A stretch of 64,000 nucleotides of DNA, taken from positions 310,001-374,000 of the forward strand of contig JAIUOE010000002.1 in assembly GCA_020161395.1 (NCBI GenBank), given 5' to 3'. Of this stretch, positions 1 to 64,000 are shown one piece after another. Source of the stretch: Bacteroidota bacterium. GTDB taxonomy: Bacteria; Bacteroidota; Ignavibacteria; Ignavibacteriales; Ignavibacteriaceae. The notes below the pieces were generated by a model. It made no database searches. It saw nothing but the letters and a program-made list of their open reading frames with translations, and had not been told where the DNA came from. Every line of letters begins with the position of its first letter. Within the stretch, counting starts at the first letter, position 1. The position numbers and the translations under genes were made by a program.

Positions 1-2920
1 TGTAGATTACTGAAGTACTGTTTGCAGGAATTGCAAGATCAGTAAATATAACACCGGCGTTGAAATCGAGTTGTGTTCCACCCGCTGTCGAAATCCTCAA
101 TTCATATTCGGTTTCAAAAGCCACATCAGTCCATGCAAACGAAGGCTCAAGGGTGTGTCCGGTTACTCCGTTGATTGGAGTGGTGAGTACATCAAGAGGA
201 GTATAGAAAGTCCTCTCCGGAGAAGCCACCTTAAACTCACCATTGTTTGCGGCTGATCCATCAAACACTTCAGCTCTTACCGTCCACCAGTATTTTGTTG
301 CAACTGCGAGACCGACAGGATTGAGTGTCAGTGTTCCCGGGTTTACTCCTGATGTCACATTTGTGTTTGCAGGGTCGGAAAGTCCCGGAGATGTGCCAAC
401 CAAAAGCTTATATCTGACATTCGATCTGTTGTTTGCTATAGCCCAGCTTAAATCAGGTGACATCACGAGTGATTCAAACTCGGTTGCCGGTGAAGTAAGA
501 ACAGGAGTGTCAAGAAGGGTGGTAAAAGTTATTACCGGGCCATTGTTTGTAACATTTGCACCATCGGTGACGACGATTCTCCACCAGTATCTCCTGTTAT
601 ACTCGAGCACAGCACCAGGAACCACATAGCTGAGTGCTCCACCAACATTCGCAGAATGAACCAGAGTAGTTAAACCGGGGTCACTGTAGATCTGAACTGT
701 GGCACTAAAAGCCGGTATTCCACCGGTAATAGTCCATTCAAGAGTTGGTGTAAGGGAAAGAAACGCCTGATTGACAGTTGGATTTGTCAAAGTCACTGCC
801 GGGGCTACATAGCCAAATGCTGTGTACAATCCCAGGTAGTTTTCACCAGTCAGTGTAAAAGTATTATCAACTGTATTATGTGTACCGGTAAGCACTGTCC
901 ATGAAGTGCCGTTATCAGTGGATTTAAAGAATTTCAAATTCGCTTCCGGATTTCCGTTAAGCTCAGAGTCATCATATCTTAAAACCAGAGATGCATTCAA
1001 ACCGGTGTTTGTTGCAGGAGCAAAAGAATATGTTCTGTTAATACCTGTTGCCGCACCATAACCGTAGGCTGTGTGTGCTCTCCTTACCAGAGTTGCGCCC
1101 AAATTTGCGGAACTGGTCAGGGATGCACCAAATCCTGCAATATTCTCGTTGGAAGGAGCATTGATCGCTCTGCTGGAAAGCAGCTCACCGTTCGAGAAAA
1201 GGTTCGAACCTGTCTCAACGAGGCTTCCGGTCATTCCAATAGAGACCATGTTACCTCCGACATTAAGAGGAATGGCAAGTCCAAGATTACCCAGTATTCC
1301 CAGGCTCCCGGCAAGTGTTGTGCCCGATGCTGTAAATGTCGCATTTCTGTAAACAGAGGACGACATTATGTTGGCTGGAGGAGTGAGTAAAGTGGAGACA
1401 TCAAACCCGACATTGTCATTGTTTGAAGGAGTTAAACCTGTGCTCCAGTTTCCGGGAGATGTTGTTTGATTATCCACACTCCCAATCCAGGTATGAAAAG
1501 CTGTTGAACTTACAAAATCAACATCCTGCTCAATATTTACCAGATCGAGATCAAGAAGATCGCTTGCAGTGTTTAGTGCTCTGTTTTGTGAGGTATGAGC
1601 AATCTGGTCGAATCTGTAGTACGCAGTCAACCCGCTTTCATTTCCGACAAGAGAACGGCTCATATTGGCAACTGTTTGCTGATGAGTTCTTACGCTTTGC
1701 CAGATTCTCAACTCATCGACCATCCCGCTGAAATAGTCAGTAATTACACCGGTTGAACCAACTGTTACATTACCACCAGTGCTGAAAGAAGTCGCAGCGG
1801 TATCAATTGCTACAAGCTTTCCGTTTCGGTACAGACTTCTCTCACCTGTCGAGCTGTTGTATGTTGCAGAGTAATGATTCCATGCCACATCAGTCGCTCC
1901 GAGGGATGAAGCCAGAATGTCGGAATCAAATGCGATAAAAAATCCGTTCGGGTTATCAGGATCACCCGGTGAAAGAAAACCAATCTGAATCAGGTTTGGA
2001 CTGGAGCCGTGCGAAAACACAACCTGACGGGAACCGGTGTTCCCGGCTTTTGCCCAAAACTCGACTGAAAAATCAGAATTGTTTGAGAAAGGCTGGAATG
2101 AGAGTGCATACTCATCAACTCCGTCAAGCGAAAGGGCATAACGGGGACCCGCAGTTGAACCGGAGACCGCCCAGGTTGGGTCGGTAGTCTCAACAGTACC
2201 GTCCATTCCGAGATACACATTGTTTACCGGTGAATTTCCGCCATCCGAAGGTAATTGTCCGGTACCTTCGTCAAGTGTTAAGTAAAGCGGCAGGTTTGCG
2301 GTACCGGATGTTTCCGGCTTGTACATATCTCTTCTTATTTCAGTCGAAGTGCGTGAACTGCTCCAAACCTTAATTTCATCCAGTTTCCCGTTAAACGGAG
2401 CAGCACCGGATCCATCAACTCCAAAATAGATATTACCGATCGATGAGGAAGCACCTAATTGGGTTACGGGAATTGAAGCAGAATTGTAAAGTATACCGTC
2501 AACATAAATCTGAAATGCTGATGCTGTCTTAACCAAAGTTACATAATACCATTTTGACTGTGTCAAAACAGGAGTAACTCCGTTCATAAAGAAGTTACCA
2601 CCTGCAGAGAAGCGGTCAATTCTGGCATTTAAAAAACCGGCATTCAGCCAAAGTGTATACTGAGCTGTACCAACAAAATTGTGGTGCTTGTGAAACAATG
2701 TTTGATCGCCGGCAGCACCGGGATTGTTGGGATATACCCACATGGAAACGGTGAATTGGCTTCCACCGCCGAAGTTTAGTCCGCTTCCCGATCCTGCGTC
2801 TACCTTGACAAAATCATTGACCCCGTCAAATGAGAGCGCATTCCCCCCGTTTTGGGCATAAACGCCGAAAGGAATCAGGATTATGGATAAAACACGCAAA
2901 AAGTATTTTGAATACCTCAT
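1..2920 (-). CDS. LamG-domain secreted surface protein, 3' end beyond window
   Basis: Open minus-strand frame of 973 codons from an ATG at 2918-2920 to the left edge; its C-terminus lies outside the window. The first ~22 residues are a signal peptide ending in VYAQ. Two concanavalin-like LamG/pentraxin modules follow, each opening with an LSFDGVND or LSLDGVDE type strand (about residues 28-190 and 260-420); such modules bind glycans or proteins. Residues ~740-973 resemble repeated fibronectin-III-like modules (LTNPTVNQAF, LTSPATEFES, LTTPINGVTG starts). Family knowledge: this architecture in Ignavibacteria and Bacteroidota usually ends in a T9SS sorting domain, which cannot be seen here. Probably exported and cell-surface attached or released; ligand unknown. 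Confidence 0.85.
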   Translation of the reverse strand, partial: MRYSKYFLRVLSIILIPFGVYAQNGGNALSFDGVNDFVKVDAGSGSGLNFGGGSQFTVSMWVYPNNPGAAGDQTLFHKHHNFVGTAQYTLWLNAGFLNARIDRFSAGGNFFMNGVTPVLTQSKWYYVTLVKTASAFQIYVDGILYNSASIPVTQLGASSSIGNIYFGVDGSGAAPFNGKLDEIKVWSSSRTSTEIRRDMYKPETSGTANLPLYLTLDEGTGQLPSDGGNSPVNNVYLGMDGTVETTDPTWAVSGSTAGPRYALSLDGVDEYALSFQPFSNNSDFSVEFWAKAGNTGSRQVVFSHGSSPNLIQIGFLSPGDPDNPNGFFIAFDSDILASSLGATDVAWNHYSATYNSSTGERSLYRNGKLVAIDTAATSFSTGGNVTVGSTGVITDYFSGMVDELRIWQSVRTHQQTVANMSRSLVGNESGLTAYYRFDQIAHTSQNRALNTASDLLDLDLVNIEQDVDFVSSTAFHTWIGSVDNQTTSPGNWSTGLTPSNNDNVGFDVSTLLTPPANIMSSSVYRNATFTASGTTLAGSLGILGNLGLAIPLNVGGNMVSIGMTGSLVETGSNLFSNGELLSSRAINAPSNENIAGFGASLTSSANLGATLVRRAHTAYGYGAATGINRTYSFAPATNTGLNASLVLRYDDSELNGNPEANLKFFKSTDNGTSWTVLTGTHNTVDNTFTLTGENYLGLYTAFGYVAPAVTLTNPTVNQAFLSLTPTLEWTITGGIPAFSATVQIYSDPGLTTLVHSANVGGALSYVVPGAVLEYNRRYWWRIVVTDGANVTNNGPVITFTTLLDTPVLTSPATEFESLVMSPDLSWAIANNRSNVRYKLLVGTSPGLSDPANTNVTSGVNPGTLTLNPVGLAVATKYWWTVRAEVFDGSAANNGEFKVASPERTFYTPLDVLTTPINGVTGHTLEPSFAWTDVAFETEYELRISTAGGTQLDFNAGVIFTDLAIPANSTSVIY

Positions 2921-2962
2921 CTGCTTGTTCCTTTATTAATTGAGGTGATTAGAAACTTTTTT

Positions 2963-2987
2963 TCGATAAAACTTATAGTTTTGTCGA
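2963..2987. repeat. inverted repeat upstream of LamG gene
   Basis: Arms TCGATAAAACT (2963-2973) and AGTTTTGTCGA (2977-2987) pair over 11 bases with one T-G wobble and a 3-base loop, 43 bases before the LamG gene start. It could be a protein-binding site or a leader hairpin. The rest of the 2921-3130 gap is AT-rich and shows nothing else I can name. Confidence 0.35.
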
Positions 2988-3124
2988 TGAATTCTATTTA
3001 TTTTTCGATTAAATAATTTTTATACTCCACGATTATAATGTAATGAAAGTATTATTAATTACCAAAAGAAAAATGAACAGAAGCGTGCGAGTATTTATTT
3101 AAGAGTGGCGTGTGTTTTAGATCA

Positions 3125-3156
3125 CATAAAAAACCGCTCCATTTCTGAAGCGGTTT
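3125..3156 (-). terminator. Rho-independent terminator after argF
   Basis: On the minus strand an 8-base perfect stem (AAACCGCT / AGCGGTTT; 3149-3156 and 3131-3138) with a 10-base loop runs into a run of T residues. It lies about 40 bases past the argF stop and closes the glmS-argF operon. Confidence 0.85.
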
Positions 3157-3194
3157 AAACGACGAATACCGAAGTATTATTTAAGTTTTGGTAA

Positions 3195-4127
3195 TTACAT
3201 CACCAAAGCCATGATTGCTTTTTGAACATGAAGTCTGTTCTCTGCCTCATCAAACACGATTGAATTGGCTGAATCTACCACCTCATTTGTAACTTCTTCC
3301 TCACGGTGAGCCGGGAGGCAATGCATAAAGAGATAATCATCTTTTGCGTTCGCAACGAGGTTGTTATTAACCTGGAATCCGGTGAATCTCTGATTTCTCT
3401 CCTGAGCCTCTTTTTCCTGTCCCATGCTTGCCCAAACATCTGTATAAATGATATCGGCATCTTTGCATGCTTCAACCGGATCGTTGGTGATTACAACTTT
3501 GGAACCCATGTAATTGGCGTTCTTCTTTGCATTTTCAACTATCCATCCGAGAGGTTCATAACCTTTGGGTGAGGCAATGGTTATATCCATTCCGACTTTC
3601 GAACAACCGTTCAGAAGTGAATGCGCCATGTTGTTTCCGTCTCCAATGTATGCAAGCTTCAAGCCCTGGAGTTTTCTTCTCTTTTCAAGTATTGTAAAAA
3701 GATCAGTCATTACCTGACAGGGGTGAAGGAGGTCGGTCAGACCGTTAATAACGGGGATTGATCCGTATTTTGCGAGTCCCTCAACATCTTCGTGCTTGAA
3801 GGTTCTGATCATGATTCCGTCGAGGTATCTTGAAAGAACTTTCGCAGTATCGCTGATGGTTTCACCTCTGTTCAATTGCAAATCGTTTGGTCCGAAATAC
3901 ATTCCGATGCCACCGAGTTGCCAGATACCGACTTCGAACGAAATTCTTGTTCTGGTTGACGGTTTTGCGAAAATCATTCCGAGTGTTTTGCCTTTAAGGA
4001 GGTGATGCTCTTCACCGGTATAAAGTTTTTCTTTAAGAGTTTTGCTCAGATCAAAAATCTGCCACATCTCTTCGAGTGTAAGATCATTAATGGAAAGAAA
4101 GCTCTTTCCTTTCATATTTACTGCCAT
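3195..4127 (-). CDS. argF: ornithine carbamoyltransferase
   Basis: 310 residues, the usual length for the family. The carbamoyl-phosphate-binding motif STRTR is at residues 57-61 and the ornithine-loop motif HCLPAHR near residue 269; HCLP separates it from aspartate carbamoyltransferase. It interconverts carbamoyl phosphate + ornithine and citrulline + phosphate in the cytoplasm. It is the last gene of a four-gene operon, 12 bases after carbamate kinase. That pairing suggests either catabolic use (citrulline to carbamoyl phosphate to ATP) or carbamate kinase supplying carbamoyl phosphate. No arginine deiminase is in the window, so the direction is inference. Confidence 0.93.
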   Translation of the reverse strand: MAVNMKGKSFLSINDLTLEEMWQIFDLSKTLKEKLYTGEEHHLLKGKTLGMIFAKPSTRTRISFEVGIWQLGGIGMYFGPNDLQLNRGETISDTAKVLSRYLDGIMIRTFKHEDVEGLAKYGSIPVINGLTDLLHPCQVMTDLFTILEKRRKLQGLKLAYIGDGNNMAHSLLNGCSKVGMDITIASPKGYEPLGWIVENAKKNANYMGSKVVITNDPVEACKDADIIYTDVWASMGQEKEAQERNQRFTGFQVNNNLVANAKDDYLFMHCLPAHREEEVTNEVVDSANSIVFDEAENRLHVQKAIMALVM

Positions 4128-4139
4128 AATTTTAGTCCA

Positions 4140-5084
4140 TTAGTTAGCGATTATTCTTGTTCCCGGATTAGCTTTTCCCAGCTCGCCGGCTTCTGTTATT
4201 ACTGCTCTTTTTCCGCCATTTTTAACGAAGTTCACAGCAGCCTGGATTTTAGGACCCATGCTTCCTGCTGCAAATTCTCCATTTTTAATGTGCTTTTCGG
4301 CTTCATCGACTGTGATTTCTCCCAGAGCAACTTCATTCTCCTTCTGAAAATTCAGATATGCCTGAGGGACATCCGTGAGAATTACAAGCTCATCAGCCCC
4401 GATCTGGTTTGCCAGAACCGATGAAGCGAGATCTTTGTCGATGACAGCCTCCACACCTTTCATGGTGCCATATCCGTTTTGGATAACCGGAATTCCACCA
4501 CCACCCACACAGATGACAATATGACCATCATCGGTAAGTTTTTTTACGATGTGTGCTGAACGGACATGGGTGGGCACAGGCGAAGCGACAACCCGTCTCC
4601 ATCCCCTTTTGCGGGGATCTTCACGGAATTGCCAGCCGTTTGCTTTCGAAAGGAGGTCTGCCTCTTCTTTCAGGAAGAATTGGCCCACCGGTTTCGTTGG
4701 ATTTTGAAAAGCAGGATCATTGGCGTCCACTTCAACATGGGTTACCATGGAAATGACTTCTTTTTGTATGTTATGCTGAAGGAGAAGTCTCTCCATCTGC
4801 ACCGCAATGATGTGGGCAATTTGCCCTTGCGACTCGGCAACGCATACATCAAGAGGCATTTTAGGGAGCAAAAATTTCTCGTAACCTGCTTCATTTTTAA
4901 GTATCAGATTACCCACTTGAGGACCATTTCCATGCGTTATAACTACAGTATATCCGCGAAGGATGAGGTCAACGAGACTCTTGCACGTATTGAAAGCATT
5001 TTGTTCCTGCTCCCTTATAGTGCCTGATTGATTTCCTCTAAGGAGTGCATTGCCGCCGAGTGCTACGACGGCAAGCTTACTCAT
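4140..5084 (-). CDS. arcC: carbamate kinase
   Basis: 314 residues of the amino-acid kinase fold. The N-terminus carries the ALGGNALL phosphate-binding loop, followed by THGNGPQVG (about residues 50-58), CVGGGGIPV and a C-terminal GSMGPK motif, all typical of carbamate kinase. It catalyses carbamoyl phosphate + ADP to ATP + carbamate, reversibly. The start ATG overlaps the stop of the upstream gene by four bases (ATGA), so translation is probably coupled. It feeds from or into the neighbouring ornithine carbamoyltransferase. Confidence 0.94.
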   Translation of the reverse strand: MSKLAVVALGGNALLRGNQSGTIREQEQNAFNTCKSLVDLILRGYTVVITHGNGPQVGNLILKNEAGYEKFLLPKMPLDVCVAESQGQIAHIIAVQMERLLLQHNIQKEVISMVTHVEVDANDPAFQNPTKPVGQFFLKEEADLLSKANGWQFREDPRKRGWRRVVASPVPTHVRSAHIVKKLTDDGHIVICVGGGGIPVIQNGYGTMKGVEAVIDKDLASSVLANQIGADELVILTDVPQAYLNFQKENEVALGEITVDEAEKHIKNGEFAAGSMGPKIQAAVNFVKNGGKRAVITEAGELGKANPGTRIIAN

Positions 5085-6400
5085 AGAAGTCCTTTTTCTT
5101 TCAGAATCTTCTCTAAAGTTATTCCGCCAATCTCCTGCAGGTCATATCCCACTCTGGTAGATGGTTTGTTAATCTTCAGAATTCTTCCAAGATCAATTGG
5201 AGTACCAATAACCACACTGTCACAGTCGGTGGCATTAATGGTATCTTCCAAATCTTTCACCTGGTCATCTCCATAACCCATTGCAGGGAGAAGAACACCA
5301 ATTTTTGGATATTTTTCATAGGTTGAAGTGATTGATTTTACTGTCCATGGTCTCGGATCAACAAGTTCTGCAGCACCATAATTCATGGCAGCCACGGTTC
5401 CGGCTCCGAATTCCATCTCACCGTGTGTAAGGGTTGGACCATCTTCAACAACGAGAACTCTTTTACCTTTGATTACTTCCGGGTTGTCAACTGTGATAGG
5501 TGAAGCACCATCAATTATGACAGCTTTTGGATTTACCGATCTTATATAGTTACGAACTGAAAGTACATTTTTAGGTTCAGCTGATTCAATTTTGTTGATA
5601 ACAACAACATCTGCCAGACGAATGTTAACATTGCCCGGGTAATAGGTTGATTCATGACCCGGTCTGAGGGGATCTGCCACAGTGATGGTGAGATCTGGTT
5701 TATAGAACGAAAAATCGTTGTTTCCGCCATCCCAGATTATAACATCAGCTTCTTTTTCTGCCTGTGCAAGGATATCGCCGTAATCGACACCTGCATATAT
5801 TACACCACCGTTTGCCACATGTGGTTCATACTCTTCGATCTCTTCGATTGTGCACTTGTGAGTTTTGAGGTCTTCAAGTGTACCAAATCTTTGTACCCGC
5901 TGTTTTTCAAGGTCACCGTAAGGCATTGGATGTCTTACTGCAACAACTTTTTTGCCGGCTGCTCTGAGAAGCTCGACAACTTTTCTTGAAGTCTGGGATT
6001 TTCCACTCCCCGTTCTTACAGCAACAATTGCAATCACCGGTTTCGATGATTTAAGCATGGTCTGTTTTGTTCCGATAAGTGTGAAGGAGGCGCCGGCAGC
6101 ATTAACTTCGGCAGATTTGTTCATTACATAGTTGTAGGGGACATCAGAATATGAGAAGTAAACTTCATCTATATTCATCTCTTTTATCAGTTTGGTGAGG
6201 TCTTTCTCGTCATAGATCATAATACCGTCCGGATAAAGTTTTCCTGCTAGTGATGCAGGGTACTTTCTTCCGTCGATATTAGGGATCTGAGTAGCCGTAA
6301 AGGCTTTTACATTATACTCCTCTTTATCCCTGAACCAGGTATTAAAGTTGTGAAAGTCTCTTCCTGCGGCTCCCATGATAAGGATATTTTTCCGCTCCAT
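5081..6400 (-). CDS. cyclic 2,3-diphosphoglycerate synthetase-like P-loop protein
   Basis: 439 residues. A Rossmann-like N-terminal part (ILIMGAAGRDFHN) is followed by a P-loop RTGSGKSQT near residues 148-156 and a WDGGNNDF segment typical of this family. The archaeal relative from Methanothermus makes cyclic 2,3-diphosphoglycerate with ATP. In bacteria the biochemical role is, to my knowledge, not established, so the family name is not a function call. It lies 15 bases after glmS and overlaps arcC by four bases, so it is translated with the carbamoyl-phosphate genes. A link to carbamoyl phosphate or nitrogen metabolism is inference. Confidence 0.78.
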   Translation of the reverse strand: MERKNILIMGAAGRDFHNFNTWFRDKEEYNVKAFTATQIPNIDGRKYPASLAGKLYPDGIMIYDEKDLTKLIKEMNIDEVYFSYSDVPYNYVMNKSAEVNAAGASFTLIGTKQTMLKSSKPVIAIVAVRTGSGKSQTSRKVVELLRAAGKKVVAVRHPMPYGDLEKQRVQRFGTLEDLKTHKCTIEEIEEYEPHVANGGVIYAGVDYGDILAQAEKEADVIIWDGGNNDFSFYKPDLTITVADPLRPGHESTYYPGNVNIRLADVVVINKIESAEPKNVLSVRNYIRSVNPKAVIIDGASPITVDNPEVIKGKRVLVVEDGPTLTHGEMEFGAGTVAAMNYGAAELVDPRPWTVKSITSTYEKYPKIGVLLPAMGYGDDQVKDLEDTINATDCDSVVIGTPIDLGRILKINKPSTRVGYDLQEIGGITLEKILKEKGLL

Positions 6401-6415
6401 AGATTCTCCATTTTG

Positions 6416-8248
6416 TTATTCAACTGTTACGCTTTTAGCTAAGTTTCGTGGTTGATCCACATTTAAGCCTTTTTTCATCGCAATATGGTAAGCGAGCAGT
6501 TGAAGCGGAATGACCGTAAGAATGGGCATCAGTATCGATCTTGTCGTGGGTATCTTTATGGAGTAATCAGCCAGATCATCGATCTGTTCATCATCGTTGG
6601 TGGCTATTGCTATTACAACTCCTTTACGGGCCTTTATCTCTTCGATATTACTTACAATTTTATCGTAAGTAGCATCTTTAGGCGCTATGAATACCACAGG
6701 CATGTTTTCATCGACCAGTGCTATTGGTCCGTGCTTCATTTCTGCCGCGGGGTAACCTTCTGCGTGAATGTATGAAATTTCTTTCAACTTCAGAGCGCCC
6801 TCCAATGCCACGGGGAAGTTGTACCCTCTCCCTAAATAAAGGAAGTTAGTGGCATTTTTGAATTTTTCTGCAATTTGTTCTATTAAATCGTTTTGTTTTA
6901 AAATCTCTTTGGCATACTCGGGAATTTTCTTGAATTCTTCCACGAGGCTCTTCCCCTCTTCCAGAGTGAGGTTTTTACGCCTTGCGAGCAATATTGTGAT
7001 CAGGGCAAGGACGACGAGCTGCGAGGTAAATGCCTTTGTGGATGCGACACCAATTTCGGGACCTGCATGTACATAAACTCCCGACTTGCTCTCCCTTGCG
7101 ATGGAACTCCCTACAACATTACAAATTCCAAGACAGAGTGCACCTCTCCTTTTTGCTTCTTTCAAAGCTGCGAGAGTATCGGCAGTTTCACCCGATTGCG
7201 AGATAAAGAAAACCGCATCACCGGGTCCAACAATAGGATTCCTGTATCTGAACTCGCTTGCATACTCAACTTCAGTTGTCACTCTGAGATATGTTTCAAA
7301 CATATACTTCCCTACCAGCGCAGAGTGCCACGAAGTACCGCAGGCAATTATGATTATCCTCTTTACATAGAGGAGATGATCAAGAACATTCTCCAAACCT
7401 CCAAGCTTCACATCACCATTTTCCAGAACCAGCCTTCCCCGAATCGAATTTTTAAGTGATTCAGGTTGTTCCATAATCTCTTTTAACATGAAAGTCGGGT
7501 AGCCGCCTTTATCAATTTCCTCCAGGGTCATCTCGATCTGATGAACTTCCTTGTCTACCTCAATATCTTCTATCGTTCTTGTGAGATAGTGATCCTTAAA
7601 AACTTCTACAATTTCCCCGTCCTCAAGGTAAACCACTTTTTTCGTGTGTTGAAGTATCGCCGACACATCAGAAGCTACAAAATTTTCGCCGTCACCGATT
7701 CCCAAAAGGAGTGGAGAACCTTTTTTGGCTGCAACAATGCGGTCAGGTTCCTTGGTGTAGATTACTGCAATGCCATAAGTTCCCTCAACTTCGTTGAGAC
7801 CGCGACGGACTGCTTCAAAAAGGGTGTAGCCGGATTTTATGTAGGTATCGAAGAGATGTGCCAGAACTTCAGTATCTGTTGCACTTTTAAATTTGCAACC
7901 ATGCTGCTTAAGGCCGGCTTTGAGGGTGGAATAGTTTTCAATTATACCATTGTGTATCAATATTAAATCACCGTCATCGTTCGAATGAGGGTGTGCATTC
8001 ACCTCATTTGGTTCACCATGAGTCGCCCAACGGGTATGCCCGATACCTATCGTTGAATCAATTCCGCTTTCAATAACTGCTTTTTCAAGTTGAGCCACTT
8101 TCCCCTTAATCTTGGTTATTTCTATATTCCCTTTTCTTATAACACCAAGACCTGCAGAATCGTATCCCCGGTATTCTAAACGCTTCAATCCCTCAATAAT
8201 TACGGGTACGCAACTGTTGTTTCCAATATAGCCAACTATTCCACACAT
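6416..8248 (-). CDS. glmS: glutamine-fructose-6-phosphate aminotransferase (isomerizing)
   Basis: 610 residues, full family length. The protein begins MCGIVGYIG, so Cys2 is the N-terminal glutaminase nucleophile after Met removal; the RWATHG motif follows. Two SIS sugar-isomerase domains fill the C-terminal half (CGTSWHSA, SQSGETADT), and the C-terminus reads LAKSVTVE as in other GlmS proteins. It converts fructose-6-phosphate and glutamine to glucosamine-6-phosphate, the entry step to peptidoglycan and LPS amino sugars. It is the first gene of the operon that continues into arcC and argF. Confidence 0.96.
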   Translation of the reverse strand: MCGIVGYIGNNSCVPVIIEGLKRLEYRGYDSAGLGVIRKGNIEITKIKGKVAQLEKAVIESGIDSTIGIGHTRWATHGEPNEVNAHPHSNDDGDLILIHNGIIENYSTLKAGLKQHGCKFKSATDTEVLAHLFDTYIKSGYTLFEAVRRGLNEVEGTYGIAVIYTKEPDRIVAAKKGSPLLLGIGDGENFVASDVSAILQHTKKVVYLEDGEIVEVFKDHYLTRTIEDIEVDKEVHQIEMTLEEIDKGGYPTFMLKEIMEQPESLKNSIRGRLVLENGDVKLGGLENVLDHLLYVKRIIIIACGTSWHSALVGKYMFETYLRVTTEVEYASEFRYRNPIVGPGDAVFFISQSGETADTLAALKEAKRRGALCLGICNVVGSSIARESKSGVYVHAGPEIGVASTKAFTSQLVVLALITILLARRKNLTLEEGKSLVEEFKKIPEYAKEILKQNDLIEQIAEKFKNATNFLYLGRGYNFPVALEGALKLKEISYIHAEGYPAAEMKHGPIALVDENMPVVFIAPKDATYDKIVSNIEEIKARKGVVIAIATNDDEQIDDLADYSIKIPTTRSILMPILTVIPLQLLAYHIAMKKGLNVDQPRNLAKSVTVE

Positions 8249-8350
8249 GGTACGATTCCTGTGATTAAAAAATAATAAAACACATTATTCAAGATAAAAA
8301 ACTTTAACAATATGGAAAACTCTTAAATGCAGGAAAAAAAATATTTTGGA

Positions 8351-9031
8351 CTATTTTTTACATACTGCGAATATTATGTAACGATTTTTCGAGGGCACCA
8401 TCTTTTCGAGAAAACCGTCAAGTTTTCCCAGCATCCTTCTTTGCCCCTCTGATCTGCCAAAAGCACCTGTAAAGCCTGCGGTTTTGAATGAAAATGAGGC
8501 AAACATGCAACACAATTCTTCCGCCTCATCAATCGTAATATACCGCCAATAGGAAGCCCATTTTATGAATTTTTTGCGAAGAAAAGTGTGAAGTGGGGAT
8601 GCCACCAGGTTTTCCGCAAAGAGAAGAACACCACCAGGTTTCAGCACACGGTAAATTTCGGATATCCCCTTCTGCTGATTTTCTTTCGAACGGAGAGCTC
8701 CAAGTACCGACTTGAAAATTACTACATCAAACGAAGAGTCAGGGTACCGGAGTGAAGTCAGATCGGCATTCTCATATACAATCGAATTTGTTACCTGATA
8801 CTTTAGGTGCATCGCTTTTGCTTCTTCAGATACCCCTTCAAGGTCTGTTGAAGTAACCTTCGCTCCCTGTTTTGCGAGCCAAAGGGAGAGACCACCATGC
8901 CTCTCCCCGATTGCAAGAGCATTTTTACCGGTGAGATCACCCGCCCGTTCTTTAAAAAACGGGAGACACTTCGACCAGTTTACCACATCCCACTCGATTA
9001 CATCTTTAACGAACTGTTCGCCGGAAGTCAT
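8351..9031 (-). CDS. class I SAM-dependent methyltransferase (type 11-like)
   Basis: 226 residues. A glycine-containing motif I region (ALAIGERHGGLSLWLAKQG, about residues 37-55), an acidic end of strand 2 (TSTDLEG) and motif III-like YRVLKPGGVLLFAE near residue 125 define a Rossmann-fold methyltransferase. Motif I is degenerate (GERHGG rather than GxGxG). The substrate is not visible. It follows the C25 peptidase gene by 8 bases on the same strand, among surface-polysaccharide genes, so a glycan or lipid substrate is possible but unproven. Confidence 0.8.
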   Translation of the reverse strand: MTSGEQFVKDVIEWDVVNWSKCLPFFKERAGDLTGKNALAIGERHGGLSLWLAKQGAKVTSTDLEGVSEEAKAMHLKYQVTNSIVYENADLTSLRYPDSSFDVVIFKSVLGALRSKENQQKGISEIYRVLKPGGVLLFAENLVASPLHTFLRKKFIKWASYWRYITIDEAEELCCMFASFSFKTAGFTGAFGRSEGQRRMLGKLDGFLEKMVPSKNRYIIFAVCKK

Positions 9032-9039
9032 ACTAAGGT

Positions 9040-12000
9040 CTATTTAACCTTCGCTATTTTTTCAATACTCGTTTTTGTCCGGTCCTTATACCTGGTGATA
9101 AGTTTATAAAGATATACACCATTTCCTATTTCATCACCGTCAGCATCCCTGCCATCCCAGTAGACTTTATTCAAACCAATCTGCATTGCTGTCGACGGAA
9201 CAACAAGTTCCTTGATAAGTCTTCCGGCAATTGTGAATATTTTGATTTTCACCTCTTCAGGCGGAGTATTTCCACGCAACTCATAAGTGAACCAGGTCTC
9301 ACTTGCAAATGGATTTGGATAATTATAAATCTGCTGTATATCATCTTTGTCATATATGAAAAACTGGTACTTTTGGGCTACATTACTGTACGGTATGTCA
9401 GATGCATCTTTTGTGAAAACCTCAAGTGTCTGTTTACCTTGCTTTAACCATGGTTTCCAGGTCACATCCAGTCGTGAATTGGGCCATGGTGTGTACGAAG
9501 TGTTTACCGTGTCCTTTTTGAAACCCACAGGTTTTCCGTTGAGCACAAGACTCAACCGTGTAGTATCGAGTGGTAACGGGCTGTTATCCGTGAGCACGAT
9601 CTCGATAAGCGGGTTACTCGAAATAATGTCGCCATTTATCAGATCCCGCTTGTCAAAGGTAATGGTAAAATCGGGTTTTATCGTGTCACGAGTTACATAG
9701 AAACTGTCAGCACCAATATTATTGAAGGTGTACATCTCTGTTCCCTCCATCGTGACTACTGCGCGAACCTTGTTGTTGAAAACTATCTTTGAAGTATTGA
9801 TTGTGTGCGAGACAGTATGAAATGTATCCGCTGCAATTTTGAACTTTTCTGTGTAGAAAGGTTCGTCGGCATCTCCAAGATATAATTTCGCTGTGGTGGA
9901 ATCAGAAGGCACTTTCCCGATATTCCTCACTTTAAGCGAGACAGTAATATCAAAACCCTGAATCAGACTGTCGGGATCGAATGTGAAATCGTTGTTTGAG
10001 ATGGTAATTTCCGGCACCTCTGTTTCGCAATCCACATGTATGGACCTGATAAACATGGGATTGGTGGTGGAGTACGATGTGTCCTCCATCGAAACAACTG
10101 TTCGCATGTAGGGATATGCCTGCGGGTTGTATCCTGAGATATCAAAACCGTTCGGTATCCCAACACGAAGTGTATCCCACTGCCTTGTGGTACTGTTGAG
10201 TCCGTGAAGGTCAACCTGATAAAGTGAAGTTGCGTTGCTTGTCACAATTTCATAATTAACCTTGTTCCATTTCGTAGCAGGTCCGATCTCCTTGGAGACA
10301 AGTTTTCCCTCCGAGTCGACATAATACCCGGCAAAAACAGCAATTCGCTTCTGTATCGTGTCATTTCGACGGTAAACTGTCGCATATATTTCGTCACTGT
10401 CTTCGTCATAAACCCATGAATAGAACCGTTTCAAGTCTCTCAGCACCTTGGTATCCCAGCTCAACCATTCTCCGAGGTAGCTGCCATCCGAGAGTCTTGC
10501 CGCCATAAAAAATCCGGAAGCGTAGTCCTCGTACATATACAGAATATCACCAACTATGAAAAACCCGGCTACAGATGCATAAGGCTCGATAAGAGGAAGC
10601 TCGATATCCCGTTCAACACTCCAGTTTACCGGATTGAATACTCTTACTATCGAAGCCCTTCTGCCGTTGATTCGTTTGTTGGCGAAGTTATAAATTTTCC
10701 CGTCATAGGCAGCAATCATATACTTCCCTACAACCCTCTCATCACCAAAATCGAAATCGAGCAACCCTTGAGTCAGTTGAATACTGTCGAGCTTTCCGAC
10801 CGTCGGTTCCAGTTTATACAAAACATTTGAGTTTTCACCGGGATAGTAGATATGCCCGTTCAGGTATGCCATCTGAAGCCTGATTTGCTGTTTGAACCCG
10901 GGGACTGTACCGTAAAATTCACCCTGATTCGTTCCGTTTTTTCCGGTACCGACTATATATATTTGCGATTTACCGTCAGGATTCCTTTTTTGTACATCAA
11001 ACCAGTAATCAGCAATATAAAGATACTTGCCGTCTGTGGTCAAACATGTCATCCCGACAGTATCAAGTTCCTCGATATGCGTAAGAGCGAACTCCCGTTT
11101 TAATCTTGGATTTGCCGGTCTCGGAACTTTTCGCTCAGTGTTTAGCAAAAGTCCGTCATAAATCTTTGAATAAGTAAGATTATGTATCTCTGAATTCAGG
11201 AGCAGATTGCCTTTAAAGTAATAACCCCGTTTTTCACCATCCACAGAAGAGTAGGTTCTGGGGCTCGACCATCTGCCGTAATCCTGACCGTCGACTATCC
11301 TTGCCCGCCAGAAATATCTTCCCGGAGGAAGAACGGACAATGAATACTTGAGAAGACCCTCATTTCCTTTCAAATTTTCAAGTACAAAAAGTGGTGATGC
11401 AAAATTTGAAGCGGTGTCTATTTCAACACCGTAAACAAACCCGCGGTTTATGTAATAGCCGATGTCAGCAAGTTCGATATCCGTGAATTTTTGTGAGGTA
11501 AACCCGTCGGGAGGATAGAGCAGACTCGGTTCTGATATGTCATAAACAGCTATTTGTCTTTGCCCTTTGTTGTCTGACAAATCATCTTCATCCACGAGTC
11601 CACCGGGATTTATCTCTGCAAAAATGGTTATTAAACCGCTTACCGGTGTAGCCCACTTAAAAGTGAGTGAATCGTTATTGCCAAATACAGGAATTCGTTT
11701 GGTGCTTATGATACCCGATGTGTCACTGGCTATAAAACTTAAGGTCACATTTACCGAATCACCCGTTTTAATTCCATAATTGGACATCTTCACCATCATC
11801 GAGAGTGTGTCACCCTTAAGCGGTGTAGTGGAAGAAAAACTCAAGTCGTTGTTTGCAATTGCGAAATCCGGTTTTGTGGGAACCGCAAGACGGAGCCCCG
11901 ATTCGCCAAGATATGTAAGAAGTGCAATCTGGTTAATGTAGTAGCCGACGGGTGGAGTTCTTACTTTTGCCGCAAGCGTGGAAAGACCGGTAACATAATT

Positions 12001-14787
12001 CTTCAAATTAAACATCTCATCGAAGAGAAGACCGTTAAAATATGTACCAATCTGCCAGTGAGTGAGACCCGAACTTCCGAAAAATCCGATTGCACCTTTG
12101 TTCGGAATTTTCAGGAACTGCTCTCCAAATACATCCTGGTTGTCGTAGTGAGCCGTGTAACAGGTAACGCTAATTACAAAAGGAAGCCGGTCATCATTGT
12201 GCAACTGATAGATGTGGTTATTTGTGAAAATGAGATCCCACTGATAACCGCCTCCGTGTCCATAATAATTTGCAACCACAACCCCCTTGTCGAAAGCCTC
12301 CAGTATTTCGGGAGTTGATCCCTTGTATTTTTGCTCTTCAGGATTGCTTGGGTATCTGCAGATTGCAATCGCATTGAATCCTTTTGGCTCCAGAAAATTG
12401 TCTTTGAGTTTTAGTGATTCTCTGTTAAATCCAAATTGGAGCTCATCCTGCTCGTCAATACCGGAAGACATAAGAAGTACCGACTCCCTCCATTTCTTGG
12501 TGTTGTCACCGGGGTAGTTTTCCACTTTCCCCATTACTATATTTCCCTCTTCAACTGTTTCGATTGAAAGCCGCGATATTGCCATGTCGGGTGTAATATC
12601 TTCTCCCGTCAAAGCGACCAGGGAATTGTCACTCGCAGCAATTCCGTATTGAATCGAGTGGAAAGGAAGCGACGGGATATAGTTTTCCCGGCTGTCGGGA
12701 AGAATTTTTCTATAGTCAAAACTCATGTCACCAAGGAGAGTGACATAAAGGGGTGCCGGTCTTCGGAATGACTCGAAGGCATATTTCAAAAAAGATTTTA
12801 TAGCAAACGGGTCCATAAGACCGCCGGAAAACTCGTCGTAAATCTCCATTACATCAACGCTGTAAACCCGCAACGGTGTCTCACCCGGGGAAACAGGCGT
12901 CGTCCGGCGAAACTGTGCAAGTCTGTCGGCAATCTGTTTGAACTTCGGGTGATAGATAATGATGTAGTCGGCTTCGTTATTTGGATTTTTGATATTCGAA
13001 GGTACATCCACTTTTATAGAGTCGACTCTTAATCCATAATCGGCATCGACGGCGAAATATTCAACACTATCGGATCTAAGTGAATCTCGGAATAGAACAT
13101 CCCCTTGCGGATTTCTAAGAATCCATGGTTTTATTATTCTCTCTTTTCTATCTGGGACATAAACGAACATTGTATCACCAGTCCAATTGAATATCCAAAA
13201 AGTCTGGTAGCCCGTGTTTGGGGGACTTTTAAAATTGAAATATTCTCCCGAAGCGCGATGACTTCTGTAGTAATAAAGTTCATACCAGTTTACTCTGAGT
13301 TCATCATTCCGGTCGTCAAGGCATATATTGCCGTCTGTCACTATCTTGAACTGGTTACCAGCGCTGGCAATCACAATTGAATCGGTCAGAATATTAAATG
13401 TGGAATCATAGAGTATTTTATCCTGCCCGTTCCACTTAAGATTAGCAAGCTTTTTATCGTTAATAAAGAGATTAACACTGTGTACATAATTGCAAGGGTA
13501 AACTGTTGTCGTGATTCCATGAATCTCAGCTCGAACCCTGAGACTCGTTGCCTCTGGCGCTAAATTAGGCAAAACATCAAATCGATGAGCGAATCCATTC
13601 TCAGGAACCCCCCTGAAGGCATTTATCCGTTGCCAAAACCAGTAATCTCTGTTACCGTTTGGAGCCCATCCCAGGCGTTCATAAATTTTGTCTTCTTCAA
13701 AATGAAGTTTCCATTCTGTGAAGTTAAGTCCCGCTGTGGGAGTTGGGATGGTTCCGTCTCTGTCCTTATACCTCAATCCGCTTGTATCAGCCTGGTAGGA
13801 GAACCAAAAAACATTCGACTTGTTGTACAAATTCAGTGTTGCATGCGGGGAAGGCGGCATCGAATCACCCGCAAAAATAATGTAACTTCTACGGGTAAAA
13901 ATGGAATCATTATCTCCATAAATTGCCAGTGGAATCTCCCCTTGGGGTCCGAATATTTGAAGTTTTTTATTCTGAATCTGGAGGTTTGCAGGCATTCCCG
14001 CCTCAATAAGTTCCTCGTAAGTCAGTTTGTATATGTTTCTTTTGTTCAGATACAATTTTAAATATTGCTTTGCGGGATCATACCATTTGGTCTGTGAGGC
14101 GGCGTTATCGGGAAGATTTGATTTTTTCTCACCAATCCACTTTTTGGCATCTTCAAAGTTAATGATTGTGTTTTTAAGAAACTGAGCGGTCGCCAGATCA
14201 TTGACAGGTGTGACCATAAATGCATCACTGTATTCGATGTTATAATCGATTCTCACAGTGATCGAATTGTATCGTACGAGCTCCCTCGACACAGGATTGT
14301 ACTGATAGGGAGAAACTATTACCGGTTGAATTTCAGAAAAACGGAATGAATATCTTCCCTCGAGACGGGCAAGCGCACTCGGGAAATAACGATCGATATT
14401 GTAGAGGTCTTTGTCGAAAAAGAGCAGTTCAGGCTTGAAAGCAATTGAATCGACGAGAGAAAAAGGAAGAATAAAACGGTTTTCGGTCTCCCCTCTTTCA
14501 GAGGCAATCACGGATATCTTTGGTTTTGAATTGTAACTTATTCCTACCGAGACTGAATACTCAGGTATTGCCGGCTCCCCTTCCTTCATAAAATACATTC
14601 CATCGCCCGGGAAATACGAGAATTTCCGTCCGCCAATTAATGTATCCCTGACCTTCGTAAAATTGCGGAGATCGAACTTTAACACCATGTATTCCGGAGT
14701 TTTTTCGAGAATTACATACTTTTGGGGAAAGATTTCGGCAATTAAGGCGAGGAGAAAGAGTATAATTAAGCCGCGAAGTCTGAGCAT
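9040..14787 (-). CDS. giant gingipain-like C25 cysteine peptidase with T9SS sorting domain
   Basis: 1915 residues with an N-terminal signal peptide. The Peptidase_C25 caspase-like core lies around residues 600-960: the catalytic His844 sits in YYGHGG and Cys876 in SVTCYTA, both intact. A CARDB-type beta module follows (~985-1090). The next ~400 residues contain repeated aromatic strands suggesting a beta-propeller. Another CARDB-like module comes next, and the C-terminus (~1825-1915) is a FlgD-like/T9SS type A sorting domain starting YNYPNPF. It is likely exported by T9SS and surface-attached or secreted. Substrates are unknown; it may be a protease of host or environmental protein, or act on other T9SS cargo as PorU does. 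Confidence 0.88.
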   Translation of the reverse strand: MLRLRGLIILFLLALIAEIFPQKYVILEKTPEYMVLKFDLRNFTKVRDTLIGGRKFSYFPGDGMYFMKEGEPAIPEYSVSVGISYNSKPKISVIASERGETENRFILPFSLVDSIAFKPELLFFDKDLYNIDRYFPSALARLEGRYSFRFSEIQPVIVSPYQYNPVSRELVRYNSITVRIDYNIEYSDAFMVTPVNDLATAQFLKNTIINFEDAKKWIGEKKSNLPDNAASQTKWYDPAKQYLKLYLNKRNIYKLTYEELIEAGMPANLQIQNKKLQIFGPQGEIPLAIYGDNDSIFTRRSYIIFAGDSMPPSPHATLNLYNKSNVFWFSYQADTSGLRYKDRDGTIPTPTAGLNFTEWKLHFEEDKIYERLGWAPNGNRDYWFWQRINAFRGVPENGFAHRFDVLPNLAPEATSLRVRAEIHGITTTVYPCNYVHSVNLFINDKKLANLKWNGQDKILYDSTFNILTDSIVIASAGNQFKIVTDGNICLDDRNDELRVNWYELYYYRSHRASGEYFNFKSPPNTGYQTFWIFNWTGDTMFVYVPDRKERIIKPWILRNPQGDVLFRDSLRSDSVEYFAVDADYGLRVDSIKVDVPSNIKNPNNEADYIIIYHPKFKQIADRLAQFRRTTPVSPGETPLRVYSVDVMEIYDEFSGGLMDPFAIKSFLKYAFESFRRPAPLYVTLLGDMSFDYRKILPDSRENYIPSLPFHSIQYGIAASDNSLVALTGEDITPDMAISRLSIETVEEGNIVMGKVENYPGDNTKKWRESVLLMSSGIDEQDELQFGFNRESLKLKDNFLEPKGFNAIAICRYPSNPEEQKYKGSTPEILEAFDKGVVVANYYGHGGGYQWDLIFTNNHIYQLHNDDRLPFVISVTCYTAHYDNQDVFGEQFLKIPNKGAIGFFGSSGLTHWQIGTYFNGLLFDEMFNLKNYVTGLSTLAAKVRTPPVGYYINQIALLTYLGESGLRLAVPTKPDFAIANNDLSFSSTTPLKGDTLSMMVKMSNYGIKTGDSVNVTLSFIASDTSGIISTKRIPVFGNNDSLTFKWATPVSGLITIFAEINPGGLVDEDDLSDNKGQRQIAVYDISEPSLLYPPDGFTSQKFTDIELADIGYYINRGFVYGVEIDTASNFASPLFVLENLKGNEGLLKYSLSVLPPGRYFWRARIVDGQDYGRWSSPRTYSSVDGEKRGYYFKGNLLLNSEIHNLTYSKIYDGLLLNTERKVPRPANPRLKREFALTHIEELDTVGMTCLTTDGKYLYIADYWFDVQKRNPDGKSQIYIVGTGKNGTNQGEFYGTVPGFKQQIRLQMAYLNGHIYYPGENSNVLYKLEPTVGKLDSIQLTQGLLDFDFGDERVVGKYMIAAYDGKIYNFANKRINGRRASIVRVFNPVNWSVERDIELPLIEPYASVAGFFIVGDILYMYEDYASGFFMAARLSDGSYLGEWLSWDTKVLRDLKRFYSWVYDEDSDEIYATVYRRNDTIQKRIAVFAGYYVDSEGKLVSKEIGPATKWNKVNYEIVTSNATSLYQVDLHGLNSTTRQWDTLRVGIPNGFDISGYNPQAYPYMRTVVSMEDTSYSTTNPMFIRSIHVDCETEVPEITISNNDFTFDPDSLIQGFDITVSLKVRNIGKVPSDSTTAKLYLGDADEPFYTEKFKIAADTFHTVSHTINTSKIVFNNKVRAVVTMEGTEMYTFNNIGADSFYVTRDTIKPDFTITFDKRDLINGDIISSNPLIEIVLTDNSPLPLDTTRLSLVLNGKPVGFKKDTVNTSYTPWPNSRLDVTWKPWLKQGKQTLEVFTKDASDIPYSNVAQKYQFFIYDKDDIQQIYNYPNPFASETWFTYELRGNTPPEEVKIKIFTIAGRLIKELVVPSTAMQIGLNKVYWDGRDADGDEIGNGVYLYKLITRYKDRTKTSIEKIAKVK

Positions 14788-14874
14788 AAAATAAACCGTT
14801 GTTTCTTGAAATTAAAGTTCAATTTACAATGAAAACAAATTGTAAAACAAGAGAAAAAATTAATATCTAAATGG

Positions 14875-16515
14875 TTAAAAATAGAAAAGATTCAGGGTAG
14901 CGTAGAAGTAGCTTTCGGGGAAAGGCTCTAAAAAATTGCTTTTACGGTAAATATAACCCGCTTTTATAACAGTGTTTGCTCCCGGAACAAGATTCATCGC
15001 AAGTTCAACAAGCGTTGTGTTCTGAAACTCTCTGGAAAGGAACCATGCGTCTTCATTCGAGAGTGAATTTGTGCTTATGAAAAACGAACCGCCATGGTTT
15101 TCCACAAGGTTTCCGGCAGAATCATAGATGTTTTCGCCATGCCTTATGTGTTTGTAGTCCAGTGAAAAGCGAAGATATGACTCTACCTGCCAGTCAAGTC
15201 TCAGATTTATCATATCCGAGTTCGGCTTCACATCCAGTCCGAGAGGGAAACTGTTGTTCAAGTATGCAAGGTCTTCCCCCGCCGCAGGGTGCGCGAATGT
15301 GTAAGGTCTCACAAAATAATATGTGGCACTGACTGTAAACTTATCGTCGAAGGAAGGGATGTAAATAAGCCCGGCAAGGAAGGAAAACCGGTTGTTAAAT
15401 TTCTGAAATTTACCGGGTACCATATATTGGAAGTTGATATCATCAAAAATCAGAGAACCAGTCAGTTCCACTCCCCTCGCAGGTCTGTATCTTGCATCTA
15501 TTCCGATCAGCGAATTATCCAGGTCCTCGAGTGATCTCTGTGCGGACTCCCAGAAAAGGAAAGGATTGAGGTAACCAAGTTCAAAGGAACGGTTTGAGTA
15601 TATTATTGACTGCCACACCGCTACTCTGATTTTTGATGACAAATCGACTGAGATTCGGTTCTGAGCTGTGTATTTTTCGACACGGGCTTTTGTGTCCCCT
15701 GTAATCACATTCCCCGGAATGATATACTGTGGCATAACAAGCCAGCCATGTAAATAACTGTATGAGAACAAATCAGTTTTAATGGCAAAACTTAACTTGT
15801 CGAACATCTGTGAGGTGGCTGAAATTTTATCTTTGTTGAAAAAGTTTTCTCCCCACACTTCCCTGTTTCGTGAAATCGAGGCGGAAAAAATATCCTTCTC
15901 GAAAAAGATACCCCCCTCGGTGCCGTCAAAATGCTCGAGTCCCGTTCTTCTGAAAGTAAATTTCTGAGCCACCAGATTGTCAGTCTGATTCAACTGTCTC
16001 GACCCGTAAGTATTTCCGTTCCAGGCGATAATGTAAGCCGAGAGCCAGTCCTTGTAATTGAACCGTACCGAACCGCCATACCTCAGATATGCTGCGGAAT
16101 TTCCGTCAAACCCCTGAAGATTGGTACCGTGTACCTTGAGTCCCAGTACGGGATCAATTGAAACATTGTAATTTTTACCCTGATGTTCATAAAGATGTTG
16201 CGGGTAATCAGATGTAAAATAATTGCTGAAGGTCAGTTTCTCACCGGATTCACCGGGAAGGAAATTTTTTTTGTAGTATTCAAGTTCATTCACGAAGGCA
16301 GGACTCAACTCACCCCGTTTACTGTCGAGTTCTTTGAGATGTTTTATAATTTCCGAGTGACTTTTGGGAAGTATCGCATCGTCGTAAAAGTTGAGATAAC
16401 CCGAGATGGAAGCTCTTCTCAGGAAAAAGTAAACCGGATTTTCGGAATTTACGGGCTCAGGCTGGGAAAAAAGTGTGGAAGAAATGAGAAAGGCTATTAT
16501 AAGGACCTTTTTCAA
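14875..16515 (-). CDS. Wzi-like capsule assembly outer-membrane protein
   Basis: 546 residues with a signal peptide (LISSTLFSQ). An alpha-helical N-terminal part (KSHSEIIKHLKEL) is followed by a long alternating-strand region and the C-terminus YFYATLNLFYF, ending in an aromatic residue as outer-membrane barrels do. Segments such as REVWGENFF and the long barrel region resemble the capsule-assembly protein Wzi, which anchors capsular polysaccharide at the outer membrane. It starts 3 bases after the phosphoglycosyl transferase gene on the same strand, which supports a capsule or exopolysaccharide role. Confidence 0.78.
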   Translation of the reverse strand: MKKVLIIAFLISSTLFSQPEPVNSENPVYFFLRRASISGYLNFYDDAILPKSHSEIIKHLKELDSKRGELSPAFVNELEYYKKNFLPGESGEKLTFSNYFTSDYPQHLYEHQGKNYNVSIDPVLGLKVHGTNLQGFDGNSAAYLRYGGSVRFNYKDWLSAYIIAWNGNTYGSRQLNQTDNLVAQKFTFRRTGLEHFDGTEGGIFFEKDIFSASISRNREVWGENFFNKDKISATSQMFDKLSFAIKTDLFSYSYLHGWLVMPQYIIPGNVITGDTKARVEKYTAQNRISVDLSSKIRVAVWQSIIYSNRSFELGYLNPFLFWESAQRSLEDLDNSLIGIDARYRPARGVELTGSLIFDDINFQYMVPGKFQKFNNRFSFLAGLIYIPSFDDKFTVSATYYFVRPYTFAHPAAGEDLAYLNNSFPLGLDVKPNSDMINLRLDWQVESYLRFSLDYKHIRHGENIYDSAGNLVENHGGSFFISTNSLSNEDAWFLSREFQNTTLVELAMNLVPGANTVIKAGYIYRKSNFLEPFPESYFYATLNLFYF

Positions 16516-16518
16516 TTC

Positions 16519-17094
16519 TTATATGTTTCCTTCGTTTGTTATTACAACCTTGGGAGTTCTGAGAATAATTCTTAAATCCGACCAGAATGTCGCCTGACGG
16601 TAATAGTCAATTTCCATCACAACTCTTTCCTCGGGTGACAATGACTGCCTGCCGTTTATCTGGGAAATGCCTGTGATACCGGGCTTGAAATTGAATACCT
16701 CTCTCTGTTCGGGAGTAAACTGATCGGTTATCTTGGTAAGTTCGGGACGCGGACCAACAATGCTCATATCTCCCAGCAGGACATTTATTGCCTGAGGGAT
16801 TTCATCGATGGAGGTGCGGCGAAGGATCTTCCCGACTTTGGTCAACCGGGGATCGTCTTTTTGGGTAAAGTCGGGTCCCAATTGCTCGGCACCGTCTATC
16901 ATACCTCTAAGTTTGATCATTTTAAATGGTTTCCCACCAAGACCTGTTCGATCCTGAATGAAAAAGGCATTACCTTTCGACTCAAGTTTAATAGCAATTA
17001 CAGCTATTAGCAAGACAGGTGACGACAGAATCAAGGCTAAACTGCTCAAGATTATATCTGTGAGCCTTTTTATTAAACTTCCGGTTCTTCCCAT
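16519..17094 (-). CDS. undecaprenyl-phosphate sugar phosphotransferase (PglC/WcaJ-type)
   Basis: 191 residues from the ATG at 17094; an in-frame TTG at 17145 would add 17 residues. I prefer the ATG because it places LIKRLTDII a few residues in, as in small PglC proteins. One N-terminal hydrophobic reentrant helix is followed by the catalytic core: the DE dyad in SIDEIPQAINV, then GDMSIVGPRPE, and GITGISQINGR. These are diagnostic for bacterial sugar transferases that load a sugar-1-phosphate on undecaprenyl phosphate to start a surface glycan. The usual KFRSM motif reads KLRGM here. It is paired with the Wzi-like gene. Confidence 0.9.
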   Translation of the reverse strand: MGRTGSLIKRLTDIILSSLALILSSPVLLIAVIAIKLESKGNAFFIQDRTGLGGKPFKMIKLRGMIDGAEQLGPDFTQKDDPRLTKVGKILRRTSIDEIPQAINVLLGDMSIVGPRPELTKITDQFTPEQREVFNFKPGITGISQINGRQSLSPEERVVMEIDYYRQATFWSDLRIILRTPKVVITNEGNI

Positions 17095-17278
17095 AAGGCT
17101 GTTTATTTCTTCACCGTGCCAATTACTTCTTAAGCTATTCTGCAAATCGGCTATTTAATCTCCGTTAATTATCTCAATTTTGTAACCTTCAAAATTAATA
17201 TTTGTTTTGATTTTATCAAAATCATTTAACGGAATAAACGACCTTATTCTTTTTTTATTTGACCCAAATCATATAAAA

Positions 17279-17974
17279 CTATAAATTTCCGGTAACCGGT
17301 TTGAAAATGATCTCCTCAGGAACGATATTTGTGTCGTCTTTAAGGAAGCACACTATAAATTTTGCGAGTGATTCAGGTTGCATCATCCTCTCCCGGTATT
17401 TATCCCTGACTTTTTCATGCCAGATCGGTGTCTCCGTGGCTCCCGGCAACACATCTATCACTTTAATATTGTGCTGACGGACCTCCTCCCGCACCACCCG
17501 GCTGTATTGCAGCAGTCCTGCCTTCGACGCGGAATAGATGCTGCTCGCCTTCAACACATCCCGGGATGCAACCGATGAAATGTTCAGAATTGTACCCGAA
17601 CCTCGCTTGATCATTGATGGAAGCACTGTCTGAATCGTGTACACGGAACCTAACAGATTGGTTTTAATAATTGCATCAATCTCCGCAATCGAGGTGTTCA
17701 CAGCTTCTTTAAAAGTTGTAACCCCTGCACAGTTAATCAGAATTGATGGTGCTTCCCCGTCCAGTTCAGTTTTGAAAAAAGTTTCGATACTCCCTGAAGA
17801 AGACACATCACATACGGCAGTTTTAAGATTGGGGGAGTTGACCGAACTAAGAAGCGAATCCAGATTTTCCCTGTTTCTTGAAGTGGCGATCACCCGGAAT
17901 CCACCGGCAACAGCCTCAGCCACAAGCGCTTTTCCGATTCCCGTACTCGCACCGGATATCCAGATGTTCATCAT
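17279..17974 (-). CDS. short-chain dehydrogenase, probable sepiapterin reductase
   Basis: 231 residues, classical SDR: cofactor motif GASTGIGKA at 8-16, NCAG at 81-84, catalytic Ser in NISSV (~133), Tyr147 and Lys151 in YSASK. The ATG overlaps the folE stop by four bases. Sequence alone does not fix the substrate. The operon supplies GTP cyclohydrolase I and 6-pyruvoyl-tetrahydropterin synthase, so the missing step would be NADPH reduction of 6-pyruvoyl-tetrahydropterin, done by sepiapterin reductase, an SDR known from Chlorobium. That assignment is inference from context; a generic 3-oxoacyl reductase is the alternative. Confidence 0.75.
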
Positions 17975-18546
17975 AATATTCTGGAGTCTCCCGTTCTGAT
18001 CAGACTAAGGAATTCCACTCTGGTTTTGGGGTCATTCTTAAAAACTCCGTGCATGGTGGAAGAGGTGGTCGAGGAATTTTGTTTTTCAACTCCACGCATC
18101 ATCATACACATGTGATATGCTTCCGAAACGACCGCAACCCCTTTTGGTTTAAGGTAGGTATTAATCGTGTCAGCGATTTCTTTTGTCATTCTCTCCTGCA
18201 CCTGAAGTCGTCTTGCGAACACTTCCACAATCCGTGGCAGTTTGCTCAATCCCACTATTTTCCCGTCCGGGATGTAGGCAATGTGGACCTTCCCAAAGAA
18301 AGGAAGCATGTGGTGCTCACACATACTGTAGAAGTCGATGTTTCTTACCAAAACCATCTCATCGTACTCCTCATTAAATATTGCACCGTTTAAAACCTTG
18401 TTTATATCTTTTGAGTAACCCGAAGTCAGATATTCATAGGCTTTTGCCACTCTTTTGGGGGTTTTCAACAGTCCTTCCCTCTCGGGGTTTTCACCAATCT
18501 CTGTCAGTATGTGCTCAACATATCCTTGTACTCTCTCAATGTCCAT
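17971..18546 (-). CDS. folE: GTP cyclohydrolase I
   Basis: 191 residues. Zinc ligands are visible in [10 protein letters not shown] (Cys76, His79) and HMCMMMRG (Cys147). The substrate loop [25 protein letters not shown] is covered by the GLSKL and RLQVQE motifs. It converts GTP to 7,8-dihydroneopterin triphosphate, shared by folate and biopterin synthesis. It sits 2 bases after the 6-pyruvoyl-tetrahydropterin synthase gene and overlaps the SDR gene by four bases, so in this operon it probably serves tetrahydrobiopterin production. Confidence 0.96.
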
Positions 18547-18548
18547 CT

Positions 18549-18965
18549 CTAATCTCCAAAATATTCAACGAAATTATTCTCTGTTTCATGTAATTTTATC
18601 TTGTAAAGTCTGCCGTTAGGAATTTTATCGACGAGTTGATCCCAAATCTTTACTGCTATGTTCTCTGCAGTGGGGATTACCCCTTTCATGAAATCAACAT
18701 CCAGATTCAAATGTTTGTGGTCAACTTTACGGATCACATTATCTATGATTATTCTTTTCAACTGCTTCAGGTCCAACACATATCCTGTGCGCTCATCAAT
18801 CTCTCCTTCGACCACCACTTCCAGAATATAATTGTGACCGTGTCCATGATAGTTGTTGCATTTATCGTAGATTTCCTCATTTTCTGAATCGGAGAAATCA
18901 GGGTTGTAGAGCCGGTGGGCTGAAGAAAACACCTCGCGCCGGGAGACAAAAACTTTCGGTCCCAT
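18549..18965 (-). CDS. 6-pyruvoyl-tetrahydropterin synthase (PTPS/QueD family)
   Basis: 138 residues. Zinc ligands His17, His42 and His44 lie in SSAHRL and HGHGHN; the catalytic Cys36 sits in [10 protein letters not shown]. The run [18 protein letters not shown] and [12 protein letters not shown] resembles the animal PTPS sequence closely, as I recall it, rather than a typical QueD. PTPS turns dihydroneopterin triphosphate into 6-pyruvoyl-tetrahydropterin; QueD uses the same substrate for queuosine. No queC, queE or queF is nearby, while folE, an SDR and phenylalanine hydroxylase are, so the biopterin role is favoured. Confidence 0.88.
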
Positions 18966-18968
18966 AAT

Positions 18969-19427
18969 CTATTCGCTCAGAGCTTTCTTCACTTCTTCTG
19001 TGTGACCTTCCACTTTTACTTTGTTGAACACTTTTTTAATTGTTCCTTCAGGATCAATTACAAAAGTTGTTCTTTCAATTCCCATATATTTTTTCCCGTA
19101 CATGCTCTTCTCTTTCCACACACCATATGCTTCCAGCATCTGCTTGCTCTCATCGCTCAGGAGTGTGAAATTCAGGTTGTATTTGTCTGCGAATTTTCTG
19201 TGTGACTTTACAGAATCACCACTGACACCAATAATAGTTGCATTTACACCTTCAAATATTGAAAGTTCATCTCTGAAGCTGCAAGCTTCCTTTGTGCATA
19301 CACTTGTATTATCTTTTGGATAAAAAAACAGTACAACACTCTTCCCTTTCAGATCAGTCAGTTTTACTGTTTCACCGTCCTGATTCAAAAGTTCAAAATA
19401 AGGAGCCTTATCTCCGGCATTTAACAT
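18969..19427 (-). CDS. bcp: thioredoxin-dependent peroxiredoxin, Bcp type
   Basis: 152 residues. The thioredoxin-fold N-terminus GDKAPYFELLNQDG leads to peroxidatic Cys44 and resolving Cys49 in CTKEAC, the atypical 2-Cys arrangement of Bcp/PrxQ. FTLLSD and GIERTTFVID are further family motifs. It reduces hydrogen peroxide and organic peroxides with thioredoxin. It lies 3 bases upstream of the PTPS gene in the same operon; protection of oxidation-prone tetrahydropterin or the iron hydroxylase is an attractive but unproven reason. Confidence 0.94.
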   Translation of the reverse strand: MLNAGDKAPYFELLNQDGETVKLTDLKGKSVVLFFYPKDNTSVCTKEACSFRDELSIFEGVNATIIGVSGDSVKSHRKFADKYNLNFTLLSDESKQMLEAYGVWKEKSMYGKKYMGIERTTFVIDPEGTIKKVFNKVKVEGHTEEVKKALSE

Positions 19428-19483
19428 AAATTCATCTCCATAAAAGTTATAATCAATATATGTTATAACAATCTTTTTAGTGC

Positions 19484-20302
19484 TTAGTTCAAAATCCCCG
19501 CACTTTTTGTCCAGCGGTCGAATCCTTTCTCAAGCTCTTCAAAAGAATTGATTGCAAAGAGGACGGGCTGCAGATGCCAGACTTCATATTCCTGGTGAAT
19601 TATCCTTTCAGGATCAAAATTGTGAACCACAACCTCACTTCCGAGGGCATGATCGACCTCTTTAAATGAGGAAACTATGCCTGCTCCGTATATCCTTCTT
19701 CCGGCAGATGTGTTTATCAAACCAAATTCAACTGTAAACCAGTGAAACCTTTCAAGAAATATCTGTTGCTCCCCTTTTGCCCGAAGTGCTGCCTCACCAA
19801 ATTTTTGGTAAAAATTTGCAAAGTTTTTATTGGTCAGCAATGGCATGTGTCCAAATATGTCATGGAAGCAGTCGGGGGCGGGGGTATAGTCAATTTCGTG
19901 CTTCCCCCTTACATAGTCAGTGGATGGAAAAACTCTTTGCCTCAGCAGTTCGAAAAAGTTCTGCGCCTGGATCAATCCCGGTACTCTCCCGATCTTCCAT
20001 CCGGTGGTGCCGTCCAAAACGGAACTCAGATGCTTCAAGGAGGGTATCTTTTTATCATCAAAACCCATCAGTTCAACACCCTTTATATATTCTTCGCATA
20101 CCCTCCCTTCAAGCAATCCAGTCTGTCTCCTGTAGAGTTGTCCCCATGTGTCATTGTCATCATCACTGTATTCAGGTGTGACAATCTGATCTCCGACAGG
20201 CGGAAGACCTTCGAGGGTCATCGGTATGCACCTCGGGTCAATCTCCTCATCTGCAGCTTTTTCGTATGCACCTTTATATTTTGATTCTTTTTCATCCAAC
20301 AT
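19484..20302 (-). CDS. phhA: phenylalanine 4-monooxygenase
   Basis: 272 residues, the bacterial single-domain length. The non-haem iron ligands are visible: His147 and His152 in HDIFGHMPLL and Glu192 in VEFGLI. It hydroxylates phenylalanine to tyrosine with O2 and a tetrahydropterin. Downstream genes on the same strand make that pterin. The carbinolamine dehydratase (phhB) needed for recycling is not in the window. Presence of the enzyme implies at least some aerobic or microaerobic metabolism. Confidence 0.94.
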   Translation of the reverse strand: MLDEKESKYKGAYEKAADEEIDPRCIPMTLEGLPPVGDQIVTPEYSDDDNDTWGQLYRRQTGLLEGRVCEEYIKGVELMGFDDKKIPSLKHLSSVLDGTTGWKIGRVPGLIQAQNFFELLRQRVFPSTDYVRGKHEIDYTPAPDCFHDIFGHMPLLTNKNFANFYQKFGEAALRAKGEQQIFLERFHWFTVEFGLINTSAGRRIYGAGIVSSFKEVDHALGSEVVVHNFDPERIIHQEYEVWHLQPVLFAINSFEELEKGFDRWTKSAGILN

Positions 20303-20335
20303 TTTTTGATCTCCGTTGTATGTTGTTAAATCCTG

Positions 20336-21289
20336 TTAACTCATCTCCAGCATTTTTTCGAGAGGTCTTAGTGCCTTTACCCTTATCACTTCCGGCATTG
20401 TAATCTCCGGTGACTTTCTCAACATGCACTGATACAGTTTTTCCATTGTATTTAGCTTCATGTAAGGACAGTTGTTGCAACTGCACGATTCATCCTGACC
20501 CGGAGCGGGAATGAATTTCTTGTCTTTGACTGCCTTCTCCATCTGATAAATTATTCCGGGTTCGGTAGCAACAATGTATTCGGTTGAGGAATCAGTCTGC
20601 ACAAATCTCAGAAGTGCGGAGGTGGAACCGATAAAGTATGCCTTCTCCAGCAGATGATCTTCACACTCGGGATGTGCAATCAATTTTGCATCAGGATTTA
20701 GGAGCATCAACTCCTCAATTTTCCTCTGACTGAAAGTCTCGTGAACAATGCAGGAGCCGTCCCAGAGCACCATCTCCCTGCCGGTTTTTTTCATTATGTA
20801 TTTCCCGAGATTTTTATCGGGAGCAAAAATTACCGGCTGATCAAGGGGTATCTGTCTTACTATCTTTTCTGCATTGCTGGAGGTGACTATGATGTCACTT
20901 AGTGCCTTTATCTCTGCGGAGCAGTTTATATAGCTTAAAACCAGATGATCGGGATACCTGTTTTTGAACTCGGCAAAAGGTTCTGCCGGACATGAGTCAG
21001 CAAGTGAACAACCCGCTTCGAGATCAGGAAGTAACACGAGTTTTTCCGGGTTAAGTATTTTTGCAGTCTCTGCCATGAAGTGTACACCACAAAAGATTAT
21101 GACATCTGCCATCGACTCCTTTGCCTTCCTTGCAAGTTCAAGACTGTCACCGATAAAATCTGCGAGCTCCTGAATGTCGCCCGTCTGGTAGTAGTGTGCC
21201 AGAATAACGGCGTTCATCTCTTCTTTAAGACGGATTATCTCCTTCTCATAGTCGATCGCAGTTTTGTTCTCAAGTAATTCTTTTAACAT
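20336..21289 (-). CDS. nadA: quinolinate synthase
   Basis: 317 residues. The N-terminal ILAHYYQ motif and the three conserved cysteines expected to bind a 4Fe-4S cluster (in [15 protein letters not shown] and [11 protein letters not shown] regions) match NadA. It condenses iminoaspartate with dihydroxyacetone phosphate to quinolinate in NAD synthesis. It is the first gene of the minus-strand run that continues 33 bases later into phhA. nadB and nadC are not in the window. Confidence 0.95.
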
Positions 21290-21390
21290 TATATTCTTTT
21301 CTTATTCTCATTTTTGAAAAAATTTTCTCGGACACGGAAATTTATCGATAAATCAGTAAATAAAAACACACCAAATAAAACATTTTATTT

Positions 21391-21406
21391 TGGCATGATA
21401 ATTGTA
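21391..21406 (+). promoter_or_regulatory. sigma-54-like promoter candidate
   Basis: TGGCATG-ATAA-TTGTA matches the sigma-54 pattern TGGCACG-N4-TTGCA with correct spacing but with T for C in the -12 GC pair. It would start a leader of about 150 bases for the deacetylase-like gene at 21571. Confidence 0.3.
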
Positions 21407-21469
21407 GTAATATAGCACTCGATGAGATGTTCCTTATACCCTCCTTATAGTAACACACACTAACTGCCG

Positions 21470-21503
21470 GAAATGCGCCCTCTTTTCCGGCAGTTCCACT
21501 TTA
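21470..21503. repeat. 12-base perfect inverted repeat in leader
   Basis: AACTGCCGGAAA and TTTCCGGCAGTT pair perfectly around a 10-base loop in the gap between nadA and the divergent gene. No T-run follows on the plus strand, so a leader hairpin is more likely than a terminator. Confidence 0.6.
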
Positions 21504-21570
21504 AACCGGCTTCTCCCTGATTTACAATTTCGTATTTTGCATTATGGATTTTAAGAATTATCGATTGCAC

Positions 21571-22686
21571 ATGAAAAAAACATTAACGCTTCTCCTCCTC
21601 ACCACCATTTCGCTTTTTTCACAGGACAGTCTCGTCTTTGTAATAAGAGTGGATGATATTCAATCACGAAACACAACTTACATGCCTGCCGGCTTAACAC
21701 CATTTCAGACTGCTGTTGAGATGAGAGGTGGAAAAGTAACCTGGGCAGTGATGCCCCACCGGTTAATTGAGAGCATGAACACAAACGGTGCACTTACAAA
21801 AGAACTTAAAAACACGGTCGTCCGCGGTCATGAAATCTCTCAGCATGGTTATAACCACACCTGCCCCCAATGCAACGCAACGGGACATGAATTTTATTGC
21901 GTCAGCCAGTTTTACAACCACCCCTATTCCGTTCAGCAGCAAATGCTGCAACAAGGGATGACACTTCTTTTCGATTCTTTGGGATACATTCCGAAATCCT
22001 TCGTACCGCCGGGTCATTACGCTGATACCACCACCTTTGATCTCCTGGTTGAAAACAATTTTGAATTCCTCTCTTCTACGGGTGTAACAAAGGATTATAT
22101 ATTCCCCGGACTCTACAACCTTCGAATGCATCAGGAATATACCTGGCAACTCACCGAAGGCACCTACAGATCCAAAATGACTCAGGCTCTTTTTGATATA
22201 AGAACCAACGGGATGTCCGACAAGTATTTTGTGATTCTCCATCACGATCCTTTCATCAGACAGGGGTATTTGAATGGAATTGTCGTAAACTGGATGGGAG
22301 AACTGATGGACTCCCTGAACAGAGAATTTGGCGGAAAGATTAAATACAAAACCTTGAGCGAAGCAGCTTCCTCTTTCAGGGATGTCGGAACTTCAATTGC
22401 GGAAACAAACTCCTCCTCGCCGGAAGGGTTTCAACTCTCGCAGAATTTCCCCAATCCTTTCAATCCTTCAACCAAAATTTCCTACCGGTTACCGGCATCG
22501 GGGTTTGTCTCATTAAGGATATTTGACATGACAGGCAGAGAGGTGAGGAATCTGGTAAACGGGTATCAGGAGTCAGGCGAACATTCATTCAATTTTGAAC
22601 CCGGATCAGAATCAAGCGGGATCTTTATTTATCGACTCGAATTTGAAGGAAAACGGCTTTCAGGAAAAATGCTCTATTTGAAATAG
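21571..22686 (+). CDS. T9SS-exported polysaccharide-deacetylase-like protein
   Basis: 371 residues from the ATG at 21571, chosen because MKKTLTLLLLTTISLFSQ is then a clean signal peptide; an ATG at 21544 would add nine residues. The domain (about 20-270) has the NodB/DUF2334 hallmarks: the metal Asp pair in RVDDIQ, HEISQHGYNH with the metal histidines, a PPGH motif, and HHDPF. Such domains deacetylate N-acetylated sugars. The C-terminus (from about 300) is a T9SS type A sorting domain beginning NFPNPFNPSTKISY. An unusual cysteine pair (CPQCN, then CVSQ) is inserted after HGYNH. Substrate not known. Confidence 0.85.
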   Translation: MKKTLTLLLLTTISLFSQDSLVFVIRVDDIQSRNTTYMPAGLTPFQTAVEMRGGKVTWAVMPHRLIESMNTNGALTKELKNTVVRGHEISQHGYNHTCPQCNATGHEFYCVSQFYNHPYSVQQQMLQQGMTLLFDSLGYIPKSFVPPGHYADTTTFDLLVENNFEFLSSTGVTKDYIFPGLYNLRMHQEYTWQLTEGTYRSKMTQALFDIRTNGMSDKYFVILHHDPFIRQGYLNGIVVNWMGELMDSLNREFGGKIKYKTLSEAASSFRDVGTSIAETNSSSPEGFQLSQNFPNPFNPSTKISYRLPASGFVSLRIFDMTGREVRNLVNGYQESGEHSFNFEPGSESSGIFIYRLEFEGKRLSGKMLYLK

Positions 22687-22703
22687 CATCACCCGGGAGG
22701 CAT

Positions 22704-23774
22704 TCAAACAGTCGATTTCATGAAATTGATGGAATCGATTACATCGGATTTTTTTGCACTTACATCGATGTGAAGGTCGCCCGGTTCACCGATAAGTACA
22801 AATTTTACTTCACCGTTCACCCGTTTTTTGTCACCCTGCATCGCGGTGTAAATCAGTTCGGAATCATAATCTGCAATCGTCTTCTTTACAGGATATCTGC
22901 AAAGGAATGATACAACCTTATCAAAAGTGGACTTCGACATTATCCCCATCCTGTTCGCAAGGAATGCCGCACCCCTCATACCGGCGATCACACCAATTCC
23001 ATGCTTGATCCCAAAGGAGGATACTGATTCTATCGCATGCCCGAAAGTATGACCCAGATTCAGAGCGTGCCTCATCTTCAGATCAAGTTTATCCTGCGTA
23101 ACAACATGATTTTTGATATTCGCCGAACGGCTGATTAAATAGATAAGATCTTCCTCGGGGATATTGTTGGTTCCATCGAGTTTTTCGAAACAATATTCAA
23201 AAAAATCCTTTTCGAGCAGAGCATATTTCAGCACTTCTCCCATACCGCTCAAAAGATCCTCTTCAGGAAGCGTCTCAAGGAATTTCGCCGAGGTTATCAC
23301 TGTCTCCGGTTCATAAAAACTTCCGATAAAATTTTTGTATTTGCTGTAGTTTACACCAGTTTTACCACCAATTGAACTGTCAACCATCGCGAGAAGTGTA
23401 GTCGGAACATGCACCAGTTTTGTCCCTCTCATGAATGTGGAGGCAGCGAATGAACCGGTGTCACCTGTTATTCCCCCTCCAATCACAACAATACAACTTC
23501 CCCTGTCCGCCTGATTTTCCAAAAGGAAATCGTATATCCCGAAAAGGGTATCAAACGACTTGTTCTCCTCATGTGCCTCAAGCACAAAGTGATTATTGGG
23601 AAGAAGCAGATCACCAAAAAGCCCGGAATAGAGATTCTTCACATTCTGATCTATTATGTAAAAACAACTGTGCTTCTCAGAAAGACTCACAAGTTTCTCC
23701 CTGACACCATTCAGAGTTGAAACGAGTGAATAATTGAACGAACCATTTGTGCTCTCTATGGTAATGTTCCTCAA
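22704..23774 (-). CDS. aroB: 3-dehydroquinate synthase
   Basis: 356 residues. The NAD-binding GGGITGD segment, VPTTLLAMVDSSIGGKTGVN, and metal-ligand motifs LNLGHTFGHAIE and KHGIGV are all present. It closes DAHP to 3-dehydroquinate, step two of the shikimate pathway. The start is a TTG that overlaps the aroK stop (TTGA), implying coupled translation. Confidence 0.95.
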   Translation of the reverse strand: MRNITIESTNGSFNYSLVSTLNGVREKLVSLSEKHSCFYIIDQNVKNLYSGLFGDLLLPNNHFVLEAHEENKSFDTLFGIYDFLLENQADRGSCIVVIGGGITGDTGSFAASTFMRGTKLVHVPTTLLAMVDSSIGGKTGVNYSKYKNFIGSFYEPETVITSAKFLETLPEEDLLSGMGEVLKYALLEKDFFEYCFEKLDGTNNIPEEDLIYLISRSANIKNHVVTQDKLDLKMRHALNLGHTFGHAIESVSSFGIKHGIGVIAGMRGAAFLANRMGIMSKSTFDKVVSFLCRYPVKKTIADYDSELIYTAMQGDKKRVNGEVKFVLIGEPGDLHIDVSAKKSDVIDSINFMKSTV

Positions 23775-24328
23775 GATTTTCTTCCTTTATCGGGTTTTCC
23801 GGTTTTTATTCGTTTTACAATTTTATCGATGCTTTTACCAAAGTTGTCGGCTTCCGTCTCAATGGTAATGTGCGCAGATTCATACCCGGCTTTTCTAACT
23901 TCAAACAGGGCAGTCAGCTTTTTCATCCCTTCATCCTCATTCATTTCGGAATCATTTTCGGAACGAAACAGGGGGCGATTGGTCTTCTTTCGAATTCTTT
24001 GATATATAACAGAAAGATCGGCTTTCAGGTAGACCAGCAATCCTGAAGCTTTGCAGATTTCGACATTTTCCTTGTCGATCAGCGTACCTCCGCCAAGCGA
24101 AATTACTGCACCGGAAACAAGTGTCAGCTCAGCAAGCTTATCCTTTTCCAGTTGCCTGAACCAGACCTCACCTTCTTCAAGAACGATTTTTGCTACACTC
24201 TTTTTAACATCTTTCTCTATCTCCCTGTCAATGTCGTAAAAGTCCCAGCCGAGACAGTTGGCAATTACTTTGCCGAGTGTTGTTTTCCCCGTTCCCATAA
24301 AACCGGTAAGATAAATTCTTTCTTGCAA
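23771..24328 (-). CDS. aroK: shikimate kinase
   Basis: 185 residues. Walker A GFMGTGKTTLGK at 9-20, shikimate-binding DIDREIE (~32-38), RQLEKD and ISLGGGTL, and the lid motif NRPLF identify the enzyme. It phosphorylates shikimate to shikimate-3-phosphate. The order aroK-aroB with overlap is common in bacteria. Confidence 0.95.
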   Translation of the reverse strand: MQERIYLTGFMGTGKTTLGKVIANCLGWDFYDIDREIEKDVKKSVAKIVLEEGEVWFRQLEKDKLAELTLVSGAVISLGGGTLIDKENVEICKASGLLVYLKADLSVIYQRIRKKTNRPLFRSENDSEMNEDEGMKKLTALFEVRKAGYESAHITIETEADNFGKSIDKIVKRIKTGKPDKGRKS

Positions 24329-24336
24329 ATCTTTGC

Positions 24337-25044
24337 CTAAAGACCGTATCTTAACCCGACAAGGAAAGAAGTCCCCTCGAGAGAAAGTTTTTGATAAAAG
24401 GATTTTTTACCGAGACTGACAGGCTTTCCATTGTAGGCTCCGTTTAAAGAAGCGTATTCCCCGTTAAATTCTACTTCCGGATCGCGAAATTTCATTGTAA
24501 AAAAAAGGCTGGTTTTAGATTGAATAAAATATTCCATTCCGCTTAAAATATGTATTCCATACGATGCTTTCGATCCTCCGGCTCCGGGTTTGATTCCGGC
24601 GACTTCCCTTTGCGAGTTGAAAAAATATAAACCCCCGCCTCCGCCTATGTAAAAACGCCATGTGTCGTTGCTGAATGGAAGCCGGTATTCAAGCGATATT
24701 TCAACCGGAACAAATGTGTAACCGTCATTCACCGGTATGAAAATGGTTCCTGATTCACTGTCCACTGTCTGACCGTAATACTCGGTTCGCTTTGAAGAAT
24801 ACTCGACGGAGGCAACGGCAGCAAGATTACCGGTTAACCCGAGACTCACCGAGAAATGAGGGGATAGGAAACTCCCGAACGATATCTCTCTTTCCCGGAG
24901 ATCGTAATCAGAGACATTGGCATATGGTAATATCCTTGAAGCTGTGCTGTAGTTCAAACCGGCGGAGATACGGATTTCATTCTGTCCATTTATAATAAAA
25001 GGCAGGGTGATAATCAAAAACGATGTAATTAAAAAAATTTTCAT
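24337..25044 (-). CDS. outer-membrane beta-barrel protein (OmpA-like barrel, porin-family type)
   Basis: 235 residues from the ATG at 25044, which gives a good signal peptide (MKIFLITSFLIITLPFIINGQ); an upstream ATG at 25113 would put 23 charged residues in front and would start inside the upstream terminator hairpin. Alternating strands with turns (ISAGLNYSTAS, VSLGLTGNLAAVASVEYSS, FLVGLRYGL) suggest an eight-stranded barrel. Function unknown. It precedes aroK by 8 bases. Confidence 0.7.
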   Translation of the reverse strand: MKIFLITSFLIITLPFIINGQNEIRISAGLNYSTASRILPYANVSDYDLREREISFGSFLSPHFSVSLGLTGNLAAVASVEYSSKRTEYYGQTVDSESGTIFIPVNDGYTFVPVEISLEYRLPFSNDTWRFYIGGGGGLYFFNSQREVAGIKPGAGGSKASYGIHILSGMEYFIQSKTSLFFTMKFRDPEVEFNGEYASLNGAYNGKPVSLGKKSFYQKLSLEGTSFLVGLRYGL

Positions 25045-25082
25045 TTCAACATTCAATTTATGATTATCGCTTCGATATAAAA

Positions 25083-25124
25083 AACCCCACCTTGACCGCT
25101 TGAGGCAGATCACGAGGCGGGGTT
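25083..25124 (-). terminator. Rho-independent terminator after the foldase gene
   Basis: On the minus strand AACCCCGCCT (25115-25124) pairs with AGGTGGGGTT (25083-25092), with one G-T wobble, and is followed by a T-run. It lies 12 bases past the stop of the peptidylprolyl isomerase gene. Confidence 0.85.
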
Positions 25125-25136
25125 AAAATTGTTACA

Positions 25137-27212
25137 TCAGTTTTGAGCGAAGTATTTTACTCTTGCCTCTTTTTTCATATGCTCCATCCATTGCTGGAAA
25201 GCAGCCTGACGGCGTTCACCGAGTATCTGATCTCTAATGGTGTTCCTCTGAGCAAGATATTTCTGCTCATCGAATGATTGTCTCATCTTAACCACCATTA
25301 AATAATATCCTCTGATTCCCTTTACAGGACCTGTAACGGTATTCAAAGGAGCCTTTGAAGCTGCATGACTGAAAGGATAGTCCATACCGAGTGATGGTAT
25401 GTTTCCGGCAACGATAAATGAATCAGCGGAACCGAATCTGATATTCTTGTCGAATCCGGGTGCTTTTGCAAGATCATTACCAATCTTTCCTTTTACATCA
25501 TTCAGAGCAGCAAGTGCCAAAGCAAATTTCTTCTCTTTGATCACCGATGCTTTTACTTCTTCCTTCACTGTATCAAATTTCTTTATACCGGCTTCGTTGA
25601 CTTCACTGATCTGTGCGACAACCAGTTGATCACCAACAGTGGTTACAGGTGCAAAGTCCTTCAGTCCCTCTTTGAATGCAACAGCTACCAGATTTCTGCT
25701 GTAACCGAGTCCGGGAACTGCAGCCACTTCCTCAGTGAAAGGTGTGGTTTCCTGTGCAACAAGGTTTTTGCTCTTGGCTGCTGAATCAATTCCGATTTTC
25801 TGTGCGAGTGCCAGGAAGTCTTCAGCATCTCTTCTAAGAATTGTTACTGTCTGAGGTGAATAGTTAAGTTTTTTAACTATTTTCTCGACGACCATTTTCT
25901 TTGCAGAGCGCTCTGAAACTTTAATAATGTGATATCCAAAATCAGTCTTTACGGGAGCCTGTACTTCACCAATCGGTCCGTTAAAACAAGCATCCTCAAA
26001 AGGTTTTACCATAGCGCCTTTACCGAACCAGCCCAGATCACCACCGTTGGCAGCAGAACCGGGGTCTTTCGAAACTTCTTTTGCAGTCGCTTCAAAATTT
26101 TTCCCTTTTTTCAGCTCTTCGTAAAGCTTTGTTGCTGCCTCAAGATCTGCTTTGTCGTCACCCGACTTGTTCAGCAGGATGTGTGATGCTCTCGCAAACA
26201 TATCCTTGCCTTCAACCACATCAGAGATTTTGAATATACCAACCTCACCATCACCGGCGAGCGGTCCGACAATCTGACCGGCTTTCAAATCACCTTTATA
26301 ATTCTTCAGTGCTGCGGGCAATGTATTTACAGCGAAAGTATCCTTTGAATAAGGAGACTCACTCTGTGCTTCTACAAAACTCTGAAATGTGCTGACGGAA
26401 TCTGTTTTTAATCTCTTAAGCACATTGTTTAAAATTGTAAGAACTGCAGCCGAATCTTTTGCAGACGGTACGATCTTAAATGTAACAAACTTCATCTTTC
26501 TGTTGGCATCCTGTCTGTAAAGAAAGCTGTTTTTGTTGTAAAACTCTTTAAGTTCGTCATCTGTGGTTTTGATGGTTGAATCAGGATAGACATTAAGATC
26601 AAGAAGAGCATAATCTGCACTCATCTTAAGTTCCTGACCTGAGAATTTCCGTCTCATTTCGGGTTCGGTTACAAGAACTCCGGCGCTGACAATAGCCTGA
26701 AGCTTCTGGAAGAGGATTTGCTGCTTAATTTCAGCTTCAACCGCAATCAGGTTTTCTTTGTTACGCGGATCTTTCAATGCAGCTTCATACTCTGCTCTTT
26801 TGAACACTCCGTTTGAGTCCATGAATGAACGCTTCAGATATTCAGGGGGGTTTTCACCCAGTACAACATTTCTGATCTCGTCATCCGAGACTTTTATGCC
26901 GTATTTTTTGTATGCTGCTTCAAGTATCTTTAATTGAACGAACTGATCCCAAGCCTGCTCTCTGTACATTTGTTCATTCGACATGTCAGTAGCCTGACCG
27001 CTCTGCTTGAGACGGTTAAGATAGTTCTGATAAAAAGTTTCAAATTCCTGAATGTTAATTTTATCGCCGTTTATCTCACCAATGGAGCCACGGTCAGCGT
27101 TCATAAGATTGCTGAAATTCATATCACTGACTACCATGAATAAAATAAATATGCCACCAACTCCAAGAATGAACCACGGAGCTAAACTCCTGATCCTATC
27201 CATATAACCCAT
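25137..27212 (-). CDS. membrane-anchored peptidylprolyl isomerase, PpiD/SurA type
   Basis: 691 residues from the ATG at 27212; a GGAGG motif 11 bases upstream (27224-27228) supports this start over one at 27281. One N-terminal transmembrane helix (WFILGVGGIFILFMVV) is followed by a SurA-N-like domain (INGDKINIQEFETFY), a parvulin rotamase domain at about residues 345-440 (ASHILL, GGDLGWFGKGAMVKPFE, GYHIIKV) and a second degenerate rotamase-like part. The design is that of PpiD, a periplasmic foldase anchored in the inner membrane that helps outer-membrane and secreted proteins fold. It is a single-gene unit divergent from a TetR-type regulator. Confidence 0.87.
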   Translation of the reverse strand: MGYMDRIRSLAPWFILGVGGIFILFMVVSDMNFSNLMNADRGSIGEINGDKINIQEFETFYQNYLNRLKQSGQATDMSNEQMYREQAWDQFVQLKILEAAYKKYGIKVSDDEIRNVVLGENPPEYLKRSFMDSNGVFKRAEYEAALKDPRNKENLIAVEAEIKQQILFQKLQAIVSAGVLVTEPEMRRKFSGQELKMSADYALLDLNVYPDSTIKTTDDELKEFYNKNSFLYRQDANRKMKFVTFKIVPSAKDSAAVLTILNNVLKRLKTDSVSTFQSFVEAQSESPYSKDTFAVNTLPAALKNYKGDLKAGQIVGPLAGDGEVGIFKISDVVEGKDMFARASHILLNKSGDDKADLEAATKLYEELKKGKNFEATAKEVSKDPGSAANGGDLGWFGKGAMVKPFEDACFNGPIGEVQAPVKTDFGYHIIKVSERSAKKMVVEKIVKKLNYSPQTVTILRRDAEDFLALAQKIGIDSAAKSKNLVAQETTPFTEEVAAVPGLGYSRNLVAVAFKEGLKDFAPVTTVGDQLVVAQISEVNEAGIKKFDTVKEEVKASVIKEKKFALALAALNDVKGKIGNDLAKAPGFDKNIRFGSADSFIVAGNIPSLGMDYPFSHAASKAPLNTVTGPVKGIRGYYLMVVKMRQSFDEQKYLAQRNTIRDQILGERRQAAFQQWMEHMKKEARVKYFAQN

Positions 27213-27385
27213 ATTAAAGAATGCCTCCGGGATTTTTTTTAAACGAATTACAAATTTAGTCAGATTCCCCTTCAAAATCAATTTATTTATTAAGATTATT
27301 TTATTACTCTCTGAAATGCTGCCGATTTCAGAAAATATTCCCTATTTTTGTCAGAAAGAATTTCCGAGCATTAAAGAAACACTGA

Positions 27386-27970
27386 ATGAACAGACTCCCG
27401 GATATATTAAAAGCTGCCGAAAGACGGTTTGTAAAGCATGGCACTGCAAAAACCACCCTTGACGAGATTGCCCGAGACTTGAGAATCGCAAAATCGACTG
27501 TTTACCACTATTTCGATTCGAAGGAGGCACTTTTCCTCGCTGTCGTAAAAAAGCAGATAAACGACTATTTCACCGAGTTAAGGGAAATTTTTAACAATGA
27601 GGAGAAAAAATTCCCGGATCGTTTCAGAAGTTATTTCTACCTGAAAGCGAATCTGAAAACGAAATACAAACTGATTTACGGGATGATGCTTGCGGAACTC
27701 GCTGAAAACACCCTTCAGGGTGAAAGAGAATTGCTGGAATCCCTTTTGAAGGACGAGGAACAGTTGATAAAACTTGTTTTCACCGCATACTTTAACGATG
27801 CCTTGAACACACCCAAAGATGATGCCCCTCTGTTGTTCGTAATGCAGACAAACATGCTCCCTTTTCTGAATGATTTCTACCTTTCGGAATCAAAAACACA
27901 AAGTGAATCCCTTATGCAAAAGATGCTCGATCAGTTTGAACTGCTGCTGAACAGTCTGAACAACTATTAG
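27386..27970 (+). CDS. TetR/AcrR-family transcriptional regulator
   Basis: 194 residues. The N-terminal helix-turn-helix is typical: AAERRFVKHGTAKTTLDEIA then IAKSTVYHYFDSKEALF (about residues 8-50). The C-terminal ligand domain is not specific. It is divergent from the foldase gene with a 173-base gap, so it may control itself or that gene. Its last four bases overlap the convergent phoU stop. Confidence 0.9.
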   Translation: MNRLPDILKAAERRFVKHGTAKTTLDEIARDLRIAKSTVYHYFDSKEALFLAVVKKQINDYFTELREIFNNEEKKFPDRFRSYFYLKANLKTKYKLIYGMMLAELAENTLQGERELLESLLKDEEQLIKLVFTAYFNDALNTPKDDAPLLFVMQTNMLPFLNDFYLSESKTQSESLMQKMLDQFELLLNSLNNY

Positions 27971-28674
27971 CCCTCTTCAGTAGATCCGGGACCGTTTGAA
28001 CTGTCACCCTCGAAAAACTCGCTGTAATTGTGGCGGACGGTTCTTGCTTCCACAATAAAATAAACATCCTCGGCAATATTGGTTGCGTGATCACCTATCC
28101 GTTCAAGCTGTCTGCACATAACCATATAGGCAACCGCCTCATCAATTGAATCCCTGTCTTCCTTCATAATGTCGATAATAAGTCTGTGATTTTCCACATT
28201 TATTCTGTCAAGAGCTTTGTCTGCCACAATCACCTTTTTGGCAAGAGAAAGATCCAGACGGATAAATGAATCGATGGAATTCTGAATCATTTCTCTGACA
28301 ATTCGTGCCATATCGAGAAATTTTATTCTTTCAAAAAATGAGGGTTTTCGACCCTTCAGAAGGAAATTCTCACAAAGGTTTACGGCTATGTCCCCTATTC
28401 TCTCAAGGTTATTGTTGATTGTCAGGGCAGACATCAGAAATCGAAGGTCGGCTGCAAGCGGATGATTCAGTGCAAATATTTTCTGGCAGGCTTTACTGAT
28501 TTTAAGATCGTAGGAATCAACTTTCAGGTCCAGCCTGATCACTTTCTCAGCAAGTTCATTATCTTCAGTGGTTACAGCCTTCAAAGCAGATTCAACCTGA
28601 TCATCCACGAGACTGCACATCTTAATCATCCGGCGTCTTAACTTAAAAAGCTGAACATCTATTCTTTCGGGCAT
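27967..28674 (-). CDS. phoU: phosphate-uptake regulator PhoU
   Basis: 235 residues, two three-helix PhoU repeats; each has the acidic metal-binding pattern (KVIRLDLKVDSYD and KVIVADKALDRIN) and ERIGDIAVN / ERIGDHATNIAE motifs. PhoU links the Pst transporter to the PhoR-PhoB type two-component system and represses the Pho regulon when phosphate is sufficient. It is the last gene of the operon, 4 bases after pstB. Confidence 0.95.
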   Translation of the reverse strand: MPERIDVQLFKLRRRMIKMCSLVDDQVESALKAVTTEDNELAEKVIRLDLKVDSYDLKISKACQKIFALNHPLAADLRFLMSALTINNNLERIGDIAVNLCENFLLKGRKPSFFERIKFLDMARIVREMIQNSIDSFIRLDLSLAKKVIVADKALDRINVENHRLIIDIMKEDRDSIDEAVAYMVMCRQLERIGDHATNIAEDVYFIVEARTVRHNYSEFFEGDSSNGPGSTEEG

Positions 28675-28678
28675 ACCG

Positions 28679-29440
28679 CTAAACCTTTATCCTTCCTGTC
28701 AGATATTCCTCACTGAGTTTTTTCTCCGGTTTTGTAAAAAACTTTATCGTCTGATTGGCTTCAACCAAAGTCCCCTCATTAATCAGCACAGTGTAATCAC
28801 TCAGGGAAGCAACCTGCTGAAGGTTGTGAGAAACCATTATAACTGTCACTTTTCTTCGAAGATCATAAATCAGGTCTTCTATTTTTTTTGTCGAGAAAGG
28901 ATCGAGAGAGCCCGTAGGTTCATCGAGCATCAGAATTTCAGGTTCTGAAATCATTGCCCGGGCAATCGTAATCCGCTGTTGCTGCCCGAGAGAGAACCGG
29001 AATGCTGATTCATCCAGCCTGTCTTTCACCTCATCCCACACGGATGCCTGTTTCAGAGCAATCTCGACTTTTTCACTTACCTCAGTTTTGTTTTTTATCC
29101 CCTGTAACCTGAGAGGGAACGCCACATTTTCAAAAACAGATTTGGCAAAGAGAGCGGGCTTTTGAAAAACCATTGCCGCTTTTCTCCTCAGATTGGCGAT
29201 ATCAGTGGCATCATCCAGGACATCAATCCCGTCTATTAAAACCCTGCCGCTGGAGGAATAGTCGTTTTTCAGTTCGTTTAGCCGGTTTACAGTCTTTAAA
29301 AGTGTGGTTTTCCCGCACCCGGAGGGACCGATGAGACATGTTATTCTTTTATTTACTATCTCGAGGTTCAGATCTTTTATCGCATGAACCGGACCAAAGT
29401 TTACATTCAGCTTCTCGAATCTGATTTTTATTTCTTTCAT
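28679..29440 (-). CDS. pstB: phosphate ABC transporter ATP-binding protein
   Basis: 253 residues. Walker A GPSGCGKTTLLK (~38-49), signature FSLGQQQRITIARAM and Walker B ILMLDEPTGSLDP are present. The signature reads FSLGQ where most ABC proteins have LSGGQ. It powers the PstCA phosphate channel. The ATG overlaps the pstA stop by four bases. Confidence 0.93.
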   Translation of the reverse strand: MKEIKIRFEKLNVNFGPVHAIKDLNLEIVNKRITCLIGPSGCGKTTLLKTVNRLNELKNDYSSSGRVLIDGIDVLDDATDIANLRRKAAMVFQKPALFAKSVFENVAFPLRLQGIKNKTEVSEKVEIALKQASVWDEVKDRLDESAFRFSLGQQQRITIARAMISEPEILMLDEPTGSLDPFSTKKIEDLIYDLRRKVTVIMVSHNLQQVASLSDYTVLINEGTLVEANQTIKFFTKPEKKLSEEYLTGRIKV

Positions 29441-30381
29441 TCTCCCTCGCCTCTGCTTGTGATTTTTCTGAATTTATGTCGTAAATAGATTGTAGTACAG
29501 TTGCAAACGATTGTAAGGAAAATCAACACGAGTGTACCGGCGTACTGATAAGGAAGTGTGGCTGACTGTGCCGTCGACTGCGTTGAAAGTATGAAAATAT
29601 TGTATGACAGGTAAAGAAATTGTTCAGTCGGATCTATCAACGGGAAACAGAACCCGGTGACACAAAGATCGAAAACCGGAACCGAAGGGAGGAAAAATGC
29701 ACACCCCAGAAAGAGGAGCGGAGCGGTCTCGCCAATAGCCCTGCTCACAGAGAGTATTATCCCTGTAAACACTCCTGATATCGAATGAGGGATTAAAACA
29801 CTCCTCACCATCTGTAATTTTGTTGCCCCGGCACCATATGCGGTCTCACGGTAACTCTCAGGTACTGATTTGAATGACTGATAAGTAGTAATCACCACCA
29901 TCGGAACGAGCATAAATGCCAATGTGAATGATGCCCACAACATTGACGGCTTACCGAACACAAGCTCAAGTCCAAAAAATGAATCCATCCCTGTCCCGAT
30001 GTTCAGAACAAAAAATCCCAATCCGAATATCCCAAAAACCACCGATGGCACACCTGAAAGATTATAGAGCATGAAGAGGAAAAACTTGTCAAATGCCCTG
30101 TTGATCGAATATTCAGCAAGATATAAAGCTGTGGTAACCCCGACCGGAATCACAAACGCAAGCATAAGCACGACTGTTGCAAGTGTACCAGTGATTACGG
30201 TGCCTATTCCACCATTTGCCAGATCACTCGACTGTGCAGAGGTCAGGTATTCCCATGTGATCACAGGAACCCCTTCGATAACTATTTTAAGAAAGAAGAG
30301 GAGATAGACAAGCGCAGGAATCAGAAAAAGGATTCCAAAAAACAGTACAGTAAATTTATCAACCGTGCTTCCCTTCCTCAT
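29437..30381 (-). CDS. pstA: phosphate ABC transporter permease PstA
   Basis: 314 residues with six predicted membrane helices. The ABC-permease EAA loop is visible as ETAYGAGATKLQMVRSVLIPHS, and GIILSVSRAIGETAPLLFLG is a PstA-type segment. It forms the inner-membrane phosphate channel with PstC. One base separates it from the pstC stop. Confidence 0.94.
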   Translation of the reverse strand: MRKGSTVDKFTVLFFGILFLIPALVYLLFFLKIVIEGVPVITWEYLTSAQSSDLANGGIGTVITGTLATVVLMLAFVIPVGVTTALYLAEYSINRAFDKFFLFMLYNLSGVPSVVFGIFGLGFFVLNIGTGMDSFFGLELVFGKPSMLWASFTLAFMLVPMVVITTYQSFKSVPESYRETAYGAGATKLQMVRSVLIPHSISGVFTGIILSVSRAIGETAPLLFLGCAFFLPSVPVFDLCVTGFCFPLIDPTEQFLYLSYNIFILSTQSTAQSATLPYQYAGTLVLIFLTIVCNCTTIYLRHKFRKITSRGEGE

Positions 30382-30382
30382 G

Positions 30383-31372
30383 CTATCTGACCTCGCCGCC
30401 TGACTGTTGAATCAACTTTTTGATTAGATATTTTACCAAAAGATTGATCAGTACAGACATCAGAAACAGGATCATCCCCAAAAAAAAGAGAGTTTGAAAA
30501 TGAGCCGTACCCGAGGAGACCTCCCCAAGTTCGGCAGCAATCGTTGCTGTCATTGTTCTGACACTTCCAAAAGGATTCATCGAAATGTTGGCTGCATTTC
30601 CGGATGTCATCAGGACTATCATCGTATCCCCCAAAGCCCTGCCGAATCCGAGAAGTATGCTCGCACTTATCCCGTTCACTGCAGCCGGGAAAACCACACT
30701 CCGTACCGTCTCCCACCGTCCCGCACCCAGACTGTATGCCGCTGTCCTTACATGCCCCGGTACTCCCCGGAGCGCCTCCTCAGTGAGCGAAGCAATCTGC
30801 GGGATTATTATAAGTGAGAGTCCCAGTGAAGATAAAAAGGCATTCAACCTGTTCTGGGGATCAAAAAGGGATGAAAAAAATGTGACGCCCACCGTCAACA
30901 GGATAAAACCCACCGCAACCGTAGGAAGTGAGGCAAAAATATCGATAATCTGCTTAAGGAACCTGCTGATTGCGCGAGGTGCAAACTCCGAAATGTAAAC
31001 TCCAATCCCCACACCGAAAATTGAAGAAATTATCGTTGCCGGTATGGCGGTCATTACTGTCCCCAAAATCAGGGGAACTATTGAATACTTCGGGTCTGCT
31101 GAAACGGGATACCATTCGAAAACTTTTTCGCCGTTTTTTGTCGAAAAAAGAAGGTCTGAAGGGCTGAGATAATTAAAGACAAGAAGACTTTGATAAATTA
31201 TAAAAACAAAAAAAAGACCGGTCACGAGAAAGACGAGAACCCCTGTCGATCTGATGAGGAAGGAAGCGAATGAGTTGCCGGTAAGTGCACTCAGTCCTCT
31301 TTTGGCTGCAAAGACTGACTTATCCCGGTCAACAGAAAATTTTACAGGTATCCTTCTTTCCGGATCCACCAC
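30383..31372 (-). CDS. pstC: phosphate ABC transporter permease PstC
   Basis: 329 residues. Begins with GTG that overlaps the pstS stop by one base (TAGTG). Six membrane helices and the EAA loop RTAAYSLGAGRWETVRSVVFPAA are present. A ~60-residue loop after the first helix (PSDLLFSTKNGEKVFEWYPV) is typical of PstC. Partner of PstA. Confidence 0.94.
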   Translation of the reverse strand: MVDPERRIPVKFSVDRDKSVFAAKRGLSALTGNSFASFLIRSTGVLVFLVTGLFFVFIIYQSLLVFNYLSPSDLLFSTKNGEKVFEWYPVSADPKYSIVPLILGTVMTAIPATIISSIFGVGIGVYISEFAPRAISRFLKQIIDIFASLPTVAVGFILLTVGVTFFSSLFDPQNRLNAFLSSLGLSLIIIPQIASLTEEALRGVPGHVRTAAYSLGAGRWETVRSVVFPAAVNGISASILLGFGRALGDTMIVLMTSGNAANISMNPFGSVRTMTATIAAELGEVSSGTAHFQTLFFLGMILFLMSVLINLLVKYLIKKLIQQSGGEVR

Positions 31373-32256
31373 TACCTCAACGGGATGTAATTCATTTTAG
31401 CCACGATTTCCTGACCTTCATCCGAGAGTACAAAATCAATAAAATCCTTTACCCCTTTTTTTGCCTGCGCCGTTGAAACCAAAAGAAGGTGACGGGAAAT
31501 GTAATACCTGCCTGATCTGATATCCTCATAATTTGGATGATTTGAGTCGACTGGTGACTTTGATTTTTCCCCCGCAGCCGATTTTATTTTTATGATTTTA
31601 ATTCCGGGTTTGTTTATGAAGTAGCCTATACCTCCGTAAACAATCCCTCTCCCGTCCTGAGCAACGGCATCTGCAAGAGAGGCAGTTCCCTGAAGAACCT
31701 GAGTTGACCTTGCAAATTCCTCTCCTCCAAGGATGTTTTCCTTAAAAAAACGGTATGTCCCGCTGTTATTGTCCCTGCCGTAGAGATTGATGGAAAGGTC
31801 GACTCCGCCAACTTCCTTGAAATTTTTAATTTTTCCTGTGAAGATGCCTTTAAGTTGAGCCAGAGTAAGTTCTTCGAGATTCAGACTGCTGTTTACCGCA
31901 ATTGTAATGCCGTCAAACGCAACATTTGTGAGAGAGAGCGAAATCTTTTTCATATCGGCTTTCTCCTTTTCGGCTTTCAGAATCTCCCGGCTCATGCAGG
32001 CAATATCGGCTGAACCGTTAATCAATGCTGTGATTCCGTTGCCTGACCCGCCGCCCGTAACTGCAACCCGCACATCCTTGTGCTTTTTCATATAAGCCTC
32101 AGCCCATTTTTGGCATAGATTTACCATGGTGTCACTCCCTTTTATATTGAGAGTGATGCCCCGGGTGCTGTCACCACATCCGCTGAAGACCAACCATGAA
32201 AAAAAAACAGCAGCGAACAAATGTCTGCCCGCTACTGTTTTAATAAGTCTTTTCAA
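31372..32256 (-). CDS. pstS: phosphate-binding lipoprotein PstS
   Basis: 294 residues. The signal peptide ends in a lipobox VFSGC, so it is probably a lipoprotein. Phosphate-binding motifs are seen: IKGSDTMVNL near the N-terminus, VTGGGSGNGITAL, and GRDNNSGTYRFF. The likely start is TTG at 32256. It delivers phosphate to PstCAB. It follows phnE by 73 bases without a terminator. Confidence 0.93.
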   Translation of the reverse strand: MKRLIKTVAGRHLFAAVFFSWLVFSGCGDSTRGITLNIKGSDTMVNLCQKWAEAYMKKHKDVRVAVTGGGSGNGITALINGSADIACMSREILKAEKEKADMKKISLSLTNVAFDGITIAVNSSLNLEELTLAQLKGIFTGKIKNFKEVGGVDLSINLYGRDNNSGTYRFFKENILGGEEFARSTQVLQGTASLADAVAQDGRGIVYGGIGYFINKPGIKIIKIKSAAGEKSKSPVDSNHPNYEDIRSGRYYISRHLLLVSTAQAKKGVKDFIDFVLSDEGQEIVAKMNYIPLR

Positions 32257-32329
32257 TTTTATGTCCTGTCTAAATCTTCCGTTTCCCGTTTCACCTGTGA
32301 CAGGTTCAAAGAGAAGAGAAGTCTAATCA

Positions 32330-33391
32330 CTAATAAATTGCCTGACGAATCTTTGTTGAAATATAATCCATGACCCAGACCACCAGGGCAATCATAATTA
32401 CGATAAGTCCTACTTCATGCCACTGTGCCAGACCCTGATACTGAATCAGCATCGTTCCGATTCCACCACCACCAACCAGACCGATGATGGTTGCCATTCT
32501 CACATTTATATCCCATCTGTAGATGGTGAACGAAAGGAACGGCAGGATAATTTGTGGGATCACGGCAAACCAGATTATCTGAATTTTATTTGCTCCCGTT
32601 GCAGAAATTGCCTCAACGGGACCCTCTTCTATCGACTCGATGGCTTCGGAATAAAGCTTTGCGTTTGATGCAATACTGTGGATAAGCAGCGCCATCATTC
32701 CTGCAAAAGCACCAATTCCTATCCATACTGAAAAGATAATTGCCCAGATCAACGGTTCGATTGATCGAACGAAGTTTGAAACAAGTCTGAGGAAAGCATA
32801 AATCAACAGTGTAAACTTGTTGTCGTTCATAAGATTCCTCGCGGAGAGGAAGCTGACAATCAGCGTAATGGGAATCGAAATAAGTGTGGCGATGAGTGCA
32901 ATGTAAATTGTTTCAATAATGGCAAAAAGTGCCTCATCAAAAATTGCCATTTGAGGATTGAACAGGGCACTGAATATCCTTTGTGCAGCCTGAACACCCT
33001 CATCGCTGAACAGGTCGATTATCGATATTTTTGTTACAATCCAGCCGGCAATAAAGGTAATATTGAAAAGGAACCAGCCGAAAATCTCGACTGTGTATTT
33101 CGTTACCTTGCCCGGTTTTGCTATTCCTACAAGCCGGCAGGAAAGAGAAGTGCCGGTAAGGCTCCAGATTGTTCCGATAAGCGCACTGATTAGAGCAATT
33201 ATGCCAATTTCAGTCCAACTGAACGGCAGATCTTTTATCTGGAGGATGAATCTGTTCCAGACTATCCTGTCTATCACCAGAATCGAGTAGAAGACAAAGA
33301 AAATATCGAGCAGTGCTGCCTTTATTTTGGCTTTTCTTAAAACATAATCGTTTCTTTTGGCAATTACATCATGTGGATTAACATGTGCCAT
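32330..33391 (-). CDS. phnE: phosphonate/phosphate-type ABC transporter permease PhnE
   Basis: 353 residues from the ATG at 33391, which overlaps the phnC stop by one base (TAATG); the frame stays open 17 codons further upstream but inside phnC. About six membrane helices and the permease EAA loop ISATGANKIQIIWFAVIPQI are present. It forms the channel for PhnC/PhnD. With no phosphonate-lyase genes nearby and pst genes directly downstream, the substrate may be phosphate, phosphite or phosphonate. Confidence 0.92.
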   Translation of the reverse strand: MAHVNPHDVIAKRNDYVLRKAKIKAALLDIFFVFYSILVIDRIVWNRFILQIKDLPFSWTEIGIIALISALIGTIWSLTGTSLSCRLVGIAKPGKVTKYTVEIFGWFLFNITFIAGWIVTKISIIDLFSDEGVQAAQRIFSALFNPQMAIFDEALFAIIETIYIALIATLISIPITLIVSFLSARNLMNDNKFTLLIYAFLRLVSNFVRSIEPLIWAIIFSVWIGIGAFAGMMALLIHSIASNAKLYSEAIESIEEGPVEAISATGANKIQIIWFAVIPQIILPFLSFTIYRWDINVRMATIIGLVGGGGIGTMLIQYQGLAQWHEVGLIVIMIALVVWVMDYISTKIRQAIY

Positions 33392-34155
33392 TATCTTATC
33401 TCCACTTCTTCGGCTTCGTCGCCATAAATTGTTTTGAACCATTTTTCATCGATATCGTGTGGCAGGCCCTCGTATATGATCTCGCCTGCCTTCAGAGCAA
33501 TTACTCTCGAAGCATATTTTCTTACCAGACTCAGGAAGTGGAGGTTACAGATTACCGTTGTCCCAAGTTCTTTGTTAATCTTTTCGAAATAGTGCATTAC
33601 CGAGTTTGAAGTTGCGGGGTCAAGTGACGCGACCGGTTCGTCTGCGAGAAGAAGTTTTGGATTTTGCATCAGACTGCGGGCAATAGCCACTCTCTGTTGC
33701 TGACCGCCGCTAAGTGCATCCGCCCTGATGTATGCTTTTTCCTCGATACCAACGATGCGAAGTGCATTCATCGCATCTTCAATCAATTCGGGAGGGAAAC
33801 TTTCGGTAATCGTCTGGAAGGTACTCAGCCTGCCGAGACTCCCTGTTAAAACATTTGTAATTACACTTCTTCTTTTTATCAGGTTGAACTGCTGAAATAC
33901 CATGCCGATCTGCTGTTTCAACCCTCGCAGCTCCTTGCCCGAAACATGTGTAATATCTTTTCCCATGAAGGTAATCTCACCGGAAGTCGGCTCATGAAGT
34001 CTGTTAATACACCTGAGAAGGGTTGATTTACCCGATCCGCTGAGACCGATAATTACGAGGAATTCCCCCTCCTTCACATCGAAACTGACACCTTTTAGCG
34101 CATGAGTTCCGGAAGGATAAATTTTATGAACTTTATCAACTTTTAATATTGTCAC
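33391..34155 (-). CDS. phnC: phosphonate/phosphate-type ABC transporter ATPase PhnC
   Basis: 254 residues. Walker A GLSGSGKSTLLRC (~37-49), signature LSGGQQQRVAIARS, Walker B LLLADEPVASLDP and the PhnC-type ending TVICNLHFLSLVRKYASRVIAL are present. It overlaps phnD by four bases and phnE by one. Confidence 0.94.
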   Translation of the reverse strand: MTILKVDKVHKIYPSGTHALKGVSFDVKEGEFLVIIGLSGSGKSTLLRCINRLHEPTSGEITFMGKDITHVSGKELRGLKQQIGMVFQQFNLIKRRSVITNVLTGSLGRLSTFQTITESFPPELIEDAMNALRIVGIEEKAYIRADALSGGQQQRVAIARSLMQNPKLLLADEPVASLDPATSNSVMHYFEKINKELGTTVICNLHFLSLVRKYASRVIALKAGEIIYEGLPHDIDEKWFKTIYGDEAEEVEIR

Positions 34156-35078
34156 AGTGCCCCCTCGATTTTAAAGTTGATGTCGTCAAGAATTTTTCTA
34201 AGCCCGTCATAATCCTTGTCAGTTGTTGGTATCAGTTTTTTAACATTATAAATCCGGTGCAACGACTCCTGACCTGCCTTGGTGGATACGAATTTCAGGA
34301 AAGCATCTACAATCTTCAGCTTCATTTCTTCAGGCATGCTTTTATTGAATATTACGGGGTCGTTGGGAATTGGTTCGGTGAGAGCAATAATTTTTATTTT
34401 TTCAAATACATCGGGATACTGCGTTACCACCCGTTCCCTTGCATCCCTCAACTGACCTGTCTCATCCTTCGGGGAATAATATGTAGCTCCTGCGTCCACC
34501 TGTTTCTGGTAAACCATTGAGACAACTATATCATGTTTTTTTGCAAAAATCGAATCTGAGGGGACAATACCATGTTTTTTTAGAAGTGCGGCTGGAAGGA
34601 TGTAGCCGGAGGTTGAGGAGGGGTCGACATAAGCAATTTTTTTGCTCATCAGGTCAGTGATGGTATCCAGACCCGAGTCAGACCTCACTATTATCTGACC
34701 CCGGTAGAACGCCTCTCCATTGTCTCGAACAATTCGAAGAAGCGCTGTGGCACCATATTTTTTGTTCGCCATGAGATAGGAAAAGGTGTTAATTACCGCA
34801 ATATCGGCTTTATTGCTTCCAAAACTCTCGACTACTGTTACATAATCAGCCGGCACCGCGGATGTGAAGTAGTAACCCGTCTCCTTTTGGAGAAACTCGA
34901 GCAACTCCTTTGCAGTGGTGGTTATCTGTTTAGCGTCAACAGACGGTGTAAAAAAAAGCTTGATCGGGTTCTTCTTGGAACCGAGCTCAGTGCTGTACTT
35001 CCCCCACTCCCTTTGCGTGGTTACCACGATAAAAAGAAGCAGAGGTGTAAGGAATAAAAGGATTCGTAAGATTTTCAT
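34152..35078 (-). CDS. phnD: PhnD-family phosph(on)ate-binding protein
   Basis: 308 residues. N-terminal hydrophobic segment (signal peptide or anchor, no clear lipobox). Family motifs: FFTPSVDAKQI near residue 45, DIAVINTFSYL, YRGQIIVRSDSGL, YVDPSSTSGYILP and AGATYYSP. It binds the oxyanion for PhnCE. It is first in the eight-gene operon and has a PhoP-box-like repeat 83 bases upstream, so it is probably induced by phosphate limitation. Confidence 0.92.
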   Translation of the reverse strand: MKILRILLFLTPLLLFIVVTTQREWGKYSTELGSKKNPIKLFFTPSVDAKQITTTAKELLEFLQKETGYYFTSAVPADYVTVVESFGSNKADIAVINTFSYLMANKKYGATALLRIVRDNGEAFYRGQIIVRSDSGLDTITDLMSKKIAYVDPSSTSGYILPAALLKKHGIVPSDSIFAKKHDIVVSMVYQKQVDAGATYYSPKDETGQLRDARERVVTQYPDVFEKIKIIALTEPIPNDPVIFNKSMPEEMKLKIVDAFLKFVSTKAGQESLHRIYNVKKLIPTTDKDYDGLRKILDDINFKIEGAL

Positions 35079-35160
35079 ATTTCATCAAAAAAAAAAAGAA
35101 TACAATCACGAAATATGCCTTAGATTCCTCTCCTGACAAAGTAATCCTGAAAAATTCCAA

Positions 35161-35177
35161 TGTTAAGAAATTGTTAA
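35161..35177 (-). promoter_or_regulatory. PhoP-box-like direct repeat before phnD
   Basis: On the minus strand TTAACA-ATTTC-TTAACA: two exact hexamers with 11-base periodicity, the arrangement of Gram-positive PhoP boxes and similar to the 11-base period of the E. coli Pho box. It lies 83 bases before phnD; a TTACTTTG element further down could be the -7 box. The remainder of 35079-35228 shows only an A-run. Confidence 0.6.
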
Positions 35178-35228
35178 GAAATTAAATCCACCCGTTTTTG
35201 GGAGAAAATTAACACCATTCCGGTAATA

Positions 35229-35912
35229 TCAAAGGGAGTCTATCCTGTCGCACTCTTTCAATACATGATCGATCCCATAAAGAAGCGAAGCTTCATCTAT
35301 TGCCATCCATCGATAAAGTTCTTTTATTAGATCATAATTTTTACGAGAAAATGCAGTACTGATGGAATTATGGTGCGGTCGGAAGCAAACAGGCTCATGA
35401 TGTGCTATTCTGTTCCTGAGCTCATTTATTAGCCCGATTTTATTGAAAACAGCAGAATTATCAATGTTCATCGTTGGAGTTGATTTAGGTTTGTTTGGGA
35501 AGACCTTGAGTAATACCCTTCCTCCCGCATTATAAAGAGGTTGTGCGAAAAGATATCTCCAAAAACCGAAATCCATTTTAGACAAAAGTTTTTCATGTTT
35601 ATAATTAGGTGCAATCTCTGATAAAGCCTTTTGAATAATATTTGCCGTTGTCATACATTTTTGACAAGTAAAAATACCTCCGGGCATAATCGAGTCCCTT
35701 AGCCAATCAGAGCCATGTTGACTTATATAAAGCCGGTCGATTGAGTTTCTAAGTGCTATCTCGAAGCAACTTATTATGGTAAATAGTTCCTGAGACAATG
35801 TCAGATTCAATCTATACAATCTCATTGCTTTTTTTGTGTTTCCACTAACAGAGAACAAGTATCGCTGCATCCTCGTTTTCGACATTACTCTTTCAAATTC
35901 ATTATAACGCAT
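35229..35912 (-). CDS. Abi_2/AbiD-AbiF-like abortive infection protein with HEPN motif
   Basis: 227 residues. LSQELFTIISCFEIALRNSID and LINELRNRIAHHEPV are the hallmarks of Abi_2 proteins. R166-NRIA-H171 fits the R-x4-6-H motif of HEPN ribonucleases. A CQKC pair lies near residue 85. Proteins of this family cause abortive phage infection or behave as toxins, probably by RNA cleavage (family knowledge). The gene is 50 kb-scale isolated from phage genes but sits beside a restriction-modification pair, a small ORF and a candidate structured RNA, consistent with a defence island. Confidence 0.85.
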   Translation of the reverse strand: MRYNEFERVMSKTRMQRYLFSVSGNTKKAMRLYRLNLTLSQELFTIISCFEIALRNSIDRLYISQHGSDWLRDSIMPGGIFTCQKCMTTANIIQKALSEIAPNYKHEKLLSKMDFGFWRYLFAQPLYNAGGRVLLKVFPNKPKSTPTMNIDNSAVFNKIGLINELRNRIAHHEPVCFRPHHNSISTAFSRKNYDLIKELYRWMAIDEASLLYGIDHVLKECDRIDSL

Positions 35913-35919
35913 AAAAAAC

Positions 35920-35950
35920 TTGACAAACTCCTTTTAATTTGTTATATTTG
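35920..35950 (+). promoter_or_regulatory. strong promoter for candidate small RNA
   Basis: TTGACA (35920-35925), 17-base spacer, TATATT (35943-35948); the second element extended as TATATTTG also equals the Bacteroidota -7 consensus TAnnTTTG. It begins 8 bases from the start codon of the divergent Abi gene and points away from it. Confidence 0.65.
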
Positions 35951-35955
35951 CAGTC

Positions 35956-36009
35956 GAAATTATTCCCGGTAGCCCCTGAAGCAATTCAAGCTATCGGGTT
36001 TTCGTTTTT
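35956..36009 (+). ncRNA. candidate ~54-nt structured RNA with terminator, divergent from Abi gene
   Basis: Directly after the promoter, an ~8-base leader is followed by a hairpin: CCCGGTAGC (35965-35973) pairs with GCTATCGGG (35990-35998) over nine bases, enclosing an inner stem TGAA/TTCA capped by a GCAA tetraloop, then TTTTCGTTTTT. Promoter plus hairpin plus T-run with no ORF between predicts a short stand-alone transcript. Its role is unknown. The same DNA read on the minus strand is the probable leader of the Abi mRNA, so the RNA could act on that leader or on the Abi protein. A transcription attenuator or bare terminator is the alternative. Confidence 0.5.
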
Positions 36010-36118
36010 AAAGGGTATTTTAGTTCTGTTCTTGATGATAATTCAAATTATGCCAGCTAATTGCAAACTGTAAATGACCTAAAAATCTAAATCGACTAGT
36101 GTTGAAAATTAACTTATC

Positions 36119-36268
36119 CTAATTCCGGGGAATTAACCGTCCAAAATCCTGGTCTTTTGAATTCAGTCCCAAAATGAAAACAGCTTTTTTCTGAGTTTGA
36201 ATAACTTCAATCAGTTCGTCAACCGCCTCCAAATCTTGTTGATCAAAAAGTAAACTTTCGAGAGTCAT
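36119..36268 (-). CDS. 49-residue hypothetical protein between mod and abi
   Basis: ATG at 36266-36268, TAG at 36119-36121, encoding an acidic 49-residue protein that starts MTLESLLFDQQDLEAVDEL and ends GRLIPRN. It begins 50 bases after the mod stop, on the same strand as res, mod and abi. No signal peptide or membrane segment; the N-terminal half looks helical. I do not recognise a family. It may be a co-transcribed accessory or antitoxin-like protein, or a remnant. The rest of the 35913-36318 gap holds the small RNA candidate. Confidence 0.45.
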   Translation of the reverse strand: MTLESLLFDQQDLEAVDELIEVIQTQKKAVFILGLNSKDQDFGRLIPRN

Positions 36269-36318
36269 AAATTCACTGAAGATATATTATTAAACAGATT
36301 GCATTCAAAAAGATCCCC

Positions 36319-38883
36319 TCACCTCACCTTATAAACCTTCATGGTCTCTTCCCCGAATTGGGAGATGACCCGGACGGCGATTTTGTGATTGTTTTCTTTT
36401 ATTTTGATCGGGTGTGAGCGGAAACCGTAGAGACGGTCGAACGCTTCCTCATCGATTTCGATTCTGAGGGTGTGTTCTACTTTTTTACGGGTGCCTTCTT
36501 TGGCAAGGTTGCTTAAGCCTTTTTTCCATTTGTTGAACTCATCTTTGTTGCCGCCACAGAAGAAAATCTGTTTTACTACGAAATTGCTGCTGTCATAGTC
36601 GTCATCAACCATCCAGTAGGCAATGTCGTGCAAATCACGGGGATTAACTTTGTCGCTGATGGGATCGTAAATATCCACTCCGAGTATCTCAACAGTTGCA
36701 AAGCCGTTTTCTTCCTCCACAAGGATGTCCGGTTCACCAATGGTGATGAAAGATGCTGCAGATTTGGCAGGCTTCTTTTTTAGGCCGTCTTGTAACAGAT
36801 CATCGTTCATCCGTACCTTTGTTACTTCGAAAGTGCCCATGCTCATGGTTTGTTGTGTATTGGCAATTTCACTTTCAAAACTGAATCCAAGGATAACAAG
36901 CCAGTCTGCATCTCCCAGACTGCGACACTCTTTTATTGCGTTATTCACAGCCATTTTACTTACTGTTCCAAACTTGGGACCAATATAAAAGTATGCTTTT
37001 CTCTCCCCTGTACCTGTATTGTAAAATCCCTCTGCATTAATATACTCTCCGGCAAGCAGTTCGACTCTTGAAAATTTTGCGTGCTCGTCTTTTCTGCCGT
37101 TCTTTATACCCGCAGAAAGCAGATGATCTTTGATAACATTTTCGAATGTTGAACTGTCTCCCGCTTTCTTTTCTTTTGCGAAATCATCCGGTGAAAGTGG
37201 TTCAAAGTTTTGAAGTGTCTCGACGGTAAATGGTCCCGTTACTCGCATAAGATTTTTATCAATTTCCGGTTGGTCATAAAGGATCTCTGTCTCAGGCGGT
37301 TCATTGTTTGCAAGGCTTTTTAGAGTTATTCGAGGGAATTTTTTATAGACAAATCCTTGCCTGATGTCTCTTGAAATTGAGTCATATAGTTTATAATACG
37401 GAAAGTTGGCAGTAAGTAATCTTTGCTTTGTGATATTCAGCGCAATTCTACTTGTATCAATTGTAATCCATCTTCTTCCCAAATTTTCAGCTACATATGC
37501 GGTTGTTCCACCCCCACAAGTTGGATCAAGGATAAGATCTCCTGGATCTGAGGACATAATGAGACAACGATGTATAACAAGTTGATTGGTTTGAACTACA
37601 TAGTCCTTGACCTCGAATGAATTGACAGTATCAAACCAAAAATTTGTTTCTTCCGATAGATGCCTATCACTTAAAAACCTCTTAAATAACAATCTTTCGC
37701 CAGAATTTACTATTCTGTCCAAATTTAATAGTCTTTCGATACCATCTTTAGTTGTTCGCCAGTGTCTATTTTGAGGCGGATAATAAGTATTACCTTGAAA
37801 ATCTATCCCGAATCCTCCAGTCGGAGAGGGGTCTTGGGATGTAAGATCATCCAAGGCCACAATATTATCTGGATTAAGTTGTACATCTTCTCCCAAATCT
37901 GATATTTTTACCAAATTTTTACCCTTTTCGTACCATTTAAACTTGACATCTCGTTCACCGATGTTTTTTCTACGATAGAGTGATCGGAATTTGATCAAAT
38001 CTTTTTTTCTTGCATACCAAATTATGTAATCATTTACTACGGGTAATAATTCTGAGGTCGCTCCAACAGTTTTTCTAAATGGTATGATACTGACAAAATT
38101 TTCGCTTCCAAAAACCTCATCCAACAAATTTCTTACTAAATGAATATTTTCATCAGAAATTTGAACAAAGCAACTTCCGCTTTCTTTTAAGAGATTTTTC
38201 GCAACCAGTAGACGATCTCTGAGATAACTGAGATAGGAATGAATTCCCAACTCCCAGGTATCTCTATACGCCTTGATAACTTCCGGCTCACCGGCGAGAC
38301 TTTCATCACTTCCGTCTTTTACATCTTTACTATTGAGTTTTACCTGCCAGTTACTGTTATATTTTACTCCGTAAGGCGGGTCGATATAAATGGTCTGTAC
38401 CTGGCCCGCCATTCCTTCTCTTTCAAGAAGGCTGGTCATTACAAGAAGGCTGTCCCCCTGAATCAACCGGTTGGTCCAGCCGTCAAAGTGACGGTAGTAG
38501 GAACTGATTTTGTCAAGTTCATCCCTGTCCAGCATGTTTCCAAACATTTCGTTGATGCTGAAAAGAGATTCCTCTTCATTAACGGAATGTTTGAGGCGAT
38601 AAAGATTTTTAATTATCAGTTCTGGTGTTATGTGTTCATGTCTGTAGAGGCTTCGGATGTCAACCTTGAGCAAATTCTGTCTGTCATCATTACCATACTT
38701 GTTCATCCAGAAGAGTTCAGGGTCGTGACCCCGTGTTACGACGGGATTAAGAGGAATCTCAAGTTGGGATTTACCGTTTTCCACAGCATCGTTTGCGAGC
38801 TCCAAACCTGCTTCCTCAGTAGAGGGGATCAGCAGCCGTTTTTCTTCTTTATGTTTTATTGAATCAATTCTGTTTGCCATCAT
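36319..38883 (-). CDS. mod: type III-like DNA methyltransferase (Mod)
   Basis: 854 residues. Catalytic motif IV DPPY is at residues 168-171, before SAM-binding motif [10 protein letters not shown] at 453-461, the beta-class order of type III Mod enzymes (N6-adenine). The ~285 residues between, encoded by a visibly AT-richer stretch, would hold the target-recognition domain. A large C-terminal part (about 500-854) probably contacts Res. The start overlaps the res stop by four bases. With Res it forms a restriction-modification complex; methylation protects host sites. Confidence 0.88.
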
Positions 38884-41800
38884 AAACTCTCTAATTTTTC
38901 AGTCAGTCTGTTTTTAATATCTCTTATTTCATCGGCTATTTCAATAAAATGCCATGTATTGAATCCAAATTTGTCTTTTATCGAATTGGCTGCCGGCAGC
39001 CATCTGTTTTCAACGAACCATTTTTTTCCATCCTTATCCTTGCTCATTCCCGTAATTTCGATGATGAGATTTATTGTTTCCCCGGATACTGTGTTGCATA
39101 CTGCTATGAAATCAGGGAAATAGATTCTCTCCTTCCCTTCCTTTACATAAGGAATCTGAAAAGAAAGGAAGTTGTTTTTCACATAGGAAATTACCTGAGG
39201 CATTTCATCCAGTGCTTTTGCAGCGATTTTTTCCCAGTCACTATCAGCAATAACGAAGTTTACATGACTCTTTACGGTTCTGTAAACCTCTTTGCTTGTC
39301 CTGCCGTGAACATACTTTGTACTGCCAATTTTGTTATAAAAATTAAGCACGGGTTTAATAAATTCGGAGTTATTACGGTGGGTGTTGATGCCTCTGAAGA
39401 TATGGTCGACAACCACTTTTGGCTCGAACAGATACACCAGTTTTCTGTATTTCTTTTCCGTGATTCCGATCAGTCTGATTTTATTCTCATACCAGTTAGA
39501 AACCACTTCCTTGCACGCCGGGAACAGTTCAAAATATGGGGTGCCATTTTCCTCGGAAAAATGGAACTTGATCAGACTTCTGGTGATGTCATAAATAATT
39601 TCCTGGTCTCTTTTTTCTAGGAACTCTTCAAGGGTCAAACCGCTCGTTTCGGGAGAAAAGGCAGTTTGCAGAGTTACATCAGTCGGATATTTTGTACCGT
39701 CAACTTCAAAATCGGAAACATCAGAAAAGTCGAATCTGATTTCATCCGTTCCCCTGTCAATTCTGTAACCAATGATATTGGGAAACTCAATTTCATAAGC
39801 CTCCTCCCGCTCAGGGATGGCTGTGATAATTGTGATCTCACCGGGATCAACAGGAGGTGATGTAGTTCCTCCCTTCATCATTTTGAAAGGAATACCTATG
39901 ATATGGGCATATTCGGGAGGGAATTTTTCCACAACAATTTTTCTTTTATCATCGACAGGATTCCCGTCTTTGTCGTAACCTTGCAGAATATAATTTGAGC
40001 GTCTTAGTGCCCTGCCGGCAACCTGCTCACATAACAGTTGGGATCCGAAAGCCCTTAATCCCATGATATGCGTAACTGTGTTTGCATCCCACCCCTCAGT
40101 CAGCATGGAAACCGAAACGATACATTTTACATGTGCCCCAAGTTTCCCAGGCTTACCCACGGTATTAACCACTTCACGGAGAATTTCGGCATCCGTGATA
40201 TCTTCCATGCTTCCACCACCGTGTTGCTGTGCATAATCCTTTTTGAATTCATCAATTTCAGATTTGAAAACTCTCTTAAAGTCATCACTGATTTGTCCCG
40301 AATCTTCAAGGGCATCGCTGTCGATAAGAAGAGTTGGCGGGCGTTTTTTTGCAAGCCCCGTAATCTCAAAATTATTAAATTCTTCGAATTTGCCATGAGC
40401 TATCTGAAGATTTCCCTTTTCATCCGTAAACTCATAACCGGCGAGATATTTATAGACCTCTTTTGATACAGAAGTGTTGTTGCAGACTACAATAAAAACA
40501 GGAGGTGCAGTAAGCAGATCCTGTTTCGCCTCATAAGCCTTTCGCAAACCTTCAGCATATTTATTATAATGATCGTGAAATTGAAAAAGAGCTGTTTGTA
40601 CGAGCAACGGCAATTTCGGAGGTTCTTCAACGAGTTTTACTCCGTCTTTGTTTGCTTCCGATTTCCTTTTCTTTTGCCCCATTTTCGGGAGCTCATCTCT
40701 GACATGCTCGTAGATATTGCGAAGTTTGCTTTCTTCAAGCTCCTGTGAGTTGTCGGAAACCGGCAGAAATGGGATTTTAACGAGTCCTGCCTCAATCGCG
40801 TCAATCAAACCAAAATCTGTGACAACCCAGCCAAAAAGGCTGTAATCCCGGTAACCTGATCCTCTCAGGTAGTAGGGTGTTGCAGAGAGATCATAGACCC
40901 CTTGCAAAGTAAACCTTTTTGATATCTCTTTTATTCCGGTGAACCATACTGCCGCTCTTACATTCTCATTTACTTCCTCATTATCTTCAGTCTTTTTCTT
41001 TGATTTGGGGAAATAGCAGTGATGAGCTTCATCGTTTATTACAAGCAGCCTGTTTTTCGATTTGGATTCACCGAGCAACCTGCGAAGTGTCAGCCCAAAA
41101 TCTTCGAGATTCCCCGAATCCATGGCATTTCCATAAATATCTTTTTTTCCGTCGAAAGGAGTCTTTTTATTTCCTTGAAGGGTTCTTTGTTCGAGAGCGT
41201 GATAGTTAGTAATGGTAAGTCTGGAATTCAATCCATTAATGAGGGCTTCATGCTGTCTTGGTACGAGATTTCGTTCACTGTAATAATCTTTTCGTTTTAT
41301 CCCCCTGTTTATGGTATCAACAAAGAGGACTCCAAGCCTGTCTTTAATGGTAATTCCAGGGGTAATGATAAGAAATTTATCCGCAAAACGGGTATCATTT
41401 CTATACTCGTGACGGTTCAGATAATGATAAAGAATGAGACAAGCCATTACCACCGTTTTTCCTGTACCCGTTGCCATCTTAAAAGCAATTCTTTCAAACC
41501 TGTTTTCAGGATCAGGCATTTCAACAGAGCGGAATTTTTCAAGTTCCGACAGAACAAAGTTTCCAAAATTCTCTTTCGGGGCAACTTCATTTAGGTAGAT
41601 GGCTGTTTCGATCGCTTCCTGCTGTGCAAAAAACAATCTGTGTGTGGAGATGCGATCGGGGTTATTAAACCAAAAGTCGAGGAGCTCTTTAGATATACGG
41701 GTAGTCCCGTGATATCCATTCTGCCTCCATTTTTTAATTTCTTCCCTTAACCTGTTAATGATGTGGGTCGAGTAATCATCCGCTAACTCAGCACCAAAGA

Positions 41801-41960
41801 GATTGTTTTGGTTGGTATCGGCAAAAGGAACCGAAGGAACTTCGGGTGAGAAAGGTCTTCTGCCCGGCATGATCTCTTCGTAATTGAGAGTGCCGTTAAG
41901 ATTAGTATAGTAGTGCCACTTTGGTTCTTCGTATGGAGAATTTAATATTGGATTTGACAA
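38880..41960 (-). CDS. res: type III-like restriction subunit (Res), DEAD/DEAH helicase-nuclease
   Basis: 1026 residues; likely start TTG at 41960. N-terminus [16 protein letters not shown] matches the family NCBI names BPTD_3080-like restriction endonucleases, as I recall. SF2 helicase motifs: Walker [12 protein letters not shown] (~162-172), DEAH in [22 protein letters not shown] and QVAGRALRR. The C-terminal nuclease region has P949-D950 and E968, but the residue where ExK is expected is Thr970 (EIT). Gene order is res then mod, the reverse of classical type III loci. Confidence 0.88.
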
Positions 41961-42104
41961 GTATTCACCCGCTTATTTAAATCAAATTTCTTCATCTCAA
42001 ATTAGGAAATTTTATCTAATTTTTAACAACCTCTCTCAAACAAAATTCAAGCAAACTTATGCAACTACCCCGAATCTCTGAAGTTCCAAATCTCCAAACC
42101 TCAA

Positions 42105-42166
42105 CATTACTGCATTACTGCATTACTGCATTACTGCATTATTGGATTATTGGATTATTGGATTAC
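42105..42166. repeat. 8-base tandem repeat array (seven units)
   Basis: CATTACTG x4, CATTATTG x1, GATTATTG x2, then a partial unit GATTAC. The stop codon of the TPR-CHAT gene lies inside the partial unit and res starts ~145 bases away, with the array on its upstream side. An 8-base unit is prone to slippage. The rest of the 41961-42104 gap is AT-rich and contains a plausible but unproven res promoter (TTGTTA...TAATTTG on the minus strand). Confidence 0.9.
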
Positions 42167-45100
42167 CTGTAGTCCCCCACCATTATGAAAGGAGCCCAGA
42201 AATATGGAAATGCATATTTGGGGTTCTTAATCAGTTTAAGTTTGGCTTTTTGAAGAGCTTCACTCTTTGACATCGTTTTCAGGTTGGTGTAAAACTCTGT
42301 CATAAGGATGGAGGTTGCCTCGTCTTCCACCTGCCAAAGGGAAGCTACGACTGTTTGCACACCGATTTTAAGGAAAGCGTTTGCTGGAGATACAAGCCAG
42401 CCCTTGGCAAATTCCTCACTGATTGCTGTTTTGCAGGCGGAGAGAGTTACGAGTTTATAATTTCTCAGGTTCGTCAATCCCCACACCTCGTTAATTGTCA
42501 GTTGCCCGTCGGAGAGTGGATCCTGTCCGGCACCTTTTTTTGCCATGGTCAGAAACGACTTGGTTATTTCACCATAGTTCATGTTTCCATGGGTTGCTAG
42601 GTGGAGAGTGTTGAACTGTCCTTTGGCGAGAGAGCGGATTTTCTCCTCGGTGGCATCATCTTTTGAATAGATTTCTGCATCGGTAAACAGTTTTTTCAAT
42701 CCGTTTACTTCATTCTCTGAAGAAGGAAGTGATTTATCTGCATTGGCGAATGCGATCAGTTTGAACGGAACGGCTTCTTTTGCCATGTTTTGGGAGAATA
42801 CTTTGAAGGAGGTTACATAGAACAACAGGTGATCCTCCAGCAAGAACTTAACTTTTTCACCCGGTTGCGAGGAGATCAAAGTTTCAAACGGAAGATAATA
42901 GAGCTTTCCAAAAGGGACAACGCAAAGCTTTTTCTTCCCCTTGAATATCGATTTTACGGGCTGAACCAGCATCTGATAAAGCTCCATCGCAAGCTTTCTC
43001 TGCGGTGCAAGATACATTTCATCTTCCATCGTCATGCTTTTATTTTTAGGTGAGTAGGTGTCAGGATCAACCTCACCAATCTCTTTTGCAGGATAGGAAT
43101 CCTTCAGCATCGAGTAAAATTCAACGAGTTTCTGCTCGAGTTCATCTTTTTTGATGTTCATCACGACAGCACCGACTGTGTCGGAAGTGGCACCAAAAAT
43201 GTAGAGGTTGTTGTCGCCCATCAGGTAGGCAAGCACCGCAACATCATCGGGGATGAACTCCTGCCACTCAAGGAAACTTACAGGGTTAATGTTGTCTTTG
43301 AAATAATCGTCGAGACCCGGATTTTTTTGCACTGTCTGCATTATAAATTCAACATAACTGTTTTCAGCTACCTCGAGACTTGCCTCAAGACTCGCAATTT
43401 TCTCGTTGTTTCTTAGTTCTGCAGGTTTCGACTTCTCCTTTTGAAGCTCCTCTTCCAGACCCGATTTTTTATTTTTCAGTTCCTTCTCTTTTTCTATCGC
43501 CTCGTTTTGGTTTTTGTCATCAAATTTTGGAGTTACATTTCCAAACTGCTCTTTCAGCCCTTCATTATAACTCATATCGAGATAATAGAGAGCACTGTCC
43601 AACTGCCCTTTTTGGATGAAGGCGTTTATCAGCGCCTCATAAATTTTTACCTTCAAATCACCCGATGAGAAAAGCTTGGCAGCCTTGTCGCCTCCCACAA
43701 GTTTCCCCCGGATGTCAGAAAGTACATTCACTGCTTTTCTAAGGAAGGAAATTGAGGAATCCTGATTTTTTTCCTGCTGAAAATTCAGGGCTTTATAATA
43801 GTAGGAGTGATAGACCAGCTTGTTTGTCCCCAGCTCCTGCGAGAGTTTAATTGAATTATCAAGAAATTTATTGGAGGACTTGAAATCATTTTTGATGTAG
43901 TTGAGTCTGCCGAGCACAAGCGAACTGTACATCAGGTCGTTTCTGTCCTTCAGTTCGGTACTTAGATCATATGCAAGTTTCGCATACTTTTCTGCAAGAT
44001 CGGTCTTTTTGGTATCGATATAGAGTGATGCAAGGAGTCCGTAAGGAGTGGTCAGATATGTTTTTGCACCTGTTTTCTTGGCATGTTCGATCGACTTTAT
44101 CAGGAATTTCTCTGCCTCATCATATTTCTTTTGTTCATACAACACCTCACCGATGTTTGAAAGAACCGTCGCCCGGAAATCACCGAAATATTTCAATGAA
44201 TCGAGTATCGAAAGTGACTTTTGGAAATATGGAAGTGCTGCTGCGTAGTCACCCTGCCAGAAATAGACGGTTCCCATGTTATTCAGAGGTGTCGCTCTGT
44301 AATAGTCGTTTTCGAGCGATTTGTATATGCTGTCAGATTTTGAATAGTTATCGATCGAAAGCTGATATTCACCAAGAGAGTTGTAAATATTCCCGTATGA
44401 AATGAAAATGCTTGCAAGAGCCCACGGATTGTCGATCTTGTCGTAATAGCTGTAGGCGGTATCGAAAATCGCCTGAGCCTTCTTGTACTCACCCAAAACA
44501 CGGTTCAGATCACCTTTATAGAGGTAGACATCACCAAGAAGGTTGTTGTTGTTCATTTCCTTCGCCACAGCCTCTGCCTTAAGGAAGTAACCGAGTGCCT
44601 TGTCAAACTCTCCTCCGGCAATTGATGCGGAACCGAGATTTATCAGGACATTCCCGATCTCTGCCTTTTCCTGCATCGATTCATAAATCGCAAGTGCTGA
44701 ATCGAGATATTTACCCGAAATGGCGGATCCGCCGGTTTCAGAGTAGAGTAGACCTATCTGCTTGAAGCAGTAAGCAATCGGGGAATTGTTGCTGATTTCC
44801 TTCGCCATTTTCAGGGCACTGTTGAATATCACAAGAGCGGTATCAAAATTATTCCGGTAACCATACTGCAACTGACCAAGGTTTATCATACAGTAGATGG
44901 CATCGAGTTTGTCATTCACAAGAAGGTTGAGTTCCAGACTCTTTTTAAGAGCTGTGGTTGCATTAGCCACATCGTTGAATGTCATGTAGGCAAGCCCCTG
45001 TTCAAACCAGTTTTCCGCTATTGCATACTTGTCTTTCGATTTTTCCTTTATGGCGAGACTCTTGTTGAAGAAGTCGAATGTTTTCTCGAAATCTTTCAAA

Positions 45101-47781
45101 TATTTGTACATGGCACCGATGTTATCATACACCTCTGCCATCCCTTTTTCATCGTTTTGTGATTTGTAAAGTTCGACAGCCTTGTCAAAATATTCCATCG
45201 CTTTGCCGGGATCACCCTGTTTGCTGTAGAGTGACCCGATTTTTGAATAAGAGAAAGCCTGATCTGCCAGGTTTCCTGTCTTTATCCGGTGTTCAATCGC
45301 TTTGTTGTGGGCTTTTATTGCATCATCGAACTTGCCGAGATTCCAAAGTGCCTGCCCGATGTTCGACTGACACAGACCCGCATTGTCAAGATCTTCAAGT
45401 TCAAGATAAAGATTGTAACTTTTTGTATAGTTCTCGATTGCAATCTGGTATTCTCCGAGTTCGAAATAGGTATATCCCATGTCGAAAAGATTCTGTGCCT
45501 GTTTCTTTTTGTTACCCGTAATCAGGCTGAGTTCGTGGACTCTTTTGTAGATATCGAGCGATTTCTGATAGTTACCCATCTTCGAGTAGACATCGGCAAT
45601 ATTTCTTAATACTGTGAGCTTGTCGTCGGAAACAGATGTCCCCTTGCTCGAGTCGTAGGACGCAAGTGCAAGTTCATAAAACTCGACAGACTCCTTATAC
45701 TTGTCCATGCCTGCGAGCGAGTATGCCTTTCCCCAGTAGGTGCCCCCGAGTCTCTCCCACAGCCAGTCGGAGGGTTCGGTGGCAACCATTTTTTTCCTGA
45801 TTGCAAGACAACTGTCATAATATGCTATCGATTTTTCATATTGCTCAAGATCGGAATATAATATTCCCAGATTATGCTGATTCATAGCTATATACGATGT
45901 GTCTTTTACTAATCGTGCATACTCAAGACTTCTCTTGTAGGCGTATTCCGTTCCTGCCATGTCACCTTTTGCCTTGAGGTAAAGACCTCTTGCAAGGTAA
46001 ACTCTCTTGATTTTATCGTTGTTTTTCAACCAGTCTGCAAATAAAGTTGCAGCCAGGGAGTATTTCTCTGCTTCATCCATCAGTCCCTTGGGGTAAAGGT
46101 CTTCTGTGGAATCTGCAAACTTTCCGGGAATGTCATAATCTGCGATTGAAATGCTGTCGACCTCAAATATTTTTCGCAGATCCTTTTCACCGCTGGCTTT
46201 CAGGATCAGATTAGCGAGTTTGGTCTGGCCCGCTATGGCATCAGAGGAAATCCATGAAAAGTAGGACTCGATAAATTTGAAGGAGAGCCCGAGATATTTG
46301 GCGGGGAAATCTTTTATAAAATAGAGGAAGTGTTTTACGGTCTCCACATCGGATTTTCTGATCGCCTTGTCTACCGTAAGTCCTTTGAACTCACCTGTTT
46401 CTGCCGGTTTTTGATAAGCCGGGTCTTCTTTCACGAGATCATCAATGATACTGTAAATCGGAGGATAATCAGCGAGAAATATTTCAAGAATTTTTGCATC
46501 AAGTAATGGATCTGCGAGATAATTCAGTACACCGTAACTGTATAAAATATTTTGGGAATTGTCCCTGAATACGATTTCTGACTTCGCAACATCGAGAAGC
46601 GGTGTGGAGTAACCTGTTTTTCTGGCAACCGGAATGTAAGCGTGATCTACAATAAAAAGTTTTTTGTTCTTGTTTACACCGTCGAATAACTTAATCCCGA
46701 TTTTGCTTTTGTAATCACCAACATCGAGTACCCTTCCTTTTCCCAGACTGAAAACATCGTGGTCGGGAAGTTCAGGATATACACACGCCCACACATTTAC
46801 TTCAGATCCGGGTACCATGTTATCATATCTCCCGCCGAAAACTGTGGCAATCAGGGAGTCGGCAGTAATGTAATTTATGTCGGAGATGAAAAACACCCTG
46901 TTCTCGGTCTCTGTGGATGAAACCTTCCAAAGGTCCTTGTATTTCGGATCCTTCAAATGCCTGGCAAGCATGTCAAGATTGACCATCATCGTCATGGCAT
47001 TCACAAGGGTGGAATCGATATTCGATTCCTTTGCCAGCTTGACACTTTCCAGATAGCTCTCTTTTGCTTTTAAAAAATCACCTGTGTAAGAATACATGTC
47101 ACCGAGAGTCTTGTAAGACTCAGCAATTTGAGCTTTGTTCTTTTCAGTCTTTATTTCCTGCTCCAATGCCTGTATTTTTGCGGTTGCGCTTGCAAGCAGA
47201 GATTTGGAATCAGGAAGTTTTAATTCATATTTTTCTAGGAGTGTGGCATCTTTCTCCTTGCCGAAATAATTTATTGCGTCAATTATCAGGTCCTCTGTTT
47301 TGAAACCGGCGATATATTGTTCATAATAGTAGATGAGATTGTCGTAATATGTATCAACATATTTGTTGAGTTTTAATTCCTTCGATTTTTGGAGAGAAAG
47401 CTGAAAGTAGTCGAGAGCGAGCTCGTGTCTTTTCATGTTATTGTATGCCACGCCAATATTGTTAATGGCGATTACATAATTTTCATAATCCTTTTCCTGA
47501 TAAAAACCCTGAAGTGTGGAGTGCCACAAATTTATGGCAACATTGTATTTTGTGGAGTCGAAAGCTGTAAGAGCCCGGTTGAATATTTTTAGAAGTGAAT
47601 CGGAACTTTCCTTTTGAGATTCTGCCGTCAGCAGCCCTTTTGCAGAATGTTCTTCCTCCGCTACAGACACTTTTTTGGTCTCCTTGCCGCTGACGGGCGA
47701 AGAGCTCAGTTTGTAGCCTGAGACCACAATTATGGTTGCAATAAAGAATAAAAGTGTAACTTGTAAAACTCGCTTTTTCAT
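42163..47781 (-). CDS. giant secreted TPR-CHAT caspase-like protein
   Basis: 1872 residues. A signal peptide or anchor (RVLQVTLLFFIATIIVVSGY) is followed by TPR repeats at ~75-270, a non-TPR insert (~280-430, unrecognised), then some 20 more TPRs to ~1400. A charged coiled coil (~1455-1520) leads to a CHAT domain with catalytic His1731 in LATHG and Cys1783 in LSACKTA, both intact. CHAT domains are caspase/separase-fold proteases; TPRs bind partners. Predicted to act in the periplasm or at the inner membrane. It ends 12 bases downstream of a second CHAT gene and is divergent from a FecR/CHASE2-cyclase operon. Substrate unknown. Confidence 0.87.
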   Translation of the reverse strand: MKKRVLQVTLLFFIATIIVVSGYKLSSSPVSGKETKKVSVAEEEHSAKGLLTAESQKESSDSLLKIFNRALTAFDSTKYNVAINLWHSTLQGFYQEKDYENYVIAINNIGVAYNNMKRHELALDYFQLSLQKSKELKLNKYVDTYYDNLIYYYEQYIAGFKTEDLIIDAINYFGKEKDATLLEKYELKLPDSKSLLASATAKIQALEQEIKTEKNKAQIAESYKTLGDMYSYTGDFLKAKESYLESVKLAKESNIDSTLVNAMTMMVNLDMLARHLKDPKYKDLWKVSSTETENRVFFISDINYITADSLIATVFGGRYDNMVPGSEVNVWACVYPELPDHDVFSLGKGRVLDVGDYKSKIGIKLFDGVNKNKKLFIVDHAYIPVARKTGYSTPLLDVAKSEIVFRDNSQNILYSYGVLNYLADPLLDAKILEIFLADYPPIYSIIDDLVKEDPAYQKPAETGEFKGLTVDKAIRKSDVETVKHFLYFIKDFPAKYLGLSFKFIESYFSWISSDAIAGQTKLANLILKASGEKDLRKIFEVDSISIADYDIPGKFADSTEDLYPKGLMDEAEKYSLAATLFADWLKNNDKIKRVYLARGLYLKAKGDMAGTEYAYKRSLEYARLVKDTSYIAMNQHNLGILYSDLEQYEKSIAYYDSCLAIRKKMVATEPSDWLWERLGGTYWGKAYSLAGMDKYKESVEFYELALASYDSSKGTSVSDDKLTVLRNIADVYSKMGNYQKSLDIYKRVHELSLITGNKKKQAQNLFDMGYTYFELGEYQIAIENYTKSYNLYLELEDLDNAGLCQSNIGQALWNLGKFDDAIKAHNKAIEHRIKTGNLADQAFSYSKIGSLYSKQGDPGKAMEYFDKAVELYKSQNDEKGMAEVYDNIGAMYKYLKDFEKTFDFFNKSLAIKEKSKDKYAIAENWFEQGLAYMTFNDVANATTALKKSLELNLLVNDKLDAIYCMINLGQLQYGYRNNFDTALVIFNSALKMAKEISNNSPIAYCFKQIGLLYSETGGSAISGKYLDSALAIYESMQEKAEIGNVLINLGSASIAGGEFDKALGYFLKAEAVAKEMNNNNLLGDVYLYKGDLNRVLGEYKKAQAIFDTAYSYYDKIDNPWALASIFISYGNIYNSLGEYQLSIDNYSKSDSIYKSLENDYYRATPLNNMGTVYFWQGDYAAALPYFQKSLSILDSLKYFGDFRATVLSNIGEVLYEQKKYDEAEKFLIKSIEHAKKTGAKTYLTTPYGLLASLYIDTKKTDLAEKYAKLAYDLSTELKDRNDLMYSSLVLGRLNYIKNDFKSSNKFLDNSIKLSQELGTNKLVYHSYYYKALNFQQEKNQDSSISFLRKAVNVLSDIRGKLVGGDKAAKLFSSGDLKVKIYEALINAFIQKGQLDSALYYLDMSYNEGLKEQFGNVTPKFDDKNQNEAIEKEKELKNKKSGLEEELQKEKSKPAELRNNEKIASLEASLEVAENSYVEFIMQTVQKNPGLDDYFKDNINPVSFLEWQEFIPDDVAVLAYLMGDNNLYIFGATSDTVGAVVMNIKKDELEQKLVEFYSMLKDSYPAKEIGEVDPDTYSPKNKSMTMEDEMYLAPQRKLAMELYQMLVQPVKSIFKGKKKLCVVPFGKLYYLPFETLISSQPGEKVKFLLEDHLLFYVTSFKVFSQNMAKEAVPFKLIAFANADKSLPSSENEVNGLKKLFTDAEIYSKDDATEEKIRSLAKGQFNTLHLATHGNMNYGEITKSFLTMAKKGAGQDPLSDGQLTINEVWGLTNLRNYKLVTLSACKTAISEEFAKGWLVSPANAFLKIGVQTVVASLWQVEDEATSILMTEFYTNLKTMSKSEALQKAKLKLIKNPKYAFPYFWAPFIMVGDYR

Positions 47782-47793
47782 CTCAGTTCCTCG

Positions 47794-50244
47794 TTATTTG
47801 CCGGGTGATCCAATTAAGATAAATGGTGCCCAGTAAAATGGGTGACTCCAGTCTTTGTTCGTTTTATTGTTTAAAACGGCTATTTGAGCATCTCTCATCG
47901 AGAAGAGAAGTGGCTTTTTTTCGTCTTTGTACTTCTCGTAAAAATGTTCCATCATAAATCCGGTTGATCTGTCGTCCACAGTCCAAAGCGTACCCATTAC
48001 ATTGGCAGCTCCGGCATAGAGCAGCGCCCGGGTGAGCCCGGTAAGATCATCAGTTGTCAGATATTTGTGACCGCCGAAAGCTCCAACTCTTCCGGAAAGA
48101 CATGCACTTAATACTACGAGATTCGCATTAAGTTTCAATTTAAATATTTCCGAGGCTCTCAGGTATCCGTCGTCACTTGCGTTTTTGGTTAGCATGAGAT
48201 GACTCTTGAGTGCATCCTCCTCATAAATCCCGTGCGTGGCAAAGTGGAGTATGTCATATTTCCCCGCCTCTTTCTTTATCACCGATTCGGTTGCTGCTTC
48301 ATTTATCAGCAGGAGGGTTTTATTTTTGTCGAAATGCCGCGAAATTTCATTTGCTTCTTTCTCCGCGAAGGGAAGGGGTGAGAATTTCGTGTTTGGATAG
48401 ATGGGATTACCCACAATCAAAATCTTTCCTTCGTCGGTCTTTCCTGCCTTCAGAAGGAACGGAAGTGAAGAAGCGGAGGGTAAAGTCAGTATCTCTTTTT
48501 CTTCAATCCAGTATGTCGGTCTCGCTACATGATGTTTCTTTGTGAGGTCAAGATTTTTGAACGATGAGATCAACGCAGCAAATGGCATCTCGTGCAGGAA
48601 ACCATGAGGAATTATTATTACTCTGTTATAATTAACGAGGTCTTTGTCCTGCTGATCACCGATTATGGTCTTGTAGAGCTGAAACAGAGCGAGTTGAAGA
48701 ACCCTGTCCGCATCTGAAGCATACCACATCTCAGCGAGCTTGAGACTGTCGAGCGAGTCATCGTTTCTGTTCAGAATCTTTTGAAGTTCGGTGAATTCCC
48801 CCCTCTTGTTCGGGAAAAGATTTATGTCAGTAATAATTTTCGTGACGAGTGAATCGATTTCCCTTGGACTTTGTTTGGATCTGGAAACCGTGATCGAATT
48901 CCGGGTTACAAGAAATGTGTAAAATGCGTTCCTTCCAATAAAGAATTCGACAACGGCACTTTTTTCATCGATCAGCTTTTGGAAGTCCTTCAGTTTAACC
49001 GTTTCTTCGCTTACAAGGAGATTCAAATCCGGCTGCAATTCCTCCTTCTTCGAATAGATTTTTGAGTATTCATCGAGAAGGGAGGTAAATTTGCCGATTT
49101 TGTCCTCTTCAAAATATAACCACAACGAATCCCTGAAAACTGTTTCGATCTCGCTTTTCCTCGACAGCACTTCCTTTAATTCAGCGGGGAGGTTCTCCTC
49201 CACTCCGGATGCTTTGGTGGACAACATGTCAATGAAGGATCTGGATTTCACCTTCTCCGCAAGATTGAACATAGCTTCAAAATCTTTGTTCTCATAGAGT
49301 TCGTTGATCAGGAGGACATAATAATAAGTAAGATTGTCAAGAAATACTGCCCGCCCCCGTTCGTCATCCAGTTTGGAGCGGTACTCCTCTATAACTGCGA
49401 GATTCTCATTTAATAAATTAATTCCATTATTGCGAAATATTTCACCGTTCTCTTTTCTGTCCGACATCTCAAGATAAAGGTAACCGAGTCTCAGAGATGC
49501 TATCGCCTTCCAGTAATTATTACCGCTTTTTTTATATCCCTCGATACTCATCTCGATATTTTTTGCGGCACTGTCAAGCTGTCCGGTACTTTGAAATGAA
49601 ATGCCAAGATTAAACAAAATATTTGTCTTCAGGTTTTCATCCAGTGTGGAAACGGAGAGGTTTCTTGCTTTTATCAGGGTGGTTAAAGCGTCATTCAGCA
49701 CCTGATTGTAATCGCTGTTGTCAGGATCGGCAGATGCATCAAGTCTGTAAAGTATTCCGAGATTCAGAAGCACAGAGAGTCTGCCGTCATTATTCCCCTT
49801 TTTCTCATAAAAATCGAGCACTTCCATAAAAAGATTTTCGGCTTCGGTAATCTTTCCGGCATACGCTGATCTTCTGTCGGTCTCCATCAGGGTGATAGCA
49901 AGATTGTTTTTTATATTGTAGAGTTCAGTCTCAATTTCGCCCGATAACGGCTGGTTAAAAGCTTTATTCAAAAGGTTTACAGCCAGTCTGTAAAAACTTG
50001 CAGCAGCCTCCAGCTCCCTGTAATTGTAATAAAGTGTTCCGAGTAACTTTACCGACCGTATTTTGTTGTAGTTGTCTTTTTCCTTCTCCGAAACCTTGAA
50101 AGCCTCAAAAATAACCTTCTCGGCATCCTTGCACGACGATTTTTCGAGGAGTGCATAACCCTTGTCAACAAGTTTCCCCGCCTCTCCCGTCTGTGCTTCG
50201 AGCAAGGGAATAAAAACCAGAATAAAAAAGAAAATTTTTTTCAT
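47794..50244 (-). CDS. secreted TPR-CHAT caspase-like protein
   Basis: 816 residues with a clear signal peptide (IFFFILVFIPLLEAQ). About seven TPR-like repeats (residues 25-330) and a linker lead into a CHAT domain (~540-816) with His671 in FATHG and Cys715 in LSACLSG. It ends with the CHAT-typical HPFYWAPFILIG. The two CHAT proteins form one operon, this one first. Shared domain order but low overall similarity suggests old duplication or two functional partners. Expected to be a cysteine peptidase outside the cytoplasm. Confidence 0.88.
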   Translation of the reverse strand: MKKIFFFILVFIPLLEAQTGEAGKLVDKGYALLEKSSCKDAEKVIFEAFKVSEKEKDNYNKIRSVKLLGTLYYNYRELEAAASFYRLAVNLLNKAFNQPLSGEIETELYNIKNNLAITLMETDRRSAYAGKITEAENLFMEVLDFYEKKGNNDGRLSVLLNLGILYRLDASADPDNSDYNQVLNDALTTLIKARNLSVSTLDENLKTNILFNLGISFQSTGQLDSAAKNIEMSIEGYKKSGNNYWKAIASLRLGYLYLEMSDRKENGEIFRNNGINLLNENLAVIEEYRSKLDDERGRAVFLDNLTYYYVLLINELYENKDFEAMFNLAEKVKSRSFIDMLSTKASGVEENLPAELKEVLSRKSEIETVFRDSLWLYFEEDKIGKFTSLLDEYSKIYSKKEELQPDLNLLVSEETVKLKDFQKLIDEKSAVVEFFIGRNAFYTFLVTRNSITVSRSKQSPREIDSLVTKIITDINLFPNKRGEFTELQKILNRNDDSLDSLKLAEMWYASDADRVLQLALFQLYKTIIGDQQDKDLVNYNRVIIIPHGFLHEMPFAALISSFKNLDLTKKHHVARPTYWIEEKEILTLPSASSLPFLLKAGKTDEGKILIVGNPIYPNTKFSPLPFAEKEANEISRHFDKNKTLLLINEAATESVIKKEAGKYDILHFATHGIYEEDALKSHLMLTKNASDDGYLRASEIFKLKLNANLVVLSACLSGRVGAFGGHKYLTTDDLTGLTRALLYAGAANVMGTLWTVDDRSTGFMMEHFYEKYKDEKKPLLFSMRDAQIAVLNNKTNKDWSHPFYWAPFILIGSPGK

Positions 50245-50422
50245 GTTGGAAAAGTTTCAGATTTTTTACTAAATTGAGTAATACAAGATTTGATTTTACC
50301 TTAATTTGTGATCCAAAGCAATTAAACGGTTTTGAAGTGCCTAAATCACAGATCAAGGAAAGATTAAAGACTATTTTAACAACAGAGATTCTAATTATTT
50401 CCTTTTGATCGTAGATGGAGTA

Positions 50423-50461
50423 ATTTAGAATTCAATTTAATAAAGTTTATTTAGAATTCAA
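50423..50461. repeat. two direct repeats in divergent promoter region
   Basis: ATTTAGAATTCAA occurs at 50423-50435 and again at 50449-50461, exactly 26 bases apart, between the CHAT operon and the FecR/cyclase operon and about 62-100 bases before the ATG at 50523. Candidate regulator-binding sites. The rest of 50245-50522 is AT-rich; a GGAGG ribosome-binding site is at 50514-50518. Confidence 0.5.
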
Positions 50462-50522
50462 ACTCTATTACATTTCTACGAGCAAAAAGTTTCCCTTAAG
50501 TTTATTTATCAACGGAGGACCC

Positions 50523-51584
50523 ATGAGAAATCGAGTGGCTATATTCATCTTTTCTGTAATTATGACTCTGTCCGCGGCAGCGCAGGCACCAAGAGTCGAT
50601 ATACAGATACTCAATCCGCTGCCAACAGTAGATCTTACACAATTCATTAATGCAAAAGATCTGTGCGGAGCACCGGAAGTGTTTCAGGTTAGGCTTGATC
50701 CTAAAGGTCAGCAGGGCTTCATAAAAGCTTTCTTCTCCTGGAAAAAAATTGATCAGACAAGTTACGATGAAGTCTATAGAATGACCAGCGATAATTTCAC
50801 GATCAGGGATTTCTACAGCAACGAATTGTGTAATTCGGAGATTACCGTCAAGGAAGAAAATTCCAACAAAACCCTCATCGACGAGGCTCTTAAAAAAGGT
50901 GTGCCGGTAGGAAGCTACAGAATTACCATCGAACTTTATAATGCACAAGGTGTTCTACTTGCTTCAGATACAGAAACCAGGGATTTCACAAACCCTGCAG
51001 CAACCCTCGCTCTTATCTCTCCGGTACAGTTGATGTCTTACAGCGAAAACAGTGTGCCTGCATCATGGAACCCGGTAATCGGTGCACAGTCTTACAGAAT
51101 TAAAGCCGTCAGACTGACATCCATTCCACCTTCGCTCGAATCAGCAATTGAAGACGGTACTCCATGTATCAATAATGTTGATGTCGGACCTGTCACTCAA
51201 CTGAATGACCTTTCAGTACTCCAGTCGGCAAACCCCTGGAGACCGGGTGACTTCGTTGTTGTAAGAGTAACGGCAATCATTCCCGGAGCAGGTACAAATC
51301 AGGAATTGAACAGTAACATAATCCTTTTCCAGATCAGGAATGTTAATAATCCCCAGTCATCAGTTGTTTCACAGTTGATAATGAATCTTCTGTCATTCCT
51401 GCCACCAAACCTGGTTACTCCCGAGTTGCAGCAGTTCCTTACACAGTATGGAGCCTCAATCACCGGTTATCAGGGCGATGGTGGACAAAACCTGAATTTG
51501 AACGAATTCCTTAATCTCTTAAACATGATAATTGCGAACCCGGATATGCTGATCAATATCCGTCTCGAAGGTTCCGGGAGTTAA
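50523..51584 (+). CDS. secreted protein of unknown function, first gene of FecR/cyclase operon
   Basis: 353 residues after a GGAGG site four bases before the ATG. Signal peptide ends LSAAAQA. Two beta-rich parts are visible: residues ~25-155 (unknown fold with two cysteines) and ~165-270, which resembles a fibronectin-III-like module (PVQLMSYSENSVPASWNPV). The C-terminal 80 residues are rich in Asn, Gln and Leu. I do not recognise a family. Two bases separate it from the FecR-domain gene, so they are probably co-expressed and may interact in the periplasm. Confidence 0.8.
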   Translation: MRNRVAIFIFSVIMTLSAAAQAPRVDIQILNPLPTVDLTQFINAKDLCGAPEVFQVRLDPKGQQGFIKAFFSWKKIDQTSYDEVYRMTSDNFTIRDFYSNELCNSEITVKEENSNKTLIDEALKKGVPVGSYRITIELYNAQGVLLASDTETRDFTNPAATLALISPVQLMSYSENSVPASWNPVIGAQSYRIKAVRLTSIPPSLESAIEDGTPCINNVDVGPVTQLNDLSVLQSANPWRPGDFVVVRVTAIIPGAGTNQELNSNIILFQIRNVNNPQSSVVSQLIMNLLSFLPPNLVTPELQQFLTQYGASITGYQGDGGQNLNLNEFLNLLNMIIANPDMLINIRLEGSGS

Positions 51585-51586
51585 AT

Positions 51587-52264
51587 ATGAAAAAATATCT
51601 GCTAAATTTATCCATACTCGTGGTTGCTGTTTTCTTCTTCTCGGGAGCAACCGAAGAGGTTAATGCACCTGCTGCTGTTGTTACGAAGGTTGTTAACGCC
51701 GCCGAATACAAGACTTCTTCAGGGAAGTGGACCGATTTGAAAGTTGGACAGGCTCTCAACTCTGAAGATATGATCAAGACTTCAGGGAAATCTCTCGTCG
51801 TTGTCAAGTTTACCGATAACTCGGTGCTTAAGGTAAGAGAGAATTCACAGGTTAAAATATCAACCCTCAAGAAAGACAAAAATGTCTCCAAAACAGTAGA
51901 TGTTGATAAAGGAGCCGTAAATGCCTCTGTAACCAAACAGGATCAGCAGGATTTCAAATTCAAATCACCGACTCTCGTGGCTTCGGTCCGCGGTACATGG
52001 CTCCTCTTTGGAGTGGGTAGCGACACTACAAATGTCGATTTGAAAGAAGGACAACTCTTCTGCGAAGCCCAGCTTGGACGACAGGAATCGGGAGATTTGA
52101 AAGAGAACCAGACTGTTACAGTAACCCCGGAAGGGTCATTTAAACCGAGAGAAATGACGGACTCCGAGAAAAAACGATTCGAGAATTCGAACAGGTCAAA
52201 TGTCAAAAAAGTGGTGATAAAAACACCACAAGGTGACATCGTAATCGAATATCTGGAAAACTAA
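51587..52264 (+). CDS. FecR-domain secreted protein
   Basis: 225 residues with a signal peptide (LSILVVAVFFFSGATEEVNA). The FecR domain spans ~40-150: LKVGQALNSEDMIKTSGKSLVVVKF, NSVLKVRENSQVKI, then the signature KSPTLVASVRGT. Such stand-alone periplasmic FecR domains, unlike the anti-sigma FecR, often sit beside CHASE2 cyclases and outer-membrane barrel proteins. Its role is probably structural or sensory. A strong terminator follows 20 bases later, so downstream genes may need read-through or their own promoter. Confidence 0.87.
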   Translation: MKKYLLNLSILVVAVFFFSGATEEVNAPAAVVTKVVNAAEYKTSSGKWTDLKVGQALNSEDMIKTSGKSLVVVKFTDNSVLKVRENSQVKISTLKKDKNVSKTVDVDKGAVNASVTKQDQQDFKFKSPTLVASVRGTWLLFGVGSDTTNVDLKEGQLFCEAQLGRQESGDLKENQTVTVTPEGSFKPREMTDSEKKRFENSNRSNVKKVVIKTPQGDIVIEYLEN

Positions 52265-52283
52265 AGAATATATTTTCAGTATT

Positions 52284-52340
52284 AAGCCGCTTTTCATATT
52301 AGAACCATGTAAAAGCGGCTTTTATTTTTTGTTTTTTTTT
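52284..52340 (+). terminator. terminator between FecR gene and the barrel gene
   Basis: AAGCCGCTTTT (52284-52294) pairs with AAAAGCGGCTT (52311-52321) over 11 bases, followed by a long T-rich run to about 52340. The remaining gap to 52418 holds a GGAGG site before the next ATG. Confidence 0.9.
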
Positions 52341-52418
52341 AGCTATTTTGTAAATTCCATGAACCGTTAAAGAAATTACCCAACTCCCGTTTCATCAATA
52401 TCCCGGAGGTTTAATAGA

Positions 52419-54851
52419 ATGTTAAATTACTTTTTCAAAATCAGTTTCTTTTTGCTCCTGCCTGTAGTTATCTTTGCACAGGCAAGCAATTTTGTGACCA
52501 GTGTGTCACTTACGGATGCCAGAGAGGGCTCTGATCTCACCATAAGAGCGGACCTGACCAATATCAGCGAAATTTCTGATATCACGATAGCTTATCGTGT
52601 ATTTGGCACAACAGAATTCATTAAAAAAGAGATGGACCTTTCGGGTGGTAGTGCAAGCATAAATCTGGGTGCTGACGAAATAAGACTGCCGTCTCTCGAA
52701 TATTATTTTATAATCAAAATAAGAAGCGGTGGTGAAGAAACCTATCCTGTCGATGCTGTCATGCAGTCATATCTGAATGTACAGGTTCAACCAAAGTCAG
52801 CGAAAGACAGTGAAGTTTTACTCCTTAACCCAGAACCCGGCACACCAATGACGACCGATGAGGCTCTGGTAACCATTTCGCTGTTGAAAGCCAGCGATGA
52901 GGTTGACAAAGGTAAAACCCGTTTTTTCGTTAATGGAGTCGATCTCTCAGATCAGCTTTTTATCGCCGAAGATCTTATTATTCTTGCCGGTGACAAGCTC
53001 GTTTCAAATCTTAAAACCGGAAGTTTGAACTCTTTCAGAGTGGAACTCTACAAAAAAGACGGTTCAGCCTACCATGCCTACTCTGCCGGTTTTGAAGTAA
53101 AGGAAAAAGCCGGTAACAGAATTCAGGGCACACCTTTTGAATATTTCCTGAATGTAAGAGGTGAGTCCCGAAACGAAAATGTAAGAGAAGTGAACAACTG
53201 GTACAATAACATCTCCATCGATGGTAAAGCCACCTATGGTGCATTTGATGCCGATCTGCAGGTTTACGCCACTTCTGAAGAAAAAGATTACTTTCAGCCG
53301 TACAACAGGTATAAACTCGGAATTTACAACGAGTATTTCAGAGTAATCGGTGGAGATTATACACCCGGATATCAGTCACTGATCATGAACGGTAAAAGAG
53401 TCAGAGGTATAACCGGAAGCGTGCATGCAGGTTTCTTTAATGTTCAGGCTTCCTATGGCGAGATAAACCGTGGAATAGACGGAGGGATTGTCGAAATTTT
53501 ACCTCCAAACACATCTCTTCTGGGCTCTGATATCCAGCGACTCCCTGACGGAAGAATCGCAAGGGTTAATCAGGGAACATTCAAAAGGGATGTTCTTGCT
53601 GTAAATCCTTACTTTACTGCAGGAGAAACCTTTAAACTTGGTTTTACCTATCTTCATTCCAAGGATGATATTGCTACTGCAAAGTATACAAAACAACCTC
53701 AGGAAAATGTGGTTGCAGGCGCTGACTTTGCTTTGAACCTTGACGACAACAGAATTCAACTCTATGCTCAGGGAGCCTTCTCCGTCGTCAACAAGGATAT
53801 CACCACGGGAAACATTGCCGACACGACTATTGACAAGGTTTTTGGTCCCGGCGGTGCATTCAGTGGTAATGCCGGTCAGATAAAGGATATTAAAGACATC
53901 ATCAGCCGGTTCATCACTTTCAACCAGTTCCTTTCACCATTGAAACCGGATGAACTTTCTTCCCTTGCTTATGAAGTAAGCCTTTCACTCAATTATTTCA
54001 ACAATTTTTTCAAAGGTTCATACATAAGCAGAGGATTCGACTACATCTCCTTCGGTAATAATTATCTTAGAACCGATGTCTCCGGATTTAATCTTTTCGA
54101 CCGTGTCTCTCTGCTCGACAACAAGATGTTCCTCTCCCTCGGATACGAGAGACTCGAAGACAACAGAAACAAGACCAAATTTGCGACAACCAAATTCACC
54201 AATTTTAATGCATCAGTATCATATTACCCCGCTTTCAATCTGCCCGGAATCATACTTTCCTACTCCAGAAATGAAAACAACAATGGAATCCTAAGTACCG
54301 ACCCGGATCTTCAAAGAAGAACTTACGGTATTGATGACTATACAAACAGATTCGGATTGCAGGTAACTTACAGATTCTTCGCCGGGTACAACCACAATCT
54401 CTCTGCAAATGCCTCAATTTCGAGCAGAAAAGACAACACTATTTTCCAGTTTGATGCGAACAATACAATGCTTGGTCTTAACTACTCGACCGAGTGGAGT
54501 AAATATTTACAGTCGTTCCTGAATCTCAATATGAGTAATAACGAGATTGTTCAAGGACCGGGAAGACCGACAGTCAACTTTAACATCACTTCACTTGTTG
54601 CCGGAGCAAAATATTATCTCATGCAGAATAAGCTCGTTCTAAACGGTTCAGTCTCCCCCACTTTCGGAGATGCAAAAAGAACAGCAATCGATGTGAGCGC
54701 TCTTTATTATGTGCTTCAGAATTTCTCTCTGCAGTTACAGGTAAGATACATACTGAACAGTGGTGATATAATTGACCCTGTAAGAAATGTCACAATTCCG
54801 ATAGCAAATGATTCTATCATTGGATTAACAACAAGATATGAATTGAGGTAA
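52419..54851 (+). CDS. outer-membrane beta-barrel protein of unknown function
   Basis: 810 residues after a GGAGG site. Signal peptide ends VVIFAQ. The N-terminal ~230 residues look like Ig-type modules (SVSLTDAREGSDLTI; LLNPEPGTPMTT). From ~245 on, alternating strands with aromatic girdles (YFRVIGGDYTPGYQ, FKGSYISRGFDYISFGN, LSLGYERLED) indicate a large barrel; the chain ends ...GLTTRYELR. It may be a channel or receptor for the neighbouring FecR and cyclase proteins. No TonB plug or T9SS tail is seen. Confidence 0.78.
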   Translation: MLNYFFKISFFLLLPVVIFAQASNFVTSVSLTDAREGSDLTIRADLTNISEISDITIAYRVFGTTEFIKKEMDLSGGSASINLGADEIRLPSLEYYFIIKIRSGGEETYPVDAVMQSYLNVQVQPKSAKDSEVLLLNPEPGTPMTTDEALVTISLLKASDEVDKGKTRFFVNGVDLSDQLFIAEDLIILAGDKLVSNLKTGSLNSFRVELYKKDGSAYHAYSAGFEVKEKAGNRIQGTPFEYFLNVRGESRNENVREVNNWYNNISIDGKATYGAFDADLQVYATSEEKDYFQPYNRYKLGIYNEYFRVIGGDYTPGYQSLIMNGKRVRGITGSVHAGFFNVQASYGEINRGIDGGIVEILPPNTSLLGSDIQRLPDGRIARVNQGTFKRDVLAVNPYFTAGETFKLGFTYLHSKDDIATAKYTKQPQENVVAGADFALNLDDNRIQLYAQGAFSVVNKDITTGNIADTTIDKVFGPGGAFSGNAGQIKDIKDIISRFITFNQFLSPLKPDELSSLAYEVSLSLNYFNNFFKGSYISRGFDYISFGNNYLRTDVSGFNLFDRVSLLDNKMFLSLGYERLEDNRNKTKFATTKFTNFNASVSYYPAFNLPGIILSYSRNENNNGILSTDPDLQRRTYGIDDYTNRFGLQVTYRFFAGYNHNLSANASISSRKDNTIFQFDANNTMLGLNYSTEWSKYLQSFLNLNMSNNEIVQGPGRPTVNFNITSLVAGAKYYLMQNKLVLNGSVSPTFGDAKRTAIDVSALYYVLQNFSLQLQVRYILNSGDIIDPVRNVTIPIANDSIIGLTTRYELR

Positions 54852-54852
54852 G

Positions 54853-57075
54853 ATGCAACCCAGGAAAAACAAGTCAGGTTTCGTAACAAAACTTGCCACA
54901 GCAGCAGTTGTTGCACTTCTGACAATTCTTCTCACGGGTGACTTTTTTATCTCAATAAAGCCCATCAAAGAGCTTGAACTTAAGCAAATTGATGAGAAAT
55001 TTACAAAAAGAGGTGCTGTCCCGTTCAAGGACAGCACCTCTAATGTTATTATACTCGAGATAACCCGGAATACTTTTAAGGGCATGCCCGAAAAGTATAA
55101 AAAATGGCCCTACCCCCGTGAATTTTTCGCCCGTGTAATTAATAACCTGAATAATGCCGGTGTAAAAGCGATCGGCGTCGACCTTCTTATGGAAAGTTCC
55201 AGCATCTTCTCCCATGAAGATGACTCCACATTGATAAATGCCATTCTCGCCAAACACAATGTGGTGGTCGCCGGCAAGACTTTCGACGAGAACAAAAACA
55301 CCGGAGGCAATGTACAGGTTGAGGTCGAAAACCTGAAGGAAGACTACGGAAGTTTCCTTTTCCCCGTCGACAGTTCGATCGGAATCGTGCAGGTGATAGC
55401 AGATAACGATGGTGTTCACCGCCGTTACTACCCCTTTGCCTATTCCCAGACCTCCAAAAAAAGTGTCCCCACTTTCTCATTTGCAGTGTTAAACAAGTGG
55501 TTCGGTCTCTCTCCGCTTACCATTTCCGAACTTTCAGGTGACCACTTTAAATTGGGGAAAAATCTGATTCCAAAATACGACGATGTTTCAATGCTGGTAA
55601 ACCTATACGGTTCATCCCGCACATTCAAGCATGTTGATTTTATAGATGTACTTGATGATTCAGTCTTCAACACCGCTGAGGAACTTGAATACGGTACTTC
55701 GTTGAATATTTGGGATGACCCTGCTTCGGGATTGCTCCATTCGGGGATGTTCAAGGATAAGATAGTGCTGATCGGCTCCACACTCGAGGAGGATCGTGAT
55801 GTTATTCCCGTTGCATTGTCCACTGATGAGAAAGGCGGAAGCAATACTATCTACGGTGTCGAGTTCCACGCCAATGTCATCCAAAACATTATCGATGGAA
55901 ACTACATCAACAAGTTTCCCTATTGGGCTGAAGTTCTCCTGATAATTGCTTTTGTAATGATCAGTTTTTTCCTGACTTCATCTCTGAGAGATCTGAAACT
56001 TCGAATGAGCTGGATCGTCGAGATCGGAAGCGTCTTGCTTGTCTTTCTTCTGGTTTTTGGAATCAGGGAGCTCTCTAACTTTCTTTTCATCAATCAGAAA
56101 CTCCTCCTCTCGTATGTTGGAATTGACCTCGGAATCATCCTCGGTTATTTTTCGAGTACAGCCTACTACTTCATCCTCGAAAGAAGACAGAAAACACAGA
56201 TCAAAGGAATGTTTTCACAATATGTCGATAAATCGATGGTTGATGAATTGATTGCCAATCCCGATAAACTTCGACTTGGCGGTGAGAAAAAATTTGTCAC
56301 GGTCTTCTTTTCTGACATCGCAGGATTCTCAACTTTCTCCGAGAACAAGGAACCGGAAGAGCTGGTGGCATTCCTGAACCAGTATCTCAGTGCGATGACT
56401 GAAACTGTTATTGCAAACAAAGGGACTCTCGACAAGTATATCGGCGATGCCGTGATGGCTTTTTGGGGAGCTCCGATTCCGATTGAGAACCACGCCCAAC
56501 TCGCCTGCAAAACGGCTCTTACCCAGCAGGAAATCATCAAAAAGATGCAGAAAAAGTGGAAAGAGGAAGGTCAGCCGATTATTGATGTGAGAATCGGTAT
56601 AAACACAGGTGACATGGTTGTTGGAAATGTCGGTGGCACACAAAGATTCGATTACACCGTAATGGGTGACAATGTGAACCTCGCTTCCAGGCTCGAAGGA
56701 GCAAACAAAGCCTATGGCACCCACATCATGATCAGCGAGTCAACCTTTGAACTCGTCAACAAGGAGTTCATGACGCGTGAACTCGACCGGCTCGTGGTAA
56801 AAGGCAAAACCCTGCCAGTTAAAGTCTATGAACTTGTTGCCGAAGCCGGTGCTGAAATTGATGAGGAGACAAAAAAGGCGATGCAACACTACTGTGATGC
56901 CATGTCGAAATATCGTATTCGTGACTTCGAAGGCGCACTCGAACTTTTCAACAAGGCTCTCGAAACCAAACCTGATGACGGACCTTCAAAGGTTTACATC
57001 GAAAGGTCGAAACACTATATTGAATCACCTCCTGATGAGAACTGGGATGGCGTCTTTAAACTCACTACAAAATAA
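54853..57075 (+). CDS. CHASE2-domain adenylate cyclase with TPR-like tail
   Basis: 740 residues. One N-terminal helix, an extracytoplasmic CHASE2 sensor (~40-340), three membrane helices (~355-455), and a class III cyclase domain (~475-655). Metal-binding Asp488 (FSDIAGFS) and Asp532 (IGDAVMAFWGAP) are intact; DYTVMGDNVNLASR contains the Asp of adenine-specific enzymes, so cAMP is the likely product. A short TPR-like C-terminal part follows. It should convert an envelope signal to a cytoplasmic second messenger. It starts one base after the barrel gene stop. Confidence 0.92.
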   Translation: MQPRKNKSGFVTKLATAAVVALLTILLTGDFFISIKPIKELELKQIDEKFTKRGAVPFKDSTSNVIILEITRNTFKGMPEKYKKWPYPREFFARVINNLNNAGVKAIGVDLLMESSSIFSHEDDSTLINAILAKHNVVVAGKTFDENKNTGGNVQVEVENLKEDYGSFLFPVDSSIGIVQVIADNDGVHRRYYPFAYSQTSKKSVPTFSFAVLNKWFGLSPLTISELSGDHFKLGKNLIPKYDDVSMLVNLYGSSRTFKHVDFIDVLDDSVFNTAEELEYGTSLNIWDDPASGLLHSGMFKDKIVLIGSTLEEDRDVIPVALSTDEKGGSNTIYGVEFHANVIQNIIDGNYINKFPYWAEVLLIIAFVMISFFLTSSLRDLKLRMSWIVEIGSVLLVFLLVFGIRELSNFLFINQKLLLSYVGIDLGIILGYFSSTAYYFILERRQKTQIKGMFSQYVDKSMVDELIANPDKLRLGGEKKFVTVFFSDIAGFSTFSENKEPEELVAFLNQYLSAMTETVIANKGTLDKYIGDAVMAFWGAPIPIENHAQLACKTALTQQEIIKKMQKKWKEEGQPIIDVRIGINTGDMVVGNVGGTQRFDYTVMGDNVNLASRLEGANKAYGTHIMISESTFELVNKEFMTRELDRLVVKGKTLPVKVYELVAEAGAEIDEETKKAMQHYCDAMSKYRIRDFEGALELFNKALETKPDDGPSKVYIERSKHYIESPPDENWDGVFKLTTK

Positions 57076-57520
57076 TTTGTTAAGAGGCGGGGTTATTCTC
57101 GCCTCTTCCCTTATTATCACTGCCTGTGCCTCCACGGTACGAATACCCGACAACAGGAACAAACCCGACATCGAGGTAAACAATCCTGAAAGCAATCCCG
57201 CCTCCTTCGATTTGAAGGTCGTTTCAACATTTACAGGGAAAGCAACTTATTATGCCGATAAATTTCAGAACCAAAAGACTGCAAGTGGTGAGATTTACAA
57301 AAAAAGCAAGTTTACCGCTGCACACAAAGATCTTCCCTTCAATACCCTTGTGAAGGTTACAAATCTGAAAAACGGGAAAAGTGTCGTCGTAAAAATAAAC
57401 GACAGAGGACCCTTCGGAAGGGACAGGGAAATCGACCTTTCATACATAGCTGCAAAATCGATTGACATGCTCGCCGATGGTGTGGTGGATGTGAAAGTGG
57501 ATATCCTCGGAAACAACTGA
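57047..57520 (+). CDS. RlpA-family septal ring lipoprotein (DPBB domain)
   Basis: 157 residues from the ATG at 57047, which lies inside the cyclase gene in another frame (29-base overlap); a TTG at 57079 is a possible alternative. The signal peptide ends with lipobox SLIITAC. The double-psi beta-barrel domain has GKATYYADKF, TASGE, AAHKDLPFNTLVKVTN, and INDRGPFGRDREIDLS with the catalytic Asp-like position. RlpA proteins are peptidoglycan lytic transglycosylases or septal proteins. The SPOR domain of classical RlpA is missing. Confidence 0.87.
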   Translation: MASLNSLQNNLLRGGVILASSLIITACASTVRIPDNRNKPDIEVNNPESNPASFDLKVVSTFTGKATYYADKFQNQKTASGEIYKKSKFTAAHKDLPFNTLVKVTNLKNGKSVVVKINDRGPFGRDREIDLSYIAAKSIDMLADGVVDVKVDILGNN

Positions 57521-57603
57521 TTTTCACCCCGCTCCCCTGGAACAACAAATCCCCTCTCCTTTTTCCTGCTTATTGTTAAATTCACACTTTACAATTTATT
57601 TTT

Positions 57604-59052
57604 TTGGAAAACTCTCTGATTCTCAGGTCACTTACAGAAATCAAGAACTCTGACACAGGATTCCTGCTTGCCTTGCTGCTTACGGCTGCAGTGTCAGCAG
57701 TTATGCCTGCAATGGCAGTCCCGGTTCTTCTCGGGGCGGTTCTCTTCTACGCCCTTATTAAAGCGGGAGGTCGAGAGTTTAATCTTGTAGTGGTCATGCT
57801 TCTCCTCTTTCTTACCAGCAGCACACTCGATCCTTCGTTCCGTGTGGCAGTAATCGTATGGTCACTCGCATCTCTTGCATGGTTTGCATTCGATGATCCG
57901 GAAAAGCATGAGCGGATGAAAATCCCCCGGGGGATAATCCTGTTTGCAGTTTTCACTCTCTTTTTTATTGTACTTTCCTCTCTTGTATCGATAAATCCAA
58001 TAAAAGGACTGTCAGCGGCATTTCGTCAGGCAGTATTCTTTGTTTTTGCGTTTTTGATCTTCATGAATATAAAAAGCCTGAAAGATGTGTATCTCCTGCA
58101 GGCTACCGTCCTGCTCACAGGTTTGATCAACGGATTTGCAATACTCTATTCCATTTTTGCGGGGGGTATCTCGGCACATACATTGCTGGAGGGACCAAGC
58201 AGATTTGGCGGGCTCTTTACGAATATAAATATAAATTTTTCGGGTGTAACTCTCGCTGTCTCTTTCCTGATTATCGTGGCATATTTCTTCCTGAAAAATA
58301 ACCGGAACATGCAGCGAAGGGGATTTCTCCTGGCAATTCTTCTGCCACTCTCCCTGGCATTGTTGATTTCAAATTCCAGAGCCGCACTTCTCGCTGCCTT
58401 CGCCGGTGGTATTACATTCTTTTTGATAGTCTTCCCAAAATACAGGTTCCATTTTTTCGGAGGAGTCATCGTGCTTGTTTTGGCTGCTTTCCTCATTCCT
58501 CCCGTTAACGAGTTTCTTTCGCTGATGCTCCGTTTTGAGCGATTTTTGAATGTAAGGGATCATTTGTGGGCTATGTCGTGGGAATCCATCAAAGACCATC
58601 CTCTGCTTGGCACGGGTCCTGACCAGTTTAAGGACTACTTCTTCAAGTACATGACCGCCTCAGAAGGAAGCTATGCGGAAATGATGATAAAAAGTCTTTA
58701 CAAAGAAGCAGGTGACAGCGGTCTCTCCCATAATTTTTTCCTCTTCAGACAGACAGAACTCGGTCTCCCCGGACTTCTTTCAGCTTTTTGGCTGCCGGGA
58801 ATGTTCATTCTATTCGCTGTAAGGGCAATGAAAGGGTTACGAAATACGGACAGGGATGGTTTTATTCTGGTTGCCGCATCTTTGTCAGTAGGTGTGGGAC
58901 TTTTTGCGAGGTCAGTCTTCGAATCAATAGGAATTCTTACTCACGGATGGCTGATGGTCGACCTTCCGTTCTGGGTTTGCTTTATGGTGATTGTTTATTT
59001 TTACCGGAAGACCCGCCAAATCCAAACAGAAATCCCGAAAAGCTCCCCATAG
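57604..59052 (+). CDS. O-antigen ligase/polymerase-type membrane protein
   Basis: 482 residues with about 12 membrane helices. The likely start is TTG at 57604; no ATG is near. The Wzy_C-like periplasmic loop (about 315-380) has VRDHLWAMSWESIKDHPLLGTG and then LSHNFFLFRQTELGLPGLL, a pattern of O-antigen ligase/polymerase proteins. It joins or polymerises lipid-linked glycans at the periplasmic side. Its last 71 bases overlap the convergent GT2 gene. The 57521-57603 gap shows nothing else. Confidence 0.83.
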   Translation: MENSLILRSLTEIKNSDTGFLLALLLTAAVSAVMPAMAVPVLLGAVLFYALIKAGGREFNLVVVMLLLFLTSSTLDPSFRVAVIVWSLASLAWFAFDDPEKHERMKIPRGIILFAVFTLFFIVLSSLVSINPIKGLSAAFRQAVFFVFAFLIFMNIKSLKDVYLLQATVLLTGLINGFAILYSIFAGGISAHTLLEGPSRFGGLFTNININFSGVTLAVSFLIIVAYFFLKNNRNMQRRGFLLAILLPLSLALLISNSRAALLAAFAGGITFFLIVFPKYRFHFFGGVIVLVLAAFLIPPVNEFLSLMLRFERFLNVRDHLWAMSWESIKDHPLLGTGPDQFKDYFFKYMTASEGSYAEMMIKSLYKEAGDSGLSHNFFLFRQTELGLPGLLSAFWLPGMFILFAVRAMKGLRNTDRDGFILVAASLSVGVGLFARSVFESIGILTHGWLMVDLPFWVCFMVIVYFYRKTRQIQTEIPKSSP

Positions 59053-59905
59053 CATAATAGAAATGCATCATAATAAGAATTGACGGGAGGCTCACCGCCG
59101 GCAGCCCGTATTTCAGAAACTTGCTGAAACTTTCCACCATAACCGCCGTCAGATAAATCCCCAGAATCATCATGAACGAACCGATGGTGAACAATGCGGT
59201 GCGTGAAGAATTGAAAAAATGAAGTATCCCTGTTAACAACAGCAAAGAAATCTGCAAAGTATAGAAGAGTGCCGGAGCAGCCTGTTTAAGACTGTGACTG
59301 AGGGGATCAAGTGCGAAATACTTCCCGTAGTCAAAGTTTTGCTTCTTTAGTTTTATCAGGGTTTTCCTGGTTCTGTAATAGTAAACCAGTTCAGGATAGG
59401 CGAATCCCTTAAACCCTTTTTTCTCCGCCCTGTGATAAAATTCATTGTCCTGGTTCCTGATAAATTTTTCATCGAACAAACCGACCGAATCGAAAACCTC
59501 CTTACGAACGGCAAAGGCACCACTCCCAAATCCGGGAACAGGTTTTGAGACTCCGGATATCCTTTGCCAGTTCCTTCCCAGTCTCGAAAGATGAAACAAC
59601 TGAATCGACCGTTCTATCATGCTCTCAGCTTTTGGAAAATCGTAACATGGTGAGAATATCGATACCTCTTTGTCCCTTTCGGCAACCAGAGCCAGATTTC
59701 TGAAGTAACCGGGATTCAGACTGCTGTGTGCTCCGAGCATCTGTACCAGATCAGCCCCGTGGTCGAGAGCATAGCGGACACCAATATTCAACGCATGGGG
59801 GGTGTATCTTGCAGGATTTTCCAACAGAACAATTTCAATCCCGTCAGAGACTGACTGGCTTACTGTCCACTCGATTTCCTTGTTCTTCGAGCCTGATACA
59901 ACCAC
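58982..59905 (-). CDS. GT2-family glycosyltransferase lacking a normal start
   Basis: 307 residues from a GTG at 59905. The nucleotide-sugar fold continues upstream in frame: codons from about 60010 encode IKIFAVIPVLDDHLSLKTLL, the expected first beta strand and helix of a GT-A fold, and the frame is open to a TAG at 60062-60064, but no ATG, GTG or TTG is found there. The gene thus starts at a rare codon (ATT/ATC/ATA) or is 5'-damaged. Visible motifs: HALNIGVRYALDHGAD, GSGAFAVRKEVFD, and IRNQDNEFYHRAEKKG. C-terminal membrane helices and SFSGFLFGFG end it. Probably surface glycan synthesis. Confidence 0.8.
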   Translation of the reverse strand: MVVSGSKNKEIEWTVSQSVSDGIEIVLLENPARYTPHALNIGVRYALDHGADLVQMLGAHSSLNPGYFRNLALVAERDKEVSIFSPCYDFPKAESMIERSIQLFHLSRLGRNWQRISGVSKPVPGFGSGAFAVRKEVFDSVGLFDEKFIRNQDNEFYHRAEKKGFKGFAYPELVYYYRTRKTLIKLKKQNFDYGKYFALDPLSHSLKQAAPALFYTLQISLLLLTGILHFFNSSRTALFTIGSFMMILGIYLTAVMVESFSKFLKYGLPAVSLPSILIMMHFYYAMGSFSGFLFGFGGSSGKNKQSP

Positions 59906-60111
59906 GACCGAAGTAAGATAACCGGTGTTTTCTTCCGTAAGAATGTTGTTTAATAAAGTTTTTAGGGAAAGATGGTCGTCGAGAACAGGAATTACTGCAA
60001 AAATTTTGATGGCGATATCTGTTTTTGTTAGAAATTTTATTAATTTTCTTTGTAATTTAACCTATGTTTCGTAAATATAAAAAGCTATTAACCATTAATT
60101 GTTGAATTCAC

Positions 60112-61620
60112 TTGAAACAGTACAATCATAGCGGCTCAAAAATTCTTGTTGTTGATGATGATGCAACAAATCTTAAGTACCTTCTTATCAGACTGACACA
60201 GGCAGGATACGAGGTAACCCAGTCACAATCGGGCAATGAAGCACTTCAGATGCTTCAAACTTTTTTACCTGATCTCATCCTCCTCGATATCAAAATGCCG
60301 GGCCTCGACGGTTTTGAGGTTTGCAGGATTGTCAAGGCAATGGAAGAAACTGAGGATATCCCCATAATTTTCCTGACCGCCCTGACTGATACAATCGACA
60401 AGATTAAAGGATTTCAAGCCGGCGGTGTTGATTATGTTACCAAACCGATCAACTTCGATGAGCTTAACGCAAGAATAAATGCACACCTCACTCTCATCAA
60501 ACAGCACAGGGAACTGAAAGCCAGTGAAGCAAAGTTTCAGATGCTCGCAGATTTTTCGTTCGATTTCGAATACTGGCTGAATGACATGAACAAATTCAAC
60601 TATGTTTCTCCCTCTGCAAAAAGAATAACAGGATATGAAGCCTCGGATTTTGAGAACGACCCTGCACTGCTCAGAAGAATAATTCACCCCGAAGACAGAG
60701 AAAAAATCTGGAAGGACATCGAGTCAGGTTTCGATTCCACTGAACCGATTATGCGACAATTCAGAATCGTTACCAAAAGTGGCGAAATCAAGTGGATAGC
60801 CCACAAATCCCTCATCATCACAGATAAAGACGGTAAAAACTACGGCAGAAGAGCTTCAAATCAGGACATCACGACCCTGAAACTCGTCGAGGATGCCCTG
60901 CGCCAGTCGGAACAGGAACTGAAAGCTGCAAATCATTCCAAGGATGAATTCCTTTCAATCCTCGCTCACGACCTCAAGTCCCCGTTTACAGGATTGATTG
61001 GTTTATCAGAGATGATGAACAACTATTATAATGAGCTCAATTCTGATGAAATCCGGGAATTCTCTTCAGGTATTTACGAATCTGCAAAGGTAATCTACGC
61101 CCTCATCGAAAATCTCCTTACCTGGACAAGAATTCAGTCGGGTAAACTGGAGTTTGAACCTTCAGAAACCAATTTAAGAGATGCTGTCAGGGATGTGGTT
61201 TTCGCGAGTGAAACCAGTGCCCTTAAAAAAAACATCACCTTGCTGAACGAGGTTGAACCGGGTGTCAGCATAATTTGCGACAGAAACATGCTTGATATGA
61301 TTTTAAGAAACATTATATCGAATGCGATCAAGTTTACATATTACGGAGGTGAAGTCAGGATCTCAGCCGGGCTGGCGGGCAATTTCGTGAATCTTGTGAT
61401 AAAAGACAGTGGCATGGGAATAACTGCCGAGAATCTTACAAAACTCTTTAAAATGGAGTCAATCATCTCAACCACCGGTACGAACAAGGAACAGGGTTCG
61501 GGTATGGGTCTGCTCCTCACAAAAGATTTTGTTGAAATACAGGGTGGTACGATATTAATTGAAAGCGAACCGGGAGAAGGCACAACTGTCTCTATCTCAT
61601 TGCCGTTACATAAAAAATAA
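60112..61620 (+). CDS. response regulator-PAS-histidine kinase hybrid
   Basis: 502 residues; likely start TTG at 60112. Receiver domain (8-125) with phospho-acceptor Asp59 in LLDIKMPG; PAS/PAC domain (~140-260, HPEDREKIW, RRASNQDIT); HisKA with His286 in LAHDLKSPF; HATPase domain to the end (SNAIKFT, DSGMGI, GSGMGL). No membrane segment, so it is a cytoplasmic relay kinase that would receive phosphate at the N-terminal receiver and sense through PAS. Its partner is not in the window. Confidence 0.92.
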   Translation: MKQYNHSGSKILVVDDDATNLKYLLIRLTQAGYEVTQSQSGNEALQMLQTFLPDLILLDIKMPGLDGFEVCRIVKAMEETEDIPIIFLTALTDTIDKIKGFQAGGVDYVTKPINFDELNARINAHLTLIKQHRELKASEAKFQMLADFSFDFEYWLNDMNKFNYVSPSAKRITGYEASDFENDPALLRRIIHPEDREKIWKDIESGFDSTEPIMRQFRIVTKSGEIKWIAHKSLIITDKDGKNYGRRASNQDITTLKLVEDALRQSEQELKAANHSKDEFLSILAHDLKSPFTGLIGLSEMMNNYYNELNSDEIREFSSGIYESAKVIYALIENLLTWTRIQSGKLEFEPSETNLRDAVRDVVFASETSALKKNITLLNEVEPGVSIICDRNMLDMILRNIISNAIKFTYYGGEVRISAGLAGNFVNLVIKDSGMGITAENLTKLFKMESIISTTGTNKEQGSGMGLLLTKDFVEIQGGTILIESEPGEGTTVSISLPLHKK

Positions 61621-61642
61621 TTTTTATTAATGAACTAATTTT

Positions 61643-61695
61643 CTCCGAAATAAATTAATAATGTAGAGCTTTCTACATCTGTTAATCTTTCGGAG
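61643..61695 (+). promoter_or_regulatory. nested stem-loops covering the abgT ribosome-binding site
   Basis: Outer arms CTCCGAAA (61643-61650) and TTTCGGAG (61688-61695) pair perfectly, and the second arm contains the GGAG ribosome-binding motif five bases before the ATG at 61700. Inside is a second perfect hairpin ATGTAGA/TCTACAT (61661-61667, 61672-61678; loop GCTT). No T-run follows. Confidence 0.55.
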
Positions 61696-61699
61696 TACT

Positions 61700-63226
61700 A
61701 TGTCAACAAAACCGGCTAACGCGGGTATTTGGGATAAATTCCTGAATATCATTGAAAAGGGGGGAAATCTTCTTCCTCATCCTGCAACACTCTTTCTGAT
61801 TTTTGCCATTCTTATCGTAGCCGCTTCCGGAGTGGCTTCCTGGCTTGGGCTTGAGGTTCAACATCCCGCAAAAGACGAGATGATTAAACCCGTCAACCTC
61901 CTTTCGGTTGAAGGTCTTCATTACATCCTTACTTCGATGGTTCATAATTTTACCTCTTTTGCGCCGCTCGGTACGGTGCTCGTAGCACTGCTTGGAATTG
62001 GAGTTGCAGAAGGGAGCGGATTGATGGGCACCGCATTGAGACTGATTGTCATAAAAGCACCCGCAAAAATCCTCACTTTTGTAATCGTTTTTTGCGGTGT
62101 GATGTCAAATGCTGCGAGTGAAGTGGGATATGTTCTTCTGATTCCCCTAGCAGCTATTATTTTTCTCGCTGTGGGAAGACACCCTGTTCTCGGAATCGCA
62201 GCCGCTTTTGCGGGAGTTTCCGGAGGCTACAGCGCCAATCTCCTTCTTGGCACAATCGATCCCCTGCTCGCCGGTCTCTCTCAGGAGGCAGCCCATATCA
62301 TAGAACCCAACTACTCTGTAAACCCGGCAGCAAATTACTACTTCCTCGCAGTCTCGACATTCATTATTGCAGCAGCAGGAACCTGGGTGACAGAAAAACT
62401 TGTTGCCCCACGACTCGGGAAATATACAGGAGACGAAAAACCTGAAGAACTTAAACCTCTAACATCTCTCGAGAAAAAAGGTTTATGGTCGGCTTCTGCT
62501 GTAGTTTTTATTCTTACACTGGTGATCATCGCCGGGCTCGTTCCTGAAAACGGGTATCTTCGCGATCCAAAGACAAACGATATTCTAAAATCACCTTTTA
62601 TGTCGGGAATTGTAGCAATCATTTTTATTGGAGGAGGACTCGCAGGTCTTGCATATGGAATCGCTGCAAAAACGATAAAGAGTGATTCCGATGCCATGAG
62701 AGGGATGAGTAAATCGATGGAAACACTCGGATCATACCTTGTGCTGGTCTTCTTTGCGGCTCAGTTTGTTGCATATTTCAATAAAACAAATCTTGGTTTG
62801 ATAATTGCCGTTGAAGGCTCCACTGTACTGAAGTCACTTAATCTCGGTGAGATTCCCCTGATGATTTCATTCGTTATTCTGACTGCAATACTAAATCTCT
62901 TCATGGGCTCAGCTTCAGCAAAATGGGCAATAATGGCACCTGTTTTCATTCCAATGTTTATGCTGCTGGGTTATTCCCCGGAATTTACGCAGGCAGCTTA
63001 CAGAGTGGGTGACAGCGTCTCGAATGTAATTTCACCCATGATGTCATATTTTGCCCTGATCATAGCAATGATTCAGAAATATGACAAGAATGCCGGATTG
63101 GGGACATTGATATCCACCATGTTACCTTATACCGTGGTATTCTTCATAATCTGGTCGTTGTTGCTCGTGGGATGGGTGGCCCTGGATTTACCCTTGGGTC
63201 CCGGCTCCCGATTGTATTATCCGTGA
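61700..63226 (+). CDS. AbgT-family transporter
   Basis: 508 residues with about 12 membrane segments. Family motifs: [11 protein letters not shown] near residue 23, [56 protein letters not shown] and [17 protein letters not shown]. Members import p-aminobenzoyl-glutamate or export sulfonamide-like drugs. The 79-base upstream gap contains nested stem-loops that could hide its ribosome-binding site. Confidence 0.93.
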
Positions 63227-63258
63227 GGTAAAAGCTGTTGCAGGATTTATTTTGAGAT

Positions 63259-63308
63259 CCGGGAAGAAGAATTGATTAAATACTGTAGTCAATTCTTCTT
63301 CCGGTTTT
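63259..63308. terminator. terminator between abgT-like gene and convergent esterase gene
   Basis: CCGGGAAGAAGAATTGA (63259-63275) pairs with TCAATTCTTCTTCCGG (63289-63304), with one bulged G, followed by TTTT on the plus strand. It lies between two convergent stops and can serve the plus strand clearly, the minus strand less so. Confidence 0.75.
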
Positions 63309-63319
63309 AAAGTGAGAAG

Positions 63320-64000
63320 TTACAGTTTCAGTATCTTCTTTATATCTTTCATCGATTTGTTCTGCGAGACGAGACTAAAAAACTGGAACTGTTTTTCCAC
63401 ATGGCTCGTCCAGTATTCCCAGTTGTGGTCTCCGGAATCAGCCAGGTTTATATGCGGAATCTTTCTGGCTGCTGCCTCTTTTGCAAAGGAGGAATTGACT
63501 CCAAAAGCAAAATCCTTTTTACCACAGGTAATGAAGATTTTCAGGTTATCTTTCTTCCCTTTGAAACTTTTCAGAAGGTGGATCGCCGAATTCTTTTCCC
63601 AAACCTTTTTGTTTTTTGCATAGTCGCCGAGTCTCTTTTTAATTCCCCAGTTCCCGGAAAATTTGGTGATGTCCAATATTCCGCTCATCGATCCGGCAGC
63701 CTTGAAATAGCCTTCCTTTTTAAGATAAAACGATATGGCACCATGTCCACCCATACTCAAGCCGGTAATAAACCTGTTTTTTTCATCGACCCGGTACTTG
63801 CTCTCGATGAAAGGGACAACCCTTTTCCAAAATGCACTCTCATACTGCAGTTCTTTTCTGTCACTGCTGTTCACATACCAGGAATCATAGTAGCCGTCAG
63901 GAAGTACGATGATCATCTTATACAAGTCAGCAAGTTTCTGAATGTCATAATTTACTTTCCAGTCATAAGACGAACCCGCCCAGCCGTGAAGAAGATAAAC
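63320..64000 (-). CDS. esterase D/FrmB-family alpha/beta hydrolase, 5' end beyond window
   Basis: 227 codons visible; the frame continues open through the right edge, so the N-terminus and signal peptide lie outside. The oxyanion-hole motif VYLLHGWAG is at the edge, nucleophile Ser in GLSMGGHG, catalytic Asp in CGKKDFAFG and His in GDHNWEYW. It belongs to the putative-esterase (Esterase_phd/FrmB) family that includes feruloyl esterases, S-formylglutathione hydrolases and mycolyl transferases. Substrate is not evident; its neighbour is a transporter. Confidence 0.85.
   Translation of the reverse strand, partial: VYLLHGWAGSSYDWKVNYDIQKLADLYKMIIVLPDGYYDSWYVNSSDRKELQYESAFWKRVVPFIESKYRVDEKNRFITGLSMGGHGAISFYLKKEGYFKAAGSMSGILDITKFSGNWGIKKRLGDYAKNKKVWEKNSAIHLLKSFKGKKDNLKIFITCGKKDFAFGVNSSFAKEAAARKIPHINLADSGDHNWEYWTSHVEKQFQFFSLVSQNKSMKDIKKILKL

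Follow-up and report, generated by a model that had tools for sequence, protein, structure and literature searches.

The closest known system to the locus described here, and its strongest precedent, is NsrA–CyaK of Sinorhizobium meliloti (with CyaD1, CyaD2 and Clr), in which a FecR domain, a barrel and a CHASE2 adenylate cyclase are likewise encoded side by side. NsrA is a FecR–TPR–barrel protein which, according to the available text of PMC13001267, senses the plant protein uL2 and raises cAMP; in 2016 the ligand of CHASE2 was still stated to be unknown (available sections of PMC5192318). A CRP-family regulator is placed downstream of cAMP in the available parts of both PMC13001267 and PMC5498481. 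The latter text also describes the S. meliloti FecR protein SMc02177 as the product of an output gene that is dispensable for signal perception, which counts against a simple transfer from S. meliloti. The nsrA gene lies directly upstream of cyaK with a one-base overlap, and the FecR domain and TPRs of NsrA are both recognized by Pfam. In another strain a Crp/Fnr gene, cyaD1 and a FecR gene stand side by side.

Other published clusters share part of this set. In the Campylobacterota, a CHASE2-cyclase/FecR/TPR/phosphodiesterase cluster (PMC9239204, available text) resembles our locus in that a CHASE2 cyclase is clustered with a TPR protein and with an envelope protein bearing a FecR domain; it differs in its phosphodiesterase, of which there is none among ten window proteins scanned, whereas our locus has in addition the barrel and an FN3-like protein, and its TPR part is joined to CHAT. 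The Burkholderiales BiofilmReg operon (PMC5192318, as far as the available sections go) also places a periplasmic FecR-domain protein beside a CHASE2 sensor, but there CHASE2 is joined to a histidine kinase plus response regulator, the FecR protein carries LysM, and neither a barrel nor a CHAT protein is among the four components described. In magnetotactic bacteria, mtxA, whose secreted product has an Ig-like domain at its C-terminus, precedes a CHASE2 cyclase gene (PMC4439547, available text), and a metacaspase–CHASE2 fusion reported from Trichodesmium (PMC3501461, available text) parallels the pairing of protease and CHASE2 seen here. An earlier note on this DNA knew of no described system with exactly these genes. 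That stands for the exact set of CHAT, FecR, barrel and CHASE2, which was not found in print in the open-licence literature; nor did that literature yield anything joining a CHAT domain with CHASE2, with FecR, with both, or with tetratricopeptide repeats in Ignavibacteria. It does not extend to the parts, given the CHASE2/FecR clusters and the NsrA pathway just cited (from the available portions of those papers) and a CHAT–CHASE2 cluster in Sphingobium.

The window, a stretch of 64,000 nucleotides (contig C2, positions 310001-374000) within a 4.07-Mb genome (G000), contains two divergent gene sets with the following features.

42163..47781, minus strand: CHATL, a TPR protein of 1872 aa with a C-terminal CHAT protease domain (His1731/Cys1783), predicted to be probably exported or membrane-anchored
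47794..50244, minus strand: CHATS, a TPR-CHAT protein of 816 aa (His671/Cys715), predicted to be probably exported
50245..50522, no strand: divergent gap of 278 bp separating the two operons
50523..51584, plus strand: SEC353, two FN3/Ig-like domains followed by C-terminal helices, predicted to be secreted; opens the conserved core
51587..52264, plus strand: FecR-domain protein of 225 aa, predicted to be secreted, lacking an anti-sigma part
52419..54851, plus strand: barrel protein of 810 aa, an N-terminal β-rich (Ig-like) part followed by a large predicted outer-membrane barrel with MtrB as best PDB match
54853..57075, plus strand: CHASE2 adenylate cyclase of 740 aa (N-terminal TM, CHASE2 domain, further TMs, class III cyclase)
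57047..57520, plus strand: RlpA-like DPBB lipoprotein of 157 aa, a narrowly distributed accessory

All seven genes are present and correctly placed as the earlier note described them, with domain scores well over the cut-offs [CHAT 194.6 and 203.3 bits (cut-off 24), FecR 47.2 (24), CHASE2 149.1 (26.3), Guanylate_cyc 105.6 (21.9), DPBB 84.0 (28.8)]. Only RlpA had been over-extended at its start. Its frame, listed as 230 aa from 56828, runs far into the cyclase gene, and the 157-aa version is a lipoprotein with the lipobox-like LIITAC, so the start is most likely at 57047 as judged from the sequence; from there the gene overlaps the 3' end of the cyclase gene. The other genes are tightly packed, with CHATS 12 nt upstream of CHATL and plus-strand spacings of 2 nt (SEC353 to FecR), 154 nt (FecR to barrel) and 1 nt (barrel to cyclase). 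A simple hydropathy scan finds one hydrophobic stretch at the N-terminus of each of the six non-cyclase proteins, from which export is predicted. The gene content (FecR, barrel, CHASE2, class III cyclase) is consistent with the proposed envelope sensor coupled to a cAMP-forming cyclase.

The conserved unit comprises four genes, encoding the FN3-like secreted protein (SEC), the FecR-domain protein, the outer-membrane barrel and the CHASE2 adenylate cyclase. At E ≤ 0.001 the barrel is matched in 41 of 79 genomes (our own counted; the G038 match is weak) and not in the other 38, and the core is therefore far from universal within the order. Where it occurs its layout is conserved: in an order-level set of 40 regions from 39 other genomes with strong barrel matches, SEC–FecR–barrel–cyclase lie on the same strand in the same order in 36, the exceptions being three regions cut by contig ends (L048, L063, L065) and one closed by a second SEC gene (L041). 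At the level of the phylum, the barrel profile matches 56 of 148 genomes, several of them weakly. Twenty regions outside the order, drawn from the stronger of these matches, include 14 from other families with FecR–barrel–cyclase; ten have all four recognized genes (L124 with a split barrel frame) and four have an unrecognized protein of approximately 400 aa in the place of SEC (L137 is borderline). The barrel is solitary in the remaining six. A tree of the cyclase (53 rows) groups largely by family and thus fits vertical descent. A contig search with a single cyclase sequence returned three loci, in Ignavibacteriales, Ignavibacteriaceae and Chlorobiota MAGs, and a plasmid search with the FecR protein and the barrel returned no match. 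At three distant loci (L124, L130, L131) extra domains of the FecR protein are matched by the N-terminal part of the barrel protein, which ties FecR and barrel together. RlpA lies beside the core in four of 61 regions (the window, L026, L027 and L029; additionally L087 by eye), a presence as narrow as that of the CHAT pair.

The FecR protein aligns with NsrA (FecR profile, hhalign 95.5%) and CyaK with the window cyclase (28% identity over 666 columns, E = 8e-70); between the barrel and NsrA no similarity is detectable at the sequence level (hhalign 0.1%). In both systems CHASE2 is joined to a class III adenylate cyclase and a barrel is encoded next to the cyclase, here as a predicted fold. The FecR–cyclase neighbourhood is also common to both, but in the window the barrel gene lies between. 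Whereas FecR, TPR and barrel form one polypeptide in NsrA, FecR and barrel are separate genes here, a secreted FN3-like protein is added, and the CHAT proteins flank the core in some genera. Given the separate genes and a barrel without detectable similarity to NsrA, the core would ‘work like’ NsrA rather than be an NsrA. We read it as a split version of the NsrA–CyaK kind of system, with the CHAT proteins as lineage-specific partners. The FecR profile was also compared with two FecR-looking proteins of other loci, L088 and L076, where the matches (2.4% and 39.9%) are unconvincing.

The barrel and its FN3-like partner are proteins without a family name; Pfam, NCBIfam and PADLOC provide no usable name for either. 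Pfam gives no match to the window barrel at E ≤ 0.05, and for 39 members of the family only four unrelated ones, each in a single member. The model of the barrel protein (mean pLDDT 84.8) has 24 strands of nine or more residues and predicts, starting around residue 239, a large barrel of the outer-membrane type. Its best PDB match is MtrB [6r2q_B, Z-score: 21.4, r.m.s.d.: 4.2, length of alignment: 453 residues, within 239-809], followed by a tied field at Z = 17.6 and below; usher and LptD chains are among the Foldseek matches. The haem motif CxxCH, and with it a multihaem cytochrome, is absent from all seven proteins; a porin–cytochrome electron conduit of the MtrB kind was accordingly rejected, and the likeness to MtrB is one of fold and size only. 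The model of SEC353 (pLDDT 78.6, pTM 0.46; moderate confidence) has two FN3-like domains plus helices, for which the structure search (Foldseek/VIA) returned only generic FN3 pairs, tied, with a best Z-score of 8.9. The FecR protein has a signal-like N-terminal stretch and no further hydrophobic stretch. A FecIR sigma/anti-sigma pair was rejected as well, FecR having no anti-sigma part and the ten proteins scanned including no sigma gene.

These likenesses to MtrB, usher and LptD would suit a different reading of the SEC–FecR–barrel trio, as a machine for the export or assembly of a surface polymer or protein, with the cyclase merely reporting the state of the machine or envelope stress. So would the gene neighbourhood in class-level relatives, which have dxr and a gene for an RseP-like site-2 protease ahead of the operon: by Pfam, an RseP-like M50 protease and dxr lie just upstream in L118, and from their first residues both are recognizable in L122, L124, L130 and L131 and one of the two in L120 and L121. 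The trio is also apparently duplicated at a contig end in G014 (L041). We nevertheless consider an export machine unlikely, as the operon has no conserved partner for polymer synthesis or secretion and the cyclase is constantly the next gene after the trio (39 of 40 order-level regions).

The cyclase has Asp488, Lys528, Asp532, Asp606, Asn609 and Arg613, which we take to fill the catalytic roles. A candidate reader of its presumed product is present in the genome: among six cNMP-binding matches there is one CRP/FNR-type regulator with SRETISR in its helix–turn–helix, presumably the same contact residues as in E. coli CRP. The CRP consensus TGTGA-N6-TCACA was scored within 300 bp upstream of SEC in the 46 regions where the SEC gene is clear and the DNA long enough. 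At least 8/10 bases are matched in 28 of 46 regions (22 of 172 control upstream regions from the same loci; shuffles, 4.9), at least 9/10 in ten (five of 172 controls; shuffles, 0.36) and all ten in two (none of 172 controls), giving Fisher values of 2e-10 (≥ 8/10) and 1e-4 (≥ 9/10) that ignore the relatedness of the regions. The spacer of six is specific, since at ≥ 9/10 other spacers from 2 to 11 yield between none and three regions. Rearranging the bases of the half-site into its 29 other orders yields between none and two at the same threshold. When all 1024 half-sites are scored, nine pure A/T ones reach 10 to 17 regions and AGCAT reaches 11 (13 at ≥ 8); TGTGA therefore stands out only against half-sites of the same composition. 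In many relatives the core operon is probably controlled through cAMP. The best match in the divergent gap of the window, as in the gap of the nearest relative, reaches only 7/10, not above chance, and matches over the whole window are likewise at the chance level (39, 34 expected). In one genus (g8) the shared gap has a CRP-like site with 9/10 bases; the two gaps that carry it are nearly identical (P = 0.03 and 0.02, each for a single region).

The locus is genuine and conserved, and for the most part of a kind already known: it looks like a CHASE2–FecR–barrel cAMP sensor, in split form over distant families of the phylum. Our explanation, which we think rather probable, is that the plus-strand operon encodes a system of the NsrA–CyaK type for signalling across the envelope by cAMP, split over separate genes, and that the CHAT proteins are lineage-specific recruits to it. 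The barrel would sit in the outer membrane, with SEC353 and the FecR protein at its periplasmic face. An event at the surface or in the envelope would be passed through barrel, FecR protein and SEC353 to the periplasmic CHASE2 domain, whose change would lead the cytoplasmic cyclase to make cAMP; this would be read by the CRP homologue, which in many relatives may also control the operon itself. In three or four genera a pair of TPR-CHAT proteases would have been recruited to the divergent side. Their possible role is to act, within the periplasm, on parts or products of this pathway, either by trimming or clearing the sensor proteins or by serving as its envelope effector. This role of the CHAT proteins is the weakest step of the explanation. 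As a compact set of likely CHASE2 partners across distant families, the operon makes the question of what CHASE2 senses directly testable.

The CHAT proteins are the novel and least understood part of the locus. Their His-Cys dyads are intact and invariant in six of six aligned orthologues each, in agreement with the earlier note, whose numbering of Cys715 and Cys1783 is correct. It had also called the two proteins twins. This has to be revised: the CHAT domains are only 27% identical and each protein scores higher against CHAT proteins from another CHASE2 operon than against its neighbour, so that by sequence comparison CHATL and CHATS are not recent twins. Nor does the conserved adjacency anticipated for the whole locus, which the four-gene core displays, extend to them. 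The pair lies divergently beside the core in six genomes of three genera (G000, G001, G003, G005, G010, G035). Of the core regions in which 3 kb or more of sequence precedes SEC, 34 counting our own, these six have the pair; the other 28 have no CHAT genes there, and the CHAT proteins therefore cannot be essential to signalling. The middle region of CHATL is found in eight of 164 genomes of the order. Seven of these combine a frame of about 1850-1890 aa with the core operon, among them G027, where the core contig stops at SEC and CHATL is on another contig; the eighth, G026, has a weak match in a frame starting at a contig edge and no barrel match. On the cyclase tree, CHAT-bearing genomes sit in two places within one family, and the pair has therefore been gained twice or lost several times.

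CHAT domains are used in defence, and type III restriction-modification genes adjoin the locus at 36319-41960, so a defence system of the Pycsar or Craspase type was considered; the cyclase domain indeed matches PADLOC PycC models (best 123 bits). The window CHAT proteins share their TPR plus CHAT layout with Csx29 of type III-E CRISPR, a protein with an RNA-guided cytoplasmic partner, but Csx29/Craspase was rejected on scores of 56.0 and 33.3 bits against the NCBIfam cut-off of 300. The CHAT proteins are moreover predicted to be probably exported, the PADLOC matches as listed for eight proteins of the window (for one of them, 25 of 36 matches) include no Pycsar effector, and the cyclase tree fits vertical inheritance. 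A role in defence is thus highly improbable.

CHAT and CHASE2 are also found together outside the core locus. Over all 77 CHAT matches, a hand count in which related genomes are not independent finds 16 with a CHASE2 match no more than 15 kb away, with one or two expected, and the link looks to be more than chance. A second, separate operon (L070, Pfam) encodes a secreted protein with a weak DUF4384 match, a CHASE2 cyclase, proteins of 607 and 250 aa, an OmpA/SPOR/TPR protein and a TPR-CHAT protein; L069 and L071 have the same order with similar sizes. In a third arrangement (L076) a TPR-CHAT gene adjoins one for a CHASE2-only protein. No CHAT gene is annotated near a Bernardetia CHASE2 protein. 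Two Sphingobium plasmid records (L148, L150) encode in turn CHAT, a CHASE2 cyclase, a protein of 238-239 aa, ShlB and a large protein, with a Crp/Fnr gene upstream in one of the two. This cluster resembles our locus in its TPR-CHAT protein, CHASE2 cyclase and outer-membrane partner; it differs in that the partner is a two-partner secretion channel (ShlB), CHAT and cyclase are on one strand, and the four proteins scanned include no FecR match.

In a tree of 38 CHAT domains, including 13 of the 16 CHASE2-linked ones, CHATL, CHATS and the CHAT proteins of the second operon form one group of 15 with moderate support (83/78). The group consists of 12 linked rows and three labelled not linked, among which are the contig-cut CHATL of G027 and L156, from a gene set of the second type without a cyclase there (L073). 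The other 23 rows include one linked row, L076. The CHASE2-linked label changes five times over the tree (shuffled mean 11; none of 500 shuffles as low), and the linked rows form a single clade in 0% of 200 bootstrap trees.

Set against recruitment to the pathway is the possibility that the CHAT proteins are independent exported proteases and their position beside the core an inherited accident. Their occurrence beside so few of the core regions, the three further CHAT genes elsewhere in the genome, the divergent orientation and the lack of a shared CRP site in the window all point that way, and we give this a substantial, though less than even, chance. Against it, the pair has stayed together in three genera, where identity to the window proteins is 37-42% for CHATL and 31-32% for CHATS, and the excess of CHAT matches close to CHASE2, counted irrespective of kinship, is accompanied by the separate pairings in L069-L071, L076 and Sphingobium. 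More specific than the recruitment we favour, and in our estimation doubtful, is the proposal that the exported CHAT proteins are a dedicated branch co-evolving with CHASE2 cyclases, which would form a periplasmic caspase-like arm switched by, or switching, the surface-to-cAMP sensor. We know of no described caspase-fold pathway that operates outside the cytoplasm in a second-messenger circuit. The link to CHASE2 suggests what caspase-like proteins of the envelope might do; no such role is given in the literature searched.

Fifteen rows of the CHAT tree depart from the motifs ATHG and S[AG]C; the eight inspected have STHS or ATHS together with SSC, and their dyad is intact.

The outer-membrane barrel is also found outside the standard arrangement of the core operon. 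In six phylum-level genomes (loci L123, L125, L129, L132, L133 and L135) it is solitary, with no FecR or cyclase gene recognised near it within the fetched stretch, and the barrel may therefore have an older, independent role. Five of these six loci have a gene of 117–127 aa near the barrel, whose start resembles that of a HIT-type protein. The order-level genome G014 seems to carry a tandem duplication of the SEC-FecR-barrel trio (L041:1-5584) and, on a different contig (L048), a barrel with a cyclase.

In class-level relatives, dxr and an RseP-like site-2 protease gene lie immediately 5' of the core operon (L118:12218-14707), a placement which suggests that the operon is tied to envelope quality control. 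The Sinorhizobium nsrA-cyaK pair and its Rhizobium counterpart have a divergent neighbour:

L145:1516-2061 and L146:1549-2088, gene with the annotation DUF5706 or 'Pycsar system effector family'

This gene context hints that a Pycsar-like membrane effector may receive the output of the CHASE2 cyclase.

A second operon, separate from the core, has six genes, encoding a secreted protein, a CHASE2 cyclase, two unknown proteins, an OmpA/SPOR/TPR protein and a TPR-CHAT protein (Pfam assignments from L070, plus the first protein of L069):

L069:6963-18546, CHASE2 cyclase/TPR-CHAT operon
L070:3540-15268, the same
L071:2124-13793, the same

The CHAT domains of L172 and L173 are identical in protein sequence though the genera differ (both family f2), reflecting either recent transfer or contamination. 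Immediately downstream of CHATL, one of the two TPR-CHAT genes described in the window, lies:

36319-41960, same strand as CHATL, mod-res gene pair of type III restriction-modification
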